64,000 bases of DNA. It comes from an uncultured Croceicoccus sp. (GTDB lineage Bacteria; Pseudomonadota; Alphaproteobacteria; Sphingomonadales; Sphingomonadaceae). The DNA lies in contig NZ_CANMCP010000001.1 of NCBI RefSeq assembly GCF_947496385.1, positions 1-64,000 on the forward strand. The letters are read 5' to 3'. The position numbers and the translations under genes are program-made. This document shows positions 1-64,000 of the stretch, piece by piece (the first letter of the stretch is position 1; each line of letters starts with the position of its first letter). The notes under the pieces were generated by a model, which saw only the letters and a list, made by a program, of their open reading frames with translations, was not told where the DNA came from and ran no database searches.

Positions 1-44
1 CGATCCTCTCCTTTGAGAGCTTTCTCAACCTCGCCGCAGTGCGC

Positions 45-374
45 CTATGGCTGAAATCTTATGTCAACGCGGCCTAGGTCGACCGCTTTATCAAGATTGG
101 AATCATTGGGGTCGATCTTGGCCCAGGCGGCCATTACTCCATGCTTAGGATTGTAGAACCGATTGACGATTTCATCCGAGGGAACGCTGCGAACCTTAGC
201 CTCAAGGCGCGGGTAGAAGTCTATCGGCCGATCCAAAAACGATAACACCGTCGCACGAAGCGCATGGAGGCCTGCGCCGGTCTTTACCTTTGACGGAGTG
301 ATCTCGGGCCCGCCGCTTTCATTGGTCGAAGAAGCGACTGAAGCATCGTCGGAAGTGGTGCCAGAGTCAGTCAA
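45..374 (-). CDS. Unknown 109-aa protein, last visible gene of the queC/dpdA operon
   Basis: I do not recognise this protein. The first 35 residues are rich in Ser, Thr, Asp and Gly and look disordered. The rest is a compact alpha/beta-like stretch containing '[19 protein letters not shown]'. There is no signal peptide or membrane segment. The start codon would be TTG (372-374) and overlaps the queC stop as TTGA, the same four-base coupling used through this operon, which argues that it is translated. It ends 44 bases from the window edge, so whether the operon continues is unknown. Its place at the end of a 7-deazaguanine DNA modification cluster suggests an accessory role, but this rests on context only. 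Confidence 0.55.
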
Positions 375-1081
375 GACCTGGTGCCTTCGCGGAAACTCTC
401 ATATCCTCGTGCTCGAAGCTCACAAGCAGGGCACGTTCCGCAGCCATAGCCCCATTCGTGGCGAACTGTGCGTTCGCCAAGGTAGCAGGTGTGGCTATGT
501 TCTGTGATCAGATCCAAGAGAAGGTCGCCGCCCAGATCTTGCGCCAATGCCCAGGTGCCAGCCTTGTCGATCCACATCAGGGGCGTGTGGATCACGCTTC
601 GACTGCCCATCCCTAGGTTCAACGTGACCTGTAGGGCTTTGAGTGTGTCGTCGCGGCAGTCAGGATATCCAGAGTAGTCAGTTTCGCACATGCCGCCAAT
701 CATGTGTCGAGCCTTGCGTCTGAATGCGAGCGCCGCCGCAAGAGTGAAGAACAACAAGTTGCGGCCAGGCACAAAGGTGTTCGGCAATCCGTCTTCGCGC
801 AGGGCGATCTCGGCGTCTCGGGTCAGTCCCGTCTCGCTGATCTGGCCGAGAACCGACAGATCGAGCGTATGGTCGGCTCCAAGCCTCTCTTTCCAGGTTG
901 GATTGATCTCAACAATCCGCGCGAGAAGCTCTGAACGACATTCCAGTTCGATCCGATGTCTCTGCCCGTAGTCGAACCCTACCGTCTCGACAGCGCTGAA
1001 TTTCTCAAGTGCCCAAGCAAGACAAGTTGCGGAATCCTGCCCGCCGGAGAAAAGGACGAGAGCCTTCTCGTCAGCAATCAT
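371..1081 (-). CDS. queC: 7-cyano-7-deazaguanine (preQ0) synthase QueC
   Basis: QueC converts 7-carboxy-7-deazaguanine to preQ0 with ATP and ammonia. The 236-aa protein has the PP-loop motif SGGQDS at residues 12-17 and a C-terminal cysteine cluster (HTC...CGTCPAC) matching the family's zinc site; the length is typical. It starts at ATG 1081, overlapping the queD stop. In a bacterium making queuosine, queF, queA, queG and tgt would also be needed. None is here, while dpdA lies four genes upstream, so preQ0 is more likely made for DNA modification. No folE is visible, so the first step (GTP cyclohydrolase I) must come from elsewhere in the genome. Confidence 0.95.
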
Positions 1082-1452
1082 GCAAGCTCTTCTTCGCCCC
1101 AGTAGGTGACCGCATCACTATTGCTGTCGCGGTAGACACTGACCTTCGAAAGCGCCGGGAACTCGGGCTTGAGCCTGTTCCAGATCCAACGGCACAGATT
1201 TTCCATGGTTGCCGGGCCAAGGTCGTTGATGTCGTCCAGAAAACGATGGTCGAGCGCGTCCCGAACGCTCTCGAGTTCTTTCTCCAGAATACCAACGTCG
1301 ACAATCATGCCGCTTACAGGGTCGGGCCTTCCACGTAGCGTGACCTCGCCGCGATAGCTATGACCATGGATCCTGCGGCTGGACTCGGTTTGGACGACCC
1401 GATCGAGTGTGTGAGCCGCGTCAAAGCGAAATTGTTTCGAGAGTTCGTACAT
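1078..1452 (-). CDS. queD: QueD-family 6-carboxy-tetrahydropterin synthase lacking the usual cysteine
   Basis: The family makes 6-carboxy-5,6,7,8-tetrahydropterin from dihydroneopterin triphosphate, the second step to preQ0. The 124-aa protein keeps the three zinc-binding histidines (H14 in FDAAH; H29 and H31 in HGH) and the catalytic Asp-His pair in LDHRFLDD. The nucleophilic cysteine of E. coli QueD lies four residues before HGH; here that residue is Ser25 (SSRRIHGH). The only cysteine in the protein is in the ENLCRWIW segment. I recall QueD-like proteins with this substitution from other alphaproteobacteria, so it may be a subfamily feature. I chose ATG 1452, which overlaps the queE stop as ATGA; the longer frame upstream of it overlaps queE. 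Confidence 0.9.
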
Positions 1453-2084
1453 CAGCGGATTCCGACTAGCTTGTGCGACTGGAGCGATAGGCGCCAGCGA
1501 GGATTTTCGAGGCAGTAATGGATCGTGTCGTCGAGGCATTGGTCGGCCTCGGCGCAATCCATTGGCTGCAAGAAGAAGTGCTCGAACTCGAGGTCTTCGA
1601 AGCGTTCAGGTCGCGCGCCAACCTGCGGGAATACGAGCTTCAGTTCGTTGCCCGACCGTAAGACCAGTTCGTTTTCCCCTTTAGGGCTAACGCAGATCCA
1701 ATCGATGCCTTCTGGGGCAGGACGCGTACCATTGGTCTCGACCCCGATCTCAAAACCGTGTCGATGAAGTGCATCTACCAAAGGCGCATCGACCTGCAGC
1801 AACGGTTCACCACCTGTGAGCACAACATAGCGACTCTCATTCGAGCCAGCCCATTCATCAGCGATTGTTTGTGCCAGCAATTCCGCGTCCGCGAAACGGC
1901 CCCCACCGGTCCCATCCACACCCACGAAGTCGGTGTCGCAAAAGGAGCATTGCGCGCTCGCGCGGTCCTGTTCGCGACCCGACCAAAGATTGCAGCCCGA
2001 GAAACGGCAGAAAACAGCCGTGCGCCCCGCATGAGCACCTTCACCCTGCAAGGTTTTGAATATCTCTTTGACCGCATAAGCCAT
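1452..2084 (-). CDS. queE: 7-carboxy-7-deazaguanine synthase QueE (radical SAM)
   Basis: QueE rearranges 6-carboxy-tetrahydropterin to 7-carboxy-7-deazaguanine using S-adenosylmethionine and a [4Fe-4S] cluster. The cluster motif has the QueE-specific spacing rather than CX3CX2C: C31, then 14 residues, C46, two residues, C49. The N-terminus has the family hallmark KTLQGEGAHAGR, and the glycine-rich TGGEPLLQ SAM-binding motif follows. At 210 aa the length is normal. It lies two bases after the DGQHR gene and overlaps queD, so the three que genes are co-translated in pathway order E-D-C. Confidence 0.95.
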   Translation of the reverse strand: MAYAVKEIFKTLQGEGAHAGRTAVFCRFSGCNLWSGREQDRASAQCSFCDTDFVGVDGTGGGRFADAELLAQTIADEWAGSNESRYVVLTGGEPLLQVDAPLVDALHRHGFEIGVETNGTRPAPEGIDWICVSPKGENELVLRSGNELKLVFPQVGARPERFEDLEFEHFFLQPMDCAEADQCLDDTIHYCLENPRWRLSLQSHKLVGIR

Positions 2085-2086
2085 GG

Positions 2087-3187
2087 CTATTCAGCCGCGT
2101 CTTCGAAGAGCGGGGCTGGTGCTGCTCGCCGCTTTTGTCTGAGATCGGCCTTGAGGATGCCAATGAGATAGTGCTTGAGCAGCGCAACGTCGCGATTGAC
2201 ATTTTGCAGCGAGTTCCAGCGCCGAACTTCGCCGCCGAGTTCCCAGTCGCCGGATGTCCACGCGGTCTTGTCCTTGAGGCATTCCATGCCTGCCTGGAAA
2301 TCATCGACCGATCGGGCATCAACCCTTTGGGCCAGCACTTCCATGACATCGCCCATCGCCTGGATACCGGCGCCGTGGAGTAACCGGGAAGTCTTTGGCT
2401 TGTGACCATGCCAAGCGTCCGGGAAAACCCGTTTCACAGCTTCAAAGAAATTCGAGACAAGCCGCACGCACTTGTCTTCGCCTTTGGGCCGACCAATCAG
2501 GTCGCGCATGATGCCGTTGGCGAGCGACTCCATGATGATCTTCTGCATCACGGTGTCTGCAATGATCCCTTCCGGGCAGGTGTGCTGGCGGATGTAGCCT
2601 TTGAGTGAGGTGTTCTCGAAGTTCAGCCGCGCGGTCAGATCTGCGGCAGTCGAGCGCCTGCTGAGCCGCGCCGGAAGGTCATCGACAGTAGGCAGCAGTT
2701 CATAAATCAGCGACTTGGGCAGCGGCTTGGTGTTGTTGATGAGCACGAACTGTCGACGCAGCTCTGCCTCGTCCTGGCAAATCAGGACTGACACGAAGAC
2801 CTGAAAATCACGCTCCAGCGTGCTCAAGGCAGAAAGCCGCTGTTGTCCATCGACAACCAGTCCTGGTGTCCCCTTGCTGACGTCGATCGTCAGGCGCGCC
2901 GATCCATCTCCCAAATCTTCAACGCCGACATGATCTGTAAAGGCCACGACGATCGGATTGGGAAGGACAGAGTTTGGCTTGATCAGGTAGTCCTGGATCT
3001 CCCGAATGTGAGCAGCAACCTGTGGCCGTTGGAAGCCGCTGAGTTCGCCCTGTGCATCGCGGCCAATGCGGTCAATCGATGCAAACTTGAGAATGTCGGA
3101 TGCCTTGGCCGCAAACACGAGGACCCGATGCTCGCTGCTCTGTTCCGCGGTCACGGCAAGGTATTGCATGGGCTTAGGTGAGGGCAC
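2087..3187 (-). CDS. DGQHR-domain protein 1 (DpdB/DndB-like)
   Basis: This 366-aa protein belongs to the DGQHR/DndB group by its DGQQR motif at residues 113-117, the upstream GFQRPQVAAHIREIQDYL segment, and the following FVLINNTKPLPK block. In Dpd systems DpdB works with DpdA to insert preQ0 into DNA; DndB has a related role in phosphorothioation systems. It is clearly paralogous to the gene at 4460-5578, sharing the order of motifs and a C-terminal SRLLHGAGIQAMGDVMEVL-like block, but has diverged. GTG 3187 overlaps dpdA by 14 bases; ATG 3169 (MQYLAVTAEQ) is an equally possible start just after the dpdA stop. Which paralogue is the working DpdB cannot be told from the sequence. Confidence 0.85.
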   Translation of the reverse strand: MPSPKPMQYLAVTAEQSSEHRVLVFAAKASDILKFASIDRIGRDAQGELSGFQRPQVAAHIREIQDYLIKPNSVLPNPIVVAFTDHVGVEDLGDGSARLTIDVSKGTPGLVVDGQQRLSALSTLERDFQVFVSVLICQDEAELRRQFVLINNTKPLPKSLIYELLPTVDDLPARLSRRSTAADLTARLNFENTSLKGYIRQHTCPEGIIADTVMQKIIMESLANGIMRDLIGRPKGEDKCVRLVSNFFEAVKRVFPDAWHGHKPKTSRLLHGAGIQAMGDVMEVLAQRVDARSVDDFQAGMECLKDKTAWTSGDWELGGEVRRWNSLQNVNRDVALLKHYLIGILKADLRQKRRAAPAPLFEDAAE

Positions 3188-4463
3188 GCTTCAAATCCAA
3201 TCTCTCAATATGATCCTTGTAGACCGCGAGATTGTGAATCCCGCGACGCTTGTTCCGATTGCTTCCCCGGAAAATGATCACATCGACAGCCGCATGTTCG
3301 CAGATTGAGCAACTGCACTGCTTCCATGGTTTGCTCTCGAGAGTAACGCGATAGCGCGTCGCCAGGCGAACCATGCTGGTCGCGTCCTTGCAGTCTTCAA
3401 ACGGTTTTTCTTCCACGAGTGGCGCGCTGTAGACGAGGACGTTCTGAAGTGTTTCCTCAATGCCGGCTTCGCCCTGATCGAAAGCGCGCAAGCTCGACAA
3501 TGCCGCGCTTTCCATGGTGACCAGATCTTCTGCTCGAAAGACACCGCGCTTGACCGTTCTCTGAAGGCGCGGGTTTTCAAGCGCCTGGGGTACGCGGATC
3601 GAAGTGAAATAACGCAGTCCCAGACCATCGCCGGGCAGGTAGTAATTCTGCTTCGCGTCCTTAAACGCGCGAATGAGCGGCGACGTCGTATCGAAGCTGG
3701 CGATGTCGTAACTGTGGAAGCTGTCGATGTCGTCTGCCTTCGCGAAACCAAGGATATGGAGGCGTGTCGCCGGAGGTACGACTTCTCGGATCGCCGCGAG
3801 GCACTGTTTGATCTCAGGTGATTTCAATGGGACCATGCCGCCGAGCGCGAGGTAATCATACCCCATCGCCACCAGCCTGCGCGCAGCTTCCGCCATGCTA
3901 TCGGGCGACCAGCCTTGAACAACGCCGAGGGGCTTGAACAGTGCGTCAATGGCTTTGGCTTCCCTCCGGAAAGCATCAGCATTCTCGAGCGTGATCTCGA
4001 AGCGATCCTTGGCGTCGTTCGATCCACCATCGAGGCCTTTTGCGGCAACATCGAAGTCAAAGATGATGTGGTCGACCGAGCAGCCATGCGTGAAGCCGCA
4101 ATCATCGTAGAACTCAGCGATCTCTGCAGGTGAGTAGGGCGGACGCTCCTCGTTGACATAGGTGAATGCGCCGCAGTCGCCGAAGATGTCGAGATGCGCG
4201 AATTCCGGTTTGTCGAGCCTCAGGAACTTGCGCGCGCCAACCAACTCGAAGCGCCGGGCTTGGCTGGCCGTGTATTTCCCTTTGACGCGATGGTCGCCGA
4301 CGATGCCTTTCGACACGAGCACCCCGTCGTAGGGCGCATAGCCAAGTATCTCGTGAGGATAGGCGTCGTCCCAATAGGGCTGCCGTTCCGCAGGACTGCG
4401 GTCGGCAATGAAGTCAAAGGCCGGATCGACATAATCCAGACTGTCGGCGAAGATGAACTTCAT
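3174..4463 (-). CDS. dpdA: DpdA-like 7-deazaguanine DNA transglycosylase (TGT superfamily)
   Basis: This 429-aa TGT-superfamily protein is predicted to exchange guanine in DNA for preQ0. Visible TGT-like elements are D96 in GDCGAF (counterpart of the general acid/base motif), SVDHI at 129-133, a GWSPDSMAEAARRLVAMGY helix with YLALGGM after it (about 184-210), D258 in SFDTTSP (candidate nucleophile), and a zinc site C383-x-C385-x2-C388 with H410. It differs from tRNA-guanine transglycosylases in lacking their usual PUA-like tail and in overall length. Its position between two DGQHR genes and upstream of queE-queD-queC matches the dpd architecture known from Salmonella Montevideo. It starts at ATG 4463, overlapping the upstream stop as ATGA. 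Confidence 0.9.
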   Translation of the reverse strand: MKFIFADSLDYVDPAFDFIADRSPAERQPYWDDAYPHEILGYAPYDGVLVSKGIVGDHRVKGKYTASQARRFELVGARKFLRLDKPEFAHLDIFGDCGAFTYVNEERPPYSPAEIAEFYDDCGFTHGCSVDHIIFDFDVAAKGLDGGSNDAKDRFEITLENADAFRREAKAIDALFKPLGVVQGWSPDSMAEAARRLVAMGYDYLALGGMVPLKSPEIKQCLAAIREVVPPATRLHILGFAKADDIDSFHSYDIASFDTTSPLIRAFKDAKQNYYLPGDGLGLRYFTSIRVPQALENPRLQRTVKRGVFRAEDLVTMESAALSSLRAFDQGEAGIEETLQNVLVYSAPLVEEKPFEDCKDATSMVRLATRYRVTLESKPWKQCSCSICEHAAVDVIIFRGSNRNKRRGIHNLAVYKDHIERLDLKRALT

Positions 4464-5578
4464 GAGGTTCCCCTCGCCAGGTCGCGTTCCAGGTGCATCA
4501 GATGGTCAGTGAGCTTTGAGATGTGTTGGGACGTTGACTGCACTTCATTCCACATCAGGTTGAGGGCATCCCAACGCCCTTCGGTCCAGTGGCAATGCTT
4601 CGCCAACTTCTTCAGGATGGTACGCACCGCGGCCCCGCGGTCTTCTGCGCTGTCGACCCGCAACATGATCTGATCCATCAGGGCGCCCATCGCCCGGATG
4701 CCAGCGCTATGCATAAGGCGACTTTGGGTTGGCGGCTTGCCCCAGGCATCCGGGAATGTGTCGCGCACAGCGCTCCAGTAGAGAACGAGCGTTTCATACA
4801 TTGCATTTGCGTCAGTGCCGTCGCCATTGCGTTTGAATTGGCCGAGAGCCCCCGACGCTGACCTTAGGCTTGTACGCATCGCTTCGATCAAGGCGGAGTC
4901 CGCAACGACACCGGTTCCGGAGCGCGCATTGGATTCCCGCTTGATCAGATTGTGAAATGGCGAGTCCTTATGCTGATTGAGCAATTCGCAGAGCGCGCTT
5001 GGCAGCTTGCGCGCAGCCAGATCCCTCGGAAGGAGGGCGCTCACTTCTGGCAGCAGTTCATCGATCAGACGTTTGGGCAGTGGCCGCGCCTTGTTGACGA
5101 GAATGAACTGTTCTCGTTGAGCCTCGATCTCATCCGAGACGAAGCCGACGACTGGTACGGCGATCGATTGATCCTTTGCTTGCGCCAAGGCCAGCGATCG
5201 TTGCTGGCCATCGACGATCCAGGCCGCCCGGCGGCCTGCAGGGTAAACAGGAATGGTCAGTGTGCCAGCGTCACCGATCTCGCAGATGTTTCCGGGCTTG
5301 CGCCCGCGTGCCGACGCGAATTCCACTTCCTCCGAAAGAGCCAGGATGATCGCGTTTGGAAAGAGGACTTTCCCGCTATCGAGAAACTGCGTGATCGCCG
5401 AAACGTGCGCCTTGATTTCGCTGCGCTGGAAGCCCTTGAGTTCCTGTTCTTCGCGCCGCAGGCGGGCGATATCGGCGATACGCATGATGTCCGCGCCTTC
5501 GAGGAAGAAGACGAAAACCGCGGTTCCGTCGCCTTGCTCGCTGCGAACAGCACGAATGGCCAATGTCTCTTTAGCCAT
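4460..5578 (-). CDS. DGQHR-domain protein 2 (DpdB/DndB-like)
   Basis: This 372-aa protein is the second DGQHR/DndB-family member in the operon. It has DGQQR at residues 123-127, GFQRSEIKAHVSAITQFL upstream, and QFILVNKARPLPKRLIDELLP after it, matching the first paralogue block for block. The C-terminal half carries SRLMHSAGIRAMGALMDQI. The family is linked to DNA phosphorothioation (DndB) and 7-deazaguanine insertion (DpdB, proposed to use ATP). It starts at ATG 5578, overlapping the end of the upstream DUF6884-like gene by eight bases, and overlaps dpdA by four. Direct adjacency to dpdA makes it the better DpdB candidate, though this is inference. Confidence 0.87.
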   Translation of the reverse strand: MAKETLAIRAVRSEQGDGTAVFVFFLEGADIMRIADIARLRREEQELKGFQRSEIKAHVSAITQFLDSGKVLFPNAIILALSEEVEFASARGRKPGNICEIGDAGTLTIPVYPAGRRAAWIVDGQQRSLALAQAKDQSIAVPVVGFVSDEIEAQREQFILVNKARPLPKRLIDELLPEVSALLPRDLAARKLPSALCELLNQHKDSPFHNLIKRESNARSGTGVVADSALIEAMRTSLRSASGALGQFKRNGDGTDANAMYETLVLYWSAVRDTFPDAWGKPPTQSRLMHSAGIRAMGALMDQIMLRVDSAEDRGAAVRTILKKLAKHCHWTEGRWDALNLMWNEVQSTSQHISKLTDHLMHLERDLARGTS

Positions 5579-6524
5579 GGCTCACCTCCGACCGTATCTC
5601 TCTTGCGAGCGATGCAAAGCGCCCCTGTTCGCAGGCAATATCGAGTTCATCCCGAAAGAGCCTGAGCAACTTGGTCGTGCTCCCATTGGTTTCGAGCCAA
5701 TGGCGGCGCATCAATTGCCTGATCTCGTCGTCGGAAAGCCGGCGGCGGGAAAATACTGGAGGTTCAGCCCAGTCCTTTGCCGCCCTTTCGACGGCGTCGG
5801 CATGTTGGCTGGCTGAGCGGTCATCATCAGAGGAAAGGATGCTGTCGACGAAGTGCAGTAGGGCGCGGGCAGCGAAATCGCTACGGGTGCCGCGGATTGG
5901 GCTGTCTGGGCCGTCAAGCCGGTCGTCATATGGCATCAGGAAAGGCTGCAATTGTACTGGAATTCGCTCTCTAGGTGTGCGCGTGAACAATCGCAGATTG
6001 CCTCGACGTCCTTCCGGAAGCGTCAGAAACTCCTCGAGCATCATCTCGATATATCCATCGGACAATGCGGCCATGATCAGGCCGGTGCGGCAATCTGCCA
6101 CATCGGCTAGCTTCATCGTGTGCGGAGACACTTGGCCGAGTTCTTTCCACCAATTCGCTCTACTGAATCCCTCGGTGATAGGGGCGGCGATGCTATCGTC
6201 TGCCCCGCTGAGTACGGTGCAAGCATAGGATGGTACCTGCGTTCGTGCTCCGACCAGGCCAACGCCCGCTGACACGATCAGCAGTTCCGCGCCGACCTTC
6301 TCGGCGGCAACCATAGAGTCCCTGAAGGACCTGCCGCCATAGAGCGAACTCGCAGGATAGGTCTGACAGGCCTCGCCTAGCCGTTCGCCCCACTCTGCCG
6401 CGACCTGGGTGATACCACCCTTCTTAAGATCACCCGCGTGCAGCCGGGAAGCCACCGGCTTTCGCTTCCTGTTTGTGCACGTGGTGATAACGATAGCCAA
6501 GATCTTTTCCTGCCGGTTGAGCAT
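5571..6524 (-). CDS. DUF6884/YaaA-like protein, candidate DpdC
   Basis: This is the first gene of the modification operon. From ATG 6524 it encodes about 317 aa; a TTG at 6578 would add 18 residues. The N-terminal half resembles the DUF6884/YaaA group: a hydrophobic strand followed by CTNRKR (about 16-21), then LLIVSAGVGLV (81-91) and VPSYACTV. In Dpd clusters DpdC, also YaaA-related, converts the preQ0 base in DNA to the 2'-deoxy-7-amido-7-deazaguanosine form. The C-terminal ~70 residues are helical and charged and are not recognised. The role as DpdC is inferred from fold similarity plus operon position and has not been shown by a full alignment. Confidence 0.7.
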   Translation of the reverse strand: MLNRQEKILAIVITTCTNRKRKPVASRLHAGDLKKGGITQVAAEWGERLGEACQTYPASSLYGGRSFRDSMVAAEKVGAELLIVSAGVGLVGARTQVPSYACTVLSGADDSIAAPITEGFSRANWWKELGQVSPHTMKLADVADCRTGLIMAALSDGYIEMMLEEFLTLPEGRRGNLRLFTRTPRERIPVQLQPFLMPYDDRLDGPDSPIRGTRSDFAARALLHFVDSILSSDDDRSASQHADAVERAAKDWAEPPVFSRRRLSDDEIRQLMRRHWLETNGSTTKLLRLFRDELDIACEQGRFASLAREIRSEVSHG

Positions 6525-6624
6525 TTTTGATAGCAAGGGCGGAACAAAACGGCTACATTTAATGTGCCAATCGCGCAAAGTTTTTGTGTAAATAAATGCG
6601 CCAAAATCGAGGAGATGATCAGGC
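6525..6624 (+). promoter_or_regulatory. Divergent promoter region between the modification operon and the 189-aa gene
   Basis: This 100-base gap separates two divergent transcription units. It is noticeably A/T-rich at 6570-6600 compared with its surroundings, as expected for overlapping promoters. I could not pick confident -35/-10 boxes on either strand. A GGAG at 6611-6614 precedes the GTG start at 6625. No clear operator palindrome was seen. Confidence 0.4.
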
Positions 6625-7194
6625 GTGATTACGATTGCCGAGTTGCTCAGGCGTTCGGATGACGCACTAGCTGGCTTGGCGCAGCGCCATGCCGACCTCT
6701 CGCGCTATGCCTATACGGTCGACCAGCTCCATCGGACAAATGTCGACGAGGACCTTGCCTACCAACGAGCCTTCAACGGCCTCTATGGGGTCCGCAGAAA
6801 CGCCGACTGGCGAGGCCGTTTCTACCGGATTTTTGAACAGCAGAAGTCCAACTCGGACATCCAGTTTGGGGAGATTGTTCGGTCAATTTTCGAGAGCACC
6901 GGGAGAGTCGAAGCGTCATTCGCCTCGAAGCTGATCGCGACCGTGGATCCGACCAGAGCGGTCTATGATTCGATCGTGCGGAGCAATTTGGGACTGCGGA
7001 CCCGCACTGGCTCCGGGCTCGAAAAGATTGCCGACGCTGTTGATGATTACCAAGCCATCCAGGCTCACCTCGATGCCCTGATACGTGCCGATCGCTTTCC
7101 GCTCCTGCGTCAGCGCTTCGACCTAGAATTTCCCCAATTCAAGAAATTCACTGATCTTAAGGTGCTAGATCTTTTGATCTGGCAGATCCGCTAA
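6625..7194 (+). CDS. Unknown 189-aa protein divergent from the dpdA operon
   Basis: I cannot name this protein's family. It is soluble and mostly helical, with an apparent conserved core of NGLYGVRRNADWR (about 49-61), VEASFASKLIATVDP (about 90-104) and YDSIVRSNLGLRT. I have a vague memory of similar proteins with an ASF-SKL-AT motif of unknown function, but cannot support that from the sequence. The start is GTG 6625 with GGAG ten bases upstream; an ATG at 6615 is out of frame. It is transcribed away from the modification operon, and its stop codon sits inside the inverted repeat that follows. It could be a regulator, effector or partner of the modification system, which is untested. Confidence 0.6.
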   Translation: MITIAELLRRSDDALAGLAQRHADLSRYAYTVDQLHRTNVDEDLAYQRAFNGLYGVRRNADWRGRFYRIFEQQKSNSDIQFGEIVRSIFESTGRVEASFASKLIATVDPTRAVYDSIVRSNLGLRTRTGSGLEKIADAVDDYQAIQAHLDALIRADRFPLLRQRFDLEFPQFKKFTDLKVLDLLIWQIR

Positions 7195-7255
7195 TGTCTC
7201 GAAATCGCGACATTAACGGCAAAAAGGGGCATAAGGTCTCAATTGTGCGACATTA
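7192..7255. repeat. Inverted and direct repeats of GCGACATTA after the 189-aa gene
   Basis: TAATGTC (7192-7198) and GACATTA (7209-7215) form a perfect 7-bp inverted repeat with a 10-base loop that includes the stop codon of the preceding gene. The longer half-site GCGACATTA (7207-7215) recurs in the same orientation at 7247-7255, exactly 40 bases later. There is no T-run, so a simple intrinsic terminator is unlikely. The spacing before the small gene at 7283 would fit a protein-binding site. Confidence 0.5.
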
Positions 7256-7282
7256 TGGGGCGGGCTTACTGAGGAATTCACA

Positions 7283-7486
7283 ATGACGAAGCAATGGCCC
7301 GATCAGGACGAGCACCAATGGGAGGGCATCAAGGAAGTCGACCGTGCCATCTCCGAAAACCGGCGTATGGAATATCGCTGGAAGAAGGCCCTGGCCGATC
7401 CTTGGGAACGACGCGGCCTTTGGCTACTCGCGTTGGTCGTCATCGCATTCGCTGTGTTCGTCATCCTGCAGGATTTCGTGCTGTAG
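7283..7486 (+). CDS. Small single-pass membrane protein (67 aa)
   Basis: The first 42 residues are charged and hydrophilic (several Glu, Arg, Trp). A single hydrophobic segment (GLWLLALVVIAFAVFVILQ, about residues 45-63) ends almost at the C-terminus, so this is probably a tail-anchored or N-in membrane protein. A GAGG at 7271-7274 sits eight bases before ATG 7283. The gene ends exactly where traG ends on the opposite strand (7486/7487), so the two are tail to tail with no gap. Family unknown. It could be an entry-exclusion or modulator protein of the transfer system, but only its position suggests this. Confidence 0.55.
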   Translation: MTKQWPDQDEHQWEGIKEVDRAISENRRMEYRWKKALADPWERRGLWLLALVVIAFAVFVILQDFVL

Positions 7487-10198
7487 CTATCTATTGCTCC
7501 ATTCCTTGACGTCGTCCGCAGCTTCTTCACTCGCGCCCGTGGCGCCTTCCGTCTGGCGATCAAGATAAGATCGCACGGTTCCGATCCTGCCACGACCCTG
7601 TCGGCGCACCCGCTCGACCTCGTCTGAAATCGCTGTTCGATCGGGGCCATCGGGCATAGAGGGACCACCCGCAGAGCCCACTGCCCCTCTTGCGCGTACC
7701 TGCTCAACACTCCCTATCCCGGGGCGGCTGACAGGAGCGAAGTCAGGCAGCGAAAGGTCGGCTTCGATGTCGTCTTGCAGGCGATCAGCATAGCTTTCGA
7801 CAAACCGCGATTGCAGTTGTTGGCCGCGCGCGCTCATCTGGAACTCGATGTCGTCGAAGCGTACCGGCCCGTAATAGTCGCGATTGGCTTCGATCTCGGC
7901 CATGCCCCATTCGCGATAAGCCTGGCTCAGGTTTAGCGTGCCTGCGGCACTGTTGGCCTCGTACCAGCTGGCCTGGTTCTCGAGGCGGCTGGCCATCTCT
8001 TCGGCCCGACGCGCCTCTCGCGTATAGCTCTCGGCTTCGGTCAGCGATCGGTTGAGACCCGACGAGCTGGTCGATACCTGTGATACCGAACTCGAGCTCG
8101 TCTCGCGCAGGAAGCCTTCACGCGTGTTCGACCAGTTGCGACTGTCGGAAAGCTGACGCAGCGTTCCCATGATCCTGCCACGGTCTTCCGAGGCGATCCC
8201 GATATCGCTGTCGGTCCACGACTGATTTCGGCCTCCGCGGACGCCCGCCTGCGCGTTTAGTACTCCGCCTTCGGCCTTTGCTCCGGCTCCTGCTTCGCCG
8301 TTAAGGAACCAAGAAATAGTAATGTCGTCTGACGCGCGCCGGGAAAGGCCAAACTGCTGCTGAAGCGTCCTCGAGGCATTGTCGACTTCGCTGAATGCCG
8401 TGCCGATGCTGTCGTTCGTGCCGACGCCGCTGACTGTGTCGGAGCTCTGACCCTGGCTGTAGGCGTTGCGGATCTCGCTGAACCGGGTGAGCGCAGAGCT
8501 CGTCGATTGCTGGGCGAGGTTGGCATAGGTCTCGCTCTGCGTCCGGCTCTGGCTCGCCATCGTTCCGAGGCGGCCGGTGAAGTCCTGCCCCAGTGTCGGC
8601 GTGAACGGATAGCTTGAATTCGGGACAGCAGCGAACTCTCCATCGGGGAAGCTGGTGGTCTGCGTGCCGCTGTCGCTGAAACCACGCGTCTGTGCCGCGC
8701 CATAGGCAATGTTGGGGGCAAGATTGCCCTGCGCAAATTGGCGGGAAAACACTGTCGAATTGTCGATGTTCGAATTGCCGAGCGAGACATTGCCGGTGCT
8801 CGCTTCGCGCGAGGCTTCCTCGGCTGCGTTCTGGCTCGGGTTGAGATAGCTCGTTGCTTGGCCCGAGATCGCCAGCGCACCGCGCGCCACCCCGCCGGCA
8901 AGGAACGGGATCGAGGCGACAAGATAACCCGCCAAGATGCCGATATCGCTGTTGACGTCGCTCATGCCGGCAAAGGTCGCGAGGCTGAGGCCCGTACTGC
9001 CGCCAGCGGCGGCGACATCGCCTGCACCTTTAAACATCAGGATCATGTGCAGGATGACGAAGAGCGGTCCCCACGCTGCAAGGTAGAAGAAGCCGTTGAC
9101 GTAACCTCTCAATGCAATGGGTCCGGTCCGCGGCATCAGGAACAGCGGAAACAGGACAGGGAACAGCGCGTAGAACACCACTGTCAGCACGACATTGAGG
9201 ATTGGGACCCATTTCATCGCGTTGTGCGCGATCGAGGAATAGGTCCGCTCGGTTTGAATGTCGGCGCGGGTCTGCGCGAAGACGTCAATGCTGCCGGTGC
9301 CGCTCGCCCCTGCAAAGCCGTGCATGGCCTGGTTCATGGCATTGATCGTCAGCACCTGGCGGAAAATGTCGCTCGCGCTGCGCGAGATGCCGGTGAGATA
9401 CTGATAGGCAATCGGGAGGTCGGCCATGAGCTTGGCCTTGGCGAGTGCTTCGGTTTGTCGCGGATAGAGCTGGCGTCCCGCGACAAGCGTCATCTCGTCG
9501 ATAAGGCTCGCCCACTGCCCCGACAGCGCGGTGTAGGCTTCGCGGCAGGTGATGATCGAGGCCGTCACGCTGTCGTCGGCCTGCCGGGTCAGGAATTTCT
9601 GCGCGCGCGCCGCGCTGCCTGGTGCGATCGTCGCCCAGATATCGTCGCTCTCGGACAGCTCCTTCATCGAGTAGCGGCCGAGAAGCAGATCGTAGAACAC
9701 GCATTGCCGGACATGCTCGTCGAAGTTCGCAGCAAACTCCGGATCGGAAATGCGCAGGCTGCGCGTCGATTCAAGCAGCCGCGCGCCATAGATCATGCCG
9801 TTCTTCGAGTAGTTCAGGTCGTCCGGCAGCCCGAAGACGAGCTCGGCCGAGCGGGTCAGATAGTCCCCCGCCTGGCTGGTGAAGCTTGCCATCAGGGCCA
9901 GTCCGAGCGGGACATTGGCCACCGTTGCCGGTGCAAGGCTGGGATTGACCCGGTCGGTCACATGGACGTCCATGCGCGGCACCATCAGGCACATGTAAAT
10001 GAGCGTCGCACCGAGGAACCAGTTGAGCCATGCGCGCCAGTCCTGGTTGAACGCGACCACGATGACCGCAAGCACCATCCCCATCACCAGCGCGACCTGA
10101 ATGAGGCTCTTGTAGCCGCCGGCACCGGTCCAGGCGGCAACGGCGTTGAGGACATTGACGATGTACTCGCCGCCGCCGACCGTGAAAATCTCGACCAT
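7487..10198 (-). CDS. traG: F-type conjugal transfer protein TraG
   Basis: TraG of F-type systems is a large inner-membrane protein whose N-terminal part is needed for pilus assembly and whose C-terminal part acts in mating-pair stabilisation. The 903-aa protein has several N-terminal hydrophobic segments (for example about 20-60 and 330-470) followed by a long hydrophilic, Ser/Gln/Asn-rich C-terminal domain with charged helices, the family's usual layout. It starts at ATG 10198, twelve bases after traH, and is the last gene of the tra operon. It is close in length to F TraG (about 940 aa). Confidence 0.9.
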   Translation of the reverse strand: MVEIFTVGGGEYIVNVLNAVAAWTGAGGYKSLIQVALVMGMVLAVIVVAFNQDWRAWLNWFLGATLIYMCLMVPRMDVHVTDRVNPSLAPATVANVPLGLALMASFTSQAGDYLTRSAELVFGLPDDLNYSKNGMIYGARLLESTRSLRISDPEFAANFDEHVRQCVFYDLLLGRYSMKELSESDDIWATIAPGSAARAQKFLTRQADDSVTASIITCREAYTALSGQWASLIDEMTLVAGRQLYPRQTEALAKAKLMADLPIAYQYLTGISRSASDIFRQVLTINAMNQAMHGFAGASGTGSIDVFAQTRADIQTERTYSSIAHNAMKWVPILNVVLTVVFYALFPVLFPLFLMPRTGPIALRGYVNGFFYLAAWGPLFVILHMILMFKGAGDVAAAGGSTGLSLATFAGMSDVNSDIGILAGYLVASIPFLAGGVARGALAISGQATSYLNPSQNAAEEASREASTGNVSLGNSNIDNSTVFSRQFAQGNLAPNIAYGAAQTRGFSDSGTQTTSFPDGEFAAVPNSSYPFTPTLGQDFTGRLGTMASQSRTQSETYANLAQQSTSSALTRFSEIRNAYSQGQSSDTVSGVGTNDSIGTAFSEVDNASRTLQQQFGLSRRASDDITISWFLNGEAGAGAKAEGGVLNAQAGVRGGRNQSWTDSDIGIASEDRGRIMGTLRQLSDSRNWSNTREGFLRETSSSSVSQVSTSSSGLNRSLTEAESYTREARRAEEMASRLENQASWYEANSAAGTLNLSQAYREWGMAEIEANRDYYGPVRFDDIEFQMSARGQQLQSRFVESYADRLQDDIEADLSLPDFAPVSRPGIGSVEQVRARGAVGSAGGPSMPDGPDRTAISDEVERVRRQGRGRIGTVRSYLDRQTEGATGASEEAADDVKEWSNR

Positions 10199-10210
10199 AC
10201 TGCCTGACCC

Positions 10211-11647
10211 TTATGGAACGATGGAGCGGGACTGCATCCCGCGCGACCAGTCGAGCGCGGCGGCCATCGACGGCGACATCGAGGCAGCGAGCATGTTCTC
10301 GATCATCGCGGTCTTCTCGATGATCTGCATGATCGCGGAGACCCGCGCCTGTCCGGTCGCTTGCCTCTGGGCGAGGCTCGATCGCACCTCGGCGACCTGA
10401 GCGCGCCAGATAGCGAGCTTGGCTTCATCGGCCGCGATGAAACTCGCCATCGAGCGTCCGGCCTCGGCGGTGATGCGTTCGAGGATGGCATAGAGAAGAT
10501 CGATGCTGGCGATCTCGGCCAGCGTGTCGCGGTCGTCGGTGGCCATCCCACGTCCATAGGCGGCCTGCACGGTAAGGATTTTGTAGAGCGGCACCGATGC
10601 CACCTGGAGCAATTCCTTCTCCTCGTCGCCGATCGCGGTGTCGCTGCGGATGGCCTCGACCATGCTGCCGATGAGCCGGGCAACGCGCGGCCGGATGGCC
10701 TTTGCGCTCGAGAGGCTCATCTGCTGGAAGGTGGGGTTGAGGCACTGGTCGGGCTCGTCGCACTGGAACACCCGCACCGACTGGCCTTGCGTCCCGTCGA
10801 GCAGCGCGGTGACGAGCGTTGAAGAGGCATCGCCCGCGAAAGGCACGAATTTGCCGGGCTCGTCGTCGCGGGGCGGCACGTAGATCACCGTGCCGATGAG
10901 CGTCATCGCATACTCGGCAAGATCGCGGTCGAAGGTGCCACCGGGGTTGAAGAAGGCGCTCTGCTTGAGGACATGCCAGGTGTAGTTGCGCGGCACACCG
11001 GGATTGACGTCGGCATAGTCGGCGCCGGCACCCTCGTTGGTCGACGCACGCTGACCGCGCGTACCGCAACCATGCTTGGCAGCGGCATAGTCGGTGAAGA
11101 TGCCTTCGGAATTGCCGATCGCTTCGCAGATTGCCTTGTCGGCGAGATCGCCCTTGGGCCAGACGCCGCCGACCAGCCCCTGCGCCATCTCGCAGGAGTT
11201 GATCGAGAGATTGTTCATGAGCTGCGCCTTCTGGCTGAACTCCTGCATGATCTTCGAGCACTCGGGGCAGACGGTATCAATCGCCAGACTAAAGGCGAAC
11301 CCCACCGCATTGTTCGCGACGGCCTTCAAGAGCGCGACCATCTCGCTCGCGTTGATGAAGGAGAAAGACCCGGCGAAGATATCGATACCGCCGCAACCAG
11401 CGCGGGCACGCGGCAGCTGGAGATTGGCGATGTTGGTCGTCTTTTGCGGGAAGCGCGTCCAGACATTTCCGAGGCTGTAATAGCCCGCCGACTGTCCTTC
11501 GAACGCGCTCGGCCCGGTGACATTGGCCGCAGCGCCCATGTCGTCCATGAAACGGTCCATGCTATCACCGACGTTTGCGGCGACGGGGGACGCGACCATG
11601 CTGGCGGCAGCTATGGTGAGCGCCGCATTGCGGATGCTAGTAATCAT
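10211..11647 (-). CDS. traH: F-type conjugal transfer protein TraH
   Basis: TraH is a periplasmic/outer-membrane associated pilus assembly protein. The 478-aa product has a signal peptide (first about 24 residues, ending SPVAANVG), the typical N-terminal MDDMGAAANVTGPSAF segment, YYSLGNVWTRFP, and paired cysteines (CGGID; VCPECSK) consistent with disulfide-dependent folding. Its start at ATG 11647 overlaps traF by eleven bases. Length and motif order fit the family (F TraH about 458 aa). Confidence 0.92.
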   Translation of the reverse strand: MITSIRNAALTIAAASMVASPVAANVGDSMDRFMDDMGAAANVTGPSAFEGQSAGYYSLGNVWTRFPQKTTNIANLQLPRARAGCGGIDIFAGSFSFINASEMVALLKAVANNAVGFAFSLAIDTVCPECSKIMQEFSQKAQLMNNLSINSCEMAQGLVGGVWPKGDLADKAICEAIGNSEGIFTDYAAAKHGCGTRGQRASTNEGAGADYADVNPGVPRNYTWHVLKQSAFFNPGGTFDRDLAEYAMTLIGTVIYVPPRDDEPGKFVPFAGDASSTLVTALLDGTQGQSVRVFQCDEPDQCLNPTFQQMSLSSAKAIRPRVARLIGSMVEAIRSDTAIGDEEKELLQVASVPLYKILTVQAAYGRGMATDDRDTLAEIASIDLLYAILERITAEAGRSMASFIAADEAKLAIWRAQVAEVRSSLAQRQATGQARVSAIMQIIEKTAMIENMLAASMSPSMAAALDWSRGMQSRSIVP

Positions 11648-12467
11648 GTCCGGCTTCCTTCGAGGTGAGGAGGTAGATGCGATCCTGCAGCTCGTCGGCC
11701 GAGAGCACGCCGTATCCGATCGGGATCGGGCGCCTGGCCACGCTGTCCCACAGCACGAGCGCCGGGGTGATGCCGGGTTCGAGCCCCATGCGCGGCCGCT
11801 GACCGCTTTCGACCTTGTAGTCGGGGAAGTGACGGGACGGTCCGCCGTCGGTCGAGATCGCCCGGACAGTGATATGCCAGCGGTCCGCCACCGAGCGCAC
11901 GATCGGGCTCATCACTTCGCAGGCGCCGCAGGTCTGGGCGAAGAAGTAGAACAGTCCATAGCGTTCTGAGAGCCTGGCCATCACCGCATCGCGGTCGGCA
12001 GCGCGCGCGTCCTGCCATTGCTTCTTGGCGAGCGCGCCGACCGGTCGTTCGAGCGTGTAGTCGAGCTCGGGATCCTGCCAGATCGCGCGCTGCCAGACAT
12101 CGGAGAACATCGACGCCCGGTCGAGCTGGGCACGCTGGAAGCGGATATAGGCGGTGACGTTTTCCGGCGTCGGATAGAGAATCGCGCGCGCCTTGAGTTC
12201 GCGCAGTTCCCCCGTGACCGCGTCGAGTTCTTGCGTGGCGGTTACCTGGGCCGGTGGCTGCGCCATCTGCGGGTCGGCTTTCGGCTCCGGCCTGACGCAG
12301 TAGAACCAGTAGCCGAGCCTGCGCTGCTCGCAGTAGAGGCTGTCTGCCGACGCGGCTGGCTCTGCCTGGCGCGCGTCCTGGGCAACTGCCCAAACGGGAA
12401 GCAGTGCAGCGAGACACATGGCCAATACTGTGAGGGACAGCATCGGCAGTGATTGGCGGCGCGTCAT
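11637..12467 (-). CDS. traF: TraF, thioredoxin-fold pilus assembly protein
   Basis: This 276-aa protein is exported by a signal peptide (MTRRQS, a hydrophobic stretch, then WAVAQDA). It has the F-type TraF thioredoxin-like domain near the C-terminus with an intact CGAC active site (C180-C183, in FFAQTCGACEVM). The F-plasmid TraF lacks this CXXC, so this version may be redox-active and help fold cysteine-rich TraN, TraU and TraH together with DsbC. I used ATG 12467, which overlaps the traN stop as ATGA; a longer frame reaching 12791 lies wholly within traN and lacks a signal peptide at its start. Confidence 0.9.
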   Translation of the reverse strand: MTRRQSLPMLSLTVLAMCLAALLPVWAVAQDARQAEPAASADSLYCEQRRLGYWFYCVRPEPKADPQMAQPPAQVTATQELDAVTGELRELKARAILYPTPENVTAYIRFQRAQLDRASMFSDVWQRAIWQDPELDYTLERPVGALAKKQWQDARAADRDAVMARLSERYGLFYFFAQTCGACEVMSPIVRSVADRWHITVRAISTDGGPSRHFPDYKVESGQRPRMGLEPGITPALVLWDSVARRPIPIGYGVLSADELQDRIYLLTSKEAGHDY

Positions 12468-14197
12468 TGACCACTCCTTGCGTAATAGTCTTCGATTTTC
12501 TGCTGGATGAGGATGCTGGTCTCGAGCTCGTCGGGGAGCCGCGCAGCCTCGGTGAACTCGGCATAGACCTCGCTGAAATCCATCTGGCTGAGGTCGAGCC
12601 GGGCGAACTCGTCGAGAGTGAAACCCTCGCACTGTTCTTCCTTGGGCTTGCCCCACGGCTTGGGCAGCTGGCGGCGGCCCTGTTCCTGCAGGATTCGCGA
12701 GAGCTTGCTCTCGAAGCAGCAGTAGACCTTCTTCTTGGTCAGGCAGACGCCGAGGAACTTGTCCGAACAATAGGTCCCCACATAAGCGCAAAGCCCTTGC
12801 GCATCGCGTTCGTGGAGCAGCACTTCCTCGCGGCTGCAGCCGAGCGCGACCAGCAGGCTGATCCCGGGGATGAGCGGGAAGCCCTTGCCCTTGCAGCAGT
12901 TGAGCACCCCAAAAACCTTGGAGGAGCAGGTGTTGCGCGTGCCGCGGAACAGCGTCAGCGTTTCAGGATCGAACTGGCCGCGGGCCTCCTCCATCGCGTG
13001 GAGCGCGGTGACGGCATCCTTGAACTCGTCGTTCGCGGTGCGCTCGATCGTCTCGCAGCTGCCGTCGATGCAATAGACATCGCCGTCGCAGACATATTGC
13101 GTGCCTCCGCTATCGCCGGCTGGAAGCGGGCACTCGTAAACGCGCTCACTGGTCGAGCATGGCGTGTCGTCGGTGAGGCAATCCTCGCGCAGGAAACGGC
13201 AGCTCCCGTTCGCTTCGAGTTCGCTGCAGTCGTTCCCGGCTGTCCGGCGGGCGCAGCTGTAGCTGCGCTGCCAGGCCCAGCAGCTTTGCGTGACCTCGAC
13301 ACCGTCAATGATACGGGTCTGTGGAGTGCTGTCGGTGCAGGTCTCGGCATCAAGCGTGCATTCGCCATTGTCGAGGAAGGACGAGCACTGGCTCTCGTTG
13401 CGCGTCGTGGTGACGACGTTCTCGCTGGTCACGGTGTAGGGGGTGGCACCCGGCACCGGCTCGCTGCAGCTGACCAGGTCGACGCGCAGCGTTCCGTAGC
13501 AGCCCCAGTAATAGCCCGAATAATAGTCGTAGCCGCACGGGATATCCCAGGACTGGACTACGCGGCACTGCGGTCCCTGGTAGTGATTGCAGGCATAGGG
13601 GCTCGTCGGATCGACCCCGGTCCCGGCGATGCAATAGTAGCCGTAGACATCACGGGCCTCGACCCTGGTATCGAGCGTGACCTGGCAGGTGCCTGTCTCG
13701 CGTGTTGCCGTAACGCCGGTGTTGCAGGTGGCGGTATAGGTGCCCGCACTTGCCGATCCCGGCGGCAGCGGCACGCAGGCACCTTGGTTGCCGGTAACCG
13801 TCATGCCGCTGGTGTAATCGAGCGGGGTCTCGTTGATGGTCCGGCTTCGCGCGAGCATATCCGCGATTTCGTCCGGGTCGAACTGCGCGCGCGAATCCAT
13901 GCTGTCGCGAATGGTCCGCATCGGCGTGCTGGTCGTCGCGGCACTGCGTCCGCGGGCCTCGATCTGGTCGGGATCACGCGCAAGACCCTGCAGGTCGCGC
14001 GTAGCCTGCGGATCGAAATTGGGAACGCGCGCCGCGTCAGGATTGGTCGTTGCGGCATCGCGCGCCTCGCCCAGCAGCTCGGTGGCAAAGTCCTTCCCGT
14101 CAGCTCTTGCCGCATCGCGGGTCTGAGCGTGAATGGAAGCCGCGCCTGTGAGGGCGACGAGTGCGGCAAGAAGATTGGCGAGGGTTCTGCCGGTCAT
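12464..14197 (-). CDS. traN: TraN, cysteine-rich mating-pair stabilisation protein
   Basis: TraN is the outer-membrane adhesin that stabilises mating pairs. The product (about 577 aa) begins with a signal peptide (MTGRTLANLLAALVALTGAA) ending near HAQ. It is extremely cysteine-rich in the middle and C-terminal region (for example CNHYQGPQC, CDGDVYCIDGSC, CCKGKG, CGYDYYSGYYWGCYG), as expected for this family. The chosen ATG 14197 overlaps trbC by four bases. Many disulfides fit the presence of DsbC and a CXXC-containing TraF in the same operon. Confidence 0.9.
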   Translation of the reverse strand: MTGRTLANLLAALVALTGAASIHAQTRDAARADGKDFATELLGEARDAATTNPDAARVPNFDPQATRDLQGLARDPDQIEARGRSAATTSTPMRTIRDSMDSRAQFDPDEIADMLARSRTINETPLDYTSGMTVTGNQGACVPLPPGSASAGTYTATCNTGVTATRETGTCQVTLDTRVEARDVYGYYCIAGTGVDPTSPYACNHYQGPQCRVVQSWDIPCGYDYYSGYYWGCYGTLRVDLVSCSEPVPGATPYTVTSENVVTTTRNESQCSSFLDNGECTLDAETCTDSTPQTRIIDGVEVTQSCWAWQRSYSCARRTAGNDCSELEANGSCRFLREDCLTDDTPCSTSERVYECPLPAGDSGGTQYVCDGDVYCIDGSCETIERTANDEFKDAVTALHAMEEARGQFDPETLTLFRGTRNTCSSKVFGVLNCCKGKGFPLIPGISLLVALGCSREEVLLHERDAQGLCAYVGTYCSDKFLGVCLTKKKVYCCFESKLSRILQEQGRRQLPKPWGKPKEEQCEGFTLDEFARLDLSQMDFSEVYAEFTEAARLPDELETSILIQQKIEDYYARSGQ

Positions 14198-14946
14198 GGC
14201 CGTTCCTCCCTGGAGAGCTGGCGTAAATGGAGGCGGGCAAGCTCGGCGCCCGGACCCTTGCCAGATGCAAAGGTCTCGAGGACTTCGCCCACGCTGATGT
14301 TGCCGGCGATGCGGTCGTGCGGCGGCACCTCGCTGGTGCAATCGAACCCGTCGCAGGGACTGAACTCGGCGCTCAGCATGACGAAGCTCGGTGCGGCCTC
14401 GATGTTGAAGGCGCGGAACAGCCTTGGATCGATGCCCAGCGAACCGGCCGCGTCGCGGCTGCTCCAGATAGCGGCGAGCCGCTTCTTGAACGCCTCGCTG
14501 TTTCCTTGCGGGAAACCGCGCAGCACGGTGACGCCTCCCGCCCTGGTCATGTCGTGGACCAGTGCCTTCAGCGCCTCGGGCGGCATAGACAGGCTGGCAA
14601 AGGCAATGAAGCGTGGAGTTCCCCCGAGCGATGCCTTCTCGGCGGCGGCTTGCCCCGCGATCATCGCGTCGAAGTCGAGGACGGCGTCGGTCTCGATTGC
14701 CTCGATGGTGTCCGCATAGGCTGCGCGATTGGCCTGCGCTTGCGCCTGGATAGCCTGTGCATCCTCGGTCAGTGCCTCGGCGCGCTGGCGGACATTGGTA
14801 CTGAGCGCCTGCGCATCATCGGCGTGTTCGGCCGCGCGCTCGCGGATCGCTTCGAGGTCGATGCCTTCGGGCGCGCTCTGGGCGAGAGCGAGGCCACCGA
14901 GGGTGACGGCAAGGCCGACGGGCAAAAGGAGGAGATGTTTGTTCAT
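14194..14946 (-). CDS. trbC: TrbC, F-type pilus assembly protein
   Basis: The 250-aa product has a signal peptide (MNKHLLLLPVGLAVTLGGLA), a charged helical/coiled-coil stretch (about 25-95) and a C-terminal F-type TrbC domain with FIAFASLSMPPEALKAL and TRAGGVTVLRGFPQG. TrbC is a periplasmic protein needed for pilus assembly in F. It starts at ATG 14946, overlapping traU by four bases; the much longer open frame upstream to 15738 runs antiparallel-phase through traU and is rejected. Confidence 0.88.
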   Translation of the reverse strand: MNKHLLLLPVGLAVTLGGLALAQSAPEGIDLEAIRERAAEHADDAQALSTNVRQRAEALTEDAQAIQAQAQANRAAYADTIEAIETDAVLDFDAMIAGQAAAEKASLGGTPRFIAFASLSMPPEALKALVHDMTRAGGVTVLRGFPQGNSEAFKKRLAAIWSSRDAAGSLGIDPRLFRAFNIEAAPSFVMLSAEFSPCDGFDCTSEVPPHDRIAGNISVGEVLETFASGKGPGAELARLHLRQLSREERP

Positions 14947-15956
14947 AGCGCGCAACAGTTCCGCTTGCGCCAGACGAGGTATCCCATGTCTTCGCCGATG
15001 GCGGGGATGACCTGTCCGGCCGATTGAAAGGTGGTGGAGGCGCCGATGGGCGGGCAGGCGTAACGGCCCGAGGTCGCCGGGTTGGGGTTGGTGGCCTGGA
15101 AGCGATATTGCTGCTTGCGCATCACCGGCATCAGATATTTGCCGCACAGGCCCTTGGATCCCATCGTCCCCCACGAGACGAGTTCGCGGTGGAGCTTGTA
15201 GGCAAAGCGCGAGAGCACGAGGCGCGAGGCCTGGACGTGCCCGATTGAGGCCGAGACATTGCCGTTCATCGGATACATCGACCCCTGGCAGCCCGCGCAC
15301 CAGAACATCTCGTCGATCGGCAGCTTCGCGGTCGAGGCGACGCAGTCGGCCGCACAGGCGGCGAGCGCCAGCGGGTTGGCGAAGAGCACGGCCTCGGGGT
15401 TGATGATCGCCGTAAGCTCGGAATCCTGCCACAGCGGATCGATCTCGGAGATATAGAGAATGTCGATCGAGCCCGATTCCAGGCACAGGAAATCGGCGAC
15501 GATCTCCATCCAGTAGATTAGCGGATAGGCATACCAGTGGACGTGCCAGCTCGAATAATACTGGCTCGCGCCGCCCACTGCCGATGGACCCGAAATCGAG
15601 CGAAAGCCGATATCGAAACCCGGATCGAGTTTCATGCCGCCGAGGTTCACGAAGCACCACGGCTTCATGCTGACATCGGCAAGCCGCACCGGTTCCCAGA
15701 AGCCCATCGCAATCCCGGGCCTCAGGCCGCACAGGCACACTGGCAGATCGGGGTTATCGGGATCGGGCCGGCTCGACGGCCAGATGTCCAGCCCGCCGAT
15801 CGAGATCGGGAACAGGCAAGACCAGCAGATGTCGGTGATCGGGTTGACGAAGCTGCCGGTGCAGCGACCGGGGCCGGCATCGGCCATGGCGGGCGTTGCG
15901 GTGGCGAAACCAAGAATGGCGGCCAGCACGAGCGCCAGCTTTCGTAGGCGTGTCAT
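14943..15956 (-). CDS. traU: TraU, F-type conjugal transfer protein
   Basis: TraU is a periplasmic protein important for DNA transfer. The 337-aa product has a signal peptide ending ATPAMADA, then GSFVNPITDICWSCLFPISIGG, the strongest family hallmark, and many cysteines (CLCGL, CAACAADC, CAGCQGSMYPMNG, LRKRNCC at the end). Length equals F TraU (330 aa). It starts at ATG 15956, overlapping traW as ATGA. Confidence 0.93.
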   Translation of the reverse strand: MTRLRKLALVLAAILGFATATPAMADAGPGRCTGSFVNPITDICWSCLFPISIGGLDIWPSSRPDPDNPDLPVCLCGLRPGIAMGFWEPVRLADVSMKPWCFVNLGGMKLDPGFDIGFRSISGPSAVGGASQYYSSWHVHWYAYPLIYWMEIVADFLCLESGSIDILYISEIDPLWQDSELTAIINPEAVLFANPLALAACAADCVASTAKLPIDEMFWCAGCQGSMYPMNGNVSASIGHVQASRLVLSRFAYKLHRELVSWGTMGSKGLCGKYLMPVMRKQQYRFQATNPNPATSGRYACPPIGASTTFQSAGQVIPAIGEDMGYLVWRKRNCCAL

Positions 15957-16591
15957 TGGGCTGTCCTCCTTTTCGGTGGCAGCGCGATTTCGCTAATCTC
16001 GAGCACGCGGCCCTGCTGGCGCACGCGTGCGGGCACCGACCTGATCCCGAACCTATCCGTGAGCTTGCCACCCTGGTCGAAATAGAAGCGGCGCTGGCGG
16101 GCCTTCATCAGCTCGAGCGGCGCGCCCTTCACCAGGATCAGCTTGGCATCGGCGTCCTGCTTGAGCGCCCAGGCGAGCTGGTCGGGATCGTCGCTGTCGA
16201 GGAACAGGAGATCAGCGCGAAGGCCGACGCTGTCGAGCGGATTGACCCTCGTGCCAGCGGCATGGATCAGCTCGCCTTTTGCCCCGCGGATATCGGCAGC
16301 GAGCGTAATCGTCGGATCGAAGTGCCAGCGCCGCGCTTCGCTGGCCCGGACGATCCCGGCGACAGGATCGGGCCGGCCCACCCGCGCGATCGTGCGGCGC
16401 TTCAGGTCTTCATTGAGCCGCGCGGTTTCGCCCGAACGTTCCATCTGCGTCAGGCGCGAATGGATCTGTTCGAGGAGGTCGCGCTCGATCACGGGAAACA
16501 CCGTGCCGCGCTGGCCATAGTCGCGCGCCAGCACCTCGGCAGGGCAGAGCAGGACTGCAAGTAGCGCTGCAGGGAGGATGAGCTTGCTCAC
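15953..16591 (-). CDS. traW: TraW, F-type conjugal transfer protein
   Basis: TraW is a periplasmic protein required for F-pilus assembly. The 212-aa product begins at GTG 16591 (overlap GTGA with the peptidase gene) with a signal peptide (MSKLILPAALLAVLLCPAEVLA). It shows the typical YGQRGTVFPVIERDLLEQI start of the mature protein and later LFLDSDDPDQLAWALKQ and FYFDQGGKLTDRFGIRSVPARV. Length matches the family. Confidence 0.92.
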   Translation of the reverse strand: MSKLILPAALLAVLLCPAEVLARDYGQRGTVFPVIERDLLEQIHSRLTQMERSGETARLNEDLKRRTIARVGRPDPVAGIVRASEARRWHFDPTITLAADIRGAKGELIHAAGTRVNPLDSVGLRADLLFLDSDDPDQLAWALKQDADAKLILVKGAPLELMKARQRRFYFDQGGKLTDRFGIRSVPARVRQQGRVLEISEIALPPKRRTAQ

Positions 16592-17109
16592 AGGATCGCC
16601 CTCCCGCTGCCGAGGATCTGGCCGCGGCAGACGAAACCGATCTCGGCGTAGCGGCTGTCGAGGCCGCGGGGATGGCTGGTCCCGGTGTAGAAGCAGCCGT
16701 CAGGGATCGGGCCTTCGGGGCCTTTGTGTAGCGCAATGCCGAGACGGGTCTCATCGAGCCGCGCGGCGATCTTGCGACCGTTGATGAAGACCTCGTGGCC
16801 ACGGTGGCTTACGACATCGCCCGGCACGCCGAGCACCCGCTTGCCGAAGAGCTGCGCGCCTTTTCCGAAATGCACTTCAACGAGTCTGCTTGCCGGCGGC
16901 TCGAAGAAGATCAGGCTGCCGCGCTCGATCCGCGCGTGCTTGTCGAGCCAGAAAGCCCAGTTGGGCAGGCTCGGGCTGGCATTGATGAGGAAGGCATGGT
17001 CTTTCGCGAAGGCGTCGACCGCGCCCCATCCGAGGGGCAGCAGCACCAGTCCGGTCAGGACGAGCGGCCGTTTCATCGTGCGGACAAGACGAGAGGCAAA
17101 GTGCGTCAC
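16588..17109 (-). CDS. TraF/TrhF-type S26 signal peptidase (conjugative pilin processing)
   Basis: The 173-aa product has an N-terminal hydrophobic segment and the S26 serine-lysine dyad: S47 in NASPSLPNWAFW and K90 in GKRVLGVPGDVV, followed by the C-terminal box HPRGLDSRYAEIGFV. RP4 TraF and the TrhF/S26 peptidases of R27- and SXT-like F-type systems mature, and in some systems cyclise, the pilin. It takes the place of F TraQ/TraX, which are absent. GTG 17109 overlaps trbI; an internal ATG at residue 12 is another possible start. It should not be confused with the thioredoxin-like TraF of the same operon. Confidence 0.88.
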   Translation of the reverse strand: MTHFASRLVRTMKRPLVLTGLVLLPLGWGAVDAFAKDHAFLINASPSLPNWAFWLDKHARIERGSLIFFEPPASRLVEVHFGKGAQLFGKRVLGVPGDVVSHRGHEVFINGRKIAARLDETRLGIALHKGPEGPIPDGCFYTGTSHPRGLDSRYAEIGFVCRGQILGSGRAIL

Positions 17110-17492
17110 TGACCGCCTCCCTGCTCAAGCTGGCGGGCGATCCGTGCGCGCAGTTCATCCGTAGCATCGGGGGCATCGCCCGCGAGCACCGCTTCGCCGA
17201 CCAACACCACGCGGCCACCGGTCCCCATTTCTGCAACGGCGCGCTCGGACGCCTGGAGGAAGGCAAGCACGCGCGCCTGGCTGGCTTCGGGATCCTGTGC
17301 CCCGCGCGCTTCGGCATCGACGAAACCCGCGATGGTCTCGGCAAGCCGGACAGTGACGATCTGCTTGCGCGGTTCGGACAGTTCGCGGCTGACCCAGGCC
17401 GCCCAGAGTAGTGCGACCACGAGCGCGAGCACACCGAGAATTCTCAGCAAAAGCGGGCGATTGAGCGATGGTAATCTGCGCGTGTCAGTCAC
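17106..17492 (-). CDS. trbI: TrbI, F-type conjugal transfer membrane protein
   Basis: This small (128 aa) inner-membrane protein has one N-terminal transmembrane segment (LLLRILGVLALVVALLWAAW) followed by a short periplasmic domain with KQIVTVRLAETIAGFVDAEA, the pattern of F TrbI (128 aa). TrbI influences pilus outgrowth and retraction. It lies between traC and traW as in F. GTG 17492 overlaps the upstream gene by eight bases. Confidence 0.85.
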   Translation of the reverse strand: MTDTRRLPSLNRPLLLRILGVLALVVALLWAAWVSRELSEPRKQIVTVRLAETIAGFVDAEARGAQDPEASQARVLAFLQASERAVAEMGTGGRVVLVGEAVLAGDAPDATDELRARIARQLEQGGGQ

Positions 17493-17865
17493 GGTTTGCC
17501 TCCCGGGCCGGATGGTTTTCGAGATCGACCGCGAGCCGCTTCAGGAAGCGCGGCATGCGAAACAGCGTCACCGCACCTGTCAGGATGAGGAAGCCGCCCT
17601 TGAGGTCCTGGCTGAACAGGCTGCGGCGCAGGCCGTCGGCTTCGAGATATCGATCCGACAGATTGGCGAGTTGGGTGAAGAGGGCGCCAAGGTCCCAGCC
17701 CGCAACGAACAGGAACAGCGCAAGCGGCAATCCCAGCACGATCAGCAGCGATGTCGCGGCAAAGCGCGCGGTTTCGATGAGGACGAAACAGCTCCCTTGC
17801 AGGAACGGCAGCAGGCTGCGGAGGTTGGCCGGAGGCGTCCGGTCGGCAAGATGCGAGACCATCAT
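17485..17865 (-). CDS. Unknown 126-aa membrane protein of the tra operon
   Basis: The product has a short soluble N-terminus, a hydrophobic segment at about 40-60 (SLLIVLGLPLALFLFVAGW) and a second at about 95-115 (GGFLILTGAVTLFRMPRF). I do not recognise a named family. Tight coupling to traC (ATGA overlap at 17865/17862) and trbI suggests it works in the transfer apparatus, perhaps as a membrane chaperone. Two ATGs (17865, 17862) are possible starts. Confidence 0.65.
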   Translation of the reverse strand: MMVSHLADRTPPANLRSLLPFLQGSCFVLIETARFAATSLLIVLGLPLALFLFVAGWDLGALFTQLANLSDRYLEADGLRRSLFSQDLKGGFLILTGAVTLFRMPRFLKRLAVDLENHPAREANRD

Positions 17866-20405
17866 TGTCCACCTCCCGCCACGATGCGGATGGCATCGGC
17901 GAGGCTGTGTCCGCGCCGCTCGCAGTCCTGGATCGCGGCATAAGTGTCGGGATCGGAGGAATAGATCGTCGCCGAGAAGGGATCGAGCACGAGCCGGCCG
18001 ACGGCCTCGGTCTCGGGGCCCTTGATGAAGACCTCGCTGTATTCGGTGCCCGAACGCTTGAGGCTGCGGATCAGGGTCTCGGTGCGGTCGTCCATGTCGA
18101 GCCGCGCGTTCGCCCTGAAATCGGCAATCGTCTCGGCCTTCTGCTGGAGAACCAGCATCCAGTCGCTGTTCTCGAGCGCGGCGCGCGCGCCATCGGACTT
18201 GTAATAGTCATTGAGAGACTGGGTCGCGGTCGCGAGCGCGCCGCCATATTTGCGGGCGGTGCGAGCGTAGGTCTCGACGAACTCGCCCATCGACCCGCCC
18301 TTGAGCATGGCCCAGGCCTCGTCGATCAGCAGCAGTTTCTTGGTTGCTCGCGACGAGCGCGTCATCGCCTGGCTGGTCATGAACATGATTGCCGAAAGGA
18401 CGACGCTGCGCAGTTCTTCGCGGGACGCGAGATCGCTCATCTCGAAGACGGTGAAATCATCGTCGAGCGCGAAGCTCGCCTTGCCTGCAAAGAACCCGCC
18501 GTAGCTGCCGCCGCGGCAGAAGGGCGCGATTGCGGTGGCGAGATCGCGGCCCGCCTCGCTTTCCGAACCGTGGAGAGCGTGCGCGACATCATCGACCGAT
18601 GCGCCGCTTCCCAGTGCCTCCCAGGTCGCGGTTACGGCCCGGTCGATGAGCCCGCGTTCGGTGTCACTCGGTGCAGTGCCCGGTCGCGCCATCTGGCCAA
18701 TGATCGCCTTGATCATGGCAAAGCAGTCGAGGCGGTAATCCTCGTCTTCGTGCGCACGGGCATCGTCGACCATCGAGAAGGGGTTGAGCGAGAAGCCCGA
18801 GGCGAGCGTGAACTCGACGAAGCGTCCGCCCTGCAGTTTGACCGAATGCTCGAAACTGCGCCCGTCATCGATCACCACGACCTTGGCGCCCGCGCCGCGC
18901 AGGGCGGCGCAAAGCTCCTGCAGCAGCACCGACTTGCCCGAGCCCGACTTGCCGCAGATCGCGATATTGTGGTTGCCGGCAGAGTTTTCGAAGGGCGACC
19001 ACCAGAAGGGCTGGCCGCGCCGACCGACGAGCAGGAGGTGCGGGATCACGCCGCCGAGATATTCCCCCTGCATCGGCGCGATATGCGCCGCTGTCGTCGA
19101 GAGCATGGTCTTGAGGCGCTTCAACCGCGCCATGTCGTCGGCGAGGCCATCGGCAAGGCTCAAGGGAAAGGCAGCGACGAGGCCCTGCAGCTGGAGGAAG
19201 CGCTCGTCGGCCAGATCCCAGCCCGCTGCCTTGTAGATCGCCTTGATGATGCGTTCGTGCGCGTCGCCCTGGCCGAGCGGCGAGATGCTGGTGAGCCCGT
19301 AGAACAGCTTGACGAGCTTCTTGCCGGCCTGGAGTTCGGCCTGGACGTGGCGCCATTCGGCCGACTGTTCGGCGAGCTTCGGGAGAAAGCGCGCGCTCTT
19401 GGTCTGGCTGAGGCTGGTCGTGCGCATGAACTTGAAGCCAGCGCGCGCCGAGGCGGCTTCCTGGTCGGGGTAGACGAGGCACAGCATGGTCGCCGTCGGA
19501 CAGGGGAAACGCAGCTTGTCGGTGAACATGTCGCCGATGAGCCGCGCACATTCCCACGGCGCCCACCGCTCAGGCGTAGAGCGCACGGCATAATGCCGCA
19601 CGTCGAAATGGTCGGGATAGCATTCGCCGACTTCGGGATTGCCCTCTTCGTCGCGGCCGGTCTCGCGAAAGCGCTCGGTTCTGAGGATCAGGCGATCGTC
19701 GCCGACCTCGAGCTCGATGTCGCGGCGGATCGCCTGGACATCGAGCGTATCGTGCGGGTTCCACGCATGTATGTCGGTCTCGTGCGCGGTGGTCGGCGAA
19801 GTAAGCTCGTCGATCAGCGCCAGCAGCCCGCCCGGACGCAGCTCTTGCGCATGCAGTCCGAGCGAATGGAGCATGCCCATCAGCCCTTCGCGGCATTCGG
19901 AGAGTTCCGCGTCGGTCACACTGCCGGGCACCGGCACGCCGAGCGAGACGATCAGCCGGACGTTGCGGGCATGGAAGGGCGCAAGCGCCGAGCCCGAATT
20001 CCAGACGAGATCGTAAAGGCGCCTGGTACGCGCCCTGGCGATGGCCTCGTAGATCCCGCCCTGCTCGTAGCGCGGAGCGAACCAGGGGCCGACCACGCTG
20101 CCGATCCGCGGGGATGCGAAGTTCAGGACCTGAAGGCAGGCGCCCTGCGGCAGGCCTTCGGAGAAGAACTGCCCGAGGATCTCGCCGGTCCGTTCGTCGG
20201 CCCCGATCAGCGGGGTGACCTCGAGCACGAAGCCCTTCGAGCGGGCGTTGCGGTAGAGCTTCGCCCCCTCGTCATAGACCCGGTAGGGCAGCCAGTCCGA
20301 GAGCATGTCGAGCCCGAAATGCGCCTGCGGCTTTTCAGGCCGAGCCGTGTCGGCAAACAGGCCCCGCGAGAGTGCGTCGCGCGCGGCAGCAAGGGATAGC
20401 GTCAC
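17862..20405 (-). CDS. traC: TraC, T4SS ATPase (VirB4 family)
   Basis: TraC is the cytoplasmic/inner-membrane associated ATPase powering pilus assembly. The 847-aa product has the N-terminal TraC domain (GLDMLSDWLPYRVYDEG near residue 30), a Walker A motif GKSGSGKS at about 484-491, and Walker B LLLIDEAWAM at about 692, with ATQSLNDYY after it. Length equals that of F TraC (875 aa) within normal limits. It starts at GTG 20405, overlapping traV by four bases. The 844-aa open frame on the other strand is its mirror image and is not a gene. Confidence 0.95.
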   Translation of the reverse strand: MTLSLAAARDALSRGLFADTARPEKPQAHFGLDMLSDWLPYRVYDEGAKLYRNARSKGFVLEVTPLIGADERTGEILGQFFSEGLPQGACLQVLNFASPRIGSVVGPWFAPRYEQGGIYEAIARARTRRLYDLVWNSGSALAPFHARNVRLIVSLGVPVPGSVTDAELSECREGLMGMLHSLGLHAQELRPGGLLALIDELTSPTTAHETDIHAWNPHDTLDVQAIRRDIELEVGDDRLILRTERFRETGRDEEGNPEVGECYPDHFDVRHYAVRSTPERWAPWECARLIGDMFTDKLRFPCPTATMLCLVYPDQEAASARAGFKFMRTTSLSQTKSARFLPKLAEQSAEWRHVQAELQAGKKLVKLFYGLTSISPLGQGDAHERIIKAIYKAAGWDLADERFLQLQGLVAAFPLSLADGLADDMARLKRLKTMLSTTAAHIAPMQGEYLGGVIPHLLLVGRRGQPFWWSPFENSAGNHNIAICGKSGSGKSVLLQELCAALRGAGAKVVVIDDGRSFEHSVKLQGGRFVEFTLASGFSLNPFSMVDDARAHEDEDYRLDCFAMIKAIIGQMARPGTAPSDTERGLIDRAVTATWEALGSGASVDDVAHALHGSESEAGRDLATAIAPFCRGGSYGGFFAGKASFALDDDFTVFEMSDLASREELRSVVLSAIMFMTSQAMTRSSRATKKLLLIDEAWAMLKGGSMGEFVETYARTARKYGGALATATQSLNDYYKSDGARAALENSDWMLVLQQKAETIADFRANARLDMDDRTETLIRSLKRSGTEYSEVFIKGPETEAVGRLVLDPFSATIYSSDPDTYAAIQDCERRGHSLADAIRIVAGGGQ

Positions 20406-20974
20406 TGGCTCTCTCCTTCGGTCATGTCAGGGTGGGGGACCGGCTCGCGGGGAGGGGAAAACGAGCCAGGTCCCCCGGGTCCCGGCGCGTCAGCGCCGGG
20501 CATCGCCGGAACGGGCTGCGAGGGGATGAACAGCTGTTCCGGCAATGTGTCTGTTGGTTGGAAATCGGGTGCGGGGTTGCCATCGCGCGTCGCGGCAATG
20601 GTCGATGCCAGCGAGCGCAGGACTTCGCGGCGGCCCTGCGGCGCGCGCCAGCCTGTCCCTGCCTGTTCGGGCAGCGTCAGGTGAACGACGCGCGCCTCAT
20701 GGTCGCGGCCTGCCGCGTCACGGTAGGGCGTCAGCACGACCTGCAGGCGGCGAACCGCTTCTCCGGTCAGGGTCACCGTCCGATGCGCGTCAGACGTGTC
20801 GGACTTTTCGATGCCGGTCGCCCCGGCATCGATCGCGGAGGTCGGCGCGCAGGTCCCTTCGGGAGCGCGGCAGGCAAAGCTGCCTTTGACGTTGCCGCCA
20901 AGGCTGGCGCAGCCACTGGCGAAGAGGAGCGGCGCAGCGAGCACCACGGCGCGAAGGATCGGAAGCCGGCTCAT
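20402..20974 (-). CDS. traV: TraV, outer-membrane T4SS lipoprotein
   Basis: The 190-aa product has a lipoprotein signal peptide with lipobox FASGC at about 18-22. The TraV hallmark cysteines FACRAPEGTCAPTS follow, then a Pro-rich C-terminus. TraV is the VirB7-like lipoprotein that forms the outer-membrane core complex with TraK and TraB. I used ATG 20974, overlapping the dsbC stop; the longer frame to 21625 lies on top of dsbC and is not used. Confidence 0.88.
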   Translation of the reverse strand: MSRLPILRAVVLAAPLLFASGCASLGGNVKGSFACRAPEGTCAPTSAIDAGATGIEKSDTSDAHRTVTLTGEAVRRLQVVLTPYRDAAGRDHEARVVHLTLPEQAGTGWRAPQGRREVLRSLASTIAATRDGNPAPDFQPTDTLPEQLFIPSQPVPAMPGADAPGPGGPGSFSPPREPVPHPDMTEGESQ

Positions 20975-21843
20975 TGCGCCTCTCCCTTGCCTTCGGCCAC
21001 GAAGCGGCGGATCGCCGGGGCATCGCGGTAGCCATGAAGCACCGCCCCATCGCGGGCGCGCACGATGACCGGGGTTCCGGCAAACCCGTTGGCCTTTGCG
21101 AAGGCTTCGTTGGCATCGAGCGCCTTGGCGTCCTTGCAGGCCTTGCCGGTCGCCGGAGCCTGCCCGGCGTAGGCTGCATGCAGCGCCTTTGCCGGATCCT
21201 TGGCGCACAGCACCGCCTCGGAAATCTTGCGGCTCGCCGCGCCAAAGATCGAGATCGGTCGCTCTTCGATCATAACCTTGGCCTTGGCGAGTTCGCCCGC
21301 CAGGCGCTGGCAATACCCGCATTGGAAGTCCGAGAAGACGACCAGCCTTTCGCCCTTGGGGTTGCCCCAGTGGATCGCGCCCGCAGCCGGAAGCGACGAG
21401 AGGTCGACATGGCTGGCGGCCGCCTGGACAGGCGCTTCGTCGCGTCCCGCCGGCGCGTCGCTGGCTACGCGTGCCGCACCGGCCGCAAGCAGGTCGGGAT
21501 TGAGTTCGAGCAAGCGGGCGGCGGTGACGTCGCGCCGCTCTTCCATGTCGTAGAGACGGCCCACGAAGAGATAGCGGGCGGTCTCGTCGATGTAGAACAG
21601 CGTGTCGCCCGAGACGACTTCGCACCAGGGGCCAAGCGTGTCGCAGCTGATCGCATCGATCGGGGTCTTGGGCAGCCGCAGCTTCAGTGCTTGCGCGACA
21701 TCGCTGGCCATGCCGGCAGCGCTCGCAGGCATAGCGGTGACGGCAGAGACTCCGAGCGTCAGGACGGCGGCGGCGCTCGAAAGGGCAAGGGCAAGGTGGG
21801 CGGCGCGGGCCTTCAAGGCCGGCCGGTGGTCATTGTAGTTCAT
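20971..21843 (-). CDS. dsbC: DsbC-like thiol-disulfide isomerase of the tra operon
   Basis: This 290-aa periplasmic protein has a signal peptide ending ASAAG, an N-terminal dimerisation-like domain with GDTLFYIDETARYLFVGRLYD, and a C-terminal thioredoxin domain with CGYC (C175-C178) and cis-proline GTPVIV. This is the DsbC/DsbG layout. It sits between traB and traV. In F-type systems such proteins help fold cysteine-rich TraN, TraU and TraH. It starts at ATG 21843 (ATGA overlap with traB). Confidence 0.92.
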   Translation of the reverse strand: MNYNDHRPALKARAAHLALALSSAAAVLTLGVSAVTAMPASAAGMASDVAQALKLRLPKTPIDAISCDTLGPWCEVVSGDTLFYIDETARYLFVGRLYDMEERRDVTAARLLELNPDLLAAGAARVASDAPAGRDEAPVQAAASHVDLSSLPAAGAIHWGNPKGERLVVFSDFQCGYCQRLAGELAKAKVMIEERPISIFGAASRKISEAVLCAKDPAKALHAAYAGQAPATGKACKDAKALDANEAFAKANGFAGTPVIVRARDGAVLHGYRDAPAIRRFVAEGKGEAQ

Positions 21844-23156
21844 TTGGAGGGGCTCCTGACGTGGACGCCGTCGAGAAAGACGATCTCGACCTCGATGCCG
21901 GTCGGCATCTCGACGACGGGTTGGTATTGTTCGGCGCGTTCGATGAGGTATCGGCTGACGGTGTCGGCAGCCTCGCCGGCACCTTGGCCGAAGCCACCGG
22001 CGAGAATGTCGGTCGGCGACAGCGCCTCGCGCTGACCGTTGGCGCCGACAGGCTGCGTGAAGATGCCGTTGGCGTTGGCGGAAAATCCGCGCCCGAAGCC
22101 GCCAACGATCCCGGCGAGCAGCGCCTGGCTGACCAAGCTGCCTTCGCGGCTGACCACGCGGCCGCGTACGCCCGACTTTCCGGCGAAGGAGATGAACCCC
22201 TTGACCTCGCTCACCGCGAAGCGCCCACCGGGTTGCGCGCAGGTCATGCGCACCAGCTTGACGTAGACCTTCTCCGCCGAGAGATCGCCGCGCGCCGCGC
22301 CATTGACGAGGCAGCCGGTGATATCGGTGGTGAGCAGCTTGTTGCCGCGCATCACCGAGCGGGCCGGTCCGGTGATCCGGAGCACCACGGGAAGCGGATC
22401 GCTCTGGCTGGCAACGCCGGTCGAGGCATCGACACCCACGATGACCGTTGCCGGTGCGTAGCTGTTGGGCGGCAGGTAATCGCGGCTCGCTTCGAGCAGC
22501 AAGGCTGGCGCAGTCTCTGCCGCACGCGGCTTGCCGTCCTTGCCCGGCTCAGCGCTGAAACTCATCAGGCTGAGCTGTCCGCCCTGCGTTTCCGGCGCTC
22601 CTTGCGGTGGCTGGACAGATCCGCCGGTGCCGACGCCGGGACCATAGGCCGGTGGTGGTGGCAGCGGCGGCGCGGTTGCAGGCGCCTTCGCAGCGTCGCT
22701 GAGCTGTGAACGCAGATTGGCATTCTCGGTCGAGATCGCGTCGATCGCCGCCTGGCCGTCGGAGCGCATCTGCGCGTTCTCGCTGCGCAGCGCTTCGAGC
22801 TCTTGCTCGATCTCGGGTCGCGGTAGCTGCGATTGCTGCAGATCCTTGATCGCGCGGCCCTGTGCATCGAGCCGGTTACCGTAGCTCGCGACGAATTCGC
22901 GCTGCGAGAGGTTGCGATTGACGAGGCCGCCGGTGTCGATCGTCGCCGCACCACTGGCATCACTGCCGCCCTCGTCGCCGTCGCCGCCGAAGATGAACAT
23001 CCCGCCGCCGATGAGCGCGATGGCCCCGATCCCGGCGAGCAGCATCTTCTGGCGCTGCGCGATCTGCGAATTGAGGTTGCGCCGTCCGCTTTCGCGCGCT
23101 TCCGGCGAGCCCGGCAGAGGCCTCTTTTCGGCATCCTTCTGTGTTGCCTCGGCCAT
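21840..23156 (-). CDS. traB: TraB, VirB10-like T4SS core protein
   Basis: The 438-aa product has a cytoplasmic N-terminus, a transmembrane segment at about 33-56 (KMLLAGIGAIALIGGGMFIFGG), a coiled coil (about 75-150), a Pro-rich linker, and a C-terminal beta-barrel domain with YLPPNSYAPATVIVGVD and LVNGAARGDLSAEKVYVKL. This is the VirB10/TraB arrangement that spans both membranes. It overlaps traK by a single base (TGATG). Length is near that of F TraB (475 aa). Confidence 0.93.
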   Translation of the reverse strand: MAEATQKDAEKRPLPGSPEARESGRRNLNSQIAQRQKMLLAGIGAIALIGGGMFIFGGDGDEGGSDASGAATIDTGGLVNRNLSQREFVASYGNRLDAQGRAIKDLQQSQLPRPEIEQELEALRSENAQMRSDGQAAIDAISTENANLRSQLSDAAKAPATAPPLPPPPAYGPGVGTGGSVQPPQGAPETQGGQLSLMSFSAEPGKDGKPRAAETAPALLLEASRDYLPPNSYAPATVIVGVDASTGVASQSDPLPVVLRITGPARSVMRGNKLLTTDITGCLVNGAARGDLSAEKVYVKLVRMTCAQPGGRFAVSEVKGFISFAGKSGVRGRVVSREGSLVSQALLAGIVGGFGRGFSANANGIFTQPVGANGQREALSPTDILAGGFGQGAGEAADTVSRYLIERAEQYQPVVEMPTGIEVEIVFLDGVHVRSPSK

Positions 23157-23971
23157 CAGTCGAGCCCTCCTTTGGCAAAGACAAGGAAGGCACTGGTCGC
23201 TTCGCCGGGAGCGAGTGCATCGCGGCCATAGGCGAAGGCGAGCGCGCCTGCGGGACCTTCGCGCTCGGAGCCAAGCGCAAGGCTTTCCTGGCCGAGGTTG
23301 CGCACGAGGAAGCGCTGTCCGGTAAGTTCATCGCCCTGGTATTCGGCGACCAGTTGGACCTCGATCCCGCCGGTGCGGCGCGGCGCCGACAGTTCAGCGC
23401 GGGCAGTGAACCCGGGCAGGACGGCATCGCTCGCCATCGCCTCGATCAGGCGGATCGCGGCGTCCTCGAGGCCGGTCTCGGTCTCCCATTCGGTAGCCGC
23501 GGCTTTAGCGAGCGCGGGATTGGTGATGAAGAGCTGGGTCGCTTCCTCTCCGCCGAGGCGGCAGGCGAACTTGTAGACATAGCCCGCCTTGCTGGTCGCA
23601 AAGAAGCTGACCCGGGCAGCGGCAAATTGCGGGGGCACGGAGATATAGATGTCTCCACGCACCGGCTCGTGCGTCACCTGGATGTCGTTGTAGGGAAAGC
23701 CGCTCGCGATCTTCGAGACATTGGCAAAGCCATCATCGATGAGCGCGATCCGGGTGAGTTCGCCGCGGGCGAGCTCGCAGTCGATGGTCGCGTTGTCGGC
23801 CGCTTCGACGAACTGGTCGGCATGTGCCGGGACCGGCGCGAGCGCGAAGGCGAATACGGCGAGGCCAGTCAGCTTGAGGCCGGGATCGGGGCGCCGTGTC
23901 GCGCCGATCGCGAAACAGGCAAGGCCGGTTCCGGCAATTGCGGCAGCGAGGGGAGATGGGAGAAGGCTCAT
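23156..23971 (-). CDS. traK: TraK, T4SS outer-membrane core secretin-like protein
   Basis: The 271-aa product has a signal peptide ending VPAHADQF. Its body contains GFPYNDIQVTHEPVRGDIYISV and FATSKAGYVYKFACRLGGEEATQLF, typical of F-type TraK, the VirB9 counterpart that contacts TraV and TraB. Start ATG 23971 overlaps traE by four bases. The family usually has about 240-270 residues. Confidence 0.9.
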   Translation of the reverse strand: MSLLPSPLAAAIAGTGLACFAIGATRRPDPGLKLTGLAVFAFALAPVPAHADQFVEAADNATIDCELARGELTRIALIDDGFANVSKIASGFPYNDIQVTHEPVRGDIYISVPPQFAAARVSFFATSKAGYVYKFACRLGGEEATQLFITNPALAKAAATEWETETGLEDAAIRLIEAMASDAVLPGFTARAELSAPRRTGGIEVQLVAEYQGDELTGQRFLVRNLGQESLALGSEREGPAGALAFAYGRDALAPGEATSAFLVFAKGGLD

Positions 23972-24537
23972 TGGCCGGGTTCCTCCTTGTCGGTGGGAAG
24001 TTGCTCGAAGCCGGCGAGCGCGAGGCTGAGGCCACGCTTCGACCAGCGGAAACGGAAGGAGCGGCTCTGGCTCGCGATCACCTGCGCGCCGACAAAGGTC
24101 TTGAGCGTGCCGGTGACGGTCGAGGTCAGGGCCTTGGGGTCGACGTGCATTTCCGCGATCACGAAGGCCTGGCTGATGTCCGAGCCGCGCTGTTCCTCGA
24201 CGATTCTGACGAGCTCGGCCTTGAGCCGGCCGTGCGCGGCGGGATCGGCGAGCTTCAGGATGTTCGCCATCCAGTAATCGAGGCTTTCCGGTGCCCGGTT
24301 GAGGAGCATCAGTGCCGTGTCGCGGGTGACGAGCTCGAGATAGGGCGCGTCGATCCCGCCGCTCGAGACGGTGATCCGCTCGGCGGTGATCGGCACCAGC
24401 ACCACCTGTTCGTCGCGGGTCACTGCGGCGCCGAGGCTGACCAGCGTAGTCAGACCAAGGACACCTGCCAGCACGGCAAAGCGATTGCGTTGCCGGAGGT
24501 AGGTCTGCGCCTGTTCGTGCGCGAATTCTGCTCGCAT
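23968..24537 (-). CDS. traE: TraE, F-type pilus assembly protein (VirB5/VirB8-like)
   Basis: The 189-aa product has one N-terminal transmembrane segment (RFAVLAGVLGLTTLVSLGAAV, about 18-38) and a periplasmic domain with SGGIDAPYLELVTRDTALMLLNRAPESLDYWM, a strong TraE signature. TraE is an inner-membrane/periplasmic scaffold of the pilus machinery. It lies twelve bases after traL and overlaps traK. Confidence 0.92.
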   Translation of the reverse strand: MRAEFAHEQAQTYLRQRNRFAVLAGVLGLTTLVSLGAAVTRDEQVVLVPITAERITVSSGGIDAPYLELVTRDTALMLLNRAPESLDYWMANILKLADPAAHGRLKAELVRIVEEQRGSDISQAFVIAEMHVDPKALTSTVTGTLKTFVGAQVIASQSRSFRFRWSKRGLSLALAGFEQLPTDKEEPGQ

Positions 24538-24549
24538 GGGTCGCCTCCC

Positions 24550-24837
24550 TCAGCCCGCCAACAGGCGGCAGTGGGAGGGCGGCGTGGCTTTCAGCCCGAG
24601 AAAGCTCCCGGGCAGGTACCAGTACGCAGCATGCACCAGTGCCGAACCGGCGCCGCGTGCCTTTGCCTTCCGCAAGGCGAGCCAGGCCCCGGCGGCCAGG
24701 CCGATACCGATGAAGATATGCTGCGAGAGAATGCCCCAGGCGAAGGGAATGAGAATCCCTGCAAACTCGTCGATGGTCCAGAAGCCGATGAGCTCCGGGT
24801 CGTCGAGCCGCCGTGGAACGAGGTACCTGTCGGCCAT
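24550..24837 (-). CDS. traL: TraL, F-type pilus assembly protein
   Basis: The 95-aa product begins YLVPRRLDDPELIGFWTIDE, the typical TraL start, then has two hydrophobic segments (about 22-42 and 44-60) and a short tail. TraL is a small inner-membrane protein (VirB3-like) needed for F-pilus assembly. It follows traA after 34 bases. Confidence 0.93.
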   Translation of the reverse strand: MADRYLVPRRLDDPELIGFWTIDEFAGILIPFAWGILSQHIFIGIGLAAGAWLALRKAKARGAGSALVHAAYWYLPGSFLGLKATPPSHCRLLAG

Positions 24838-24871
24838 GATGCCGCCCTCCTGTCGTGACCGGATCCGCTGA

Positions 24872-25204
24872 TCAGATGACCGCGGTCACGACCGAGGTGA
24901 CGATCGGCACGCCGGTGCCGACACCGATCCCGACGCCGACCGGCACCGCGACCTGGCCGAGCGAAAAGCGCCCTGAGGCGAGACCGATCAGACCGCCCGC
25001 AAGGCTGAGCACGGTGATGATCTTGCCGCCCGAGCCTTCGAGGAAATCGGTGAACTTCTGCAGCGCGGGATCGAAGGTCGTGTCGGCACCGGCAAAGGCG
25101 GCACCGGCGCAGGCCAGCGCCACGCAGGCGGGAAGAATGTAGTCGCGGCCACGGGCACGGTTGAGCGTGCGCTGCTGGGCCGGAAGGGCAGTCTTGGTGG
25201 TCAT
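24872..25204 (-). CDS. traA: TraA-like conjugative pilin
   Basis: The 110-aa precursor has a long N-terminus with a hydrophobic core (ILPACVALACAGAAFAGADT; likely cleavage after AFA, about residue 38). The mature part is about 70 residues, with two hydrophobic stretches (GKIITVLSLAGGLIGLASG and VAVPVGVGIGVGTGVPIVTS) separated by a short polar turn. This is the F-pilin architecture, and it is the first gene of the operon as traA is. With an S26 peptidase in the operon and no TraQ/TraX, maturation may follow the TrhF-type route, possibly cyclic pilin (inference). Confidence 0.82.
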   Translation of the reverse strand: MTTKTALPAQQRTLNRARGRDYILPACVALACAGAAFAGADTTFDPALQKFTDFLEGSGGKIITVLSLAGGLIGLASGRFSLGQVAVPVGVGIGVGTGVPIVTSVVTAVI

Positions 25205-25571
25205 GGATGGAACCTTTCGAGGGATTGAGCATCAGCCAGCGATGTGTTCGCTGTATGTTCTTTCCTCTCCCCGAAGCCGGGCTGTAGGAAATCAGGAACT
25301 GGATTTTGGGGCTGCCGACCAAGCAAAAAGCGACATCGGAAGGTGCGATGGCCGGGATTCGCGCAGGCTGATCGCGCAGCAGCGCCGCCTGTGCCGACTT
25401 TAGCGCGAAGGGTGCTGCGATACGCGCGAGCGCGGCCGGAATTCGCGCGAATTGTCGAAGGAAGCTGATTCGTTCCTTCCTCCATGTTCTCTAGATGTTC
25501 TTTTCGTTTTCCTACAGGCTTCCTTCGCGGTTAGCGGTGAGTCGTTCACTTCTAGAGATAAGGATTCGTCG
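25205..25571. promoter_or_regulatory. Divergent control region of tra operon and regulator genes, with ATGTTCT repeats
   Basis: This 367-base region separates traA (minus) from the helix-turn-helix gene (plus) and holds no convincing gene. ATGTTCT occurs at 25255-25261, 25484-25490 and 25495-25501, the last two in tandem with an 11-base period. GCTGTAGGAAA at 25281-25291 is the near-perfect inverse of TTTCCTACAGG at 25508-25518, so similar half-sites flank the region. It is lower in GC than the neighbours. Binding by the adjacent regulators is plausible but not shown. Confidence 0.5.
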
Positions 25572-26063
25572 ATGACCAACATGGCGCTCTTTGCCGAACA
25601 ACAGGTTCGCGCCGACCTCGCCCGGCTGCTTTTGGCGGCCGTCGAAGCCAGCGGTCGTGCCCGCTGCGACATCGCGCGCGACGCGCAGATCCATAAGGAT
25701 GCCTTGCGCCGGGTCCTTGCAGGCGAGCGTTCGGCCAGCCTCGGCGAAGCCTTGCGCATTCTTGCCGCGAGCGGAGTTGCGCCGCACGCACACCTGCTCC
25801 TCTTCCTCGTCAGCAGCGGCGATCACGCGATTGCGTGGTTGCAATCGGACCTCGCGCAATTCTTCGAGGACTTTTCCGGGGAGCTGCCTTCAGCACTCGA
25901 GCGTGTCTTGGGCAACCAGGTTCATGACGTGAAGCCGCGTTGGGCCAAAGGCACCGCGCACCGGGTTGCGCGCTTGCTTTCCGACCACATCGATGAGCTT
26001 GAACGAAAGGATGCGCTACTCGGCGATGTCTTTGCCGGTGTCGAAGGAGGCCATCGTGGGTGA
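25572..26063 (+). CDS. Helix-turn-helix regulator (XRE-like), 163 aa
   Basis: The N-terminal half fits an XRE/lambda-repressor-type helix-turn-helix: RCDIARDAQIHKDALRRVLAGERSASLGEALRILAASG (split across about 29-66) has the usual small-residue turn and arginine-rich recognition helix. The C-terminal half is helical and not recognised. It is divergent from traA and directly followed by an AlpA-like gene, so it is a good candidate for control of transfer genes. ATG 25572 is preceded by AAGGA; an upstream ATG at 25452 is in frame but would cover the repeat region, so I did not use it. Confidence 0.7.
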   Translation: MTNMALFAEQQVRADLARLLLAAVEASGRARCDIARDAQIHKDALRRVLAGERSASLGEALRILAASGVAPHAHLLLFLVSSGDHAIAWLQSDLAQFFEDFSGELPSALERVLGNQVHDVKPRWAKGTAHRVARLLSDHIDELERKDALLGDVFAGVEGGHRG

Positions 26064-26271
26064 AGAGATCGACAAAGGAGCGACGGAAGCCCGCAGGGTC
26101 ACTCGCCTCATTCGTTTGCCGGAAGTGCAGCATCGTGTCGGGCTGGGCCGATCGACGATCTATCGCTGGATGGCCGAGGGCAAGTTTCCGAGACCAGTGC
26201 AACTCGGTGGATATGCCGTTGCGTGGGCCGAGCACGAGATCGAGAATTGGATCGATGACAGACTCGGATGA
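26056..26271 (+). CDS. AlpA-family transcriptional regulator (71 aa)
   Basis: This small winged-helix/MerR-like DNA-binding protein is of the AlpA/excisionase type: VTRLIRLPEVQHRVGLGRST, then IYRWMAEGKFPRPVQLG, then AWAEHEIENWI near the end. These motifs give a confident family call. The start is GTG 26056, set by a strong AAGGAGG at 26044-26050; the gene overlaps the previous stop by eight bases. AlpA-like proteins act as regulators or excision factors on mobile elements, which fits the place next to the tra operon. Confidence 0.87.
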   Translation: MGEEIDKGATEARRVTRLIRLPEVQHRVGLGRSTIYRWMAEGKFPRPVQLGGYAVAWAEHEIENWIDDRLG

Positions 26272-26453
26272 ACGCAATGGGGCCGGTAGCGTAAAGGCCG
26301 GATCCAAGCGGCGAAATATGAGAGCGGCGTCTCTGTACGACTTCGCCTGAACTTCATAGCGGCAGAAATGCCCATCCCAATTTCGGGAAAGATGAATAAA
26401 TCACTCGGAACTCAGCACCAGAGGCCGGCACGAGTGAAAGAGCGTTGCGCACA

Positions 26454-26488
26454 GAGTCGAGCCGGACCGTCAAGATCCGGCTCGACTC
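26454..26488 (-). terminator. Strong stem-loop after the DUF7282-like lipoprotein gene
   Basis: There is a perfect 13-bp inverted repeat, 26454-26466 and 26476-26488, with a 9-base loop, 12 bases beyond the stop of the minus-strand gene ending at 26500. No T-run follows, so it may act as a stem-loop barrier or partial terminator. The rest of 26272-26499 holds nothing I can support as a gene. Confidence 0.6.
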
Positions 26489-26499
26489 AGGATGGTGTC

Positions 26500-26970
26500 C
26501 TATTGAACCGAGAACTTGGCGACCACGGGATTTCCGTCCTTCATGACCGGCTTGTCATAGTCCGTTGTGCCTGGCCCGAACTGGTATACGCTCGGCTCGC
26601 CATCATCGACATGCAGCATCGCGATTAGTTCGTTGCCTTCGGGAGCATCGAGAAGATCGACTTTGACATCGCTGTTGTCGCCCTGCTTGACGTAGGTGTG
26701 TCCGATCGAAGCGGGGACAACAGGTTTGCCGTCCTGGACGCGGTGGATCACCACCCAACCGTTCTGGGCTGCAGAAACCGACTGGACCGTTACGGACGAA
26801 CCGGCAGGCTGGTCCTGAACGCTAAGTGCGTTGGCAGGCGCCGCGCTTGTCAACTCCGGTCCGGGGGATACCATGTCGTTCTGATCTGCCTTCTGCTCTT
26901 GTTGCGAACCGCATCCGGCGAGGGAGAGGGCAGTCATTGCAACTGCCGCGATGTTAAATGGTTTGAACAT
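26500..26970 (-). CDS. Lipoprotein with DUF7282-like domain
   Basis: The 156-aa product has a lipoprotein signal peptide with lipobox LAGC (about 17-20) and a low-complexity linker. A C-terminal beta-rich domain of about 95 residues follows the pattern VTVQSVSAAQNGWVVIH, DVKVDLL, LIAMLHVDDGEPSVYQF and DKPVMKDGNPVVAKF. This is the pattern I associate with DUF7282 domains, which have no known function. I used ATG 26970 because the signal peptide begins there; the frame is open further upstream. It follows the beta-propeller gene by 82 bases. Confidence 0.7.
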   Translation of the reverse strand: MFKPFNIAAVAMTALSLAGCGSQQEQKADQNDMVSPGPELTSAAPANALSVQDQPAGSSVTVQSVSAAQNGWVVIHRVQDGKPVVPASIGHTYVKQGDNSDVKVDLLDAPEGNELIAMLHVDDGEPSVYQFGPGTTDYDKPVMKDGNPVVAKFSVQ

Positions 26971-27052
26971 TGGTAGATACTCTTTCCTAATCCAGATTAG
27001 CCTAGCGGCTTTCTGGCATTTTCTAACGGTCCGACCTGTTATTTTGACACCT

Positions 27053-28480
27053 TCAATCCTGCTGAGTCTGCACGACAGTACCCGGCTGTCCGTCTGCCAT
27101 TTCACGGATCGCGAGATACCTCCGGGTTGCCGTTTCGTTGCCTCGAACTATCTGACGAATTGGTCCGGTGGTGTTGACAATCGCACCTCCAGCAGGATTG
27201 GCCTTGAACTTAGCAATCGCCTCGACTTCGCCCGTACCATCGGGATGACTGGCAAGAATGAGCTGATATTCCTGTCCGGGCTTCAATCCGGCGACGCCCG
27301 CTTCCAGAATCTGTACGAGCCCCTGGTCGAACAGCGCGATCGACGTCATGCCTGTGCCAGTAAGGTTGAGCCGCGTCAGGTTCCCGGCGTCACCTAGTGG
27401 CATGAGATTCGCTTTTCCATTGCCGCTCACGGCACCGGGGACGTAGGCAATCGCCTGGGGAGCGTGACCAGTGGGCCATGAGCCAACAACCCTCTGAGAT
27501 GCCGTATCGATGACGTCGACGCGGTTGTCGTTTTCTAGACCCACGTAGACGCGGCGACCATCTCCGGACGGCCAGACGCCGTGCGGCAATCGACCCACGG
27601 GAATTGTGGCGATCTGGCGAAAATCGTCCGTCCGGAACACCTTGACCTGGTTCAATCCGCCAATCGTCACATAGGCCATTAGACCGCGGTCGGTATTTGC
27701 GAAGTTGACGTGATTGCTGATTGCCCCGGTGTCGATCACCTTTATCGTATCGAAGGGCGGTTTCGCGTTTATCACGGCCACTTTGCCGATGTCTTTCAGA
27801 GTGTACCAGAGCTGTTTTCCATCGGGGCTCGCCGCAAGGTTTGGACAGAAAGGGCTGGGCTGCTCAAGTCGCGCAACCTCCTTATGTGAAGCCACGTCAT
27901 ATACGACGAGCTCGGGTGTAAAGGACGAACAAACGAAGCCGTATTTTCCATCGATGGAGAAGATCTGCATGCCTGGACCTTCAGGTGTATCGATCCGTTT
28001 TTTTACCTCGAAAGTCTTGGCATCGAGGACGGCGATGTGGCTTTCGCCGCGAACCGTGACCCAGACTTCTTTCCCGTCGCGCGTATAGAAAGCTTCATGC
28101 GGACTGCGTCCAAGATAGGTCGTATGCTTGACGGTATTGGTTGCCGTATCGATGAATGTCACCGAGTTCGATCCGACAGAAACCACCGCCAGCGTCTTTC
28201 CGTCGGGGGAAAATCCAAGGCCGTGGACGAGCAGCTGTCCCTTGTAGAGCGCGCCGAAATTGGCGGGCTGCAATTCACCCAGTTTGATGATCCCCAGCGT
28301 CTTGCCTTCGACGGGATCGATGACAGTGACGGTATTGGAGAACTGGTCGGCAGTATAGAGGCGATCCGCGCCGGTCTGAGCTTCACTCTCGCCCCACGGA
28401 ATTTGGGGTCGATCCTGGGCATTTGCAGAGGAGGCAAGGAGAGACGCTGTGCCGATCATGGCGGCGATGATTGTTTTCAC
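27053..28480 (-). CDS. Exported YVTN-type beta-propeller protein
   Basis: The 475-aa product has a signal peptide (MKTIIAAMIGTASLLASSANA). Repeats of about 40 residues each end in V(D/T)-type turns, for example LYTADQFSNTVTVID, LAVVSVGSNSVTFIDTAT, EVWVTVRGESHIAVLDAKT, VYVGLENDNRVDVIDTAS: the YVTN beta-propeller pattern. A non-propeller C-terminal domain (about 355-475) follows. Function unknown; such proteins are often near metal or redox genes. Start is GTG 28480, 22 bases after the DUF305 gene, so the three genes 26500-28871 probably form one unit. Confidence 0.82.
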   Translation of the reverse strand: MKTIIAAMIGTASLLASSANAQDRPQIPWGESEAQTGADRLYTADQFSNTVTVIDPVEGKTLGIIKLGELQPANFGALYKGQLLVHGLGFSPDGKTLAVVSVGSNSVTFIDTATNTVKHTTYLGRSPHEAFYTRDGKEVWVTVRGESHIAVLDAKTFEVKKRIDTPEGPGMQIFSIDGKYGFVCSSFTPELVVYDVASHKEVARLEQPSPFCPNLAASPDGKQLWYTLKDIGKVAVINAKPPFDTIKVIDTGAISNHVNFANTDRGLMAYVTIGGLNQVKVFRTDDFRQIATIPVGRLPHGVWPSGDGRRVYVGLENDNRVDVIDTASQRVVGSWPTGHAPQAIAYVPGAVSGNGKANLMPLGDAGNLTRLNLTGTGMTSIALFDQGLVQILEAGVAGLKPGQEYQLILASHPDGTGEVEAIAKFKANPAGGAIVNTTGPIRQIVRGNETATRRYLAIREMADGQPGTVVQTQQD

Positions 28481-28502
28481 GGATAGTACCCCTTCACTGG
28501 TT

Positions 28503-28871
28503 TCACGGGTTCGATTTTCGCTGCTGCGTCGGCACGGGATTGGATGGCGGCAGCGGATCGCCCACGGCCATTTTCATCACGTCGATTTCCTGGCGTTGCT
28601 CGATAATGATTTCCTGTGCGATGCGCTTGAGCACGGGGTCCTTGCCGTATTTCAGCTGAGCAACGGCCATCTCTATTGCACCCTGGTGATGCGGGACCAT
28701 CATCCGGACGAAATCACGATCGACATCTCCCGTTGGTTCAACGTGCATTTGCGCCATCATCCGAGACATCGCAGTGTCCATTTCGGAATAGAATGGACCA
28801 GGCGGTTGCGCATGCGGTCCTGCTGCCGAGAGAAGAAGTGCGGCCGGTACAATGGTATATCTCAGGGGCAT
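28503..28871 (-). CDS. DUF305 periplasmic protein
   Basis: The 122-aa product has a signal peptide ending HAQPP and the DUF305 core: FYSEMDTAMSRMMAQM, then DFVRMMVPHHQGAIEMA (His pair), then IIIEQRQEIDVMK. DUF305 proteins are ferritin-like, histidine-rich and commonly associated with copper and other metal resistance loci. ATG 28871 is chosen for the signal peptide; a longer frame reaching 28964 has no such start. Confidence 0.87.
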   Translation of the reverse strand: MPLRYTIVPAALLLSAAGPHAQPPGPFYSEMDTAMSRMMAQMHVEPTGDVDRDFVRMMVPHHQGAIEMAVAQLKYGKDPVLKRIAQEIIIEQRQEIDVMKMAVGDPLPPSNPVPTQQRKSNP

Positions 28872-28997
28872 GGTCTGTTGTCCTATCGAATATCTCAAGC
28901 TTTCGGCTTTACGATCGTTCCCCTTCCAGCGGTGTCCATTCGGAGCGTAGGGTTGCTCTCGCAACCATGACGGAGGTTCGGATATAAGCGTGGCCTT

Positions 28998-29483
28998 TCA
29001 CCCGGCCAGCGAGAGCCGCGCGATGATCCCGATCGTCATAGCCATCACCGCCATACACGCCGGCAGGAAGAGCATCTGCATGAGCGCCTGCTTCCCCGTG
29101 ATCAATTCGGTCAGGGTTTCAACCCGGCCCTCGAGGAATGCCCCGAACCCGCGCTGAGGTTCGGCAGGATCGACCGCGTCTGCGACCAGGATGCCACCGA
29201 TCACGAGAGCGAAGTAGACCAGCATAAGCACGGTAACCATGACCAGGACGAGCGCCGCTTCCGGACTGCGGGCGAAGAAAATCCAGAACCCGGAGAGCAT
29301 CGCGGCATACAATCCAACGAGCGACACGAGCGCACCGGGATGCACTCCGCGCATAGCTACGCCGGGAGCGGTTCTCTCGATCGCATCGTAGTTTCCCGCG
29401 GTATGAACCAGCGTCAGCATTGGGCGAGGTGCGGGCTGCAGTGGCTGGACTGCGAGCTCGACTTTATCAGGCAGGCTGGCCAT
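28998..29483 (-). CDS. Unknown membrane protein, 161 aa
   Basis: There is a soluble N-terminus of about 45 residues, then three hydrophobic segments (about 50-70 GALVSLVGLYAAMLSGFWIFF, 76-100 and 135-158). I do not recognise a family. The gene lies between the DUF305 gene and the divergent UDG-like gene. Confidence 0.55.
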   Translation of the reverse strand: MASLPDKVELAVQPLQPAPRPMLTLVHTAGNYDAIERTAPGVAMRGVHPGALVSLVGLYAAMLSGFWIFFARSPEAALVLVMVTVLMLVYFALVIGGILVADAVDPAEPQRGFGAFLEGRVETLTELITGKQALMQMLFLPACMAVMAMTIGIIARLSLAG

Positions 29484-29601
29484 CGTGATGTCTCCAATTC
29501 AACTCGTGCGGGATGCACGAACCGAACAAGGCAAAGATGGTGGACGGCCGATGATCGGTCCAACAGATCGTTCCAATTGTTCCAATCCGAAAGAATGATG
29601 A

Positions 29602-30189
29602 ATGGTCGCAGATATGAAACAGCGCGCGCGCCGACTGAGCGAACCTCACGTTGCACCCTTGGAGCAATGGCGCGAAACTGTCGCATCGGGCAGGGCGATG
29701 CCCCATTTCGACCCATTCGATGGCGGCGCGTGTGCCCGGCTGCTGATATTGCTGGAGACGCCGCGGGCAATGCGAGGTCAGAGAAGCTCGGCCCTCCGCT
29801 TCGTTTCGCGTGACAATCCCAGCGGCACGCAGCGCAATCTCTCGCGCTTTCTCGACGAAGCGGGCATCGCGCGGTCGCACATGCTGCTGTGGAATTGCGT
29901 ACCCTGGGTCGTTCACGAACCGGGCGCCATCAACCGCCGCTTGCGGCGGGCGGAAATCGCCGAGGGTCTGGATCTGCTTCCCGGTCTTCTTGCTATCCTG
30001 CCTCGAGTTCAGGTGGTCGTGCTCGCCGGGAAAGTGGCAAGTGAAGCCGGTGAGGTGATTGCCATTCAGCGCCCCGACGTTTCTATCCTTTACATGCCAC
30101 ACCCGAGCCCAGCTAACGTTTGCACATCGCCGCGCATCGGACAAAGCATCCGGACTGTGCTGTCAGATGCCGCTGCCAGATTGGAATGA
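29602..30189 (+). CDS. Uracil-DNA glycosylase-like protein
   Basis: The 195-aa product has the fold signature of the UDG superfamily: LLILLETPRAM (first strand with the active-site loop), DNPSGTQRNLSRFLDEAGI, NCVPWVV, a VVVLAGKVA strand, and C-terminal MPHPSPANV with the catalytic-type His. In classical UDGs the first loop holds a catalytic Asp or Glu; here a Glu in LLETP is the only candidate, so activity and substrate are uncertain. It could equally be a catalytically changed family member. The start ATG 29602 or ATG 29614 are both possible. Confidence 0.75.
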   Translation: MVADMKQRARRLSEPHVAPLEQWRETVASGRAMPHFDPFDGGACARLLILLETPRAMRGQRSSALRFVSRDNPSGTQRNLSRFLDEAGIARSHMLLWNCVPWVVHEPGAINRRLRRAEIAEGLDLLPGLLAILPRVQVVVLAGKVASEAGEVIAIQRPDVSILYMPHPSPANVCTSPRIGQSIRTVLSDAAARLE

Positions 30190-30239
30190 TCGCTATTCAC
30201 GTTTGGACGAACCGATCTTTGAGCAATTAGGGATCGGCG

Positions 30240-30869
30240 ATGTTTGTTATACCGATCCGAAAATCCGCAGCGGCGTTTGCGACACTTCTTCTGTTTACCG
30301 CAGGATGCGGCCAGGCAGAGCCCGCGCGCGATCCCGTATCCACTGCACGCCCACCCGTACCAGCAGCAGGCCCGGCAAAAGCTGCAACCGTCATCACGGT
30401 CTTTTCCGATTATCGGTGCGGCCATTGCCGCGCCTTTCACACCACATTGGAACACTATCGCCGCGACAATCCGGGAGTTCGGATCGTCTATCGGGACTGG
30501 CCGGTTCTGGGGCGGGAGTCAGTTGAAGCCGCGCGCTGGGCGATCGCGAGCAATTTCCAGGATCGACACGCAGATTTTAACGCGGCCCTCATGACAGCTC
30601 CCCAGCGTATGTCGCGCAGCGATCTCCAAGTGGCTGCCCGAACCGCCGACCTTGACCTGGACCGCCTCCATCAGGATCTGTTCGCCAAAGCATCGGATAT
30701 AGATGCAATCCTCCAGTCGAATGACGCGCTTGCGCGCTCTTACAGGCTGCAAGGCACGCCCGGCATCGTAATTGGCGACATCATCGTGCCTGGAGCGATC
30801 GACCGGGCCACTCTCGATCAGGTGATCGCGCGCGCTGGAAAGCAAAGCGCGCAACCCAATCAATCATAA
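30240..30869 (+). CDS. Thioredoxin/DsbA-type lipoprotein oxidoreductase
   Basis: The 209-aa product has a lipoprotein signal (FTAGC) and a DsbA-like thioredoxin domain with C60-GHC63 in FSDYRCGHCRAFH, VYRDWPVLGRES and the cis-proline loop QGTPGIVIGD. Such proteins form or shuffle disulfides in periplasmic proteins. It lies 78 bases before the LysR gene and may serve the sulfite or copper proteins downstream (inference). Confidence 0.87.
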   Translation: MFVIPIRKSAAAFATLLLFTAGCGQAEPARDPVSTARPPVPAAGPAKAATVITVFSDYRCGHCRAFHTTLEHYRRDNPGVRIVYRDWPVLGRESVEAARWAIASNFQDRHADFNAALMTAPQRMSRSDLQVAARTADLDLDRLHQDLFAKASDIDAILQSNDALARSYRLQGTPGIVIGDIIVPGAIDRATLDQVIARAGKQSAQPNQS

Positions 30870-30947
30870 ATGGCGATTGGAATGTTCATATCAAACTGTT
30901 GGAGTGATTGATCGAACGACGGTATCGATACCGGCAGGAGATCGAAC

Positions 30948-31820
30948 ATGACCCTTGAACAGTTACGGATATTCATCGGTGTGGCCGAGCGCGAGCATGT
31001 CACCAAGGCAGCACAGGACCTCAACGTCACCCAGTCGGCGGCGTCAGGGGCCATTGCGACGCTCGAGGCGCGGCATGGCGTGCCGTTGTTCCACCGTGTC
31101 GGTCGCGGCATCCAGCTGACCGAGGCTGGCAGCGCATTTCTCGAAGAAGCGCGTGCGGTGGTCGGACGCGCCGCCCATGCCGAGATGATGCTTGCCGAGT
31201 TCGGCGGCCTTGAACGCGGGACCTTGCGCCTGGTCGCGAGCCAGACGATCGCCAGCTACTGGCTGCCGGGCAAGCTTGCCGCCTTCAACGCCATGTATCC
31301 GAAGATCGCCGTGGAGCTTGCTATCGACAACACCGAGGGAGCAGCGATGCAGGTGTTGAGCGGCGCGGCCGAACTCGGCTTCGTCGAGGGGACGATCGAC
31401 GATCCCGCGCTTGCCCATTGGGTGGTCGGGCATGACCCGATGGTCCTGGTGGGACGAGAGCGGGTGACCAACATCGACGATGCCTGGCTGCGCGAAGCCC
31501 GATGGATCGTGCGCGAGCAGGGATCGGGAACGCGGTCCACGTTCGAGGAGGTCCTGCAGGCGCGGCATATCGATCCGGCTCAGCTGGCGATCTCCATGAC
31601 GCTGCCATCGAACGAAGCGGTCCGCACCGCGGTCGAGGCAGGCGCCGGCGTTGCCGCGCTCTCGCGGCTGGTCGTTGGGCGAGCTCTCGGCAACGGCGAT
31701 CTTGTGGAACTGCCTTTCGACGTTCCCGACCGGCCCTTTCATGCGCTGCGGCACAAGGAACGTTATCGCACTCGCGCGGCCGACGCGCTGACCGATCTCA
31801 TCAAGGAGCAACGCCCGTGA
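30948..31820 (+). CDS. LysR-family transcriptional regulator
   Basis: The 290-aa product has an N-terminal winged helix-turn-helix (MTLEQLRIFIGVAEREHVTK, AAQDLNVTQSAASGAI) and a periplasmic-binding-like effector domain. GGLERGTLRLVASQTIASYW resembles the CysB/CbbR-type effector-domain start. Its stop overlaps the start of the exporter gene, so it belongs to that operon. The genes that follow suggest it senses sulfite or a sulfur metabolite, which is inference. Confidence 0.9.
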   Translation: MTLEQLRIFIGVAEREHVTKAAQDLNVTQSAASGAIATLEARHGVPLFHRVGRGIQLTEAGSAFLEEARAVVGRAAHAEMMLAEFGGLERGTLRLVASQTIASYWLPGKLAAFNAMYPKIAVELAIDNTEGAAMQVLSGAAELGFVEGTIDDPALAHWVVGHDPMVLVGRERVTNIDDAWLREARWIVREQGSGTRSTFEEVLQARHIDPAQLAISMTLPSNEAVRTAVEAGAGVAALSRLVVGRALGNGDLVELPFDVPDRPFHALRHKERYRTRAADALTDLIKEQRP

Positions 31821-32968
31821 CCAACGACCTCAAGGGCATTCTTCGCGGCCAGCGCCCGCTGGCACATCTCGATCATCCCCGCGAGATGATCCGGCAGTTC
31901 ACGCCGAACTGGTTCGCCGCGACCATGGGAACCGGCATCCTTGCGCTGGCACTGCCGCAGATCCCCGGCATGGGACATATTCTGACGCCCGTCGGCGAAG
32001 CACTGTGGTTTTTCAACATCGCATTGTTCGCTTTGTTTACCGTCCTCTATACAGCACGGTGGTTGATGTTCGGGCACGAAGCGCGGCGCATCTTCGGCCA
32101 CAACACCGTCTCGATGTTCATCGGGACCATTCCGATGGGCCTGGCGACCATCATCAATGGCTGTCTCGCTTTCGGCATTGCACGCTTCGGCGACGCAATC
32201 GTGCCGGTGGCGCATGTCCTGTGGTGGATCGATGTCGCAATGTCGCTCGCGTGCGGCGTGCTCATACCGTATTTTATGTTCACTCGGCACCAGCACAGCC
32301 TCGATGCCATGACCGCCGTCTGGCTCCTGCCGGTCGTGGCGGCAGAAGTCGCGGGGGCGAGCGGCGGCCTGCTCGCGCCGCATCTCGCCGATCCGCAGGC
32401 GCAGCTAATCGTTCTGGCCACATCGTACGTGCTGTGGGCATATTCGGTGCCGGTCGCCTTCGGAATCCTCGCAATCCTGATCCTGCGGATGGCGCTGCAC
32501 AAGCTGCCTCATGAGGGCATGGCTGCATCATCCTGGTTGGCACTCGGCCCGATCGGCACCGGCGCACTCGGAATGCTCGTCCTTGGCGGCGACGCACCGC
32601 AGATCATGGCACAGCACGGGCTGGGCGCGGTTGGTGAAACGGCCCAGGGCATCGGCGTGATCGCGGGGCTGACACTTTGGGGCTTCGGTCTGTGGTGGCT
32701 GCTCCTCGCAACGCTCATTACCATTCGCTACTGGCGTGCCGGGGTGCCGTTCAATCTGGGCTGGTGGGGCTACACGTTTCCGCTCGGTGTTTACACGGTA
32801 GCGACCTTCCGCCTCGGCACCACCTTGAACCTTGTCTTCTTCGACGTCGCGGGAACGGTGCTCACGATTGCACTTGGAGCCATGTGGTTGCTGGTCGGCG
32901 CGAAGACCGTCGCCGGTGCCTGGCGCGGAAACCTGTTCGTGTCACCCTGCATCGCTGCCACCAATTGA
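31817..32968 (+). CDS. TDT-family exporter (TehA/SSU1-like), likely sulfite efflux
   Basis: The 383-aa product has ten hydrophobic segments and begins MIRQFTPNWFAATMGTGILALALPQI, typical of the TDT (tellurite-resistance/dicarboxylate transporter) family, which includes fungal SSU1 sulfite pumps. The following gene encodes a sulfite dehydrogenase, so sulfite export is the likeliest role. It starts at GTG 31817 overlapping the lysR stop (GTGA). TehA-type anion channel function cannot be excluded from the sequence. Confidence 0.85.
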   Translation: MTNDLKGILRGQRPLAHLDHPREMIRQFTPNWFAATMGTGILALALPQIPGMGHILTPVGEALWFFNIALFALFTVLYTARWLMFGHEARRIFGHNTVSMFIGTIPMGLATIINGCLAFGIARFGDAIVPVAHVLWWIDVAMSLACGVLIPYFMFTRHQHSLDAMTAVWLLPVVAAEVAGASGGLLAPHLADPQAQLIVLATSYVLWAYSVPVAFGILAILILRMALHKLPHEGMAASSWLALGPIGTGALGMLVLGGDAPQIMAQHGLGAVGETAQGIGVIAGLTLWGFGLWWLLLATLITIRYWRAGVPFNLGWWGYTFPLGVYTVATFRLGTTLNLVFFDVAGTVLTIALGAMWLLVGAKTVAGAWRGNLFVSPCIAATN

Positions 32969-33057
32969 TCAGGCTTCTGGATCGGTTGGGTCAAACCGAT
33001 CGCTTGCAGATCACGGATGTCATAGCGCAAGTAATAAGCCGGGTTGGAGAGAGTTAA

Positions 33058-34296
33058 ATGAAGTCACTGGACGGCGAGCTAGCCACTGAAACGAGCCGGA
33101 GAAGATTTCTCGCGCAGGCAGTTCTGGGCACAGCAGGTTTCGCGGCAGCTCCTGCGCTCGCGCAACAATTGGTGGACCTGCACTTACCGGGAGGTAATTC
33201 GGACAGACCGGTGACCGACGCCTTTCCGGGTAAGGGCCGGATGATCCTTCAGCGGATCCATCCCCCGCTGCTCGAAACGCCCATGGAGGTGTTCGACAAG
33301 TCTGTTTTCACGCCCAACGACCAGTTCTACGTGCGCTGGCACTGGGCCGATATCCCCACGTCGATCAATGTCGACTCATTTCGCCTCGAGGTGTCCGGGC
33401 ACGTCGATAAGCCGATTTCGATCAGTCTTGATCGGCTTCTGAGCTTGCCGCGGATCGAGTATGCCGCGGTCAACCAGTGCTCGGGAAACAGCCGGGGCCT
33501 GTTTGTGCCTCGCGTGCCGGGCGCCCAGTGGGGCAACGGGGCGATGGGGAACGCCAAGTGGCTCGGTGTCAGCCTGCGTTCCGTGCTCGACCTGGCCGGG
33601 GTCAGGCCCGGGGCGGCGCAGGTGCGGTTCGGCGGGCTCGACCAGCCGGTGGTTCCCGATGGTCCGGACTATTTCAAATCGCTCGCGATCGATCACGCCC
33701 GTGACGGAGAGGTCATGATCGCCTTCGGGATGAACGGAGAGCAACTCCCACTGCTCAATGGCTTTCCCTGCCGTCTGATAGTGCCCGGATGGTACTCGAC
33801 CTATTGGGTGAAGATGCTCAGTTCCATCGAGGTCCTGCCGGGACCCGACGACAAATACTGGATGGCGAAGGCGTACAAGATACCCGACACACCCCGTGCC
33901 GATGTCAAGCCTGGTGCTACAGGCTACAAGACCGTGCCCATCAATAAAATGGTGCCACGTTCCTGGGTAACCAGCCTCGGCGATGGCCAGGCCATTGCCT
34001 ATGAACCGACTATTCCTCTGGGCGGAATTGCCATGGGAGGAGATTGCGGTGTTGCGAGAGTGGCGGTTTCTGCCGACGGTGGGCGAAGCTGGTATCAGAC
34101 ACAGCTCGGACCCGACGAAGGCAAGTACAGCTTCCGCCGATGGGACGCGAGAGTTCCGCTCCCCGGACCCGGGTCCGTCAAACTGATGTCGCGTTGCTGG
34201 AATACCGACGGTGTTTCCCAGCCGATGCAGCCAATCTGGAATTCGGGTGGCTACATGCGCGGCAATATCGAAATCACCACGATCGTAGCGTCGTAA
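33058..34296 (+). CDS. Sulfite dehydrogenase molybdoprotein (SorA/SoxC-like)
   Basis: The 412-aa product has a twin-arginine signal (SRRRFLAQ, then a hydrophobic stretch ending ALAQQ). A sulfite-oxidase-type Mo-cofactor domain follows with the molybdenum ligand C141 in AAVNQCSGNSRG, FIVPGWYSTYWVKML-like features, and a C-terminal dimerisation (Mo-co dimer) domain from about 290 (GVARVAVSADGGRSWYQTQLG). It oxidises sulfite to sulfate in the periplasm, giving electrons to a c-type cytochrome, which is encoded next. GGAG lies just upstream of ATG 33058. Confidence 0.92.
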   Translation: MKSLDGELATETSRRRFLAQAVLGTAGFAAAPALAQQLVDLHLPGGNSDRPVTDAFPGKGRMILQRIHPPLLETPMEVFDKSVFTPNDQFYVRWHWADIPTSINVDSFRLEVSGHVDKPISISLDRLLSLPRIEYAAVNQCSGNSRGLFVPRVPGAQWGNGAMGNAKWLGVSLRSVLDLAGVRPGAAQVRFGGLDQPVVPDGPDYFKSLAIDHARDGEVMIAFGMNGEQLPLLNGFPCRLIVPGWYSTYWVKMLSSIEVLPGPDDKYWMAKAYKIPDTPRADVKPGATGYKTVPINKMVPRSWVTSLGDGQAIAYEPTIPLGGIAMGGDCGVARVAVSADGGRSWYQTQLGPDEGKYSFRRWDARVPLPGPGSVKLMSRCWNTDGVSQPMQPIWNSGGYMRGNIEITTIVAS

Positions 34297-34308
34297 GAGG
34301 AAAGAGCC

Positions 34309-34764
34309 ATGAAAGCCCCTCCGATCGGAACGCTCGCATTTGGTGCAGTAGGTGTAACGGCCATTGCTCTGATAATCATCGGACCGCCTGGCGCGCGACC
34401 AACCAAGCTTCGTGAACCCACGTCCGAGACTGTGCCGCAAGCATCGAGTGTTTCCGTGGCAGGGTTCACACTTACTTCTGAATCGATCGATCTGCCATTC
34501 GATGAGCAACAATATCCCGAAGGAGCAAATGCAGATGTTATCAACGCCAATTGCACGTCGTGCCATTCGGCGAGCATGGCACTGACACAACCGCCGCTGT
34601 CAAAAGACAAGTGGCGCGAGATCGTGATCAAAATGCGCGATGTCTACAAGGCACCTGTCGGCGAGCAGAGCATTCCCGCGATAGTGGATTACCTTTCAAC
34701 AATGCCCGGCCAAGCAAACTCAGCCGAACCTGGCATTGAACGGTCAGCGCAAGATAAATCTTAG
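34309..34764 (+). CDS. Small c-type cytochrome, partner of the sulfite dehydrogenase (SorB/SoxD-like)
   Basis: The 151-aa product has an N-terminal membrane/signal segment, and a single haem-binding motif C82-TSC-H86 (VINANCTSCHSASMALTQPP). The following segment KWREIVIKMRDVYKAP has the Met that usually supplies the distal ligand. The gene follows the molybdoprotein by 12 bases, matching SorAB and SoxCD pairs. Function: electron acceptor for sulfite oxidation. Confidence 0.9.
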   Translation: MKAPPIGTLAFGAVGVTAIALIIIGPPGARPTKLREPTSETVPQASSVSVAGFTLTSESIDLPFDEQQYPEGANADVINANCTSCHSASMALTQPPLSKDKWREIVIKMRDVYKAPVGEQSIPAIVDYLSTMPGQANSAEPGIERSAQDKS

Positions 34765-34865
34765 CCGGAAGGAGTGCGATCATTCGAATTGCTGATCGAG
34801 CGACCTGAAGAAATAGCCAGTGCGTTGTCAGGTTTGTTCACGTCCCAGCACGGACTTGCAGAATA

Positions 34866-35591
34866 TCATTTTGGTGTTCGCCTTCTATGCAGTTTGGGAA
34901 GGCGATTGGCGAGAAGAACGAACCCCGAACCAGCGATGACGGTCCCACCGATGCCAAACAGAAGCAGCCACCAGCTGTTGATCCGGTCGCGCTGGGTCCA
35001 GTCCATGATGTGGAGCCCCCAGACGAAATCGAAGAAGCGCCAGGTGTCGCTCCGCGCCGCAAGAACCGCGCCGGTTGATGCATCGACATAGAGGCGCGTG
35101 CTATCCGGATCGGCGAACTGCACCTGCCAGGCAGGGAACGGCCCACCGAATTCGGTGCCGACCGGCGCTTCGATGGACTTCGAGGATCTGATCGCGCTGC
35201 CGGGCCCCGTCCAGGCAGCCGAGGCGATTTGCTCGGCGGTGTCGCGGGAGAGCGGCGACAATATCCGTCCGGTCATTGCTTCGTGCAGCGTGGCGCTGCC
35301 ATTGACGCGCTTCAACTCGACCACCGGTTTTCCGTTGACGGTCTTCGTGGTTGCCGAGACCAGGTCGCCGTCATTCGTTGCCCAAGCGGGTAGCGGTGCG
35401 TCAGCACCCAGGGGTAACGGCTCGCGCGAGATCACGTGCTCGGAACGGACGTGTTCGATCTTCAGGAACGACATGATCGTCCCGGTTGCCATCCACAGGA
35501 GCGCTTGGACACCGACGAAGACGGCGAGCCACTTGTGGACCTTGCTGCCGAAGATGTGCAGCCGCAGTTTGCGCGAACGCTGGCTTGTCAT
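34866..35591 (-). CDS. PepSY-domain membrane protein
   Basis: The 241-aa product has an N-terminal basic segment, a transmembrane segment (KWLAVFVGVQALLWMATGTIM), a periplasmic region with a PepSY-type fold (RLYVDASTGAVLAARSDTWRFFDFVWGLHIMDW) and a second C-terminal transmembrane segment. PepSY-TM proteins occur with iron and copper genes. I used ATG 35591; an upstream in-frame start at 35669 adds a low-complexity stretch. Confidence 0.75.
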   Translation of the reverse strand: MTSQRSRKLRLHIFGSKVHKWLAVFVGVQALLWMATGTIMSFLKIEHVRSEHVISREPLPLGADAPLPAWATNDGDLVSATTKTVNGKPVVELKRVNGSATLHEAMTGRILSPLSRDTAEQIASAAWTGPGSAIRSSKSIEAPVGTEFGGPFPAWQVQFADPDSTRLYVDASTGAVLAARSDTWRFFDFVWGLHIMDWTQRDRINSWWLLLFGIGGTVIAGSGFVLLANRLPKLHRRRTPK

Positions 35592-35610
35592 TGCGGAAGC
35601 GGCCGCTCGA

Positions 35611-36125
35611 TCAGTTCGGGCGCGGCGCGCGGGACGAGGAATGGTACTGGAGGATTTTCCAAGCGTCATCCTCGTGAGTCAGGACCGATGTAGGAACCCC
35701 GTCGCGCTCGATTGCACGACCATCCGTGAGGGCGATCCGGTAGTGGTAGGTTTCATGACCAAACGCCACATGACCGACCATCCGGACGTTCACCGTCGGA
35801 TTGGTGATGTAAACTCGGTTATTTCGCCGAGCTCCGGGCCGAGGTGGTGCTCCATGTATTGCGCGAACGTGTCCTCGGCCTTGCCGTTCTCGAACACCAA
35901 GGAGTCCGCGGCAAACAGCATACGCATGGCAGCCTCGTCGCGGGCAACCAGTGCGTCGCGGTAGGCAACGAGCACGGACTTCGCCTGCTGCTTGAGCGCG
36001 TCCGGCGCTGCGGTTTGGGTACCATGGGCCGAATGATCGGCGTGATCGGCATGCTGAGCGTGTGCCGCAGGGACGAACGCACCGAGTGCCGCTGCAGCCG
36101 CAGCCGCGAAACCTGTAAACCTCAT
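35611..36125 (-). pseudogene. Frameshifted NTF2-like/DUF4440 exported protein
   Basis: Two adjacent minus-strand frames make one protein. The N-terminal part (36125 to 35790) has a signal peptide, an HxDHADH histidine-rich stretch and a DUF4440-like start ending ITEFTSPIRR. The C-terminal part (from 35793) continues MNVRMVGHVAFGHETYHYRIAL to SVLTHEDDAWKILQYHSS, which is the normal C-terminal half. The joint at about 35790-35825 needs a one-base indel; the other frame reads VYITNPTVNVRM in the right place. Either a recent frameshift or a sequencing error. The gene lies in the copper cluster, between copB and the PepSY gene. Confidence 0.8.
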
Positions 36126-36136
36126 CGTTTACCTCC

Positions 36137-37318
36137 TCAGAACCAGAACCGGACGCCTACGACGTAGTTGGTCACGCTCGGATCTTCGCCTGCAAGGCGG
36201 GCATAGTCGGCGCTTTGGCCCACCTTCCATTCCTGTTCGACGCCGACATAGGGCGCGAATTCACGGGCGAATTCGTAGCGCAGCCGCAGGCCCAGTTCGA
36301 CGGAATCGAGACCAGCTCCGACACCCAGTTCGGGAATGTCCTGCGCTGACAGGTTCACCTCGGCGCGCGGCTGGAGGATGAGACGTTGAGTAATGCGCTG
36401 GTCAAGTTCGGCTTCGACTCGTGCGGTCAGATCGCCCTTGGTCGACAGGAAAGCGGCCGCGTCGACCTCGAACATATAAGGCGCAAGACCCTGCACGCCG
36501 AGGACGGCATGGGTCCGTTCAGGGCCGGTCAGGTCCTGTCGGACACCAGCCTGCAGGTCCCACCAAGGACCGATCGCGTGACTCCAAAGGCCTTGGATTT
36601 CGGCGGACTCGGGCTTCTCCCCGAAGGTACCTTCGCCCTCGCTCTTGAACCAGAACTTGTCGAGGTCGCCGCCGTAATAGCCCTGCACGTCCCACAGGTA
36701 ACCATCGCCACCTTCGCGTGCGCGATATTCGGCACGGTCGCCCTGGAACCAGAACACCTTCATCCCACCGTTCTCAGCGCGCAGAGCATCGCGCGAGGCG
36801 CGCATTGCGTCCGCACCCCAGATCGCATCGGCGGCGCGAGGCGGTCCCGATCCCGCCGCAGCCGGAGGCGGTCCTTGCGGAATGGAGGGCATGTCCATAG
36901 CGCCATGGTCCATGGCTCCATGTTCCATCGCTCCGTGGTCCATCACCTGATGGTCCATCGGCGCTTGGCCGGACGATTGCATCCCTTCATGGCCCATCGC
37001 CGCGTGGTCCATGCTTTCCATATTGGAATGGTCCATCGCTGGATGGTCCATTCCCTCCATCTGGCTATGCTTCATCTGCGAATGATCCATGCCGGAGTGG
37101 CTTTCGTGCAAGTCGGCCGAGGCTGTTTCGCTCGGTTGCGTAGTGGGCTCACACGCCCCTTCGGGTACCGCATGACCCATAGAACGATGGCGGGCGGCTT
37201 CCTTTTCGCATTCGGTCTGGGCTGGTGACTGCGCGGCGGGCATTGCGTGGCCCGAATGGTCCTGCGCGAAGGCCGGCGTGGCGGTGCCCGCTAGGAGCAT
37301 GGCGACGATCAGGCGCAT
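36137..37318 (-). CDS. copB: Copper resistance outer-membrane protein CopB
   Basis: The 393-aa product has a signal peptide ending AFAQDHS, then a Met/His-rich central region of about 120 residues with repeated MDH and HxxM units (see repeat entry). The C-terminal beta-barrel domain of CopB/PcoB (DAIWGADAMRASRDAL, then RAEVEL, GLRLRYEFAREFAPYVGVE, ending VGVRFWF) follows. It works with the CopA oxidase in periplasmic copper tolerance. It overlaps copA by one base (TGATG), so the pair is co-transcribed. Confidence 0.95.
   Translation of the reverse strand: MRLIVAMLLAGTATPAFAQDHSGHAMPAAQSPAQTECEKEAARHRSMGHAVPEGACEPTTQPSETASADLHESHSGMDHSQMKHSQMEGMDHPAMDHSNMESMDHAAMGHEGMQSSGQAPMDHQVMDHGAMEHGAMDHGAMDMPSIPQGPPPAAAGSGPPRAADAIWGADAMRASRDALRAENGGMKVFWFQGDRAEYRAREGGDGYLWDVQGYYGGDLDKFWFKSEGEGTFGEKPESAEIQGLWSHAIGPWWDLQAGVRQDLTGPERTHAVLGVQGLAPYMFEVDAAAFLSTKGDLTARVEAELDQRITQRLILQPRAEVNLSAQDIPELGVGAGLDSVELGLRLRYEFAREFAPYVGVEQEWKVGQSADYARLAGEDPSVTNYVVGVRFWF
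36890..37110 (-). repeat. Met/His-rich tandem repeat of CopB
   Basis: The DNA has short degenerate repeats (CATGGTCCAT and similar) that encode MDH, MEH, HSxM and MGHEGM units between residues of about 70 and 143 of CopB. Such Met/His repeats bind copper in the family. The degenerate repeat units can change number by slippage. Confidence 0.7.
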
Positions 37319-39138
37319 CAGTCTTCTCCCACCCGCTTCACATCGGGAGCCGAAGGCGGCTTGGCGACGGTCACAATCTGGAACATGCCCGAATGCATGT
37401 GGTAGAGCAGATGGCAGTGGAAGGCCCAGTCGCCCTGTTCGTCAGCGGTGAGGTCGAAGGTCGCGCTGCCGCCGGGCTGCACGATCACCGTGTGCTTCTG
37501 CGGCTGCCGGTCGGCAGGCGCGCCGTTGACCAGCTCGAAGAAATGCCCGTGCAGATGGATCGGATGTGCCATCATCGTGTCGTTGACGAGCTTCACGCGG
37601 ACGCGCTCGTTGTAAGCGAAGCGAATGGGGTCGTCGCTCACGGCGGTGAACTTCCTGCCGTCGAACGACCACATGTAGCGTTCCATGTTGCCGGTCAGAT
37701 GGATCTCCATGCTCCGTGACGGGCGGCGCAGATCGTCGTTCGGCTCGAGCGCAACAAGATCCTTGTAGGTGAGAACCTTGTGGGGAACGTTGTCCAGGCC
37801 GAGACCCGGATCACCCATGCGGTCGACCGGGTTCATCGACACCATGTCGATGCCGGGCCCGACCTTCACGTCAGGCGGAAGAAGGGATGTGTCGCGCATG
37901 TTCATGCCGCTCATATCCATTCCGGCCATCTGGTCGGCGGTCGCACCTTGTGATGACATGTCATGGCCCATGGCCGAATGATCCATGCCGGCCATGTCGC
38001 CGCCACCATGGTCCATTCCGCCCGAGCCGTGGTTCATGCCCATGTCCGCCATCGTCAGCAGTGGCGGATCGCGCAAGGGCGGGACCGGTGCCCGCGCGCC
38101 GGGACGCGAGGCGAGGGTCGCCACAGCCATGCCCGAGCGGTCCATGCTTTCGGCCACGATCGTCCGGGCTTCGCCGGTCGGCTCGACGACGATGTCATAG
38201 GTCTCCGCAGTGCCGATCTGAAACTCCTCGACCTCGACCGGGCGCACGCTCTGCCCATCGGCGCCGACCACCCAGAATTTCACGCCCGGAATGCGGACGT
38301 TGAAGAAGGTCATCGCGCTGCCGTTGATGACGCGCAGCCGCACCCGCTCGCCGGGGTTGAACAGGAACTCGAGACCCTCTTCCGGGCCGCGCCCATTGGC
38401 GAGGTAGGTGTAGGTCGATCCCGTCACGTCCAGAATGTCGGTTGCCATCATACGCATGCGCGCCCACATCCGCCGGTCCTCGCCCGACAGCGGATAGTCG
38501 TCGGTCCAGGTGTTCTGCTGGTAATTGAAGTAGCCTTCACCCTTCTTCAGCTTATCCATGATCGTGTGCGGGTGAAGCGGGGTGAAATCGCTAAGCAGCA
38601 GCACGTAGTCGCGGTCCGCCTGCACGGCGTCCGTGCCGGACGGTTCGACCACGATCGGGCCGTAATGTCCGGCCTGTTCCTGCAGTCCCGAGTGGCTATG
38701 CCACCAATATGTGCCGCTCTGTCGCAGCGCAGGGATGTCGTAGACGAAGGTTTCGCCCGGCCTGATTCCGGGGAAGCTGACACCGGGAACGCCGTCGAAC
38801 TGGAACGGCAGCAGCAGGCCATGCCAATGGATCGAGCTGTCCTCATCAAGAGTGTTCGTGACCGCGAGGCGAACCGGCTGACCTTCGCGCAGGCGCACCA
38901 GCGGACCGGGCACGCTACCGTTTACGGCGACTGCGTGTCCGCGTCGACCCTGAACCACGCGAGGTCCTTCGCCGATGGTCAGCGCGATGTCGCGGCCTGA
39001 CACTTCGTCGAAGCCGGGGCGGATCGATCCACCGCCGTGCAGATCGGCACCGCGTGCCCAGGCGGGCAAGGCCAGTGCACCTGCGCCAAGCGCTCCTGCT
39101 CCAATCAGCCTTCGACGGGAAACCAGCAATTGAGACAT
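37318..39138 (-). CDS. copA: CopA-type multicopper oxidase
   Basis: The 606-aa periplasmic oxidase has a twin-arginine signal (VSRRRLIGAGALGAGALALP). Its copper sites are visible: HWHGLLLPF with WWHSHSG (N-terminal) and HPIHLHGHFFELV with HCHLLYHMHSGM (C-terminal). Between about 380 and 440 is a Met/His-rich insert (MGMNHGSGGMDHGGGDM...MDMSGMNM), as in copper-resistance CopA. I used ATG 39138; the frame is open further upstream but the twin-arginine motif needs this start. It is divergent from csoR and is likely controlled by the sites at 39171-39209. Confidence 0.95.
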   Translation of the reverse strand: MSQLLVSRRRLIGAGALGAGALALPAWARGADLHGGGSIRPGFDEVSGRDIALTIGEGPRVVQGRRGHAVAVNGSVPGPLVRLREGQPVRLAVTNTLDEDSSIHWHGLLLPFQFDGVPGVSFPGIRPGETFVYDIPALRQSGTYWWHSHSGLQEQAGHYGPIVVEPSGTDAVQADRDYVLLLSDFTPLHPHTIMDKLKKGEGYFNYQQNTWTDDYPLSGEDRRMWARMRMMATDILDVTGSTYTYLANGRGPEEGLEFLFNPGERVRLRVINGSAMTFFNVRIPGVKFWVVGADGQSVRPVEVEEFQIGTAETYDIVVEPTGEARTIVAESMDRSGMAVATLASRPGARAPVPPLRDPPLLTMADMGMNHGSGGMDHGGGDMAGMDHSAMGHDMSSQGATADQMAGMDMSGMNMRDTSLLPPDVKVGPGIDMVSMNPVDRMGDPGLGLDNVPHKVLTYKDLVALEPNDDLRRPSRSMEIHLTGNMERYMWSFDGRKFTAVSDDPIRFAYNERVRVKLVNDTMMAHPIHLHGHFFELVNGAPADRQPQKHTVIVQPGGSATFDLTADEQGDWAFHCHLLYHMHSGMFQIVTVAKPPSAPDVKRVGED

Positions 39139-39170
39139 GGGTCTTGCAACTCCTTCTGCCCTTGTCATAT

Positions 39171-39187
39171 ATACCCCCCAGGAGTAT
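39171..39187. promoter_or_regulatory. Candidate CsoR operator 1
   Basis: ATACCC (39171-39176) and GGAGTAT (39181-39187) form an imperfect G-tract palindrome of the kind bound by CsoR/RcnR-family proteins. It lies in the copA-csoR intergenic region, 23 bases from a better copy. Confidence 0.55.
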
Positions 39188-39193
39188 TGCAAG

Positions 39194-39209
39194 ATACCCC
39201 GCAGGGTAT
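39194..39209. promoter_or_regulatory. Candidate CsoR operator 2 (perfect ATACCC-N4-GGGTAT)
   Basis: ATACCC (39194-39199) and GGGTAT (39204-39209) make a perfect palindrome with the four-base centre CGCA, matching CsoR-type sites. Position between divergent copA and csoR fits autoregulation and copper-responsive control of copAB. Confidence 0.75.
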
Positions 39210-39231
39210 TCTGACAGATGGAGCGTTAAAC

Positions 39232-39507
39232 GTGTCAGCAACCGATGGTTCCCGCATCGTCAATCGGCTTCGGAGAATCGAAGGGCAAGTGCGCGGCGTG
39301 GCGCAGATGATCGAAGACGATCGTTACTGCATCGATGTCCTCAACCAGGTCCAGGCGGTCAAGGCTGCCCTTGGCCGTGCCGAGAGCGAAATCCTCAAGC
39401 GCCATGCGGCGTGCTGCGTGGCCGAAGCGATCGCGAGCGGTGATGCCGACGAGCAGAAGCAGAAGTTCGGCGAGCTGGTCGACCTTTTCGAGAAGGCAAA
39501 GCGGTGA
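39232..39507 (+). CDS. csoR: CsoR/RcnR-family metal-sensing repressor
   Basis: The 91-aa all-helical protein has the CsoR fingerprint at C33, H58 and C62 (RYCIDVLNQ; KRHAACC), the same spacing as the copper-binding residues C36-H61-C65 of Mycobacterium CsoR. It also has IVNRLRRIEGQVRGV. Start GTG 39232 is supported by GGAG upstream; the nearby ATG at 39218 is out of frame. The longer reading frame would run through the operators and copA start. It should repress the divergent copA/copB and its own operon until Cu(I) binds. Confidence 0.9.
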   Translation: MSATDGSRIVNRLRRIEGQVRGVAQMIEDDRYCIDVLNQVQAVKAALGRAESEILKRHAACCVAEAIASGDADEQKQKFGELVDLFEKAKR

Positions 39508-40133
39508 ACTTCGTGCTTCGCCTCGGCGCTGGTATTTTTCTCTTATTCTCTGCGACGATTGCGTTCGCGCATGGCGACGAGAAGCATGGGGAGGAGAACA
39601 CGCGCGCAGTTGCAAGCGAGGCGGTCCGTGCTCAGCCCGGTCACGATATGGAAGCGATGGGCGGTGCAGCAGTTTCCGAAGAAACCACCCAAGGCCATGA
39701 TACCGAGCAAGTCGAGAGCGGCGGCATCGCCGGTGTCTTGAAGAGCTTGCATCCGGCAACCGTCCACTTCCCGATTGCGCTCTTGCTGATGGCTGCGCTT
39801 ACCGAGCTGTTCGTGATGGCGCGCCGCACTCCCGAACGCGAAGCGGCCGTGAAGATCATGATCTACGGCGGCGCTGCGGGAGCGGTCGTTGCAGCCCTGT
39901 TCGGATGGATACACACCGGACTGTGGTTCGGCGGGGATACCGTCATGCAGCTTCACCGCTGGAACGGGATGCTGATCGCGGCCCTCAGCTTGGTGGCAGC
40001 GTGGATCGCGTTTCAAAATCCGCAGTCTCGCCTTGCTTTTCGCCTCACGCTTTTCCCGATTGCAGCGCTGCTGATCGCTCAGGGTTACATGGGCGGCGAA
40101 CTCGCTCACGGCCTCAATCACCTCAAACTCTGA
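39504..40133 (+). CDS. DUF2231-type membrane protein with metal-binding-like N-terminus
   Basis: The 209-aa product has a signal peptide (ending IAFAHGDEKHGEEN), a His/Asp-rich periplasmic stretch (AHGDEKHGEEN, HDMEAMGG, GHDTEQ), then four hydrophobic segments with LHPATVHFPIALLLMAALTELF and LWFGGDTVMQLHRWNGML, typical of DUF2231. It overlaps csoR by four bases (GTGA start at 39504). The His-rich N-terminus suggests copper handling (inference). Confidence 0.8.
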   Translation: MNFVLRLGAGIFLLFSATIAFAHGDEKHGEENTRAVASEAVRAQPGHDMEAMGGAAVSEETTQGHDTEQVESGGIAGVLKSLHPATVHFPIALLLMAALTELFVMARRTPEREAAVKIMIYGGAAGAVVAALFGWIHTGLWFGGDTVMQLHRWNGMLIAALSLVAAWIAFQNPQSRLAFRLTLFPIAALLIAQGYMGGELAHGLNHLKL

Positions 40134-40144
40134 AGGAGCCTGCC

Positions 40145-40540
40145 ATGCGTCTCAATTATCTCGCCTTCGCCGGTAAGTCGTTGCTTGCGCCCGCGCTCCT
40201 GCTTCCGCTGGCAGCGTGCGGAGAAGCTGCTGCTCCGGTGGAAGAGGAAACTCCGGCAGCCGAGGCGGCTGCCGCAACCCCGGCTCCGATCGCTTCCGAA
40301 GCGATTTCCGAGGCGGTCACCGAGCCAGTCTCCGAGCCGCGATCTGATGCGCCAGTCGCCGCGTCGAGTCCGCAGCCTGCAACCACCAGCGCGCCCGCGC
40401 CTTCCGCTCGCAAGGTCGCGCCGGCACCCGTCGCAACTCCCACGCCGACGGCAGCCGCAACGCCCGCCGCTGATCCGCATGCCGGCCACGACATGTCCAC
40501 CATGTCCGACGAAGACATGAAAGCAATGGGACACAACTGA
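40145..40540 (+). CDS. Exported low-complexity Ala/Pro/Glu-rich lipoprotein, 131 aa
   Basis: A lipoprotein signal peptide with lipobox LAAC at about 20 is followed by about 90 residues of Ala, Pro, Glu and Thr repeats, then a C-terminal HAGHDMSTMSDEDMKAMGHN with several Met and His that could bind copper. No domain is recognised. Located between the DUF2231 and DUF411 genes and overlapping the latter by one base, it is part of the copper operon. Confidence 0.7.
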   Translation: MRLNYLAFAGKSLLAPALLLPLAACGEAAAPVEEETPAAEAAAATPAPIASEAISEAVTEPVSEPRSDAPVAASSPQPATTSAPAPSARKVAPAPVATPTPTAAATPAADPHAGHDMSTMSDEDMKAMGHN

Positions 40541-41004
40541 TGAGCCAAAGCAGAAATCTGACCCGTCGCCCGCTTCTCCCCATACTTGGCACGATGTTGC
40601 TCGCAGCCTGTACGGGCGCGGCGCAGGCAGCCAGCTTCACCATGTATCGCGATCCCAGCTGCGGATGCTGCGAAGCCTGGGCCGCGCACATGCGGCAGGG
40701 CGACCGGCATGAAGTCGCCACGGTCGATCACCCCGACATGGCGTCTGTAAAGGCGCAGAACGGCGTGCCCGATGACCTTTGTTCGTGTCATACCATGATT
40801 GCGGATGGATACGTCATCGAGGGCCACGTGCCTGCCGCGGACGTCGAGCGTCTGCTCGCGGAAAGGCCCGACTGGGTCGAAGGGCTAGCGGTCGCCGGTA
40901 TGCCGCTCGGGTCGCCCGGCATGGAAGCGGGGGGCAAAGTGCAACCCTATCAGGTCATAGCGTTCGGCAGCGGCCGCCGCGAGGTGTTCGCGTCCTATCC
41001 CTGA
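40540..41004 (+). CDS. DUF411 metal-binding protein
   Basis: The 154-aa product has a lipoprotein-type signal and the DUF411 core: YRDPSCGCCEAWAAHMR, then a VPDDLCSCHTMIADGY segment and GHVPAADVERLL. Two cysteine clusters resemble a metal-binding thioredoxin-like site. DUF411 proteins are associated with copper and mercury resistance. It is coupled to the preceding gene by ATGA. Confidence 0.85.
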   Translation: MSQSRNLTRRPLLPILGTMLLAACTGAAQAASFTMYRDPSCGCCEAWAAHMRQGDRHEVATVDHPDMASVKAQNGVPDDLCSCHTMIADGYVIEGHVPAADVERLLAERPDWVEGLAVAGMPLGSPGMEAGGKVQPYQVIAFGSGRREVFASYP

Positions 41005-41043
41005 TTTCAGTCATACGCACCTGCGAAGCAGAAGAGCCAATCC

Positions 41044-43410
41044 ATGAGCTGTTGCGACACCCACCACGCAGGCCAAGGCCAAGGTGAAGCTACCGCCATC
41101 GACCCTGTCTGCGGCATGAGCGTGACGATCGAGGGTGCTACGCATATCGCCGAGCACGACGGCGCGACGCACTACTTCTGTTCGGCGCGGTGCAAGGACA
41201 AATTCGTTGTCGATCCGGAACACTATCTGTCCGGAGCGCATCTCAAGCAGGTCGAGGACGTTCCCGAAGGGACGACTTACACCTGTCCCATGCATCCCGA
41301 GATCCGGCAGGTAGGACCGGGAAGCTGCCCCATCTGCGGAATGGCGCTGGAGCCCGAGACGGTGAGCCTCGAAGATGGACCCGACCCCGAACTCGTCGAC
41401 ATGACCCGCCGGTTCTGGATCAGCGCGCTCTTCACCCTGCCGTTGTTCGTCTACGCGATGAGCGACATGGTGCCCGGGATCAGCTTCGACCGGCTGATCG
41501 AACCGGCACGCGCGCAATGGGCGCAGCTGGCGCTCGCCACACCAGTGGTTCTGTGGGGCGGCTGGACTTTCTTCGAGCGCGCGTGGCAGTCGCTGAAGAC
41601 CCGTAATCTCAACATGTTTACGCTGATCGGCTTCGGCGTTGCGATCGCATTCCTGTTCAGTGTCGTCGCAACGCTCCTGCCCGACATATTCCCGCCCGCC
41701 TTCCGCGATCACTCGGGGCGCGTCGGCGTCTATTACGAGGCGGCGGCGGTCATCACCACGCTCGTCCTACTTGGCCAGGTGCTTGAACTCAGGGCGCGGG
41801 GCTCGACCTCGAGTGCCTTGCGCGCGCTCCTTGAACTCGCGCCGCCGACCGCGCTCAAGATCTTCGGCAGTGGCGATGAACGCGAAGTCTCCCTCGACCA
41901 ATTGGCGAGCGGAGACATGCTCCGCGTCCGCCCGGGTGACAGGGTGCCGGTCGATGGCGAAGTGACCGAAGGCGCGAGCGCGATCGACGAGTCCATGATC
42001 AGCGGTGAGCCGTTGCCCGTGTCCAAGAAGGCCGGCGACCAGGTGATCGGCGGAACGGTCAACCAGACCGGCGGCTTCGTCATGCGCGCTGGCGCCGTCG
42101 GCAAGGACACCATGCTGTCCAAGATCGTCCAGATGGTCGCTGAGGCACAGCGCAGCCGGGCACCTATCCAGCGTCTGGCCGATCAGGTCGCGGCCTGGTT
42201 CGTGCCTTCCGTCGTCGTCATCGCGATCGTGACGTTTATCGTCTGGGCAATCTGGGGGCCATTCCCCGCGCTTGCCTATGCGCTGGTCAACGCGATCGCG
42301 GTTCTCATAATTGCCTGTCCATGTGCGCTCGGCCTTGCAACGCCGATGTCGATCATGACCGGGACCGGCAAGGGCGCCCAGCACGGCATCCTCATTCGCA
42401 ACGCCGAGGCGCTGGAGACGCTTGAGAAGATCGACACGCTGGTGGTCGACAAGACGGGCACTCTCACCATGGGCAAGCCCGATCTCGTAGCCGTCACTCC
42501 CCGAGTGGGCCTCGACGAGGCCGAGTTCCTTTCCGCCGTTGCCGCAGTCGAAGCGGGGAGCGAGCATCCGCTCGCCCACGCAATAGTTGAAGGCGCCAAG
42601 GCGCGAGACGTGGCGTTCGAGGCAGCGTCGGAACTGTTGTCGACTACCGGCGAGGGTGTCGAGGCGCGCGTGGGACCGCAGAAAGTCGCCATTGGCAACG
42701 AGAAACTGATGCGGCGACTCGGTATCGATGATGCGGAATGGCTCGCGTCCGCAGAAGCCGGACGCTCCCAAGGCCAGACCGTGATGTTCGTGGCCGCCGA
42801 TGGCGCACCGGCAGGGCTGATCGCGGTCGCCGATCCGATCAAGCCGACAAGCGCTGCGGCCATTCGGGCGCTGCACGAGCGCGGGATCGAAGTGGTCATG
42901 CTAACCGGCGATAGCCGCGCCACCGCCGAAGCCGTGGCCCGCCAGCTCGGCATCGACGAGGTCGAGGCAAACGTCTCGCCCGAGGATAAGCATCGCAAAG
43001 TCGAGGCGCTCAAGGCCTCCGGTAAGCGCGTTGCAATGGCGGGGGACGGCATTAACGATGCGCCAGCGCTGGCGGCTGCGGATGTCGGCATTGCAATGGG
43101 AACCGGCACCGACGTGGCGATCGAAAGCGCGGGTGTCACGCTGGTCCGCGGCGACCTGACCGGTGTGCTCCAAGCTATCGTGCTGTCGCGCGCCACCATG
43201 CGCAATATTCGCCAAAACCTCGTGTTCGCGTTCGGCTATAATGCGCTGGGCATCCCGGTGGCGGCGGGCGTGCTGTTTCCCGCCTTTGGCCTTCTTCTCA
43301 ATCCGATGATCGCTGCCGCGGCCATGAGCCTCTCGTCGGTGTCGGTCATCGCCAATGCCCTGCGTCTTCGTGGGCTCAAACTTCCAACCTTGAGCGAAGG
43401 TCGGGCATGA
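41044..43410 (+). CDS. Copper-exporting P1B-type ATPase
   Basis: The 788-aa pump has an N-terminal YHS-type domain (IDPVCGMSV...CSARCKDKF) and a second heavy-metal-binding box with CPMHPEIRQ and CPICGM. The P-type ATPase core follows: C425-P-C427 in the sixth transmembrane segment, phosphorylation Asp D469 in [16 protein letters not shown], and [10 protein letters not shown]. It exports Cu(I) from the cytoplasm. It overlaps the channel gene by four bases (ATGA at 43407). The additional YHS domain suggests a metal-loading role. Confidence 0.95.
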
Positions 43411-43823
43411 TCGCGGCAACGGCAATCGGGATTTCACTCTTTATTGCGTCACTGATCTTGCACTTGGCCATGCTGAGACTTGCGAAGAAGCTTTCACCGC
43501 CGGGGCTTGCGCCGACCGGTCTGAGACTAACGGGCGGCTCTTTGCTCGTTCTCATCAGCTACATGATGGTAGCCGTTGTTTTCGCGGCCGGTTTTGCATG
43601 GGCCGCCTCGCTCGGTCTTGGCGGGTTCGCCAAGGAACCGGCCATGTCGGCTATGGATTACTATTACTTCGCCCTGATCACCGTGACGACAGTGGGCTTG
43701 GGCGACATCTATCCAACCGATCACCTCAGGGTGATTGCGGGCATCGCGTCGCTGACAGGTTTCATCCTGATCAGCTGCACAGCCCAGTACGTATACAAGA
43801 CGATGAGCCAACAGGAGGATTGA
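43407..43823 (+). CDS. Ion-channel (K+-channel-like) membrane protein
   Basis: The 138-aa product has an N-terminal helix, a further transmembrane segment, and a pore region with the selectivity-filter-like TVGLGDIYP inside [14 protein letters not shown], followed by a final transmembrane segment ([21 protein letters not shown]). The arrangement resembles the two-TM Kir/KcsA-type pore family. Placement right after the copper pump, with overlapping codons, is common in such clusters; its role there is unknown. Confidence 0.75.
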
Positions 43824-44447
43824 ATGGCCGACAACCACAGCGCGGATCACCAGCAGAACGGTGGTGGAGGCAACTACTGGCGCTTCATGGCGATGGTGGC
43901 GACGTCGACCGCGATCATGTTCGGCCTGATGTATCTAAACACATACGAGCTTGATCACGTGTTCTGGAGCGAGACGCGCTTCTGGATGACGTTCGTCATG
44001 GGCGGCATGATGATGATCGTCATGCTCCTCTTCATGTGGGGCATGTACAAGGACAAGACCAAGAACTTCATCATCCTGGGCGTAGGCGCGCTGGTCTTTG
44101 CGGTGGCGCTGTGGCTGGTCCGCAGCCAGGCGACCGTCAACGACGAAGAGTACATGTCGGCTATGATCCCTCACCATTCGATCGCAATCATGACGAGTGC
44201 GCGGGCTGAGATCACCGATCCGCGTGTTCGCAAGTTGGCGGACTCGATCATTGAGGCTCAGGTCAAAGAAATTGCAGAGATGAAGTTGCTGATCGAAGAC
44301 ATCGAAAGGAACGGTGAGATGGGCGACGGCACGCCACTCCCCGCGCGGACGACCGATCTCACACCAGAGCTATTGCAGAAAGCGGAACAGGCGGTCGAGC
44401 GTCCTATCAGCCCGGAGGTGCGCGACGAGGTTACGATGGGCCAATAG
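43824..44447 (+). CDS. DUF305 membrane-anchored protein
   Basis: The 207-aa product has a membrane N-terminus with three hydrophobic segments (about 18-90), then a C-terminal DUF305 domain with MIPHHSIAIMTS and EAQVKEIAEMKLLI. Compared with the DUF305 protein at 28503 it is membrane-anchored. AGGAGG at 43812-43817 precedes ATG 43824. It ends the copper gene group. Confidence 0.85.
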   Translation: MADNHSADHQQNGGGGNYWRFMAMVATSTAIMFGLMYLNTYELDHVFWSETRFWMTFVMGGMMMIVMLLFMWGMYKDKTKNFIILGVGALVFAVALWLVRSQATVNDEEYMSAMIPHHSIAIMTSARAEITDPRVRKLADSIIEAQVKEIAEMKLLIEDIERNGEMGDGTPLPARTTDLTPELLQKAEQAVERPISPEVRDEVTMGQ

Positions 44448-44461
44448 ATGCTCCGGGCGTA

Positions 44462-44502
44462 TTTATCCCGCAATTTATGGAAATGTGCATTTGCGGGATA
44501 AA
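44462..44502 (+). repeat. Perfect 12-bp inverted repeat after the DUF305 gene
   Basis: TTTATCCCGCAA (44462-44473) is the exact inverse of TTGCGGGATAAA (44491-44502), loop 17 bases. It starts 14 bases after the DUF305 stop. The remaining stretch to 44818 (about 316 bases) contains no gene I can support. As no T-run follows, it may be a processing or recombination site rather than a simple terminator. Confidence 0.6.
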
Positions 44503-44886
44503 AACGTGATCGGACGGCTGTGCGGAGATGGTTGGCTGACCGTTTTTGCGGATTTGCATCCGCGATGCCAAAGCTAGATAATTGCTGGTTCTGATTCCTG
44601 AAAAAGCTTCGTCGATGGCTGCTTAACTTTCTAAGGGGGACCCAGAAGGCTGGTCGCGCCCGATGCCGAGGCCCGTTACAAAGTCCGCATAAAATGTGAG
44701 GGCGACTATCTAATGACTGGTTCTGGACCGTCGACTGACAGTCCGGTCTTGTATTATAACCGGTTTGATCCGAGCATCGACGCTCTAGAATCAATCATCA
44801 TTTGCGATAAACTGACCACAATTGACGTGACCCCCTGATTTTCCTCCACGAGCGATTAGAGTCTGGCCTTGAAGGAAGGACAGACG

Positions 44887-45153
44887 ATGAAGCGTACGAG
44901 GTTTTCAGAAGAGCAGATTATCGGGGTGCTGAAGGAAGCGGAGGCGGGAGCCAAGACCGCTGACCTGGCCCGGCGGCACGGTGTATCTGAAGCGACGATC
45001 TACAACTGGAAGTCGAAGTATGGCGGGATGGAAGTGTCCGATGCCCGCCGACTGAAGGAGCTCGAGAGCGAGAACGCCAAGCTCAAGCGGCTGCTGGCCG
45101 ATGCGATGCTGGACAAGGCTGCTCTGAAGGATCTTCTGGCAAAAAAGTTCTGA
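44887..45153 (+). CDS. IS3-family transposase OrfA (helix-turn-helix subunit)
   Basis: The 88-aa product has the HTH_Tnp_1 pattern: [42 protein letters not shown], then a leucine-zipper-like coiled coil (about 52-85). It ends in AKKF at a slippery A6G heptamer (45141-45147), where ribosomes can shift -1 to continue into OrfB and make the OrfAB transposase. Length matches IS407-type OrfA. Confidence 0.93.
45141..45147 (+). other. Programmed -1 ribosomal frameshift site of the IS (A6G)
   Basis: The heptamer A AAA AAG (45141-45147) sits at the end of orfA in the correct phase for tandem slippage from GCA AAA AAG. The -1 frame continues into orfB, producing the fused OrfAB transposase. This is standard for the IS3 family. 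Confidence 0.85.
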
Positions 45154-46058
45154 CGCCCGCCGCGCAGCGGGAAGCTGTTGCTCATCTCCAGGTGTGCCAC
45201 GGGATGAGCGAGCGGCGGGCGTGCCGTGTTATCGATGCTGATCGCAAAAGCGTGCGTTACCGTTCCACCCGGGACGATGATGCCGAGCTTCGCGAGAAGC
45301 TGCGCGAGCTGGCCAACCAGCGTCGCCGGTTCGGCTATCGCCGTCTGCATATCCTGCTGCGCCGGGAGGGGATCATGATCAACCGCAAGAAGACCCAGAG
45401 GCTCTACAAGGAAGAAGGGCTGGCAGTGAGGCGACGACGAAGCCGCAGGCGTGCTGTTGGCACAAGGGCACCTGCTCCGGTTCTGGCGCTGCCGAACCAG
45501 CGCTGGAGCCTGGACTTTGTTCACGACCAGATGGCTTCGGGAAGACGGTTCCGGGTGCTCAACGTGGTCGATGACGTGACCCGGGAGTGCCTGGCAGCGG
45601 TGCCGGACACCTCGATCTCTGGTCGCCGTGTCGTTCGCGAGCTGACCGCACTGATCGAACAGCGCGGCAAGCCCGGCATGATCGTCAGCGACAATGGCAC
45701 CGAGCTCACCAGCAACGCTGTGCTGGCATGGTGCGGCGAGGTCGGCGTGGAGTGGCATTACATCGCGCCCGGAAGGCCGATGCAAAAGGCTTACGTCGAG
45801 AGCTTCAATGGCCGCATGCGCGACGAACTGCTCAACGAGACGCTGTTCTTGAGCATGACCCATGCCCGTGTCGAGATCGCGGCCTGGGTCGAAGACTACA
45901 ATCGGGAGCGACCACACTCGTCTCTCGGTTACGCAACACCGGCGGCGTTCGCCGCTGAACTGGATAAGCAATGGCCTGCTTCGCTACGCCCTACGGGCTC
46001 CGCTACGCAGCCCATTGCTTCAACCGCGCTTATGCGCAAAACAACTGCCCGGCTCTAA
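45153..46058 (+). CDS. IS3-family transposase OrfB (DDE integrase domain), joined to OrfA by -1 frameshift
   Basis: After the A6G shift site the frame reads [14 protein letters not shown] and then a DDE integrase: [13 protein letters not shown] (first Asp), [14 protein letters not shown] (second Asp) and [19 protein letters not shown] (Glu). The later part [15 protein letters not shown]-like is characteristic of IS3. An internal ATG at 45192 is a possible separate start. The frame is intact to its stop, so the transposase should be functional. Confidence 0.92.
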
Positions 46059-46094
46059 TCCCAGCTGGGGGAAAGCTGGGGGTCACGTCACAAT

Positions 46095-46152
46095 CCATCG
46101 AAAAACCTCGATGGGAATTGACGGCCTCGCAATCCATCGATAATTGTCGATG
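46095..46152 (+). promoter_or_regulatory. Two ArsR-like palindromes upstream of arsR
   Basis: CCATCGA (46095-46101) / TCGATGG (46108-46114) is a perfect 7-bp palindrome with a 6-base centre. A second one, CATCGA (46135-46140) / TCGATG (46147-46152), lies 40 bases on. Both match the TCGA-rich dyads used by ArsR/SmtB repressors. The second ends right next to the arsR start codon. The first lies immediately after the IS element's target duplication. Confidence 0.65.
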
Positions 46153-46153
46153 A

Positions 46154-46486
46154 ATGAAGTCGGCCTCAGCACTCGATGCACTTTCCGCGCTCGCGCACCC
46201 AACGCGGCTTGACGCGTTTCGTCGTCTCGTGCGCAGCGAGCCCGAAGGGCTTTCTACAGGCCAGCTTGTAGACGCCTCGGGTCTCACCCAAAGCACCTTC
46301 TCAAGCCATCTCGCGATCCTCGTCGGCGCTGGCCTCGTCTTGCCGGAAAAGCGGGGACGGCAGATGATCCAGCGCGCGAACATCGAGGTCCTGCGCGACC
46401 TGATGCTGTTTCTCGCCAAGGACTGCTGCGAGGGCCGCGCAGAGCTTTGCGAGCCGCTCGTGGCCGAACTCTCCCATTGTTGCTGA
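46154..46486 (+). CDS. arsR: Arsenic-responsive ArsR/SmtB-family repressor
   Basis: The 110-aa product has the winged helix-turn-helix pattern: LDALSALAHPTRLDAFRRLV, then TGQLVDASGLTQSTFSSHLAILVGAGLV. The C-terminal cysteines (KDCCEGRAELCEP, SHCC) could bind arsenite. No obvious ribosome-binding site precedes ATG 46154, which is only 1 base from the second operator palindrome; leaderless or a slightly different start cannot be excluded. It is the first gene of the ars operon and overlaps arsC. Confidence 0.87.
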   Translation: MKSASALDALSALAHPTRLDAFRRLVRSEPEGLSTGQLVDASGLTQSTFSSHLAILVGAGLVLPEKRGRQMIQRANIEVLRDLMLFLAKDCCEGRAELCEPLVAELSHCC

Positions 46487-47016
46487 TGGAGCCAACAGTG
46501 CCTAACCAGACTTATAGTGTCCTGTTCCTCTGCACGGGTAATTCGGCCCGCTCGATCTTGGGCGAAGCGTTGATGAACAAGATGGGCGGAGGTCGCTTCC
46601 GTGCCTACAGCGCGGGTAGCCAACCTAAGGGTGAAGTGCATCCGATGTCGCTCGAGGTGCTCGATAGCTTCGGCTATCCGACCGATGGCTTGCGCTCGAA
46701 GAACTGGAGCGAGTTCACCAAGCCCGGTGCACCCGAGTTCGATTTCATCTTCACCGTCTGCGACAACGCTGCGGGCGAGAGCTGCCCGGTATGGCCAGGC
46801 AAGCCGCTCACCGCGCATTGGGGCGTCGAGGATCCCGCAGCAGTCGAGGGCGATGGCCAGCGGCAGGCGTTCGTCGATGCGCTCAGCTATCTTAAACGCC
46901 GGATCGAACTCTTCCTGATGCTGCCGCTCCAGAGCATCGACGAAATGTCTGTGCGCAGCAAACTGGCCGCCATCGGCCGCGAAGAAGGCGCGAGCGCTAA
47001 GGCCCAGGAATCCTGA
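46486..47016 (+). CDS. arsC: Low-molecular-weight phosphatase-type arsenate reductase
   Basis: The 176-aa product has the CX5R active site C16-TGNSA-R22 (FLCTGNSARSILGEAL), the Asp of the general-acid loop, and CDNAAGESCPVWPG with a second cysteine pair. This is the ArsC family related to phosphotyrosine phosphatases, reducing arsenate to arsenite using thioredoxin or a similar donor. ATG 46486 overlaps arsR stop (ATGA). It is followed by an unrelated arsenate reductase. Confidence 0.9.
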   Translation: MEPTVPNQTYSVLFLCTGNSARSILGEALMNKMGGGRFRAYSAGSQPKGEVHPMSLEVLDSFGYPTDGLRSKNWSEFTKPGAPEFDFIFTVCDNAAGESCPVWPGKPLTAHWGVEDPAAVEGDGQRQAFVDALSYLKRRIELFLMLPLQSIDEMSVRSKLAAIGREEGASAKAQES

Positions 47017-47445
47017 ATGACCACCGATATCGTCATTTATCACAACCCCGAATGCGGGACCTCGCGCAACACGCTGGCGATGATCCGCAATGCCGGAATC
47101 GAGCCGCATGTCATCGAGTATCTGAAGACGCCACCTTCGCGCGCCATGCTCGAAAGCCTGATCGAGCGCGCCGGGCTCAGTCCCAGGGAGCTGCTGCGCG
47201 AAAAGGGCACACCTTATGCGGAACTGGGGCTCGGCGATGAGAGCCTGAGCGATACAGCGCTGGTGGACGCGATGATGGAGTACCCGATCCTCATCAACAG
47301 ACCACTCGTCGATTCCCCGCTGGGCGTTCGCCTGTGCCGTCCGTCCGAAGCGGTGCTCGACATTATGCCAAGTCCCCAGCTGGGCGCCTTCACCAAGGAA
47401 GACGGCGAGCAGATCGTGGACGTGGCAGGCAAGCGTATCGCCTGA
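47017..47445 (+). CDS. arsC: Glutaredoxin-type arsenate reductase
   Basis: The 142-aa product has the ArsC/Spx fold: [19 protein letters not shown] with catalytic C13, [12 protein letters not shown], and [20 protein letters not shown] (arginine residues that bind arsenate). It follows the first arsC with no gap. It relies on glutaredoxin/GSH, so this operon carries two arsenate reductases using different reductants. Typical length (about 140 aa). Confidence 0.93.
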
Positions 47446-48731
47446 TGCTGCTGGCGATCGCGATCTTCGTGGTCACCATCACGATGGTGATCTGGCAGCC
47501 GCGCGGGCTCGGAATCGGCTGGAGCGCGCTGGGCGGAGCATTGGTGGCCCTTGCCACCGGCGTCATCTCGCTCGCCGACATCCCGGTGGTGTGGGACATC
47601 ATCTGGAATGCGACCGGCACGTTCGTCGCGGTGATCCTGATCAGCCTCATCCTAGATCGTGCCGGATTCTTCGAATGGGCGGCGCTCCATGTGGCGCGAT
47701 GGGGGCGCGGCGATGGTCGCTGGCTGTTCGTGCTCGTGGTATTGCTGGGTGCAGGGGTAGCCGCGATCTTCGCCAATGATGGCGCGGCGCTGATCCTGAC
47801 CCCGATCGTGATCGCGATGCTCAGGGCGCTAGGATACAACGCCAAAGCGACGCTGGCCTTTGTCATGGCGGCAGGGTTCATTGCCGATACGTCGAGCCTG
47901 CCGTTGGTCGTATCCAACCTCGTCAACATCGTGTCGGCCGATTTCTTCGACATCGGCTTCGGCGAGTATGCGCTGGTCATGGTGCCGGTGGACCTGGCCG
48001 CAATTGCCGCCACGCTGGCAGCGCTTCTGCTGTTCTTCCGCAAGGACATTCCGGCCAGCTACGACGTCGCACAGCTCCGCGCTCCGGCAGAAGCGATCCA
48101 TGACCGGGCGACCTTCCGCGCCGGCTGGGTGGTGCTGGCCCTGCTGCTGATCGGGTTTTTCGTGCTAGATCCGCTCGGCGTGCCGATCAGCGCGGTCGCT
48201 GCCGTCGGCGCGCTGGCGCTCATCGCTATTGCTGCGCGCGGCCACGTCATTCCCACAGGCCAAGTCATCCGCGAAGCGCCTTGGCAGGTCGTGATCTTCT
48301 CGCTCGGCATGTATCTGGTCGTCTACGGCATGAGCAATGCGGGGCTTGCCACCGCGATTGCCGGACTATTGGAGCGCTCGGCCGAGGGCGGCATATGGGG
48401 CGCGGCCTTCGGAACAGGCATTCTGTCCGCGGTGCTATCCTCGGGCATGAACAACATGCCGACCGTCCTCGTCGGCGCGCTGTCGATCGATGCCACGAGT
48501 GCCACCGGCCCGGTTCGCGACGCCATGATCTACGCCAACGTCATCGGCTGCGACCTCGGGCCGAAGATCACCCCGATCGGTTCCCTCGCGACCCTGCTCT
48601 GGCTGCATGTTCTGGGACAGAAGGCCGTGAAGATCGGCTGGGGCTATTACTTCCGTGTCGGTATCACGCTTACGACGCCGATCCTGCTGGTGACCCTGGC
48701 GGCGCTCGCCCTACGGTTGAGCCTCGCATGA
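47445..48731 (+). CDS. arsB: Arsenite efflux transporter ArsB
   Basis: The 428-aa product has about 11-12 hydrophobic segments. ArsB-family features include [44 protein letters not shown], and [17 protein letters not shown] with [18 protein letters not shown] near the C-terminus. It exports arsenite. I used ATG 47445, overlapping arsC stop by one base. It overlaps the UPF0060 gene by four bases. Confidence 0.93.
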
Positions 48732-49051
48732 AGCTGTTCCTCGTCTATCCGCTCGCGGCGCTGTTCGAAATCGCCGGTTGCTTCGCATTCTGGGCCTGGT
48801 GGCGGCTGGAGAAGAGCCCCTTGTGGCTGCTTCCAGGTATGGTGTCGCTGGCCCTGTTCGCATGGCTTCTGACGCTCGTTCCGATTGACGCTGCAGGTCG
48901 CGCCTTCGCAGCTTATGGCGGGGTCTATGTTGCCGCGTCGCTGCTGTGGCTGTGGATTGTCGAAGGCACTGCGCCCGACCGGTGGGACTTCATCGGCGGC
49001 GCGGTCGTGCTCGCCGGCGCTGCCATCATCCTGTTCGGCCCGCGTGGCTGA
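48728..49051 (+). CDS. UPF0060/YnfA-type small membrane protein
   Basis: The 107-aa product has four transmembrane segments and the family signature [19 protein letters not shown], then [26 protein letters not shown] and [23 protein letters not shown]0060 (YnfA) proteins resemble small multidrug resistance transporters. ATG 48728 overlaps the arsB stop (ATGA), so it is part of the ars operon; a role in resistance is inferred. Confidence 0.9.
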
Positions 49052-49074
49052 CGACCCGAATTCGGAGAATTTCC

Positions 49075-49821
49075 TTGTCCCGTCTGCGTCCCTTGCCCGA
49101 TCCCGACACTTTCCCGGCGCTCGATCCGGCCTTCGTCCATGCCCGCCCTGCCGAAGGTCTCGGTGACGACCAGCCACCGCCGCGCATCCTGCTGCTTTAC
49201 GGCTCTCTGCGGGAGCGCTCGTATTCGCGCCTCGCGGTCGAGGAAGCTGCCCGCTTGCTCCAGCTGTTCGGGGCAGAGACGCGCATCTTCGATCCCTCCG
49301 ACCTGCCGCTGCCCGATCAGGTCGGCGGGGATGACCACCCCGCCGTCCACGAATTGCGCGAGCACGCCTTTTGGTCCGAGGGCATGGTGTGGTGCAGCCC
49401 GGAGCGGCACGGCCAGATCACCGGCATCATGAAGACCCAGATCGATCACCTGCCGCTCAGCATCGGGGGCATGCGACCGACCCAGGGGCGGACGCTGGCA
49501 GTCATGCAGGTGTCGGCCGGATCGCAGTCCTTCAATACCGTCAACACGCTGCGGCTGCTCGGGCGCTGGATGCGGATGTTCACCATCCCGAACCAGTCAA
49601 GCGTGCCGAAGGCATACGAGGAGTTCGACGAGGCGGGCCGCATGAAACCGTCCTCGCTCTACGACCGCATTGTCGATGTCATGGAGGAACTCGTTCGGTT
49701 CACAGTGCTACTACGCCCGCATGCCGAGCAACTCGTGGACCGCTATTCGGAGCGCAAGGAAGCTGGGAAGCTCAATGATCCCGAACAGGATATCTCGGCG
49801 AATGCATTACGTTCATCGTAG
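49075..49821 (+). CDS. arsH: ArsH, NADPH-dependent FMN reductase
   Basis: The 248-aa flavoprotein has the flavodoxin-like fold with [32 protein letters not shown], and the ArsH hallmark [24 protein letters not shown]. ArsH oxidises trivalent organoarsenicals or reduces quinones. Start TTG 49075 is supported by GGAG eight bases upstream (49063-49066); the frame continues further upstream over the UPF0060 gene and is not used. It is the last gene of the ars operon. Confidence 0.93.
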
Positions 49822-49897
49822 CAAGGCCGGTCGGCACCTGGCGATGCCAGTCTAGGCCTTTGCAACCATATTATGCGAAGGTCAGCAGAAGTCGCTT

Positions 49898-50377
49898 TCA
49901 CCGACCGCTGGCGCGTTTTGCGATCTCGGCCATACACGCATCCATTACATCACGCTGAGGCTTAACGGGCAAGGCAGCACATGCGTCATTCGCGGGAAAC
50001 CACTTCGCGTCCGCTACCTCCTCAGCCTGCAATCGGAGGGGAGTCTTCTTGCCGATCCGACACGAAAACATAACCGCGTCCTGTCCGTCATGGTCGAGGT
50101 TCCGTTTCGCCTTGTGCTCTGCGGAATAGACGAACCGATTGGTGACCGGTAATTCGGACAGGTCAGCTTCCAAACCTACGCCCAATTCCTCTGCCAGTTC
50201 ACGACGCATGGCCTCGAGCGGGGACTCTCCGTCCTCAACCCCGCCGCCTGCGAGTGTCCATTCACCATCGCGGTATCCATGCGGGCGAACGAGCAGCACC
50301 TCACCGTCTTCGTTCAATACAACGGCCCGCACCTTGCGGCGCAGCCGTAATCCGTCGCTTTCGATATAGGCTGTCAT
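49898..50377 (-). CDS. NUDIX hydrolase
   Basis: The 159-aa product carries a complete NUDIX box ([25 protein letters not shown]-x5-E-x7-RE-U-x-EE-x-G) at about 48-70. Family members hydrolyse nucleoside diphosphate derivatives; the substrate cannot be predicted. Placed after arsH on the other strand and separate from the ars operon. Confidence 0.93.
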
Positions 50378-50427
50378 GGCTGAAGAACTTGACAGGCTCT
50401 GGTAAAGCTACCGTGAACCGCCCCGCC

Positions 50428-50769
50428 TCAGGTATTCCCGGCAGCGCACTCGTGGCACTTTACCACCGTCGGATTGTTCCGCAGTCGGCCCTCGGCAATC
50501 TCGTCGCCGCATTCGATGCAATAACCGAACTCACCTTCCTCGATCCGCTGGAGAGCTGCCGCGATGCCTGCGCGTTCGACCTTGCGCCGGCGTTCCTGCG
50601 CCAGCGCCATTGCCTGCACCTGCATAGCATCGATGCGGGACAGGCGACCTACGCTCTCCTGGTCCAACGTGACTGGGTCGCGATCATTCGCGGAGATACG
50701 ATCCTGCTCGTCTAGCTCGGCGAGCCTTTGCAGCAAGAGATTGCGGAACGTGGCAGGATCGATCGACAC
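50428..50769 (-). CDS. DksA/TraR-family C4 zinc-finger protein
   Basis: The 113-aa product has a helical N-terminus, the VERAGIAAALQRIEEGEFGYCIECG segment (coiled coil then zinc finger) and CHEC near the C-terminus: four cysteines (CxxC...CxxC) of the DksA/TraR finger. Full DksA has about 150 residues, so this is a short relative. GTG 50769 is the start seen in the sequence. It may modulate transcription with ppGpp. Confidence 0.87.
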   Translation of the reverse strand: MSIDPATFRNLLLQRLAELDEQDRISANDRDPVTLDQESVGRLSRIDAMQVQAMALAQERRRKVERAGIAAALQRIEEGEFGYCIECGDEIAEGRLRNNPTVVKCHECAAGNT

Positions 50770-50770
50770 G

Positions 50771-51637
50771 TCAGCGCACCATCAGCACCGGGGCCTTGAC
50801 CGTGCGAACCATTTCGGTGGTCGTGCTGCCCACGATCATGCGACGTATGGGCGAATGGCCATAGGCACCCATCAAAAGCAGCGAATGCTCGGAGGCGGCA
50901 ACGACGCCAGGAATGACCTTTTCGGCCTTGTCCCGCTCCATCACGACGGTAACGGGGTGGTCGGAAGCGAATGCCGCTTCTGCCCTGGTCAGCATCTCAC
51001 GCTGCGCTTCGCCATCCGCCTCTGCCATGACGATGGTGACCGGCAGACCGTCGAACAGCGGCGAGTTGGCCAGACGCTCCAGCGCGCGCTCTGCGGCGGG
51101 GCTGGCATCATAGGCGAAGACGATGTGCTTTGGTTCGGCATACTCGCGCGAGGCGACCAGCACCGGCTTCTCGCTCGCCCTCACCACGCGCTCGATCATC
51201 GAGCCGATATGGTCCGAGGCATATTCATGGCCGACGCCGCGCTTGCCGATCACCACCACCCGGGCGTGATCCTCGCGCTCCAAGATCGTCTCCACCACGC
51301 CGCCGTGGCGGTGCAATGTCGATACCTCGGTGACGCCCGCACCGCGCAGCAGTTGTTCGCCTGCTTGCAGCAACACGCGGCCTTTCTCGATTTCGGTGCG
51401 GCTGCCTTCTTCGGAAAGGCGCACAAGCTCCTCCATTAGGTCGCTCTTGACGCCCAGGCCAATCGCGCCGGACAGGTCCTTGCGCGCCGTGATGGCATCC
51501 TGCCGTTGGACGACGTGGAGCAGTTCGACCGGCAAGGACAGCCGCCTCGCTGCCCAACCGGCATAGCCGCAAACGCTGGTGGCGTAGGCCGACGCGTCGA
51601 TCGCCGCGAGGACATTTTCCATTGCTTTCTCTCCCAT
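50771..51637 (-). CDS. Universal stress protein, two UspA domains
   Basis: The 288-aa product consists of two tandem UspA domains: the first (ENVLAAIDASAYATSVCGYAGW, GKRGVGHE, then DHIGSMIERVVRASEKPVLV) and the second (EPKHIVFAYDASPAAERAL, LLLMGAYGHSPIRRMIVGSTTTEMV with the ATP-binding G2xG9xGST-like motif). Start ATG 51637 is preceded by GGAGG six bases away and overlaps the SulP gene stop. Confidence 0.93.
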   Translation of the reverse strand: MGEKAMENVLAAIDASAYATSVCGYAGWAARRLSLPVELLHVVQRQDAITARKDLSGAIGLGVKSDLMEELVRLSEEGSRTEIEKGRVLLQAGEQLLRGAGVTEVSTLHRHGGVVETILEREDHARVVVIGKRGVGHEYASDHIGSMIERVVRASEKPVLVASREYAEPKHIVFAYDASPAAERALERLANSPLFDGLPVTIVMAEADGEAQREMLTRAEAAFASDHPVTVVMERDKAEKVIPGVVAASEHSLLLMGAYGHSPIRRMIVGSTTTEMVRTVKAPVLMVR

Positions 51638-53121
51638 CAGTGTCCTCCCAGCTGCGCTTCGGCGCCGGGCTTGTCATGGATAGCATAGCGCTCGATCATC
51701 GCGGCGCTTTCCTCGTTCAGCCCGCGCACCTCGACTGCCGTGCCCTCGCGGCGGAACTTGAGGATTGCCTTGTCGAGCGTTCCCACCGCCGAAATGTCCC
51801 AGAAGTGCGCGCGGCTGACGTCGATCACCACTCGGTCGAGCACTTCCTTGTAGTCGAAAGCTTCCACGAAGCGGTCCGAAGACGCGAAGAAGACCTGGCC
51901 CGCAATGTGGTAGGTCCGCGTCATGCCGTCGGCCGAGAGGTCGGTATCGACCGTGAAGAGCCGCTTCACCTTGCTGGCGAAGAACAGACCCGAAAGGATC
52001 ACGCCTGCGAGCACGCCCTGCGCCAAATCATGCGTCCACACCACCACAACGACGGTGACGATCATCACGACCGACGATTGCCAGGGATTTGTTCGGATGT
52101 CCTTGATCGAGCGCCACGAGAAGGTTCCGATCGATACCATGATCATGACCGCGACCAGCGACGCCATCGGAATGATGGCGACCAGCGGGCCGAGCACAAG
52201 CAGCAGGAACAGCAGGAAGACGCCCGATACGAAGGTCGAGAGCCTTGTCTCGCCGCCCGACTTCACGTTAATGACCGACTGGCCGATCATAGCGCAGCCA
52301 CCCATGCCTCCGAGGAAGCCGGTGAAGAAGTTGGCGATGCCCTGGCCCTTCATTTCCTGCTGCTTGTCGGACCCCGTATCGGTCAGATCGTCGACGATCT
52401 GGGCGGTCATCATGGACTCGAGCAGGCCCACCGCCGCCATCGTTGCCGAATACGGCAGGATGACCTGCAGCGTCTCAAGGGTAAACGGAACGTCGGGGAT
52501 CAGCCACGACGGCAGCGACGAGGGCAGTTCGCCCATATCGCCTACGGTGCGCACATCCATGCCCATGTAGTAGACGACCGCTGTCAGGATGACGATTGCA
52601 ACCAGCGGGGAGGGAACTGCCTTCGTAAGCCGCGGAAGGAGGTAAATCACCGCCAGCCCCGCGGCGACCAGCAAGTAGGTCAGCATCGACACGCCGGTGA
52701 GTTCCGGCAGCTGCGCGATGAAGATCAGGATCGCCAACGCGTTGACGAAGCCGGTAATCACAGAGCGCGACACATATTGCATCAGCAAGTGCAGCCGCAG
52801 GAAACCAGCGATGACCTGGATGATGCCCATCAGGATCGTGGCTGCGAAGAGGTATTCGACGCCGTATTGCTGGATCAGCGGCAGAACGAGAACCGCGATA
52901 GCTGCGGTGGCTGCCGAGATCATGCCCGGTCGTCCGCCTACGAGCGAGATGATGACCGCTATCGAGAACGACGCGTAAAGGCCGACCCTGGGATCGACCT
53001 CGGCAATGATGGAGAAGCCAATAGCTTCGGGAATGAGCGCAAGCGCAACGACGATGCCGGCGAGAATGTCCCGCCGGGGATTGGAAAGCCATTCACGCTT
53101 GAGCGTGGAAATATCGAACAT
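51637..53121 (-). CDS. SulP-family anion transporter with C-terminal STAS domain
   Basis: The 494-aa product has about 10-12 transmembrane segments ([30 protein letters not shown], which is the Sulfate_transp signature, split in the middle here). A C-terminal STAS domain (about 390-490, [22 protein letters not shown]...) follows. The family transports sulfate, bicarbonate or other anions. I used ATG 53121 since the transmembrane region begins soon after; a longer frame to 53247 has no support. It is co-transcribed with the universal stress protein gene. Confidence 0.93.
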
Positions 53122-53867
53122 GTGAACCCTAACACGACTCACACGACCGGCACGATGCGGGGAAGCATCGCTCAGCTGCGAACACTTTGTGCGGCCAGAA
53201 TGCCGGTCTGAAAGGTTGTCCCGGGGATAGGCGCCGGGCCGAGCCACCCGGCGCGGCCGGGTCCGATGGATTAGTGGCCCGTAATGTTATAATCTAAATG
53301 TTGCAAGTGCGAAGGGGTGGGCCCTGAAGCTCGTGGAGCAAATAGGTCGCCCTGTACAGCGGACACCCAACCGCTCAGTTCGCATCTGTTTGATCGGAAC
53401 AAAGGGCGGTTTGCGAGGTGAATTGACACGATCTCGAATGACCGAGATGGGCGCAAAGCGGACGTTGATTTACCTTGCAATCCGAAGCCGCTGTTACGAT
53501 TCCGAGTCCTGAAAAAGGCATCGAACCAATGCATTAGATGATTTTTGGGGGCCTTTTGAGGGCTTTTTGAAGAAGGCCAAATTCATAACTCGCAGATAAT
53601 GCGCGGAAAAATAGCTCGAATGTGATGCCTCTTCTGGCACCACTTCTGGTCAAAACTAGAAATATCGCCATTTTGCGAGCCGCCTTGGCGGCTCGGAGCG
53701 AGGACTCGCGGGTTTGCCTTCGATAGCGATCTGCGCGACCGATCCCCCTTTGCCGCGATGGAATGCCCATCGATGCCCGTCTCTTTTCGCCTGGCCACAC
53801 GCCGGTCAGGAAACCTCCGTCGTTCCGCGCATTATAGAGGGTGGCCGTCTGGGCACAGGAGGACGAT
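53122..53867. other. About 750-base stretch without a supported gene; possible accessory/core junction
   Basis: Several short frames exist here (53271-53534, 53534-53974, 53583-53798 on the minus strand), but their compositions look non-coding and none matches a family. Relatively A/T-rich compared with the right-hand genes. A 9-bp inverted repeat CGAGCCGCC (53676-53684) / GGCGGCTCG (53687-53695) lies near the middle. The style of the genes changes on its right. No att-like repeat or tRNA was identified. Confidence 0.4.
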
Positions 53868-54305
53868 TTGAGAACGCATGCTACGCGGCCGGGTGCAGGT
53901 ATCGCACCGTTGCACGGAATCTTGCTGGCGTTTCCGGTGGCGCTTTTCGCCGCCGCGCTCGTCACCGACATCACCTATCTCAACACCGCGGAGGTCCAGT
54001 GGACCAATTTCTCCCAGTGGTTGATCGCGGGGGCAGATCTGTTTTCCGGTCTCGTTCTCGCCTGGGCGCTGCTTGCCGTGTTTTTCGGTCGGTCCGGACA
54101 GGGCAGGGGGCGGCGCGTGTTCTATCTGATCGTCGTGGCGGTCATGTTCGTCCTGGGCGTGGTGAACGCGTTTCAACATGCGCGCGATGGCTGGCATTCG
54201 GTGGGTACGGTGGGGCTTGTCCTGTCGATCCTGTGTTCGGTGCTCGCGCTCGTCGCGGGCTGGCTCGCCTATGGGAGCGGGCGCGCGGTGGAGTATGGCC
54301 GATGA
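53868..54305 (+). CDS. DUF2231-type membrane protein, 145 aa
   Basis: The product has four hydrophobic segments and a DUF2231-type start (GIAPLHGILLAFPVALFAAALVTDITYL). I chose TTG 53868 because AGGAGG lies five bases upstream (53857-53862); a GTG at 53841 is in frame but has no good site. It overlaps the sorbosone-dehydrogenase gene (ATGA at 54302), so the two are translated together. Its role with the quinoprotein is unknown. Confidence 0.75.
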   Translation: MRTHATRPGAGIAPLHGILLAFPVALFAAALVTDITYLNTAEVQWTNFSQWLIAGADLFSGLVLAWALLAVFFGRSGQGRGRRVFYLIVVAVMFVLGVVNAFQHARDGWHSVGTVGLVLSILCSVLALVAGWLAYGSGRAVEYGR

Positions 54306-55654
54306 ACCGTCTTCCCCTTCTGGCCCTTGCGGCGGCGCTCTCGCTCTCGGCGTGTCAGCGTTCGTCCGATCCCTCGCTCGACCAGACCGGCGCGCGGCCC
54401 GACCTCCCGACGCAGAATGATACGCTCGTGCCCGCGATGGAGATACCGACGCCCGAAGGTTGGGACGATGAATTGCCGACCGTTCCCGCCGGGTTTACCG
54501 TCACGCCGATCGCCCGCGATCTCAAAATCCCGCGGCAGACGCTCGTCCTGCCCAACGGCGATATCCTGGTGGCGGAGGGGTCCGGCGGCCATGCCCCGAA
54601 ACTGCGGCCCAAGGATGTCATCGCCGGTTTGATCAAGAGCCGCGGCAAAAGCCCGGTCGAGGGGGGCGACCGCATCACGCTCCTGCGCGACAGCGACGGC
54701 GACGGGCGCACCGATCTGCAGACGGTTTTCATCGACGGGCTCGACGCGCCCTACGGCCTCGCCTTTGTCGACAACACGCTCTACGTCGCCAATCAGGGCA
54801 ATCTGGTCAGCTTCCCCTATACCGAGGGGGCAACCAGCCTTCCCGGCCCCGGCACGGAGGTGACGAAACTTCCGTCCAGGATCAATCACCACTGGACCAA
54901 GGCGATGACCGCGAGCGCGGACGGATCGCGGCTCTATGTCGGCATCGGCTCCAACAGCAATGTCGGCGAGCGCGGGATGGACGTGGAGGAGGACCGCGCG
55001 GTGATCTGGGAAATCGACCGGGAAAGCGGGGCGAGCCGCATCTACGCCTCGGGCGTGCGCAATCCCACCGCGCTGGCCATCCATCCGCAGACAAACGCGC
55101 TCTGGACCGTGGCGAACGAACGTGACGAGTTGGGGCCGCAGCTCGTGCCTGATTACCTGACCTCGGTGCGGCGGGGGGCGTTCTATGGCTGGCCCTACAG
55201 CTATTACGGGCAGCATGTCGATCCGCGCGTGCGGCCGCAGCGGCCCGATCTCGTGCAAAAAGCGATCGCGCCGGATTATGCGCTGGGCTCGCATGTCGCG
55301 GCGCTCGGCGTGGATTTCGCGCGCGGCGGCGGTCTCGGCGGGGCCTTTGCCGAGGGCGCCTTCGTCGGCGAACACGGCAGCTGGAACCGGAGCGATCCGT
55401 CGGGATACAAGGTGGTGTTCGTGCCGTTTCGCAACGGACTCCCCTCCGGCAAGCCGGTCGATCTGCTCACCGGCTTTCTGAAGGATGGACATGCGCGCGG
55501 TCGACCGGTCGGCGTGACATTCGATGCGGCGCGCGGCGCGCTGCTGGTCGCCGACGACGTGTCGAACACGGTGTGGCGGATCGCGCCCGAACGACGCACG
55601 CGTCCGCCCGCAATGGCGGGCAACCGGCCGGACGCCGCCGCCGTGGCCCGCTGA
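54302..55654 (+). CDS. Sorbosone-dehydrogenase/PQQ sugar-dehydrogenase-type lipoprotein
   Basis: The 450-aa product has a lipoprotein signal (LSLSACQ) and a glucose/sorbosone-dehydrogenase beta-propeller: VPAGFTVTPIARDLKIPRQ, GLDAPYGLAFVDNTLYVANQG, HHWTKAMTASADGSRLYVGIGSNSN, YASGVRNPTALAIHPQTNALW and VGEHGSWNRSDPSGYKVVFV. Such quinoproteins oxidise aldoses with PQQ, though many members lack a defined substrate. I used ATG 54302, coupled to the preceding gene. Confidence 0.85.
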   Translation: MNRLPLLALAAALSLSACQRSSDPSLDQTGARPDLPTQNDTLVPAMEIPTPEGWDDELPTVPAGFTVTPIARDLKIPRQTLVLPNGDILVAEGSGGHAPKLRPKDVIAGLIKSRGKSPVEGGDRITLLRDSDGDGRTDLQTVFIDGLDAPYGLAFVDNTLYVANQGNLVSFPYTEGATSLPGPGTEVTKLPSRINHHWTKAMTASADGSRLYVGIGSNSNVGERGMDVEEDRAVIWEIDRESGASRIYASGVRNPTALAIHPQTNALWTVANERDELGPQLVPDYLTSVRRGAFYGWPYSYYGQHVDPRVRPQRPDLVQKAIAPDYALGSHVAALGVDFARGGGLGGAFAEGAFVGEHGSWNRSDPSGYKVVFVPFRNGLPSGKPVDLLTGFLKDGHARGRPVGVTFDAARGALLVADDVSNTVWRIAPERRTRPPAMAGNRPDAAAVAR

Positions 55655-55916
55655 ACTCCGCATCGCTTCGGCGAGGCGACAGGCGCAACATAGAGCGCCG
55701 CACGTCGCCGACGGAAGGGCTGCCGCAGCGGCCTTGCCGGTGTTGGCGACCCAATCCGCGGGCGCGCTTACGCGCTTGCAGGTCGTCGCCTCTCCATCAC
55801 GGAATAGGCCCGCGCCCGCCATCGCCCCCACTCACGGCAGTAAGCCCCACCGGATTGGCCGCCACATGCCGCATGCGCCAACCTGCGGCGGTGGTTCGCC
55901 CGCGCATGGAGGCCAC

Positions 55917-55952
55917 GAAAAAGGGCGCCGCATTGCGCGGCGCCCTTTTCTT
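55917..55952. terminator. Bidirectional intrinsic terminator
   Basis: GGGCGCCGC (55923-55931) and GCGGCGCCC (55937-55945) form a 9-bp stem with a 5-base loop, flanked by A-run upstream and TTTTCTT downstream, so it can terminate transcription from both sides. It lies between the sorbosone-dehydrogenase gene and the CHRD gene, which converge here. The surrounding 55655-56023 holds no gene. Confidence 0.85.
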
Positions 55953-56023
55953 AGCGTCGATGCCGATGCGATCCGCGGGGAGGCGGGGCTAACCCGCCCC
56001 CGCGGCGCACCGTCATGGCGGGG

Positions 56024-58228
56024 TCAGGCGAACGAAGCGCTCGATGCCATGTCCATCTGCACATTGCCCTGCGCAAAGGCATCGATCATCATTTGAAGGT
56101 CGACCTGATCGAGCGCGGTAATCTCGTCCAGCGCGCCCGCGGCGACCGGCAAAGTCCCCTTGTAGCCCGCGGTACCGTCCGCTTCGCCGCCATTGCTGCC
56201 TTCGCCCTCGGCGAGCGATTTCCCGTGGAGCACGATTTCGCGCAGGTCGAGCATCGGGTCGGCACCGAGATCCTGTTCCGGCAGTTGGAAGCTCTGCGTG
56301 AAGGAGAGGTTTCCATTTTCATCCGCCGTCGGGAACTCGCCATCGCTCATCAGGCTGAGCAGGACGGGGCCGTAGCTTCCGGCTGCTTCCATCAGTTCGA
56401 TGAAGCCATCGCCATCGTCGTCCACGTCCATCGTGGGCACCATCGATTCCATGACCGAGCCATCCTCACCCGGCATGAAGCCGTGGATATGCTGCGCATG
56501 GACCTGCCCTGCCTCGAGGCCGCTCGCCTGGATCGTGACGGTGATGGTGCCGGTATCCTCGTCAAAGCCAACAAGGCCGATCCCCGACACGCCCGATTCG
56601 TTGAGCGGGGTATAGGGCGTGAAGAAGAAGCGGTCGGCCTCCTCATACGCGTCCTCCCCGGTCAGCGCCGATGCGATCAGGCCGAATTCGCTGGCGAAAT
56701 CGCCGTCCGCCCCGAATGCGTCGATGAGCGCGACGATACCGTCCCCGCCATCGGCATCCACTGCGTCGAGCGCACCCGCCGCCACGGGCAGCGTGGCTTT
56801 ATAGCCCGCGGTGCCATCGGCCTCGCCGCCGTTCGAACCTTCGCCTGCCTCAAGCGTGAGCCCGTGCAGCACGAATTCCCGCAAGGCCAGCATCGGGTTC
56901 TCGCCCAGATCCTGTTCCGGCAGGGTGTAGGTCTGCGTAAAGGACAGCGAGCCATCGGCGTTCGCCGTCGGGAATTCGCCGTTTTCGGTCAGGCTGAGCA
57001 GGACCGGCCCGTAATCGCCGGCCGCCTCCATCAGCTCGATGAAGCCGTCGCCATCTGCATCGGAATCCAGCGTGGGCACCATGGATTCCATGACCGAGCC
57101 ATCCTCGCCCGCCATGAAGCCATGGATATGCTGCGGATGGAGCTGATTCGCTTCCAGTCCTTCGGCCATGATCGTGACCGTCACCGTGCCGCTATCCGCG
57201 TCATAACCGGCGATCCCGACGCCCGACACGCCCGAACCGTTGAGCGCGGTAAATTCGGTCGCGAAGATATTCTCCGCATCGAGATACGCGTCGTCGCCCG
57301 TAAGGTTGAACGCGACTTGGTTGAGCAGCGTGTTATATTGCGCTTCCGTCGGACCTTCGTCGATGTCGTTGATGGTGATCGACACGTCCTGCGAATCGGT
57401 CGCGCCGTCGCTGTCGGTGGCGACGACGGTGATGTCGAAGCTGTCCATCATCTCGAAATCGGGCGAGGCGACAAAGCGCACTTCGCCGGTATCGCCATCG
57501 ATGGTGAAGGCATCGGCGTCGTCGCCTTCAAGCGTGAAGGTGATGTCGTCGTTTTCGGGATCGGTCGCGGTGGCGGTATAGACGACCGTGTCGGTCGGCG
57601 TGTTTTCATCGACATCGATCGTCTCGGCGGAAGTGATCGTCGGCGCCTCGTTCACCGGCGGCGGCGGGATGTCGACATCGTTGTCGTCGTCATCGACAAG
57701 AAGATAGATACCCGCACCCACCGCGGCGATCCCGGCGATGGCGAGCAGGGTGCCCGATCCGTCGCCCATCCCGGCAAGGGCGGAGGCGCCTTCGCCATCC
57801 TCGCCCGGCGCGGCACGAACGGCCTCGGCATCGGCGGCGGCGATGGCGGCATCCACCTGAAAGCCCCAGTCCATCGATGCGCTTGCGGGCAGATCCTCGG
57901 CTGCGTCTTCGGCGCCTTCTTCGTCTTCGTCCTTTTCATCGTCGACGAAGGCGAGGACAGTCTGCGCCGGGGGGGCGGGCGTTTCGGCCGTCTCCGGCTC
58001 GGGCTGCGCGACGAGCCCGGCGGCGGCGAGCGCCGCGGTTTCGGCCTGACGATCCGCGGTGGGCGGGGCAAAGCTGTAATACGGGTTCGCGACGGGCGGC
58101 GTTGCCGGTTCGGCGGCACGCGTTTCGGGATTGGCGGACGGCGCGGCGCCCTGCTGCGGCGCGGGGCCGGTATCGGGCGCGGCGTTGCCCGCCATGGCGG
58201 CGGTCGTGGGCGTATCGGTGGACATCAT
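56024..58228 (-). CDS. Large surface-type protein with cadherin domain and two CHRD repeats
   Basis: The 734-aa product starts with a Pro/Ala/Glu-rich low-complexity region, a transmembrane-like segment (TLLAIAGIAAVGAGIYLLV, about 160-178) followed by poly-Asp, then a cadherin-like domain (TITSAETIDVDENTPTD...FEMMDSFDITVVATDSDGATD, about 190-290). Two CHRD-like domains follow in tandem, about 300-510 and about 512-720 (see repeat entry). No classical signal peptide. It is secreted or surface-attached by analogy with RTX/adhesin-type proteins. It starts at ATG 58228 (or 58225). Confidence 0.7.
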   Translation of the reverse strand: MMSTDTPTTAAMAGNAAPDTGPAPQQGAAPSANPETRAAEPATPPVANPYYSFAPPTADRQAETAALAAAGLVAQPEPETAETPAPPAQTVLAFVDDEKDEDEEGAEDAAEDLPASASMDWGFQVDAAIAAADAEAVRAAPGEDGEGASALAGMGDGSGTLLAIAGIAAVGAGIYLLVDDDDNDVDIPPPPVNEAPTITSAETIDVDENTPTDTVVYTATATDPENDDITFTLEGDDADAFTIDGDTGEVRFVASPDFEMMDSFDITVVATDSDGATDSQDVSITINDIDEGPTEAQYNTLLNQVAFNLTGDDAYLDAENIFATEFTALNGSGVSGVGIAGYDADSGTVTVTIMAEGLEANQLHPQHIHGFMAGEDGSVMESMVPTLDSDADGDGFIELMEAAGDYGPVLLSLTENGEFPTANADGSLSFTQTYTLPEQDLGENPMLALREFVLHGLTLEAGEGSNGGEADGTAGYKATLPVAAGALDAVDADGGDGIVALIDAFGADGDFASEFGLIASALTGEDAYEEADRFFFTPYTPLNESGVSGIGLVGFDEDTGTITVTIQASGLEAGQVHAQHIHGFMPGEDGSVMESMVPTMDVDDDGDGFIELMEAAGSYGPVLLSLMSDGEFPTADENGNLSFTQSFQLPEQDLGADPMLDLREIVLHGKSLAEGEGSNGGEADGTAGYKGTLPVAAGALDEITALDQVDLQMMIDAFAQGNVQMDMASSASFA
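56070..57340 (-). repeat. Two ~210-aa CHRD-type repeats within the surface protein
   Basis: The two halves share blocks in the same order: SGVSG, TVTIxAxGLEAxQxHxQHIHGFM, GEDGSVMESMVPT, DGDGFIELMEAAG, YGPVLLSL, LPEQDLGxxPML and EGSNGGEADGTAGYK. Spacing between repeats is about 212 residues (636 bases). The duplication has diverged clearly but stays easily aligned. Confidence 0.75.
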
Positions 58229-58731
58229 GAATTCTCCCTTTGGTATACGCGCGCCTGGAACATCGGCGTGCGCGAACGGCTGTCGCGCATGCGAGCGCTT
58301 GCAAAAATGGCTGTGTGCGGGGCGATCGCGATGGAGCGAACGTGCCGTATGTGCCGGTTTTCAAATCGGTTTTACCGCGGCACGTATCGATCCCGATTGT
58401 CCCGAGAAGCCGTAGGACCAACCGGGCGTCGCGGGAAAAGGTCCGAACTTATTCCATAATCGGACCCGTATACGACGGGGCGAGGCAAACGCGGGGCAGG
58501 CCGATGGAATTAAAAGGATCGTTCGGGATCCGAGGGCGTATTGCGATGCCGTGTCGCACACATGGCGCGCGGGGAAATTGCCTGTCGGAACGGTGCGGCG
58601 CCCCCACGGCCAATCTTGGCGCAGATTGCCCCTCTCCAAAACTTCAGTCGCCCGGCGCGCGTGCAAGTGCGACCTACCCTCCCTGCGCGAAGGCCGATGT
58701 CCGGTGCCCTTGCGCAAGCGCGGAGAGATCA
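58229..58731. other. 503-base intergenic region between divergent genes, no gene supported
   Basis: It contains the upstream regions of the CHRD-protein gene (minus) and the NTF2-like gene (plus). Long plus-strand frames cross the region only as extensions of the NTF2-like gene frame and contain no domain. A GGAGAG at 58721-58726 precedes the GTG at 58732. No clear promoter motif or operator identified. Confidence 0.4.
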
Positions 58732-59256
58732 GTGACCGAACTTGCGACCTTGCTTGCCAAGGATGCCATCCGCGATCTGGCGGCGCGATATATGCGGGGT
58801 CAGGACCGGCTCGACCGATCGCTTCAACTTTCGACGTTCTGGCCGGATTCCACGACCGACTACGGTATCTTTACGGGCAGCGGGCCTGAATTCGTCGACT
58901 TTGCGCAGGACCTGCTCAAGGCGCATCTCGCGAATCAGCATATCATCAATCAGCATCTCATCGACTATGATCCGGACCGGCCCGATGTCGCGTTCGGGGA
59001 AGTGTATTACTATGCCTTCCATCGCATCGTGGAGGAAGGCGCGCCGTATGACATGCTGATCTGCGGCCGGTATCTCGACCGGTACGAGCGGCGCGGCGAT
59101 GAGTGGCGCTTTGCCCACCGGACCGAGCTTGTCGACTGGGCCCGCAAGGATGCGGCGAGCGATGGCTTTCTCGCGACGGATCTTGCCGCCTGCGTGCTGG
59201 GCCGTCACGACATGCAGGACCGTTCCTATGACCGGGAGTGGCTTGAAAACGCCTGA
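58732..59256 (+). CDS. NTF2-like/SnoaL-type protein, 174 aa
   Basis: The product has the SnoaL_4-like pattern: LLAKDAIRDLAARYMRGQDR, STFWPDSTTDYGIF (His/Asp-containing cone-shaped pocket motif), ANQHIINQHLIDYDPDRPDVAFGEVYYYAFHR and DMLICGRYLDRYERRGDEWRFAHR. Such proteins are small enzymes (dehydratases or cyclases) or ligand-binders. GTG 58732 is preceded by GGAGAG; upstream extension to 58240 has no support. Confidence 0.8.
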   Translation: MTELATLLAKDAIRDLAARYMRGQDRLDRSLQLSTFWPDSTTDYGIFTGSGPEFVDFAQDLLKAHLANQHIINQHLIDYDPDRPDVAFGEVYYYAFHRIVEEGAPYDMLICGRYLDRYERRGDEWRFAHRTELVDWARKDAASDGFLATDLAACVLGRHDMQDRSYDREWLENA

Positions 59257-59643
59257 TCCGCCATTGGTGCGCTCGCGAAGCCGCGCCTTATCGGGGGGCG
59301 TGTGCATTTCTGCTGCTCATTGCGAAACATGGGCGGGGCGGGTGGATGGCACCGCATCCGCGCGGCATGATACGGGTCGAGGCGTCTCTCGGCGACTGCG
59401 ATGGGTGGGTTGTGCGAGGGCCAAGGATTTGGCGCGGGGCAGGCACGCGGGTGGCCCCGGCCGGCCATCGTAAAGCTTGCAGAACCGATCGCGGGCGGGA
59501 TCACCGGGGTGTGCCGCCACGCGCAATTTCGCGATGGGGTTCAGCATGCCGGCGGTCGGACCCATGTGGACTTCGCCCGCATGCTGCGCCATGGGCGGGG
59601 CCGTTCCGCCCGTTTCGTGGCGGAAGAGCGAGCGAGGCCTTTC
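59257..59643. other. 387-base intergenic region, nothing supported
   Basis: The space between the NTF2-like and esterase genes has only frames that overlap the downstream gene in another phase or on the opposite strand. No repeats, terminator or regulatory palindrome was clear. Confidence 0.35.
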
Positions 59644-60297
59644 ATGTCGAAGATCGTCAATGGGAAAAGCTGTCAGCCCCTGTCGGGGGCGGCGCCGCGC
59701 CGGATCGTGCTTTTGCTGCACGGCTACGGCTCGAACGGGGCGGATCTTATCTCCATTGCGCCCATGTGGCAGCATGCCCTGCCCGACGCGCTTTTCCTGG
59801 CACCCGATGCGCCCAATCCCTGCGACATGGGCATGGGGTATCAATGGTGGCCGCTCGCCGACCTGTCGCCCGATGCGCTGGCACGCGGGGCGCAGAATGC
59901 GGCGGGCGCCGTCGATGACTTCATCACGCGAAAGCTCGCGCAATATGATTTGACCGAGGCGGATCTCGCCATTGTCGGGTTCAGCCAGGGCACGATGCTG
60001 GCGCTGCATATCGGGCCGCGCCGGTCGCGGCAGGTGGCCTCTATCGTGGGGTATTCGGGCATACTGACCGGCGCGGCGCAGCTTCGCGACGAGGCGGTGA
60101 CGAAACCGCCGGTGCTGCTCGTGCATGGCGATGCCGATCCGGTGGTCCCCTTTGCCGCGATGGCGGATGCGGAAACCGCGCTCGCCGCGTGCGGCTTCGA
60201 TGTCGCCAGCCACGCGGCGCCCGGCATCGGCCATTCGGTCGATCCCGAAGGGTTGCGTCTGGGCGCCGAATTCATCGCGCGGCATTTCGCGGACTGA
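59644..60297 (+). CDS. Phospholipase/carboxylesterase (alpha/beta hydrolase)
   Basis: The 217-aa product has VLLLHGYGSNGADLISIAPMW (oxyanion-hole region), the catalytic Ser in GFSQGTMLA, the Asp in LLVHGDADPVVPFAAM and the His in GIGHSVDPEG. This is the Abhydrolase_2 (carboxylesterase/thioesterase) family. I used ATG 59644; longer frames upstream overlap non-coding sequence. Located before the cobalamin riboswitch and not part of that operon. Confidence 0.9.
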   Translation: MSKIVNGKSCQPLSGAAPRRIVLLLHGYGSNGADLISIAPMWQHALPDALFLAPDAPNPCDMGMGYQWWPLADLSPDALARGAQNAAGAVDDFITRKLAQYDLTEADLAIVGFSQGTMLALHIGPRRSRQVASIVGYSGILTGAAQLRDEAVTKPPVLLVHGDADPVVPFAAMADAETALAACGFDVASHAAPGIGHSVDPEGLRLGAEFIARHFAD

Positions 60298-60383
60298 GGC
60301 CGCATGGGCGGTGAAGGCCGCCCGATGCAGGCCGGGCATTTCACGCTTGCGCAACGACGGGGCGCGCCATATCCCGGCGGATG

Positions 60384-60551
60384 CGACAGGTTCCCCGCGC
60401 GGGGATTGAAAGGGAAGTCGGGTGAAAGCCCCGCGCTGCCCCTGCAACTGTAAGCGGAGAGCCATCGGGCCAGGCGCCATTGGGACGGTGTTTCATGTCC
60501 CGAGAAGGCGGCACGCATGGCATCGACCCGCAAGCCAGGAGACCTGCCGGT
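60384..60551 (+). ncRNA. Cobalamin (B12) riboswitch
   Basis: The sequence begins ACAGGTTCC (60386-60394) and includes the family's conserved GGTGAAAGCC (60421-60430), CGCTGCCCCTGCAACTGTAA (60433-60452) and the B12 box GCCAGGAGACCTGCC (60534-60548). These elements, in this order and spacing, are diagnostic of the cobalamin riboswitch. It precedes cobT by about 215 bases and most likely switches off the cob operon when adenosylcobalamin is plentiful. Confidence 0.95.
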
Positions 60552-60731
60552 CGCGGTCGTTCTTCGTCCGGGCAGGGTGCCCCGGCCGAACGGGGCTCGC
60601 CTCGCGCAGCGACGGATGAAACCTGCCTCGTGCGTCGATGCCGCCCGGGGGCGCCGGGCCGTGCGAGGTGTCACGGCCATGCTCTCCCACGGTACGGTCA
60701 CGCGGGGCGAACGCCGTGCGAGGACAATGCA

Positions 60732-60770
60732 ATGACCGTTTCCGACATCAGGATGGGCGCCGTATCATGA
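60732..60770 (+). CDS. Small upstream ORF (12 aa) in front of cobT
   Basis: ATG 60732 opens a frame of 12 codons (MTVSDIRMGAVS) whose TGA stop overlaps the cobT ATG (ATGA, 60767-60770). Translational coupling is possible. There is no direct proof of translation, so this may be chance. Confidence 0.3.
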   Translation: MTVSDIRMGAVS

Positions 60771-61783
60771 CCGGTTTTGCGACGCGGGACGCGTTTCACA
60801 CCGCATTCGCCGCCATGCCCCGCCCGGATGCGGCGGCCATCGCGGCGGCACGGGCACGGCAGGCGCAGCTCACCAAGCCGGCCGGATCGCTCGGCAGGCT
60901 GGAGGAGATTGCGGTCTTCATCGCCGGGTGGCAGGGGCAGGCCCGGCCCCGGCTCGACCGGGTGCAGGCGGTGGTGTTCGCCGGCAATCACGGCGTCGCC
61001 GCACGCGGGGTCAGCGCCTTCCCCCCCGAAGTCACCACGCAGATGGTCGCCAATTTCAACGCAGGCGGCGCGGCGATCAACGCGCTCACCCAGGCATGCG
61101 GGGCGGAACTCTCGGTCGTGGACCTGACCGCAGAGGGACCGACCGCCGACATCTGCGAAGCCCCCGCGATGAACGAGGCGAAGTGCCTTGCCGCGCTGTC
61201 CGCCGGTGCGATGGCGGTCGATCCTGCGGCACAGCTGCTTTTCGTGGGCGAGATGGGCATCGGCAACACCACGCCTGCGGCGGCGATCTGTGCTTGCGGA
61301 TTTGGCGAAGGGGCGGCGGAATGGGTCGGGCGCGGGACCGGCGTCGACGATGCGGCGCTGGCGCATAAACGGGCCACGGTGGACCGGGCGCTCGCCTTCC
61401 ACCGCGCGCATTGCACCGATGGTTTCGAAACGCTGCGCCGGCTCGGCGGGCGGGAGATCGCGGCGATGGCGGGCGCGGTCCTGCGCGCGCGGCAGCTGCG
61501 TATCCCGGTGCTCGTCGACGGGTTCATCGCGGCGGCGGCGGTGCTGCCGCTTGCGCTTTCGCATCCCGACATGCTGGACCATTGCCTCGCCGCGCATCGT
61601 TCGGCGGAGGCGGCGCATGGCCGCCTGCTCGCGGCGCTGGGGCTGGATCCGTTGCTCGATCTCGGCATGCGGCTGGGCGAGGGGACGGGCGCTGCGCTCG
61701 CGGTCCCGATCGTGCGCGCGGCGGTGATGGCGCATAGTTCCATGGCAACCTTCGAGGAAGCCGCGGTCACGGATCGCGCATGA
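60767..61783 (+). CDS. cobT: CobT, nicotinate-nucleotide-dimethylbenzimidazole phosphoribosyltransferase
   Basis: CobT makes alpha-ribazole phosphate for the lower ligand of cobalamin. The 338-aa product has the family motifs VFAGNHGVAARGVSAFP, GEMGIGNTTPAAAI and, near the C-terminus, LDLGMRLGEGTGAALA, which includes the catalytic Glu (GEGTG). Start ATG 60767 follows the riboswitch leader. It overlaps the phosphatase gene by four bases. Confidence 0.95.
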   Translation: MTGFATRDAFHTAFAAMPRPDAAAIAAARARQAQLTKPAGSLGRLEEIAVFIAGWQGQARPRLDRVQAVVFAGNHGVAARGVSAFPPEVTTQMVANFNAGGAAINALTQACGAELSVVDLTAEGPTADICEAPAMNEAKCLAALSAGAMAVDPAAQLLFVGEMGIGNTTPAAAICACGFGEGAAEWVGRGTGVDDAALAHKRATVDRALAFHRAHCTDGFETLRRLGGREIAAMAGAVLRARQLRIPVLVDGFIAAAAVLPLALSHPDMLDHCLAAHRSAEAAHGRLLAALGLDPLLDLGMRLGEGTGAALAVPIVRAAVMAHSSMATFEEAAVTDRA

Positions 61784-62346
61784 CCGGGCAACGGCTCTAT
61801 TTCATCCGGCATGGCCGGACCGTTGGGGCCGGGGCACTCATTGGCCATGCGGATCCCGCGCCGCTGGAATCGGGCACGGCGGCCTGCATGGAGAAGAGCG
61901 TGGGCCTCTACCTCGATGCGGTCATCTCGTCCGATCTCATGCGGGCGTGCCTCGCGGCGGAACGGATCGCGGCATGGCACGGCGTTGCGGTGCGGAGCGA
62001 CCCGGACTGGCGCGAACTGCATTTCGGCGAATGGGAGGGGCAATCGCCAGCCGATCTCGACGATGCGGCGCTGGCGCGGTTCTGGGCCGATCCCGATGCC
62101 GATCCGCCGCCCGGCGGCGAACGCTGGTCCGCGCTGTGCGACCGAGTGACGCGCGCGTTGGGCCGGGTCGGGCCGGACACGCTGATCGTGGCGCATGCGG
62201 GATCGATCCGGGCGGCACTATGCCGGCTTTGCGGGTTCGGTTACGCGCAATCCTGGGCGATCGACCTGCCCTATGGCGTGCTGGTCACATTGGAGGTGCA
62301 CCGGTTCGAGCCGGGCGGCGCCCGCATATTGGCGTTGCAGCCGTGA
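61780..62346 (+). CDS. cobC: CobC-type alpha-ribazole phosphatase (histidine phosphatase)
   Basis: The 188-aa product belongs to the phosphoglycerate-mutase/histidine-phosphatase family: FIRHGRTVGAG (catalytic His in RHG), RELHFGEWEGQSP and LIVAHAGSIRAAL (second His). In a cob operon this suggests removal of phosphate from alpha-ribazole-5'-phosphate or adenosylcobalamin-phosphate. Starts at ATG 61780 overlapping cobT. Confidence 0.88.
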   Translation: MTGQRLYFIRHGRTVGAGALIGHADPAPLESGTAACMEKSVGLYLDAVISSDLMRACLAAERIAAWHGVAVRSDPDWRELHFGEWEGQSPADLDDAALARFWADPDADPPPGGERWSALCDRVTRALGRVGPDTLIVAHAGSIRAALCRLCGFGYAQSWAIDLPYGVLVTLEVHRFEPGGARILALQP

Positions 62347-63053
62347 GATCCGCGATCATCGCCATACAATTCATGACCCGCATACCCATGCCCCGGGTCC
62401 GGATGGAGTCGGGTGATTTCGCCGCGTCGATGCGCTGGTTCCCGCTTGTCGGTATGATCGTCGGGGCGATGGTCTGGGGCGCGGCGGCGGCAGGGGCCAT
62501 GGTGGACCCGATGCTGGGCGGGTTGCTCGCGCTGGTGATGTGGGTGGCGGTCACGGGCGCGCTGCATCTCGACGGGCTGGGCGACATCGCCGATGCGGCG
62601 GGTGGTGCGCATCGCGATCCGGCCCGCCTCGACGCCGTTCTTGCGGACCCGCATGCCGGGACTTTCGCGGTGACCGTCATCGCGCTTCAGCTGCTGGCCA
62701 AATTCGCGCTGCTCGTCCTGCTCCTGGAACGGGGGGCGGGCTGGCCGCTGCTCGCCGTGGCGGCGCTTGCGCGGCTGGGCACGTTGATGTGGAACCGGTT
62801 CCTCCCGCAGCGGGGGGCAGGGCTGGGGAGCCAGTTCGCCGCGGTTCGCCATGGGCCGGCGATGGTGGTGTGGAGCGTCGGGGGAATCATCGCTGCGTGG
62901 TTCGCGCCGCCGCTGCTCCTCGCGCCGGTGGTATGGGCGCTGTGGGCTGTGTGGCTGAAACGGCGGATTGGCGGGATTTCCGGTGACGGCCATGGCGCGG
63001 GTATCGAGCTGTGCGAGACGGCTATGTTGCTCGCGCTCGTGGTCGCGGGATGA
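62343..63053 (+). CDS. cobS: CobS, adenosylcobinamide-GDP ribazoletransferase
   Basis: The 236-aa integral membrane protein (about 6-7 hydrophobic segments) has FMTRIPMPR at the N-terminus, ALHLDGLGDIADAAGGAH (conserved DGxxD) and LADPHAGTF, all hallmarks of CobS, which joins alpha-ribazole to cobinamide-GDP. Start GTG 62343 overlaps the phosphatase stop. The terminal step in cobalamin assembly. Confidence 0.95.
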   Translation: MRSAIIAIQFMTRIPMPRVRMESGDFAASMRWFPLVGMIVGAMVWGAAAAGAMVDPMLGGLLALVMWVAVTGALHLDGLGDIADAAGGAHRDPARLDAVLADPHAGTFAVTVIALQLLAKFALLVLLLERGAGWPLLAVAALARLGTLMWNRFLPQRGAGLGSQFAAVRHGPAMVVWSVGGIIAAWFAPPLLLAPVVWALWAVWLKRRIGGISGDGHGAGIELCETAMLLALVVAG

Positions 63054-64000
63054 GCGACGCCTTCGTCTGGCACGGTGGGCGTCTGGACGCGGCGCGCGCG
63101 CATTACGGCGACAGGCGCGAGGGATGGGTCGATCTGTCGACCGGGCTCAACCCCGTGCCGTGGCCGGTCGCGCGCGCGCCGGACTGGGACTGGGCGGCCT
63201 TGCCGTCGGTGGCGGCGCTCGCCGGGCTGGAGCAGGTGGCGGCCCGGTTTTTCGGGCTCGACCCCGCTCATCTCTGCGCCGTTCCGGGCAGCGAGATCGC
63301 CCTGCGGCTGCTCTCCGGAATCGTGCCGGGGCCGGGGCGCCATATCGCGCCCGCCTATCGCAGCCATGGCGCCGTTTTCCCGGCGAGCGACGGCGGCGGC
63401 ACATTGCTGCTCGCCAATCCGAACAATCCCGACGGGCACTGCCGGTCCCGGGCAGAGATGGACGCTCTGCTCCACCAGCAGGAGCAGCAGGGCGAATGGC
63501 TCATCATCGACGAGGCCTTTGCCGATGCGCGGCCGGAACATAGCATGGCCGCCGCGGTGGCGGACGGGCGCCGGTTGATCGTGTTGCGGTCCTTTGGCAA
63601 GTTTTTCGGGCTGGGCGGGGTGCGGCTCGGCTTCGTGCTGGGGCCTGTGGCGGTGATCGCGGCCTATCGGCGGCGGCTGGGCGACTGGCCCGTTCATGCG
63701 GCTGCGCTCGCCATCGGGGCGGCGGCCTATGCCGATGGCGAATGGATCGCATCGGCGCGGGCGGATATTGATGCGCGGGCGGATCGTCTTGCGCGCCTGC
63801 TCCGGGGCCACGGGTTTGCACCGGTCGGCGATTGCCCGCTTTTTACATTGGTCGAGACGGATGCGGCGCCCGAATTGTTCGAGCGGCTTGCCCAAAATGG
63901 CGTGCTGACGCGGCGGTTCGATTATGCGCCGCGCTGGCTCCGCCTCGGCCTGCCGGGTGGGGAGGATCAATGGGAGAGGCTCGACGAGGCGCTGCGCGAT
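63050..64000 (+). CDS. cobD: Threonine-phosphate decarboxylase / PLP aminotransferase of cobalamin synthesis (partial, cut by window end)
   Basis: The 317 visible residues form a class I/II PLP-dependent enzyme: LSTGLNPVPWPV near the N-terminus, LLLANPNNPDGH, LIIDEAF and the PLP-lysine motif SFGKFFGLGGVRLGF. It belongs to the L-threonine-O-3-phosphate decarboxylase group that makes the (R)-1-amino-2-propanol O-phosphate linker. ATG 63050 overlaps cobS (ATGA). The 3' end is beyond the window. In alphaproteobacteria this gene is also called cobC, so symbol usage varies. Confidence 0.9.
   Translation, partial: MSDAFVWHGGRLDAARAHYGDRREGWVDLSTGLNPVPWPVARAPDWDWAALPSVAALAGLEQVAARFFGLDPAHLCAVPGSEIALRLLSGIVPGPGRHIAPAYRSHGAVFPASDGGGTLLLANPNNPDGHCRSRAEMDALLHQQEQQGEWLIIDEAFADARPEHSMAAAVADGRRLIVLRSFGKFFGLGGVRLGFVLGPVAVIAAYRRRLGDWPVHAAALAIGAAAYADGEWIASARADIDARADRLARLLRGHGFAPVGDCPLFTLVETDAAPELFERLAQNGVLTRRFDYAPRWLRLGLPGGEDQWERLDEALRD

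Follow-up and report, generated by a model that had tools for sequence, protein, structure and literature searches.

The window, a stretch of 64,000 nucleotides that forms the start of contig C1 of its genome (G000), very probably carries the modification part of a Dpd restriction-modification system; the restriction part would be located on contig C14 of this genome. Judged from its sequence, the operon is of the Dpd type, which modifies DNA with 7-deazaguanine, and is part of a conjugative element. Together, the operon and C14 probably make up a Dpd restriction-modification system whose restriction arm departs from the standard one.

The modification operon and its neighbours

Seven genes in the order dpdC-dpdB-dpdA-dpdB-queE-queD-queC occupy positions 371-6524 of the minus strand and are separated by overlaps or 2-base gaps (Table 1). 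The original prediction of one tight operon with a DpdA-like TGT, two DGQHR proteins and QueE-D-C is confirmed by profile searches in all these points. The product of the remaining gene, described as a 'DUF6884/YaaA-like' protein, is best named DpdC because the DUF6884 match lies under the Pfam cut-off and PADLOC assigns it to DpdC. The start of queD at 1452 is our choice (the longest open reading frame starts at 1557), and a longer dpdC frame with a start at 6578 is possible.

Residues 1-419 of DpdA align at 6.6e-88 with chain 7ui4, a solved structure named 'DNA-guanine transglycosylase', which is a full-length match. Its residues D96, D258, C383, C385, C388 and H410 are invariant in the six sequences aligned. 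The two DpdB proteins share 33% identity. DpdC and DpdB1 gave no matches to solved structures. In these protein families QueD, QueE and QueC lead to preQ0, DpdA and DpdB replace guanine in DNA with it, and DpdC converts the preQ0 in DNA to an amido form. The same is expected here: QueD, QueE and QueC would produce preQ0, DpdA with DpdB would substitute it for guanine in DNA, and DpdC would turn the inserted base into its amido form. As to the source of preQ0 within the operon, QueC and QueE pass their cut-offs and QueD is recognised by Pfam alone.

The adjoining conjugation operon was also correctly anticipated. The protein identities of TraG_N (7487-10198), TraC (17862-20405) and a TrbI-type protein (21840-23156) are confirmed, and the remaining tra names follow gene order and size. 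Between the two operons lies y189, which adjoins dpd genes in 7 of 85 scored loci; its four matches to solved structures all have E-values of 0.37 or worse. A search of the window and C14 for tRNAs found none.

Table 1. Positions of features in the window and the evidence for each
Feature	Position	Strand	Evidence or remark
Contig-edge repeat	1..76	+	Read as insertion sequence end
5' part of edge-cut gene, 109-aa ORF	45..374	-	Bases 74-374 homologous to L012/L013
Shared mobile block, window portion	74..26252	.	Remainder is G000:C14:78-28996, including restriction genes
queC, 7-cyano-7-deazaguanine synthase	371..1081	-	Pfam QueC 1.6e-67; TIGR00364 200.6 bits (cut-off 150.3)
queD, 6-carboxytetrahydropterin synthase	1078..1452	-	Pfam PTPS 4.2e-32; NCBIfam QueD 78 bits (under cut-off 89)
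queE, 7-carboxy-7-deazaguanine synthase	1452..2084	-	TIGR04508 355 bits (cut-off 240)
dpdB2, DGQHR protein, second DpdB	2087..3187	-	NF041060 379 bits (cut-off 300)
dpdA, DNA-guanine transglycosylase	3174..4463	-	NF041059 554 bits (cut-off 200)
dpdB1, DGQHR protein, first DpdB	4460..5578	-	NF041060 460 bits (cut-off 300)
dpdC	5571..6524	-	PADLOC DpdC 5.8e-106
y189, conserved protein	6625..7194	+	Divergent from dpd operon
F-type conjugation operon	7487..24537	-	TraG, TraC and TrbI-type proteins shown; other tra names inferred

The contig edge and the putative restriction genes on C14

Base 1 of the window is also base 1 of C1, and the window is without restriction genes because the contig ends close to the operon. 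The 76-base repeat at this edge recurs at two other contig ends, the left one of C11 and the right one of C14, and on C21 at 83%; its frame 3 resembles what we take to be the C-terminus of a transposase. The open reading frame cut by the edge matches, over 106 codons and at 92-93%, a 342-codon gene of two related loci, L012 and L013, where this gene has a PADLOC match to PycTM (8.8e-9). These two near-identical elements continue past the break point of C1 and carry relatives of DpdF-J directly after the operon. The continuation in L012 corresponds in our genome to C1:74-464 and C14:78-5460 (99% each), and C14:78-17093 shows identities of 99.6% to G398 and 98.4% to G397. C1 and C14 are unjoined in the assembly, their adjacency being deduced from these relatives. 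The rest of the 342-codon gene and an HAD gene (1.5 kb) were found nowhere in the G000 assembly, so that some parts of the locus are not intact. An insertion sequence would lie between the two halves, with ~1.5 kb missing there, and would have caused the break in the assembly.

C14 encodes a RecB-like nuclease, a DpdJ of 2105 amino acids with an SF1 helicase fused in front, and relatives of DpdI, DpdH, DpdG and DpdF. PADLOC scores are 2629 bits for DpdJ, 1099 for DpdH, 812 for DpdF and 33 for DpdG, with no match for DpdI. In NCBIfam all five fall below the equivalog cut-offs (DpdF 469 against 550, DpdG 53 against 80, DpdH 290 against 450, DpdI 25 [24.9 bits] against 150, and DpdJ 338 against 800). 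Models of DpdD, DpdE and DpdK, each of which recognises the A. vitis protein, gave no matches for DpdK or DpdD in the whole genome (control genomes were silent for DpdD too) and helicase-core matches alone for DpdE, the best at 29.3 bits against a cut-off of 500. The search for dpdD-K beyond the left edge, put forward with the original prediction, therefore yields a variant, in which relatives of DpdF-J accompany a RecB-like nuclease and DpdD, DpdE and DpdK are not found. In the RecB-like protein, which carries four conserved cysteines, C18, D122, D139xK141, Q153xxxY157, C239, C242 and C248 are invariant among 12 sequences; its profile matched no solved structure. The C14 proteins would recognise DNA that enters without the mark, and would unwind and cleave it. 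As a Dna2-like pair, the RecB-like nuclease and the SF1 helicase would replace DpdK, the phospholipase-D nuclease of the standard system.

It is very unlikely that the restriction half has been disabled or separated, the insertion sequence having removed part of it and C14 perhaps lying elsewhere, so that the mark is written and little is cut. The repeats at both contig ends and the 1.5 kb missing from the assembly are consistent with such a loss. However, the six C14 genes for the RecB-like protein and J, I, H, G and F are open reading frames with lengths equal to those in G398. The missing 342-codon and HAD genes are also lacking beside many other dpd operons, and are therefore probably not essential.

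A modification-only operon, as originally proposed, whose mark shields the conjugating element from the restriction enzymes of the recipient, now seems very unlikely. The window indeed has no restriction gene and a tra operon adjoins; dpd islands without a restriction operon are reported in the accessible text of PMC11888242; and Kordiimonas locus L065 has none of the three arms described below in the vicinity of its operon, and the rest of its genome shows no DpdH and no U nuclease. However, the RecB-like nuclease and relatives of DpdF-J are present on C14, and such relatives directly follow the operon in L012 and L013, which led us to reject this reading. Since restriction genes follow the operon in near-identical elements and lie on C14, pure protection of transferred DNA is not required to explain the operon, though the mark may additionally help against other restriction enzymes. 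The reading as a tRNA queuosine operon, with a relative of TGT and no DNA modification, is hardly conceivable and was also rejected: a TGT-superfamily enzyme does stand beside QueC, QueD and QueE, but it scores 554 bits as DpdA and 25.3 against Pfam TGT (under the cut-off of 26.3), DpdB and DpdC are present, and the genome has its own tRNA Tgt on C6 (strong, 518 bits) and a second QueC on C9 (235 bits).

Standard and putative restriction arms of related loci

The survey of related loci (L numbers; genomes have G numbers) covered the best 80 among 184 that were confirmed, within spans of at most 10 kb and often less on each side of dpdA, beyond which a more distant arm would escape. Among these best 80 of 184, 44 have the standard arm, 21 the R arm, nine the U pair and one both the standard and U arms, and five have none in view. 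In the R arm the Dna2-like pair (the RecB-like protein and the SF1 helicase fused to DpdJ) would take the place of DpdD, DpdE and DpdK. A RecB-like gene or a long DpdJ is seen in 16 of the 21 R loci; L031, L043, L059, L076 and L078 were assigned solely by F, G, H and I genes nearest to R references. The putative U arm consists of two genes, a UvrD-type helicase and a PD-(D/E)XK nuclease whose tail has the motif CxxCxxxxxC; Sphingomonas kyeonggiensis (L087) carries such an arm and a dpd operon of its own. Both are strong in seven of the nine U loci and weak in L063, where the arm is divergent (helicase 29%, nuclease placed by family clustering alone), and in L072, where a 99-aa fragment stands at a contig edge and the genome has a weak nuclease match. 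The nearest named relatives in this set are alphaproteobacteria.

Standard-specific and R-specific genes co-occur in none of the 85 scored loci. L050 carries the standard and U arms together, and so the arms are not strictly exclusive. In a family sample of 397 genomes, nine have a DpdA over the cut-off and all nine have an arm (four standard, three R and two U); G069 was counted as the L012 genome, the coordinates being identical. Near-identical modification operons are joined to unlike arms, with DNA identity stopping at the operon edges; L022 and L023, for example, have near-identical cassettes and different arms. The DpdA tree is a quick build with long branches.

The modification operon would act as a cassette that is coupled to different restriction arms. 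On balance we favour the view of Dpd as a modular platform, in which an exchangeable 6-kb 7-deazaguanine cassette has been repeatedly swapped onto at least three arms (standard DpdD-K, R and U). If so, one mark would be read by different nuclease machines, and some seemingly restriction-free islands would restrict by means of the U arm. If the arms work as proposed, L022 and L023 permit a direct test of the proteins that read a missing 7-deazaguanine mark, and the two-gene arm would be far simpler to study than the standard arm.

Comparison with known systems

Both Dpd systems and dpd islands that lack restriction genes have been published before; the R arm, the U arm and the swapping of arms were not met in the literature searched, which includes the accessible portions of PMC11888242, PMC12839542, PMC12458937 and PMC12137116. 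As far as these sources describe it, Dpd of Salmonella Montevideo has synthesis genes dpdA-C and restriction genes dpdD-K (PMC11888242, PMC12839542). It shares with the present system DpdA, DpdB, DpdC and the genes for preQ0 synthesis, and its DpdF, DpdG, DpdH, DpdI and DpdJ have relatives on C14. The present system differs in its two DpdB genes, in the RecB-like nuclease and the SF1 helicase fused to DpdJ, in its conjugative element and in that DpdD, DpdE and DpdK were not found.

BRIGADE, from the description available in PMC12458937, combines 7-deazaguanine genes with ARMADA-like helicases of the YprA family, and a PD-(D/E)xK nuclease sometimes replaces the PLD nuclease. Unlike the present system, it is reported there from halophilic archaea alone and usually has two YprA helicases.

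Plasmid-borne dpd loci of alphaproteobacteria, such as those of Caulobacter sp. S6 and Skermanella rosea, have the same order dpdC-B-A-B-queE-D-C and the same RecB-like gene and long DpdJ (51% and 49% identity, respectively, to Caulobacter). They differ in lying on different replicons, and their arm genes are listed, in the annotation tables consulted, only as hypothetical, helicase-related or AAA-domain proteins. That the dpd neighbours in Caulobacter sp. S6 are an unrelated system was ruled out by blastp, which identifies them as relatives of A. vitis DpdF, DpdG, DpdH, DpdI and DpdJ (for DpdI with an E-value of 0.001 only) and a RecB-like gene.

The dpd islands without a restriction operon, as covered in the accessible part of PMC11888242, have dpdABC without adjoining standard D-K genes, which is how the window appears. 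Unlike them, the present genome has a putative restriction arm, and the modification-only reading stemmed from a contig edge, which shows what checks are due before any dpd island is classed as free of restriction genes. In nine related loci (two of them weak; best 80 of 184) dpdA has no standard genes beside it, and the helicase-nuclease pair is present instead.

The modification operon and the contig edge

The modification operon consists of seven genes, each overlapping its neighbour or lying 2 bases from it in the ORF analysis of the window, and all seven can be named by profile searches (see table). With 554 bits, DpdA passes its curated cut-off of 200, and its residues 1–419 align with 7ui4, a solved DNA-guanine transglycosylase. 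QueD is above the Pfam cut-off and below the stricter NCBIfam one. The protein first labelled DUF6884/YaaA-like is indeed encoded here, but its PADLOC match (5.8e-106) identifies it as DpdC. Within the window the original observation is sound, and the products of the operon are predicted to modify DNA.

The original prediction also held that this operon, in the visible region, looks like a modification-only system with no restriction genes. That reading fails because the window's left edge coincides with that of contig C1 (base 1), one of the assembly's 55 contigs, and the continuation of related loci past the operon matches another contig of the same genome, C14, which carries relatives of the Dpd restriction genes. 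The apparent lack of restriction genes is an effect of the contig edge. A DpdA search of public genomes identified three loci 99% identical to the window protein, in Altererythrobacter sp. CC-YST694 (L012), an uncultured Erythrobacter (L013) and a Ponticaulis MAG (L014, a 9-kb contig). The tra genes, the small gene y189 (window 6625–7194, plus strand) and the operon recur in L012 and L013, both of which extend beyond the window's edge. The stretch of L012 past the operon (bases 14000–21287) was used as a query against the window's own genome. Query positions 1–391 match C1:74–464 and positions 1906–7288 match C14:78–5460, both at 99%, while the intervening 1.5 kb has no match anywhere in that genome. 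C14 is 99.6% identical to the L013 genome (G398) over 78–17093 and 98.4% identical to the L012 genome (G397) over 78–17109.

The first 76 bases of C1 occur again on C11 (left end) and C14 (right end), and the first 77 bases of C14 are repeated at C16. One reading frame at the C1 end resembles a transposase C-terminus. CTAG is found at both junctions, and at both of these places in the L013 genome as well. The simplest reading is that C1 and C14 are adjacent, separated by a single insertion sequence, with the rest of a 342-codon gene and a HAD gene lost. Many loci carry a gene pair beside the dpd operon (e.g. L124:895–2687) encoding a PycTM-like protein (8.8e-9) and a HAD hydrolase; the window ORF at 45–374 is the start of the gene with the PycTM-like match.

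Relatives of Dpd restriction genes on contig C14

Coordinates of the modification operon, the C14 genes and the helicase-nuclease pair
Feature	Location	Size	Remarks
dpdC, dpdB, dpdA, second dpdB, queE, queD, queC (order from 6524)	window 371–6524, minus strand		profile searches
RecB-like protein	C14:167–2455	762 aa	weak family matches
DpdJ	C14:2452–8769	2105 aa	PADLOC DpdJ, 2629 bits, full length
DpdI relative	C14:8766–9464		strand opposite to RecB-like/DpdJ; without PADLOC match
DpdH relative	C14:9482–12718		strand opposite to RecB-like/DpdJ
DpdG relative	C14:12718–13611		strand opposite to RecB-like/DpdJ
DpdF relative	C14:13621–16098		strand opposite to RecB-like/DpdJ
UvrD-type helicase and PD-(D/E)XK nuclease pair	L053:3641–7373, L087:15128–18842, L062:3409–6971, related loci		beside dpd operons without DpdD–K

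None of the five Dpd relatives on C14 (DpdF, G, H, I and J) reaches its NCBIfam equivalog cut-off. DpdJ carries an SF1 helicase (AAA_11/AAA_12; IGHMBP2-like) at its front, followed by the usual DEAD and Helicase_C domains. The RecB-like protein matches the TM0106 RecB-like nuclease family (36.9 bits) and PDDEXK_1 (18.3 bits), both below cut-off. C18, D122, D139xK141, Q153xxxY157, C239, C242 and C248 are kept in all 12 aligned sequences, two of which are near-copies; these residues are taken to form a PD-(D/E)XK site with an Fe-S cluster of the kind present in Cas4, AddB and Dna2. Profile searches of the whole genome gave no match for DpdK, only helicase-core matches for DpdE and no match for DpdD, the control genomes also being silent in the DpdD search. 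All three models do detect the Agrobacterium vitis plasmid proteins. Judged from sequence, the C14 genes are predicted to carry out restriction, with the labour divided among their nucleases and helicases.

An S24-type regulator and an HNH protein adjoin these genes on C14 (L120:16474–18061). With 81 bits against NF045808 (cut-off 180, not reached), the HNH protein resembles phosphorothioate-dependent restriction enzymes.

Different arms beside one operon

The putative restriction genes beside the dpd operons compared were sorted into three sets: a standard arm (DpdD–K), an R arm like that on C14 (RecB-like nuclease, long DpdJ, DpdF/G/H/I relatives) and a U arm. The last was recognised because loci without the D–K genes have two gene families in common, a UvrD/AddA-like helicase of ~800 aa and a PD-(D/E)XK nuclease of ~390 aa ending in CxxCxxxxxC. 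Both are strong in 7 of 9 U loci (L063 is divergent, L072 partial) and in genomes G199 and G038 of the window's family. The pair is a candidate two-gene restriction arm.

Reference arms were compared by blastp and tblastn with the best 80 of 184 confirmed genome loci and with five plasmid loci, a locus being labelled standard if DpdE, D, K or J was present. Among these best 80, 44 have the standard arm, 21 the R arm (16 have the RecB-like gene or long DpdJ, and 5 are assigned from F/G/H/I alone), nine the U arm and one (L050) both standard and U arms. Five have no arm in view (L014, L057, L065, L068 and L084), L014 and L068 being short contigs. Both dpdB genes are found in 78 of the 80 and dpdC in 79. 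The plasmid loci comprise one standard, two R and two without an arm; on plasmid L008 no arm was found on its own record. y189 adjoins operons with standard and with R arms, at 7 of 85 loci (L011, L012, L013, L014, L020, L026 and L078), and its product belongs to no family in Pfam, NCBIfam or PADLOC and has no relative of solved structure.

DpdA exceeds the cut-off in 9 of 397 sampled genomes of the window's family, and an arm is visible in all nine. G193, G386, G314 and G101 have the standard one; the window's own genome, G349 and G069 (taken as the L012 genome, as contig and coordinates agree) have the R arm; G199 and G038 have the U arm. A DpdH search covered 16 genomes or plasmid records presumed to lack the standard arm, and both positive controls (L012, L042) matched. 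Twelve of the 16 gave no match and one was marginal (L062, 2e-4). Three (L051, L053 and L084) have a strong match at another position of the genome, from which a standard arm could act in trans; L053 and L050 belong to one and the same Ensifer genome. The Kordiimonas locus L065 has none of the three arms, and no DpdH or U nuclease elsewhere in its genome; it may be truly modification-only, or a still different system may exist. In two Acetobacter loci (L010 and L057) dpdC-dpdA stand alone, with neither dpdB nor que genes and no arm in view, an arrangement kept in two species.

The DpdA tree has 91 rows, of which 83 carry a standard, R or U label; these 83 require 20 label changes. Well-supported branches alone force 12 changes of the standard label, 11 of the R label and 5 of the U label. 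The labels still cluster relative to shuffles. The boundaries of these swaps are visible in pairs of loci. Over 7949–14067, the dpdC–queC operon, L022 (R) matches L023 (standard) at 91.9% identity, and the rest of the 21 kb contains no match longer than 150 bases. L075 (R) and L046 (standard) share 90.8% over 7844–14679, from dpdC through the next transporter gene, and outside it one short 74% match. Between L032 (R) and G314 (standard) the operon is 82% identical, and a single additional stretch, 1.5 kb long, is common to both. Since the operon is shared between loci with different arms, the modification cassette is the constant part.

The mobile element and comparison with known dpd systems

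A block of ~56 kb (window 74–26252, the bridge, and C14 78 to about 28996) is shared with G397 and G398. Identity to these genomes is 93.8–95.6% in the window part, 98.4–99.6% in the restriction part and 92.9–93.3% in the relaxase part. C14 further encodes a TrwC-type relaxase, a TraD-type coupling protein and an ArdC-type antirestriction protein. A tRNA search of the window and C14 found none. The ArdC gene lies in a stretch of C14 (L121:7963–12674) together with a gene for a WYL protein; a SMODS nucleotidyltransferase is also encoded there, close to an AAA ATPase, a possible CBASS-like locus. To the right of the tra operon, window 31502–53247 carries metal/anion cargo (SLAC1 channel, molybdopterin oxidoreductase, CopB, multicopper oxidase, P-type ATPase, ArsB and sulfate permease). 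Far from the window's group, F-type tra genes adjoin dpdC in Methylomonas sp. LW13 (L044:1–8000), and one tra gene is present in a Methylococcaceae contig (L034:1–2300).

PMC11888242 already reports dpd islands without a restriction operon, including islands with dpdC in, for example, Agrobacterium, Aliarcobacter and Archangium. In that paper additional dpdB copies number 801, and about 27% of dpd islands have preQ0 genes. The two dpdB genes, queEDC within the operon and absent D–K genes are therefore not new. PMC12458937 describes BRIGADE and mentions many uncharacterised Dpd-like classes, and the long DpdJ is already modelled in PADLOC. Neither the RecB-like partner nor the U pair nor arm swapping was met in the passages covered of these two papers or in the open papers searched. 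The locus is a new form of the already known Dpd kind.
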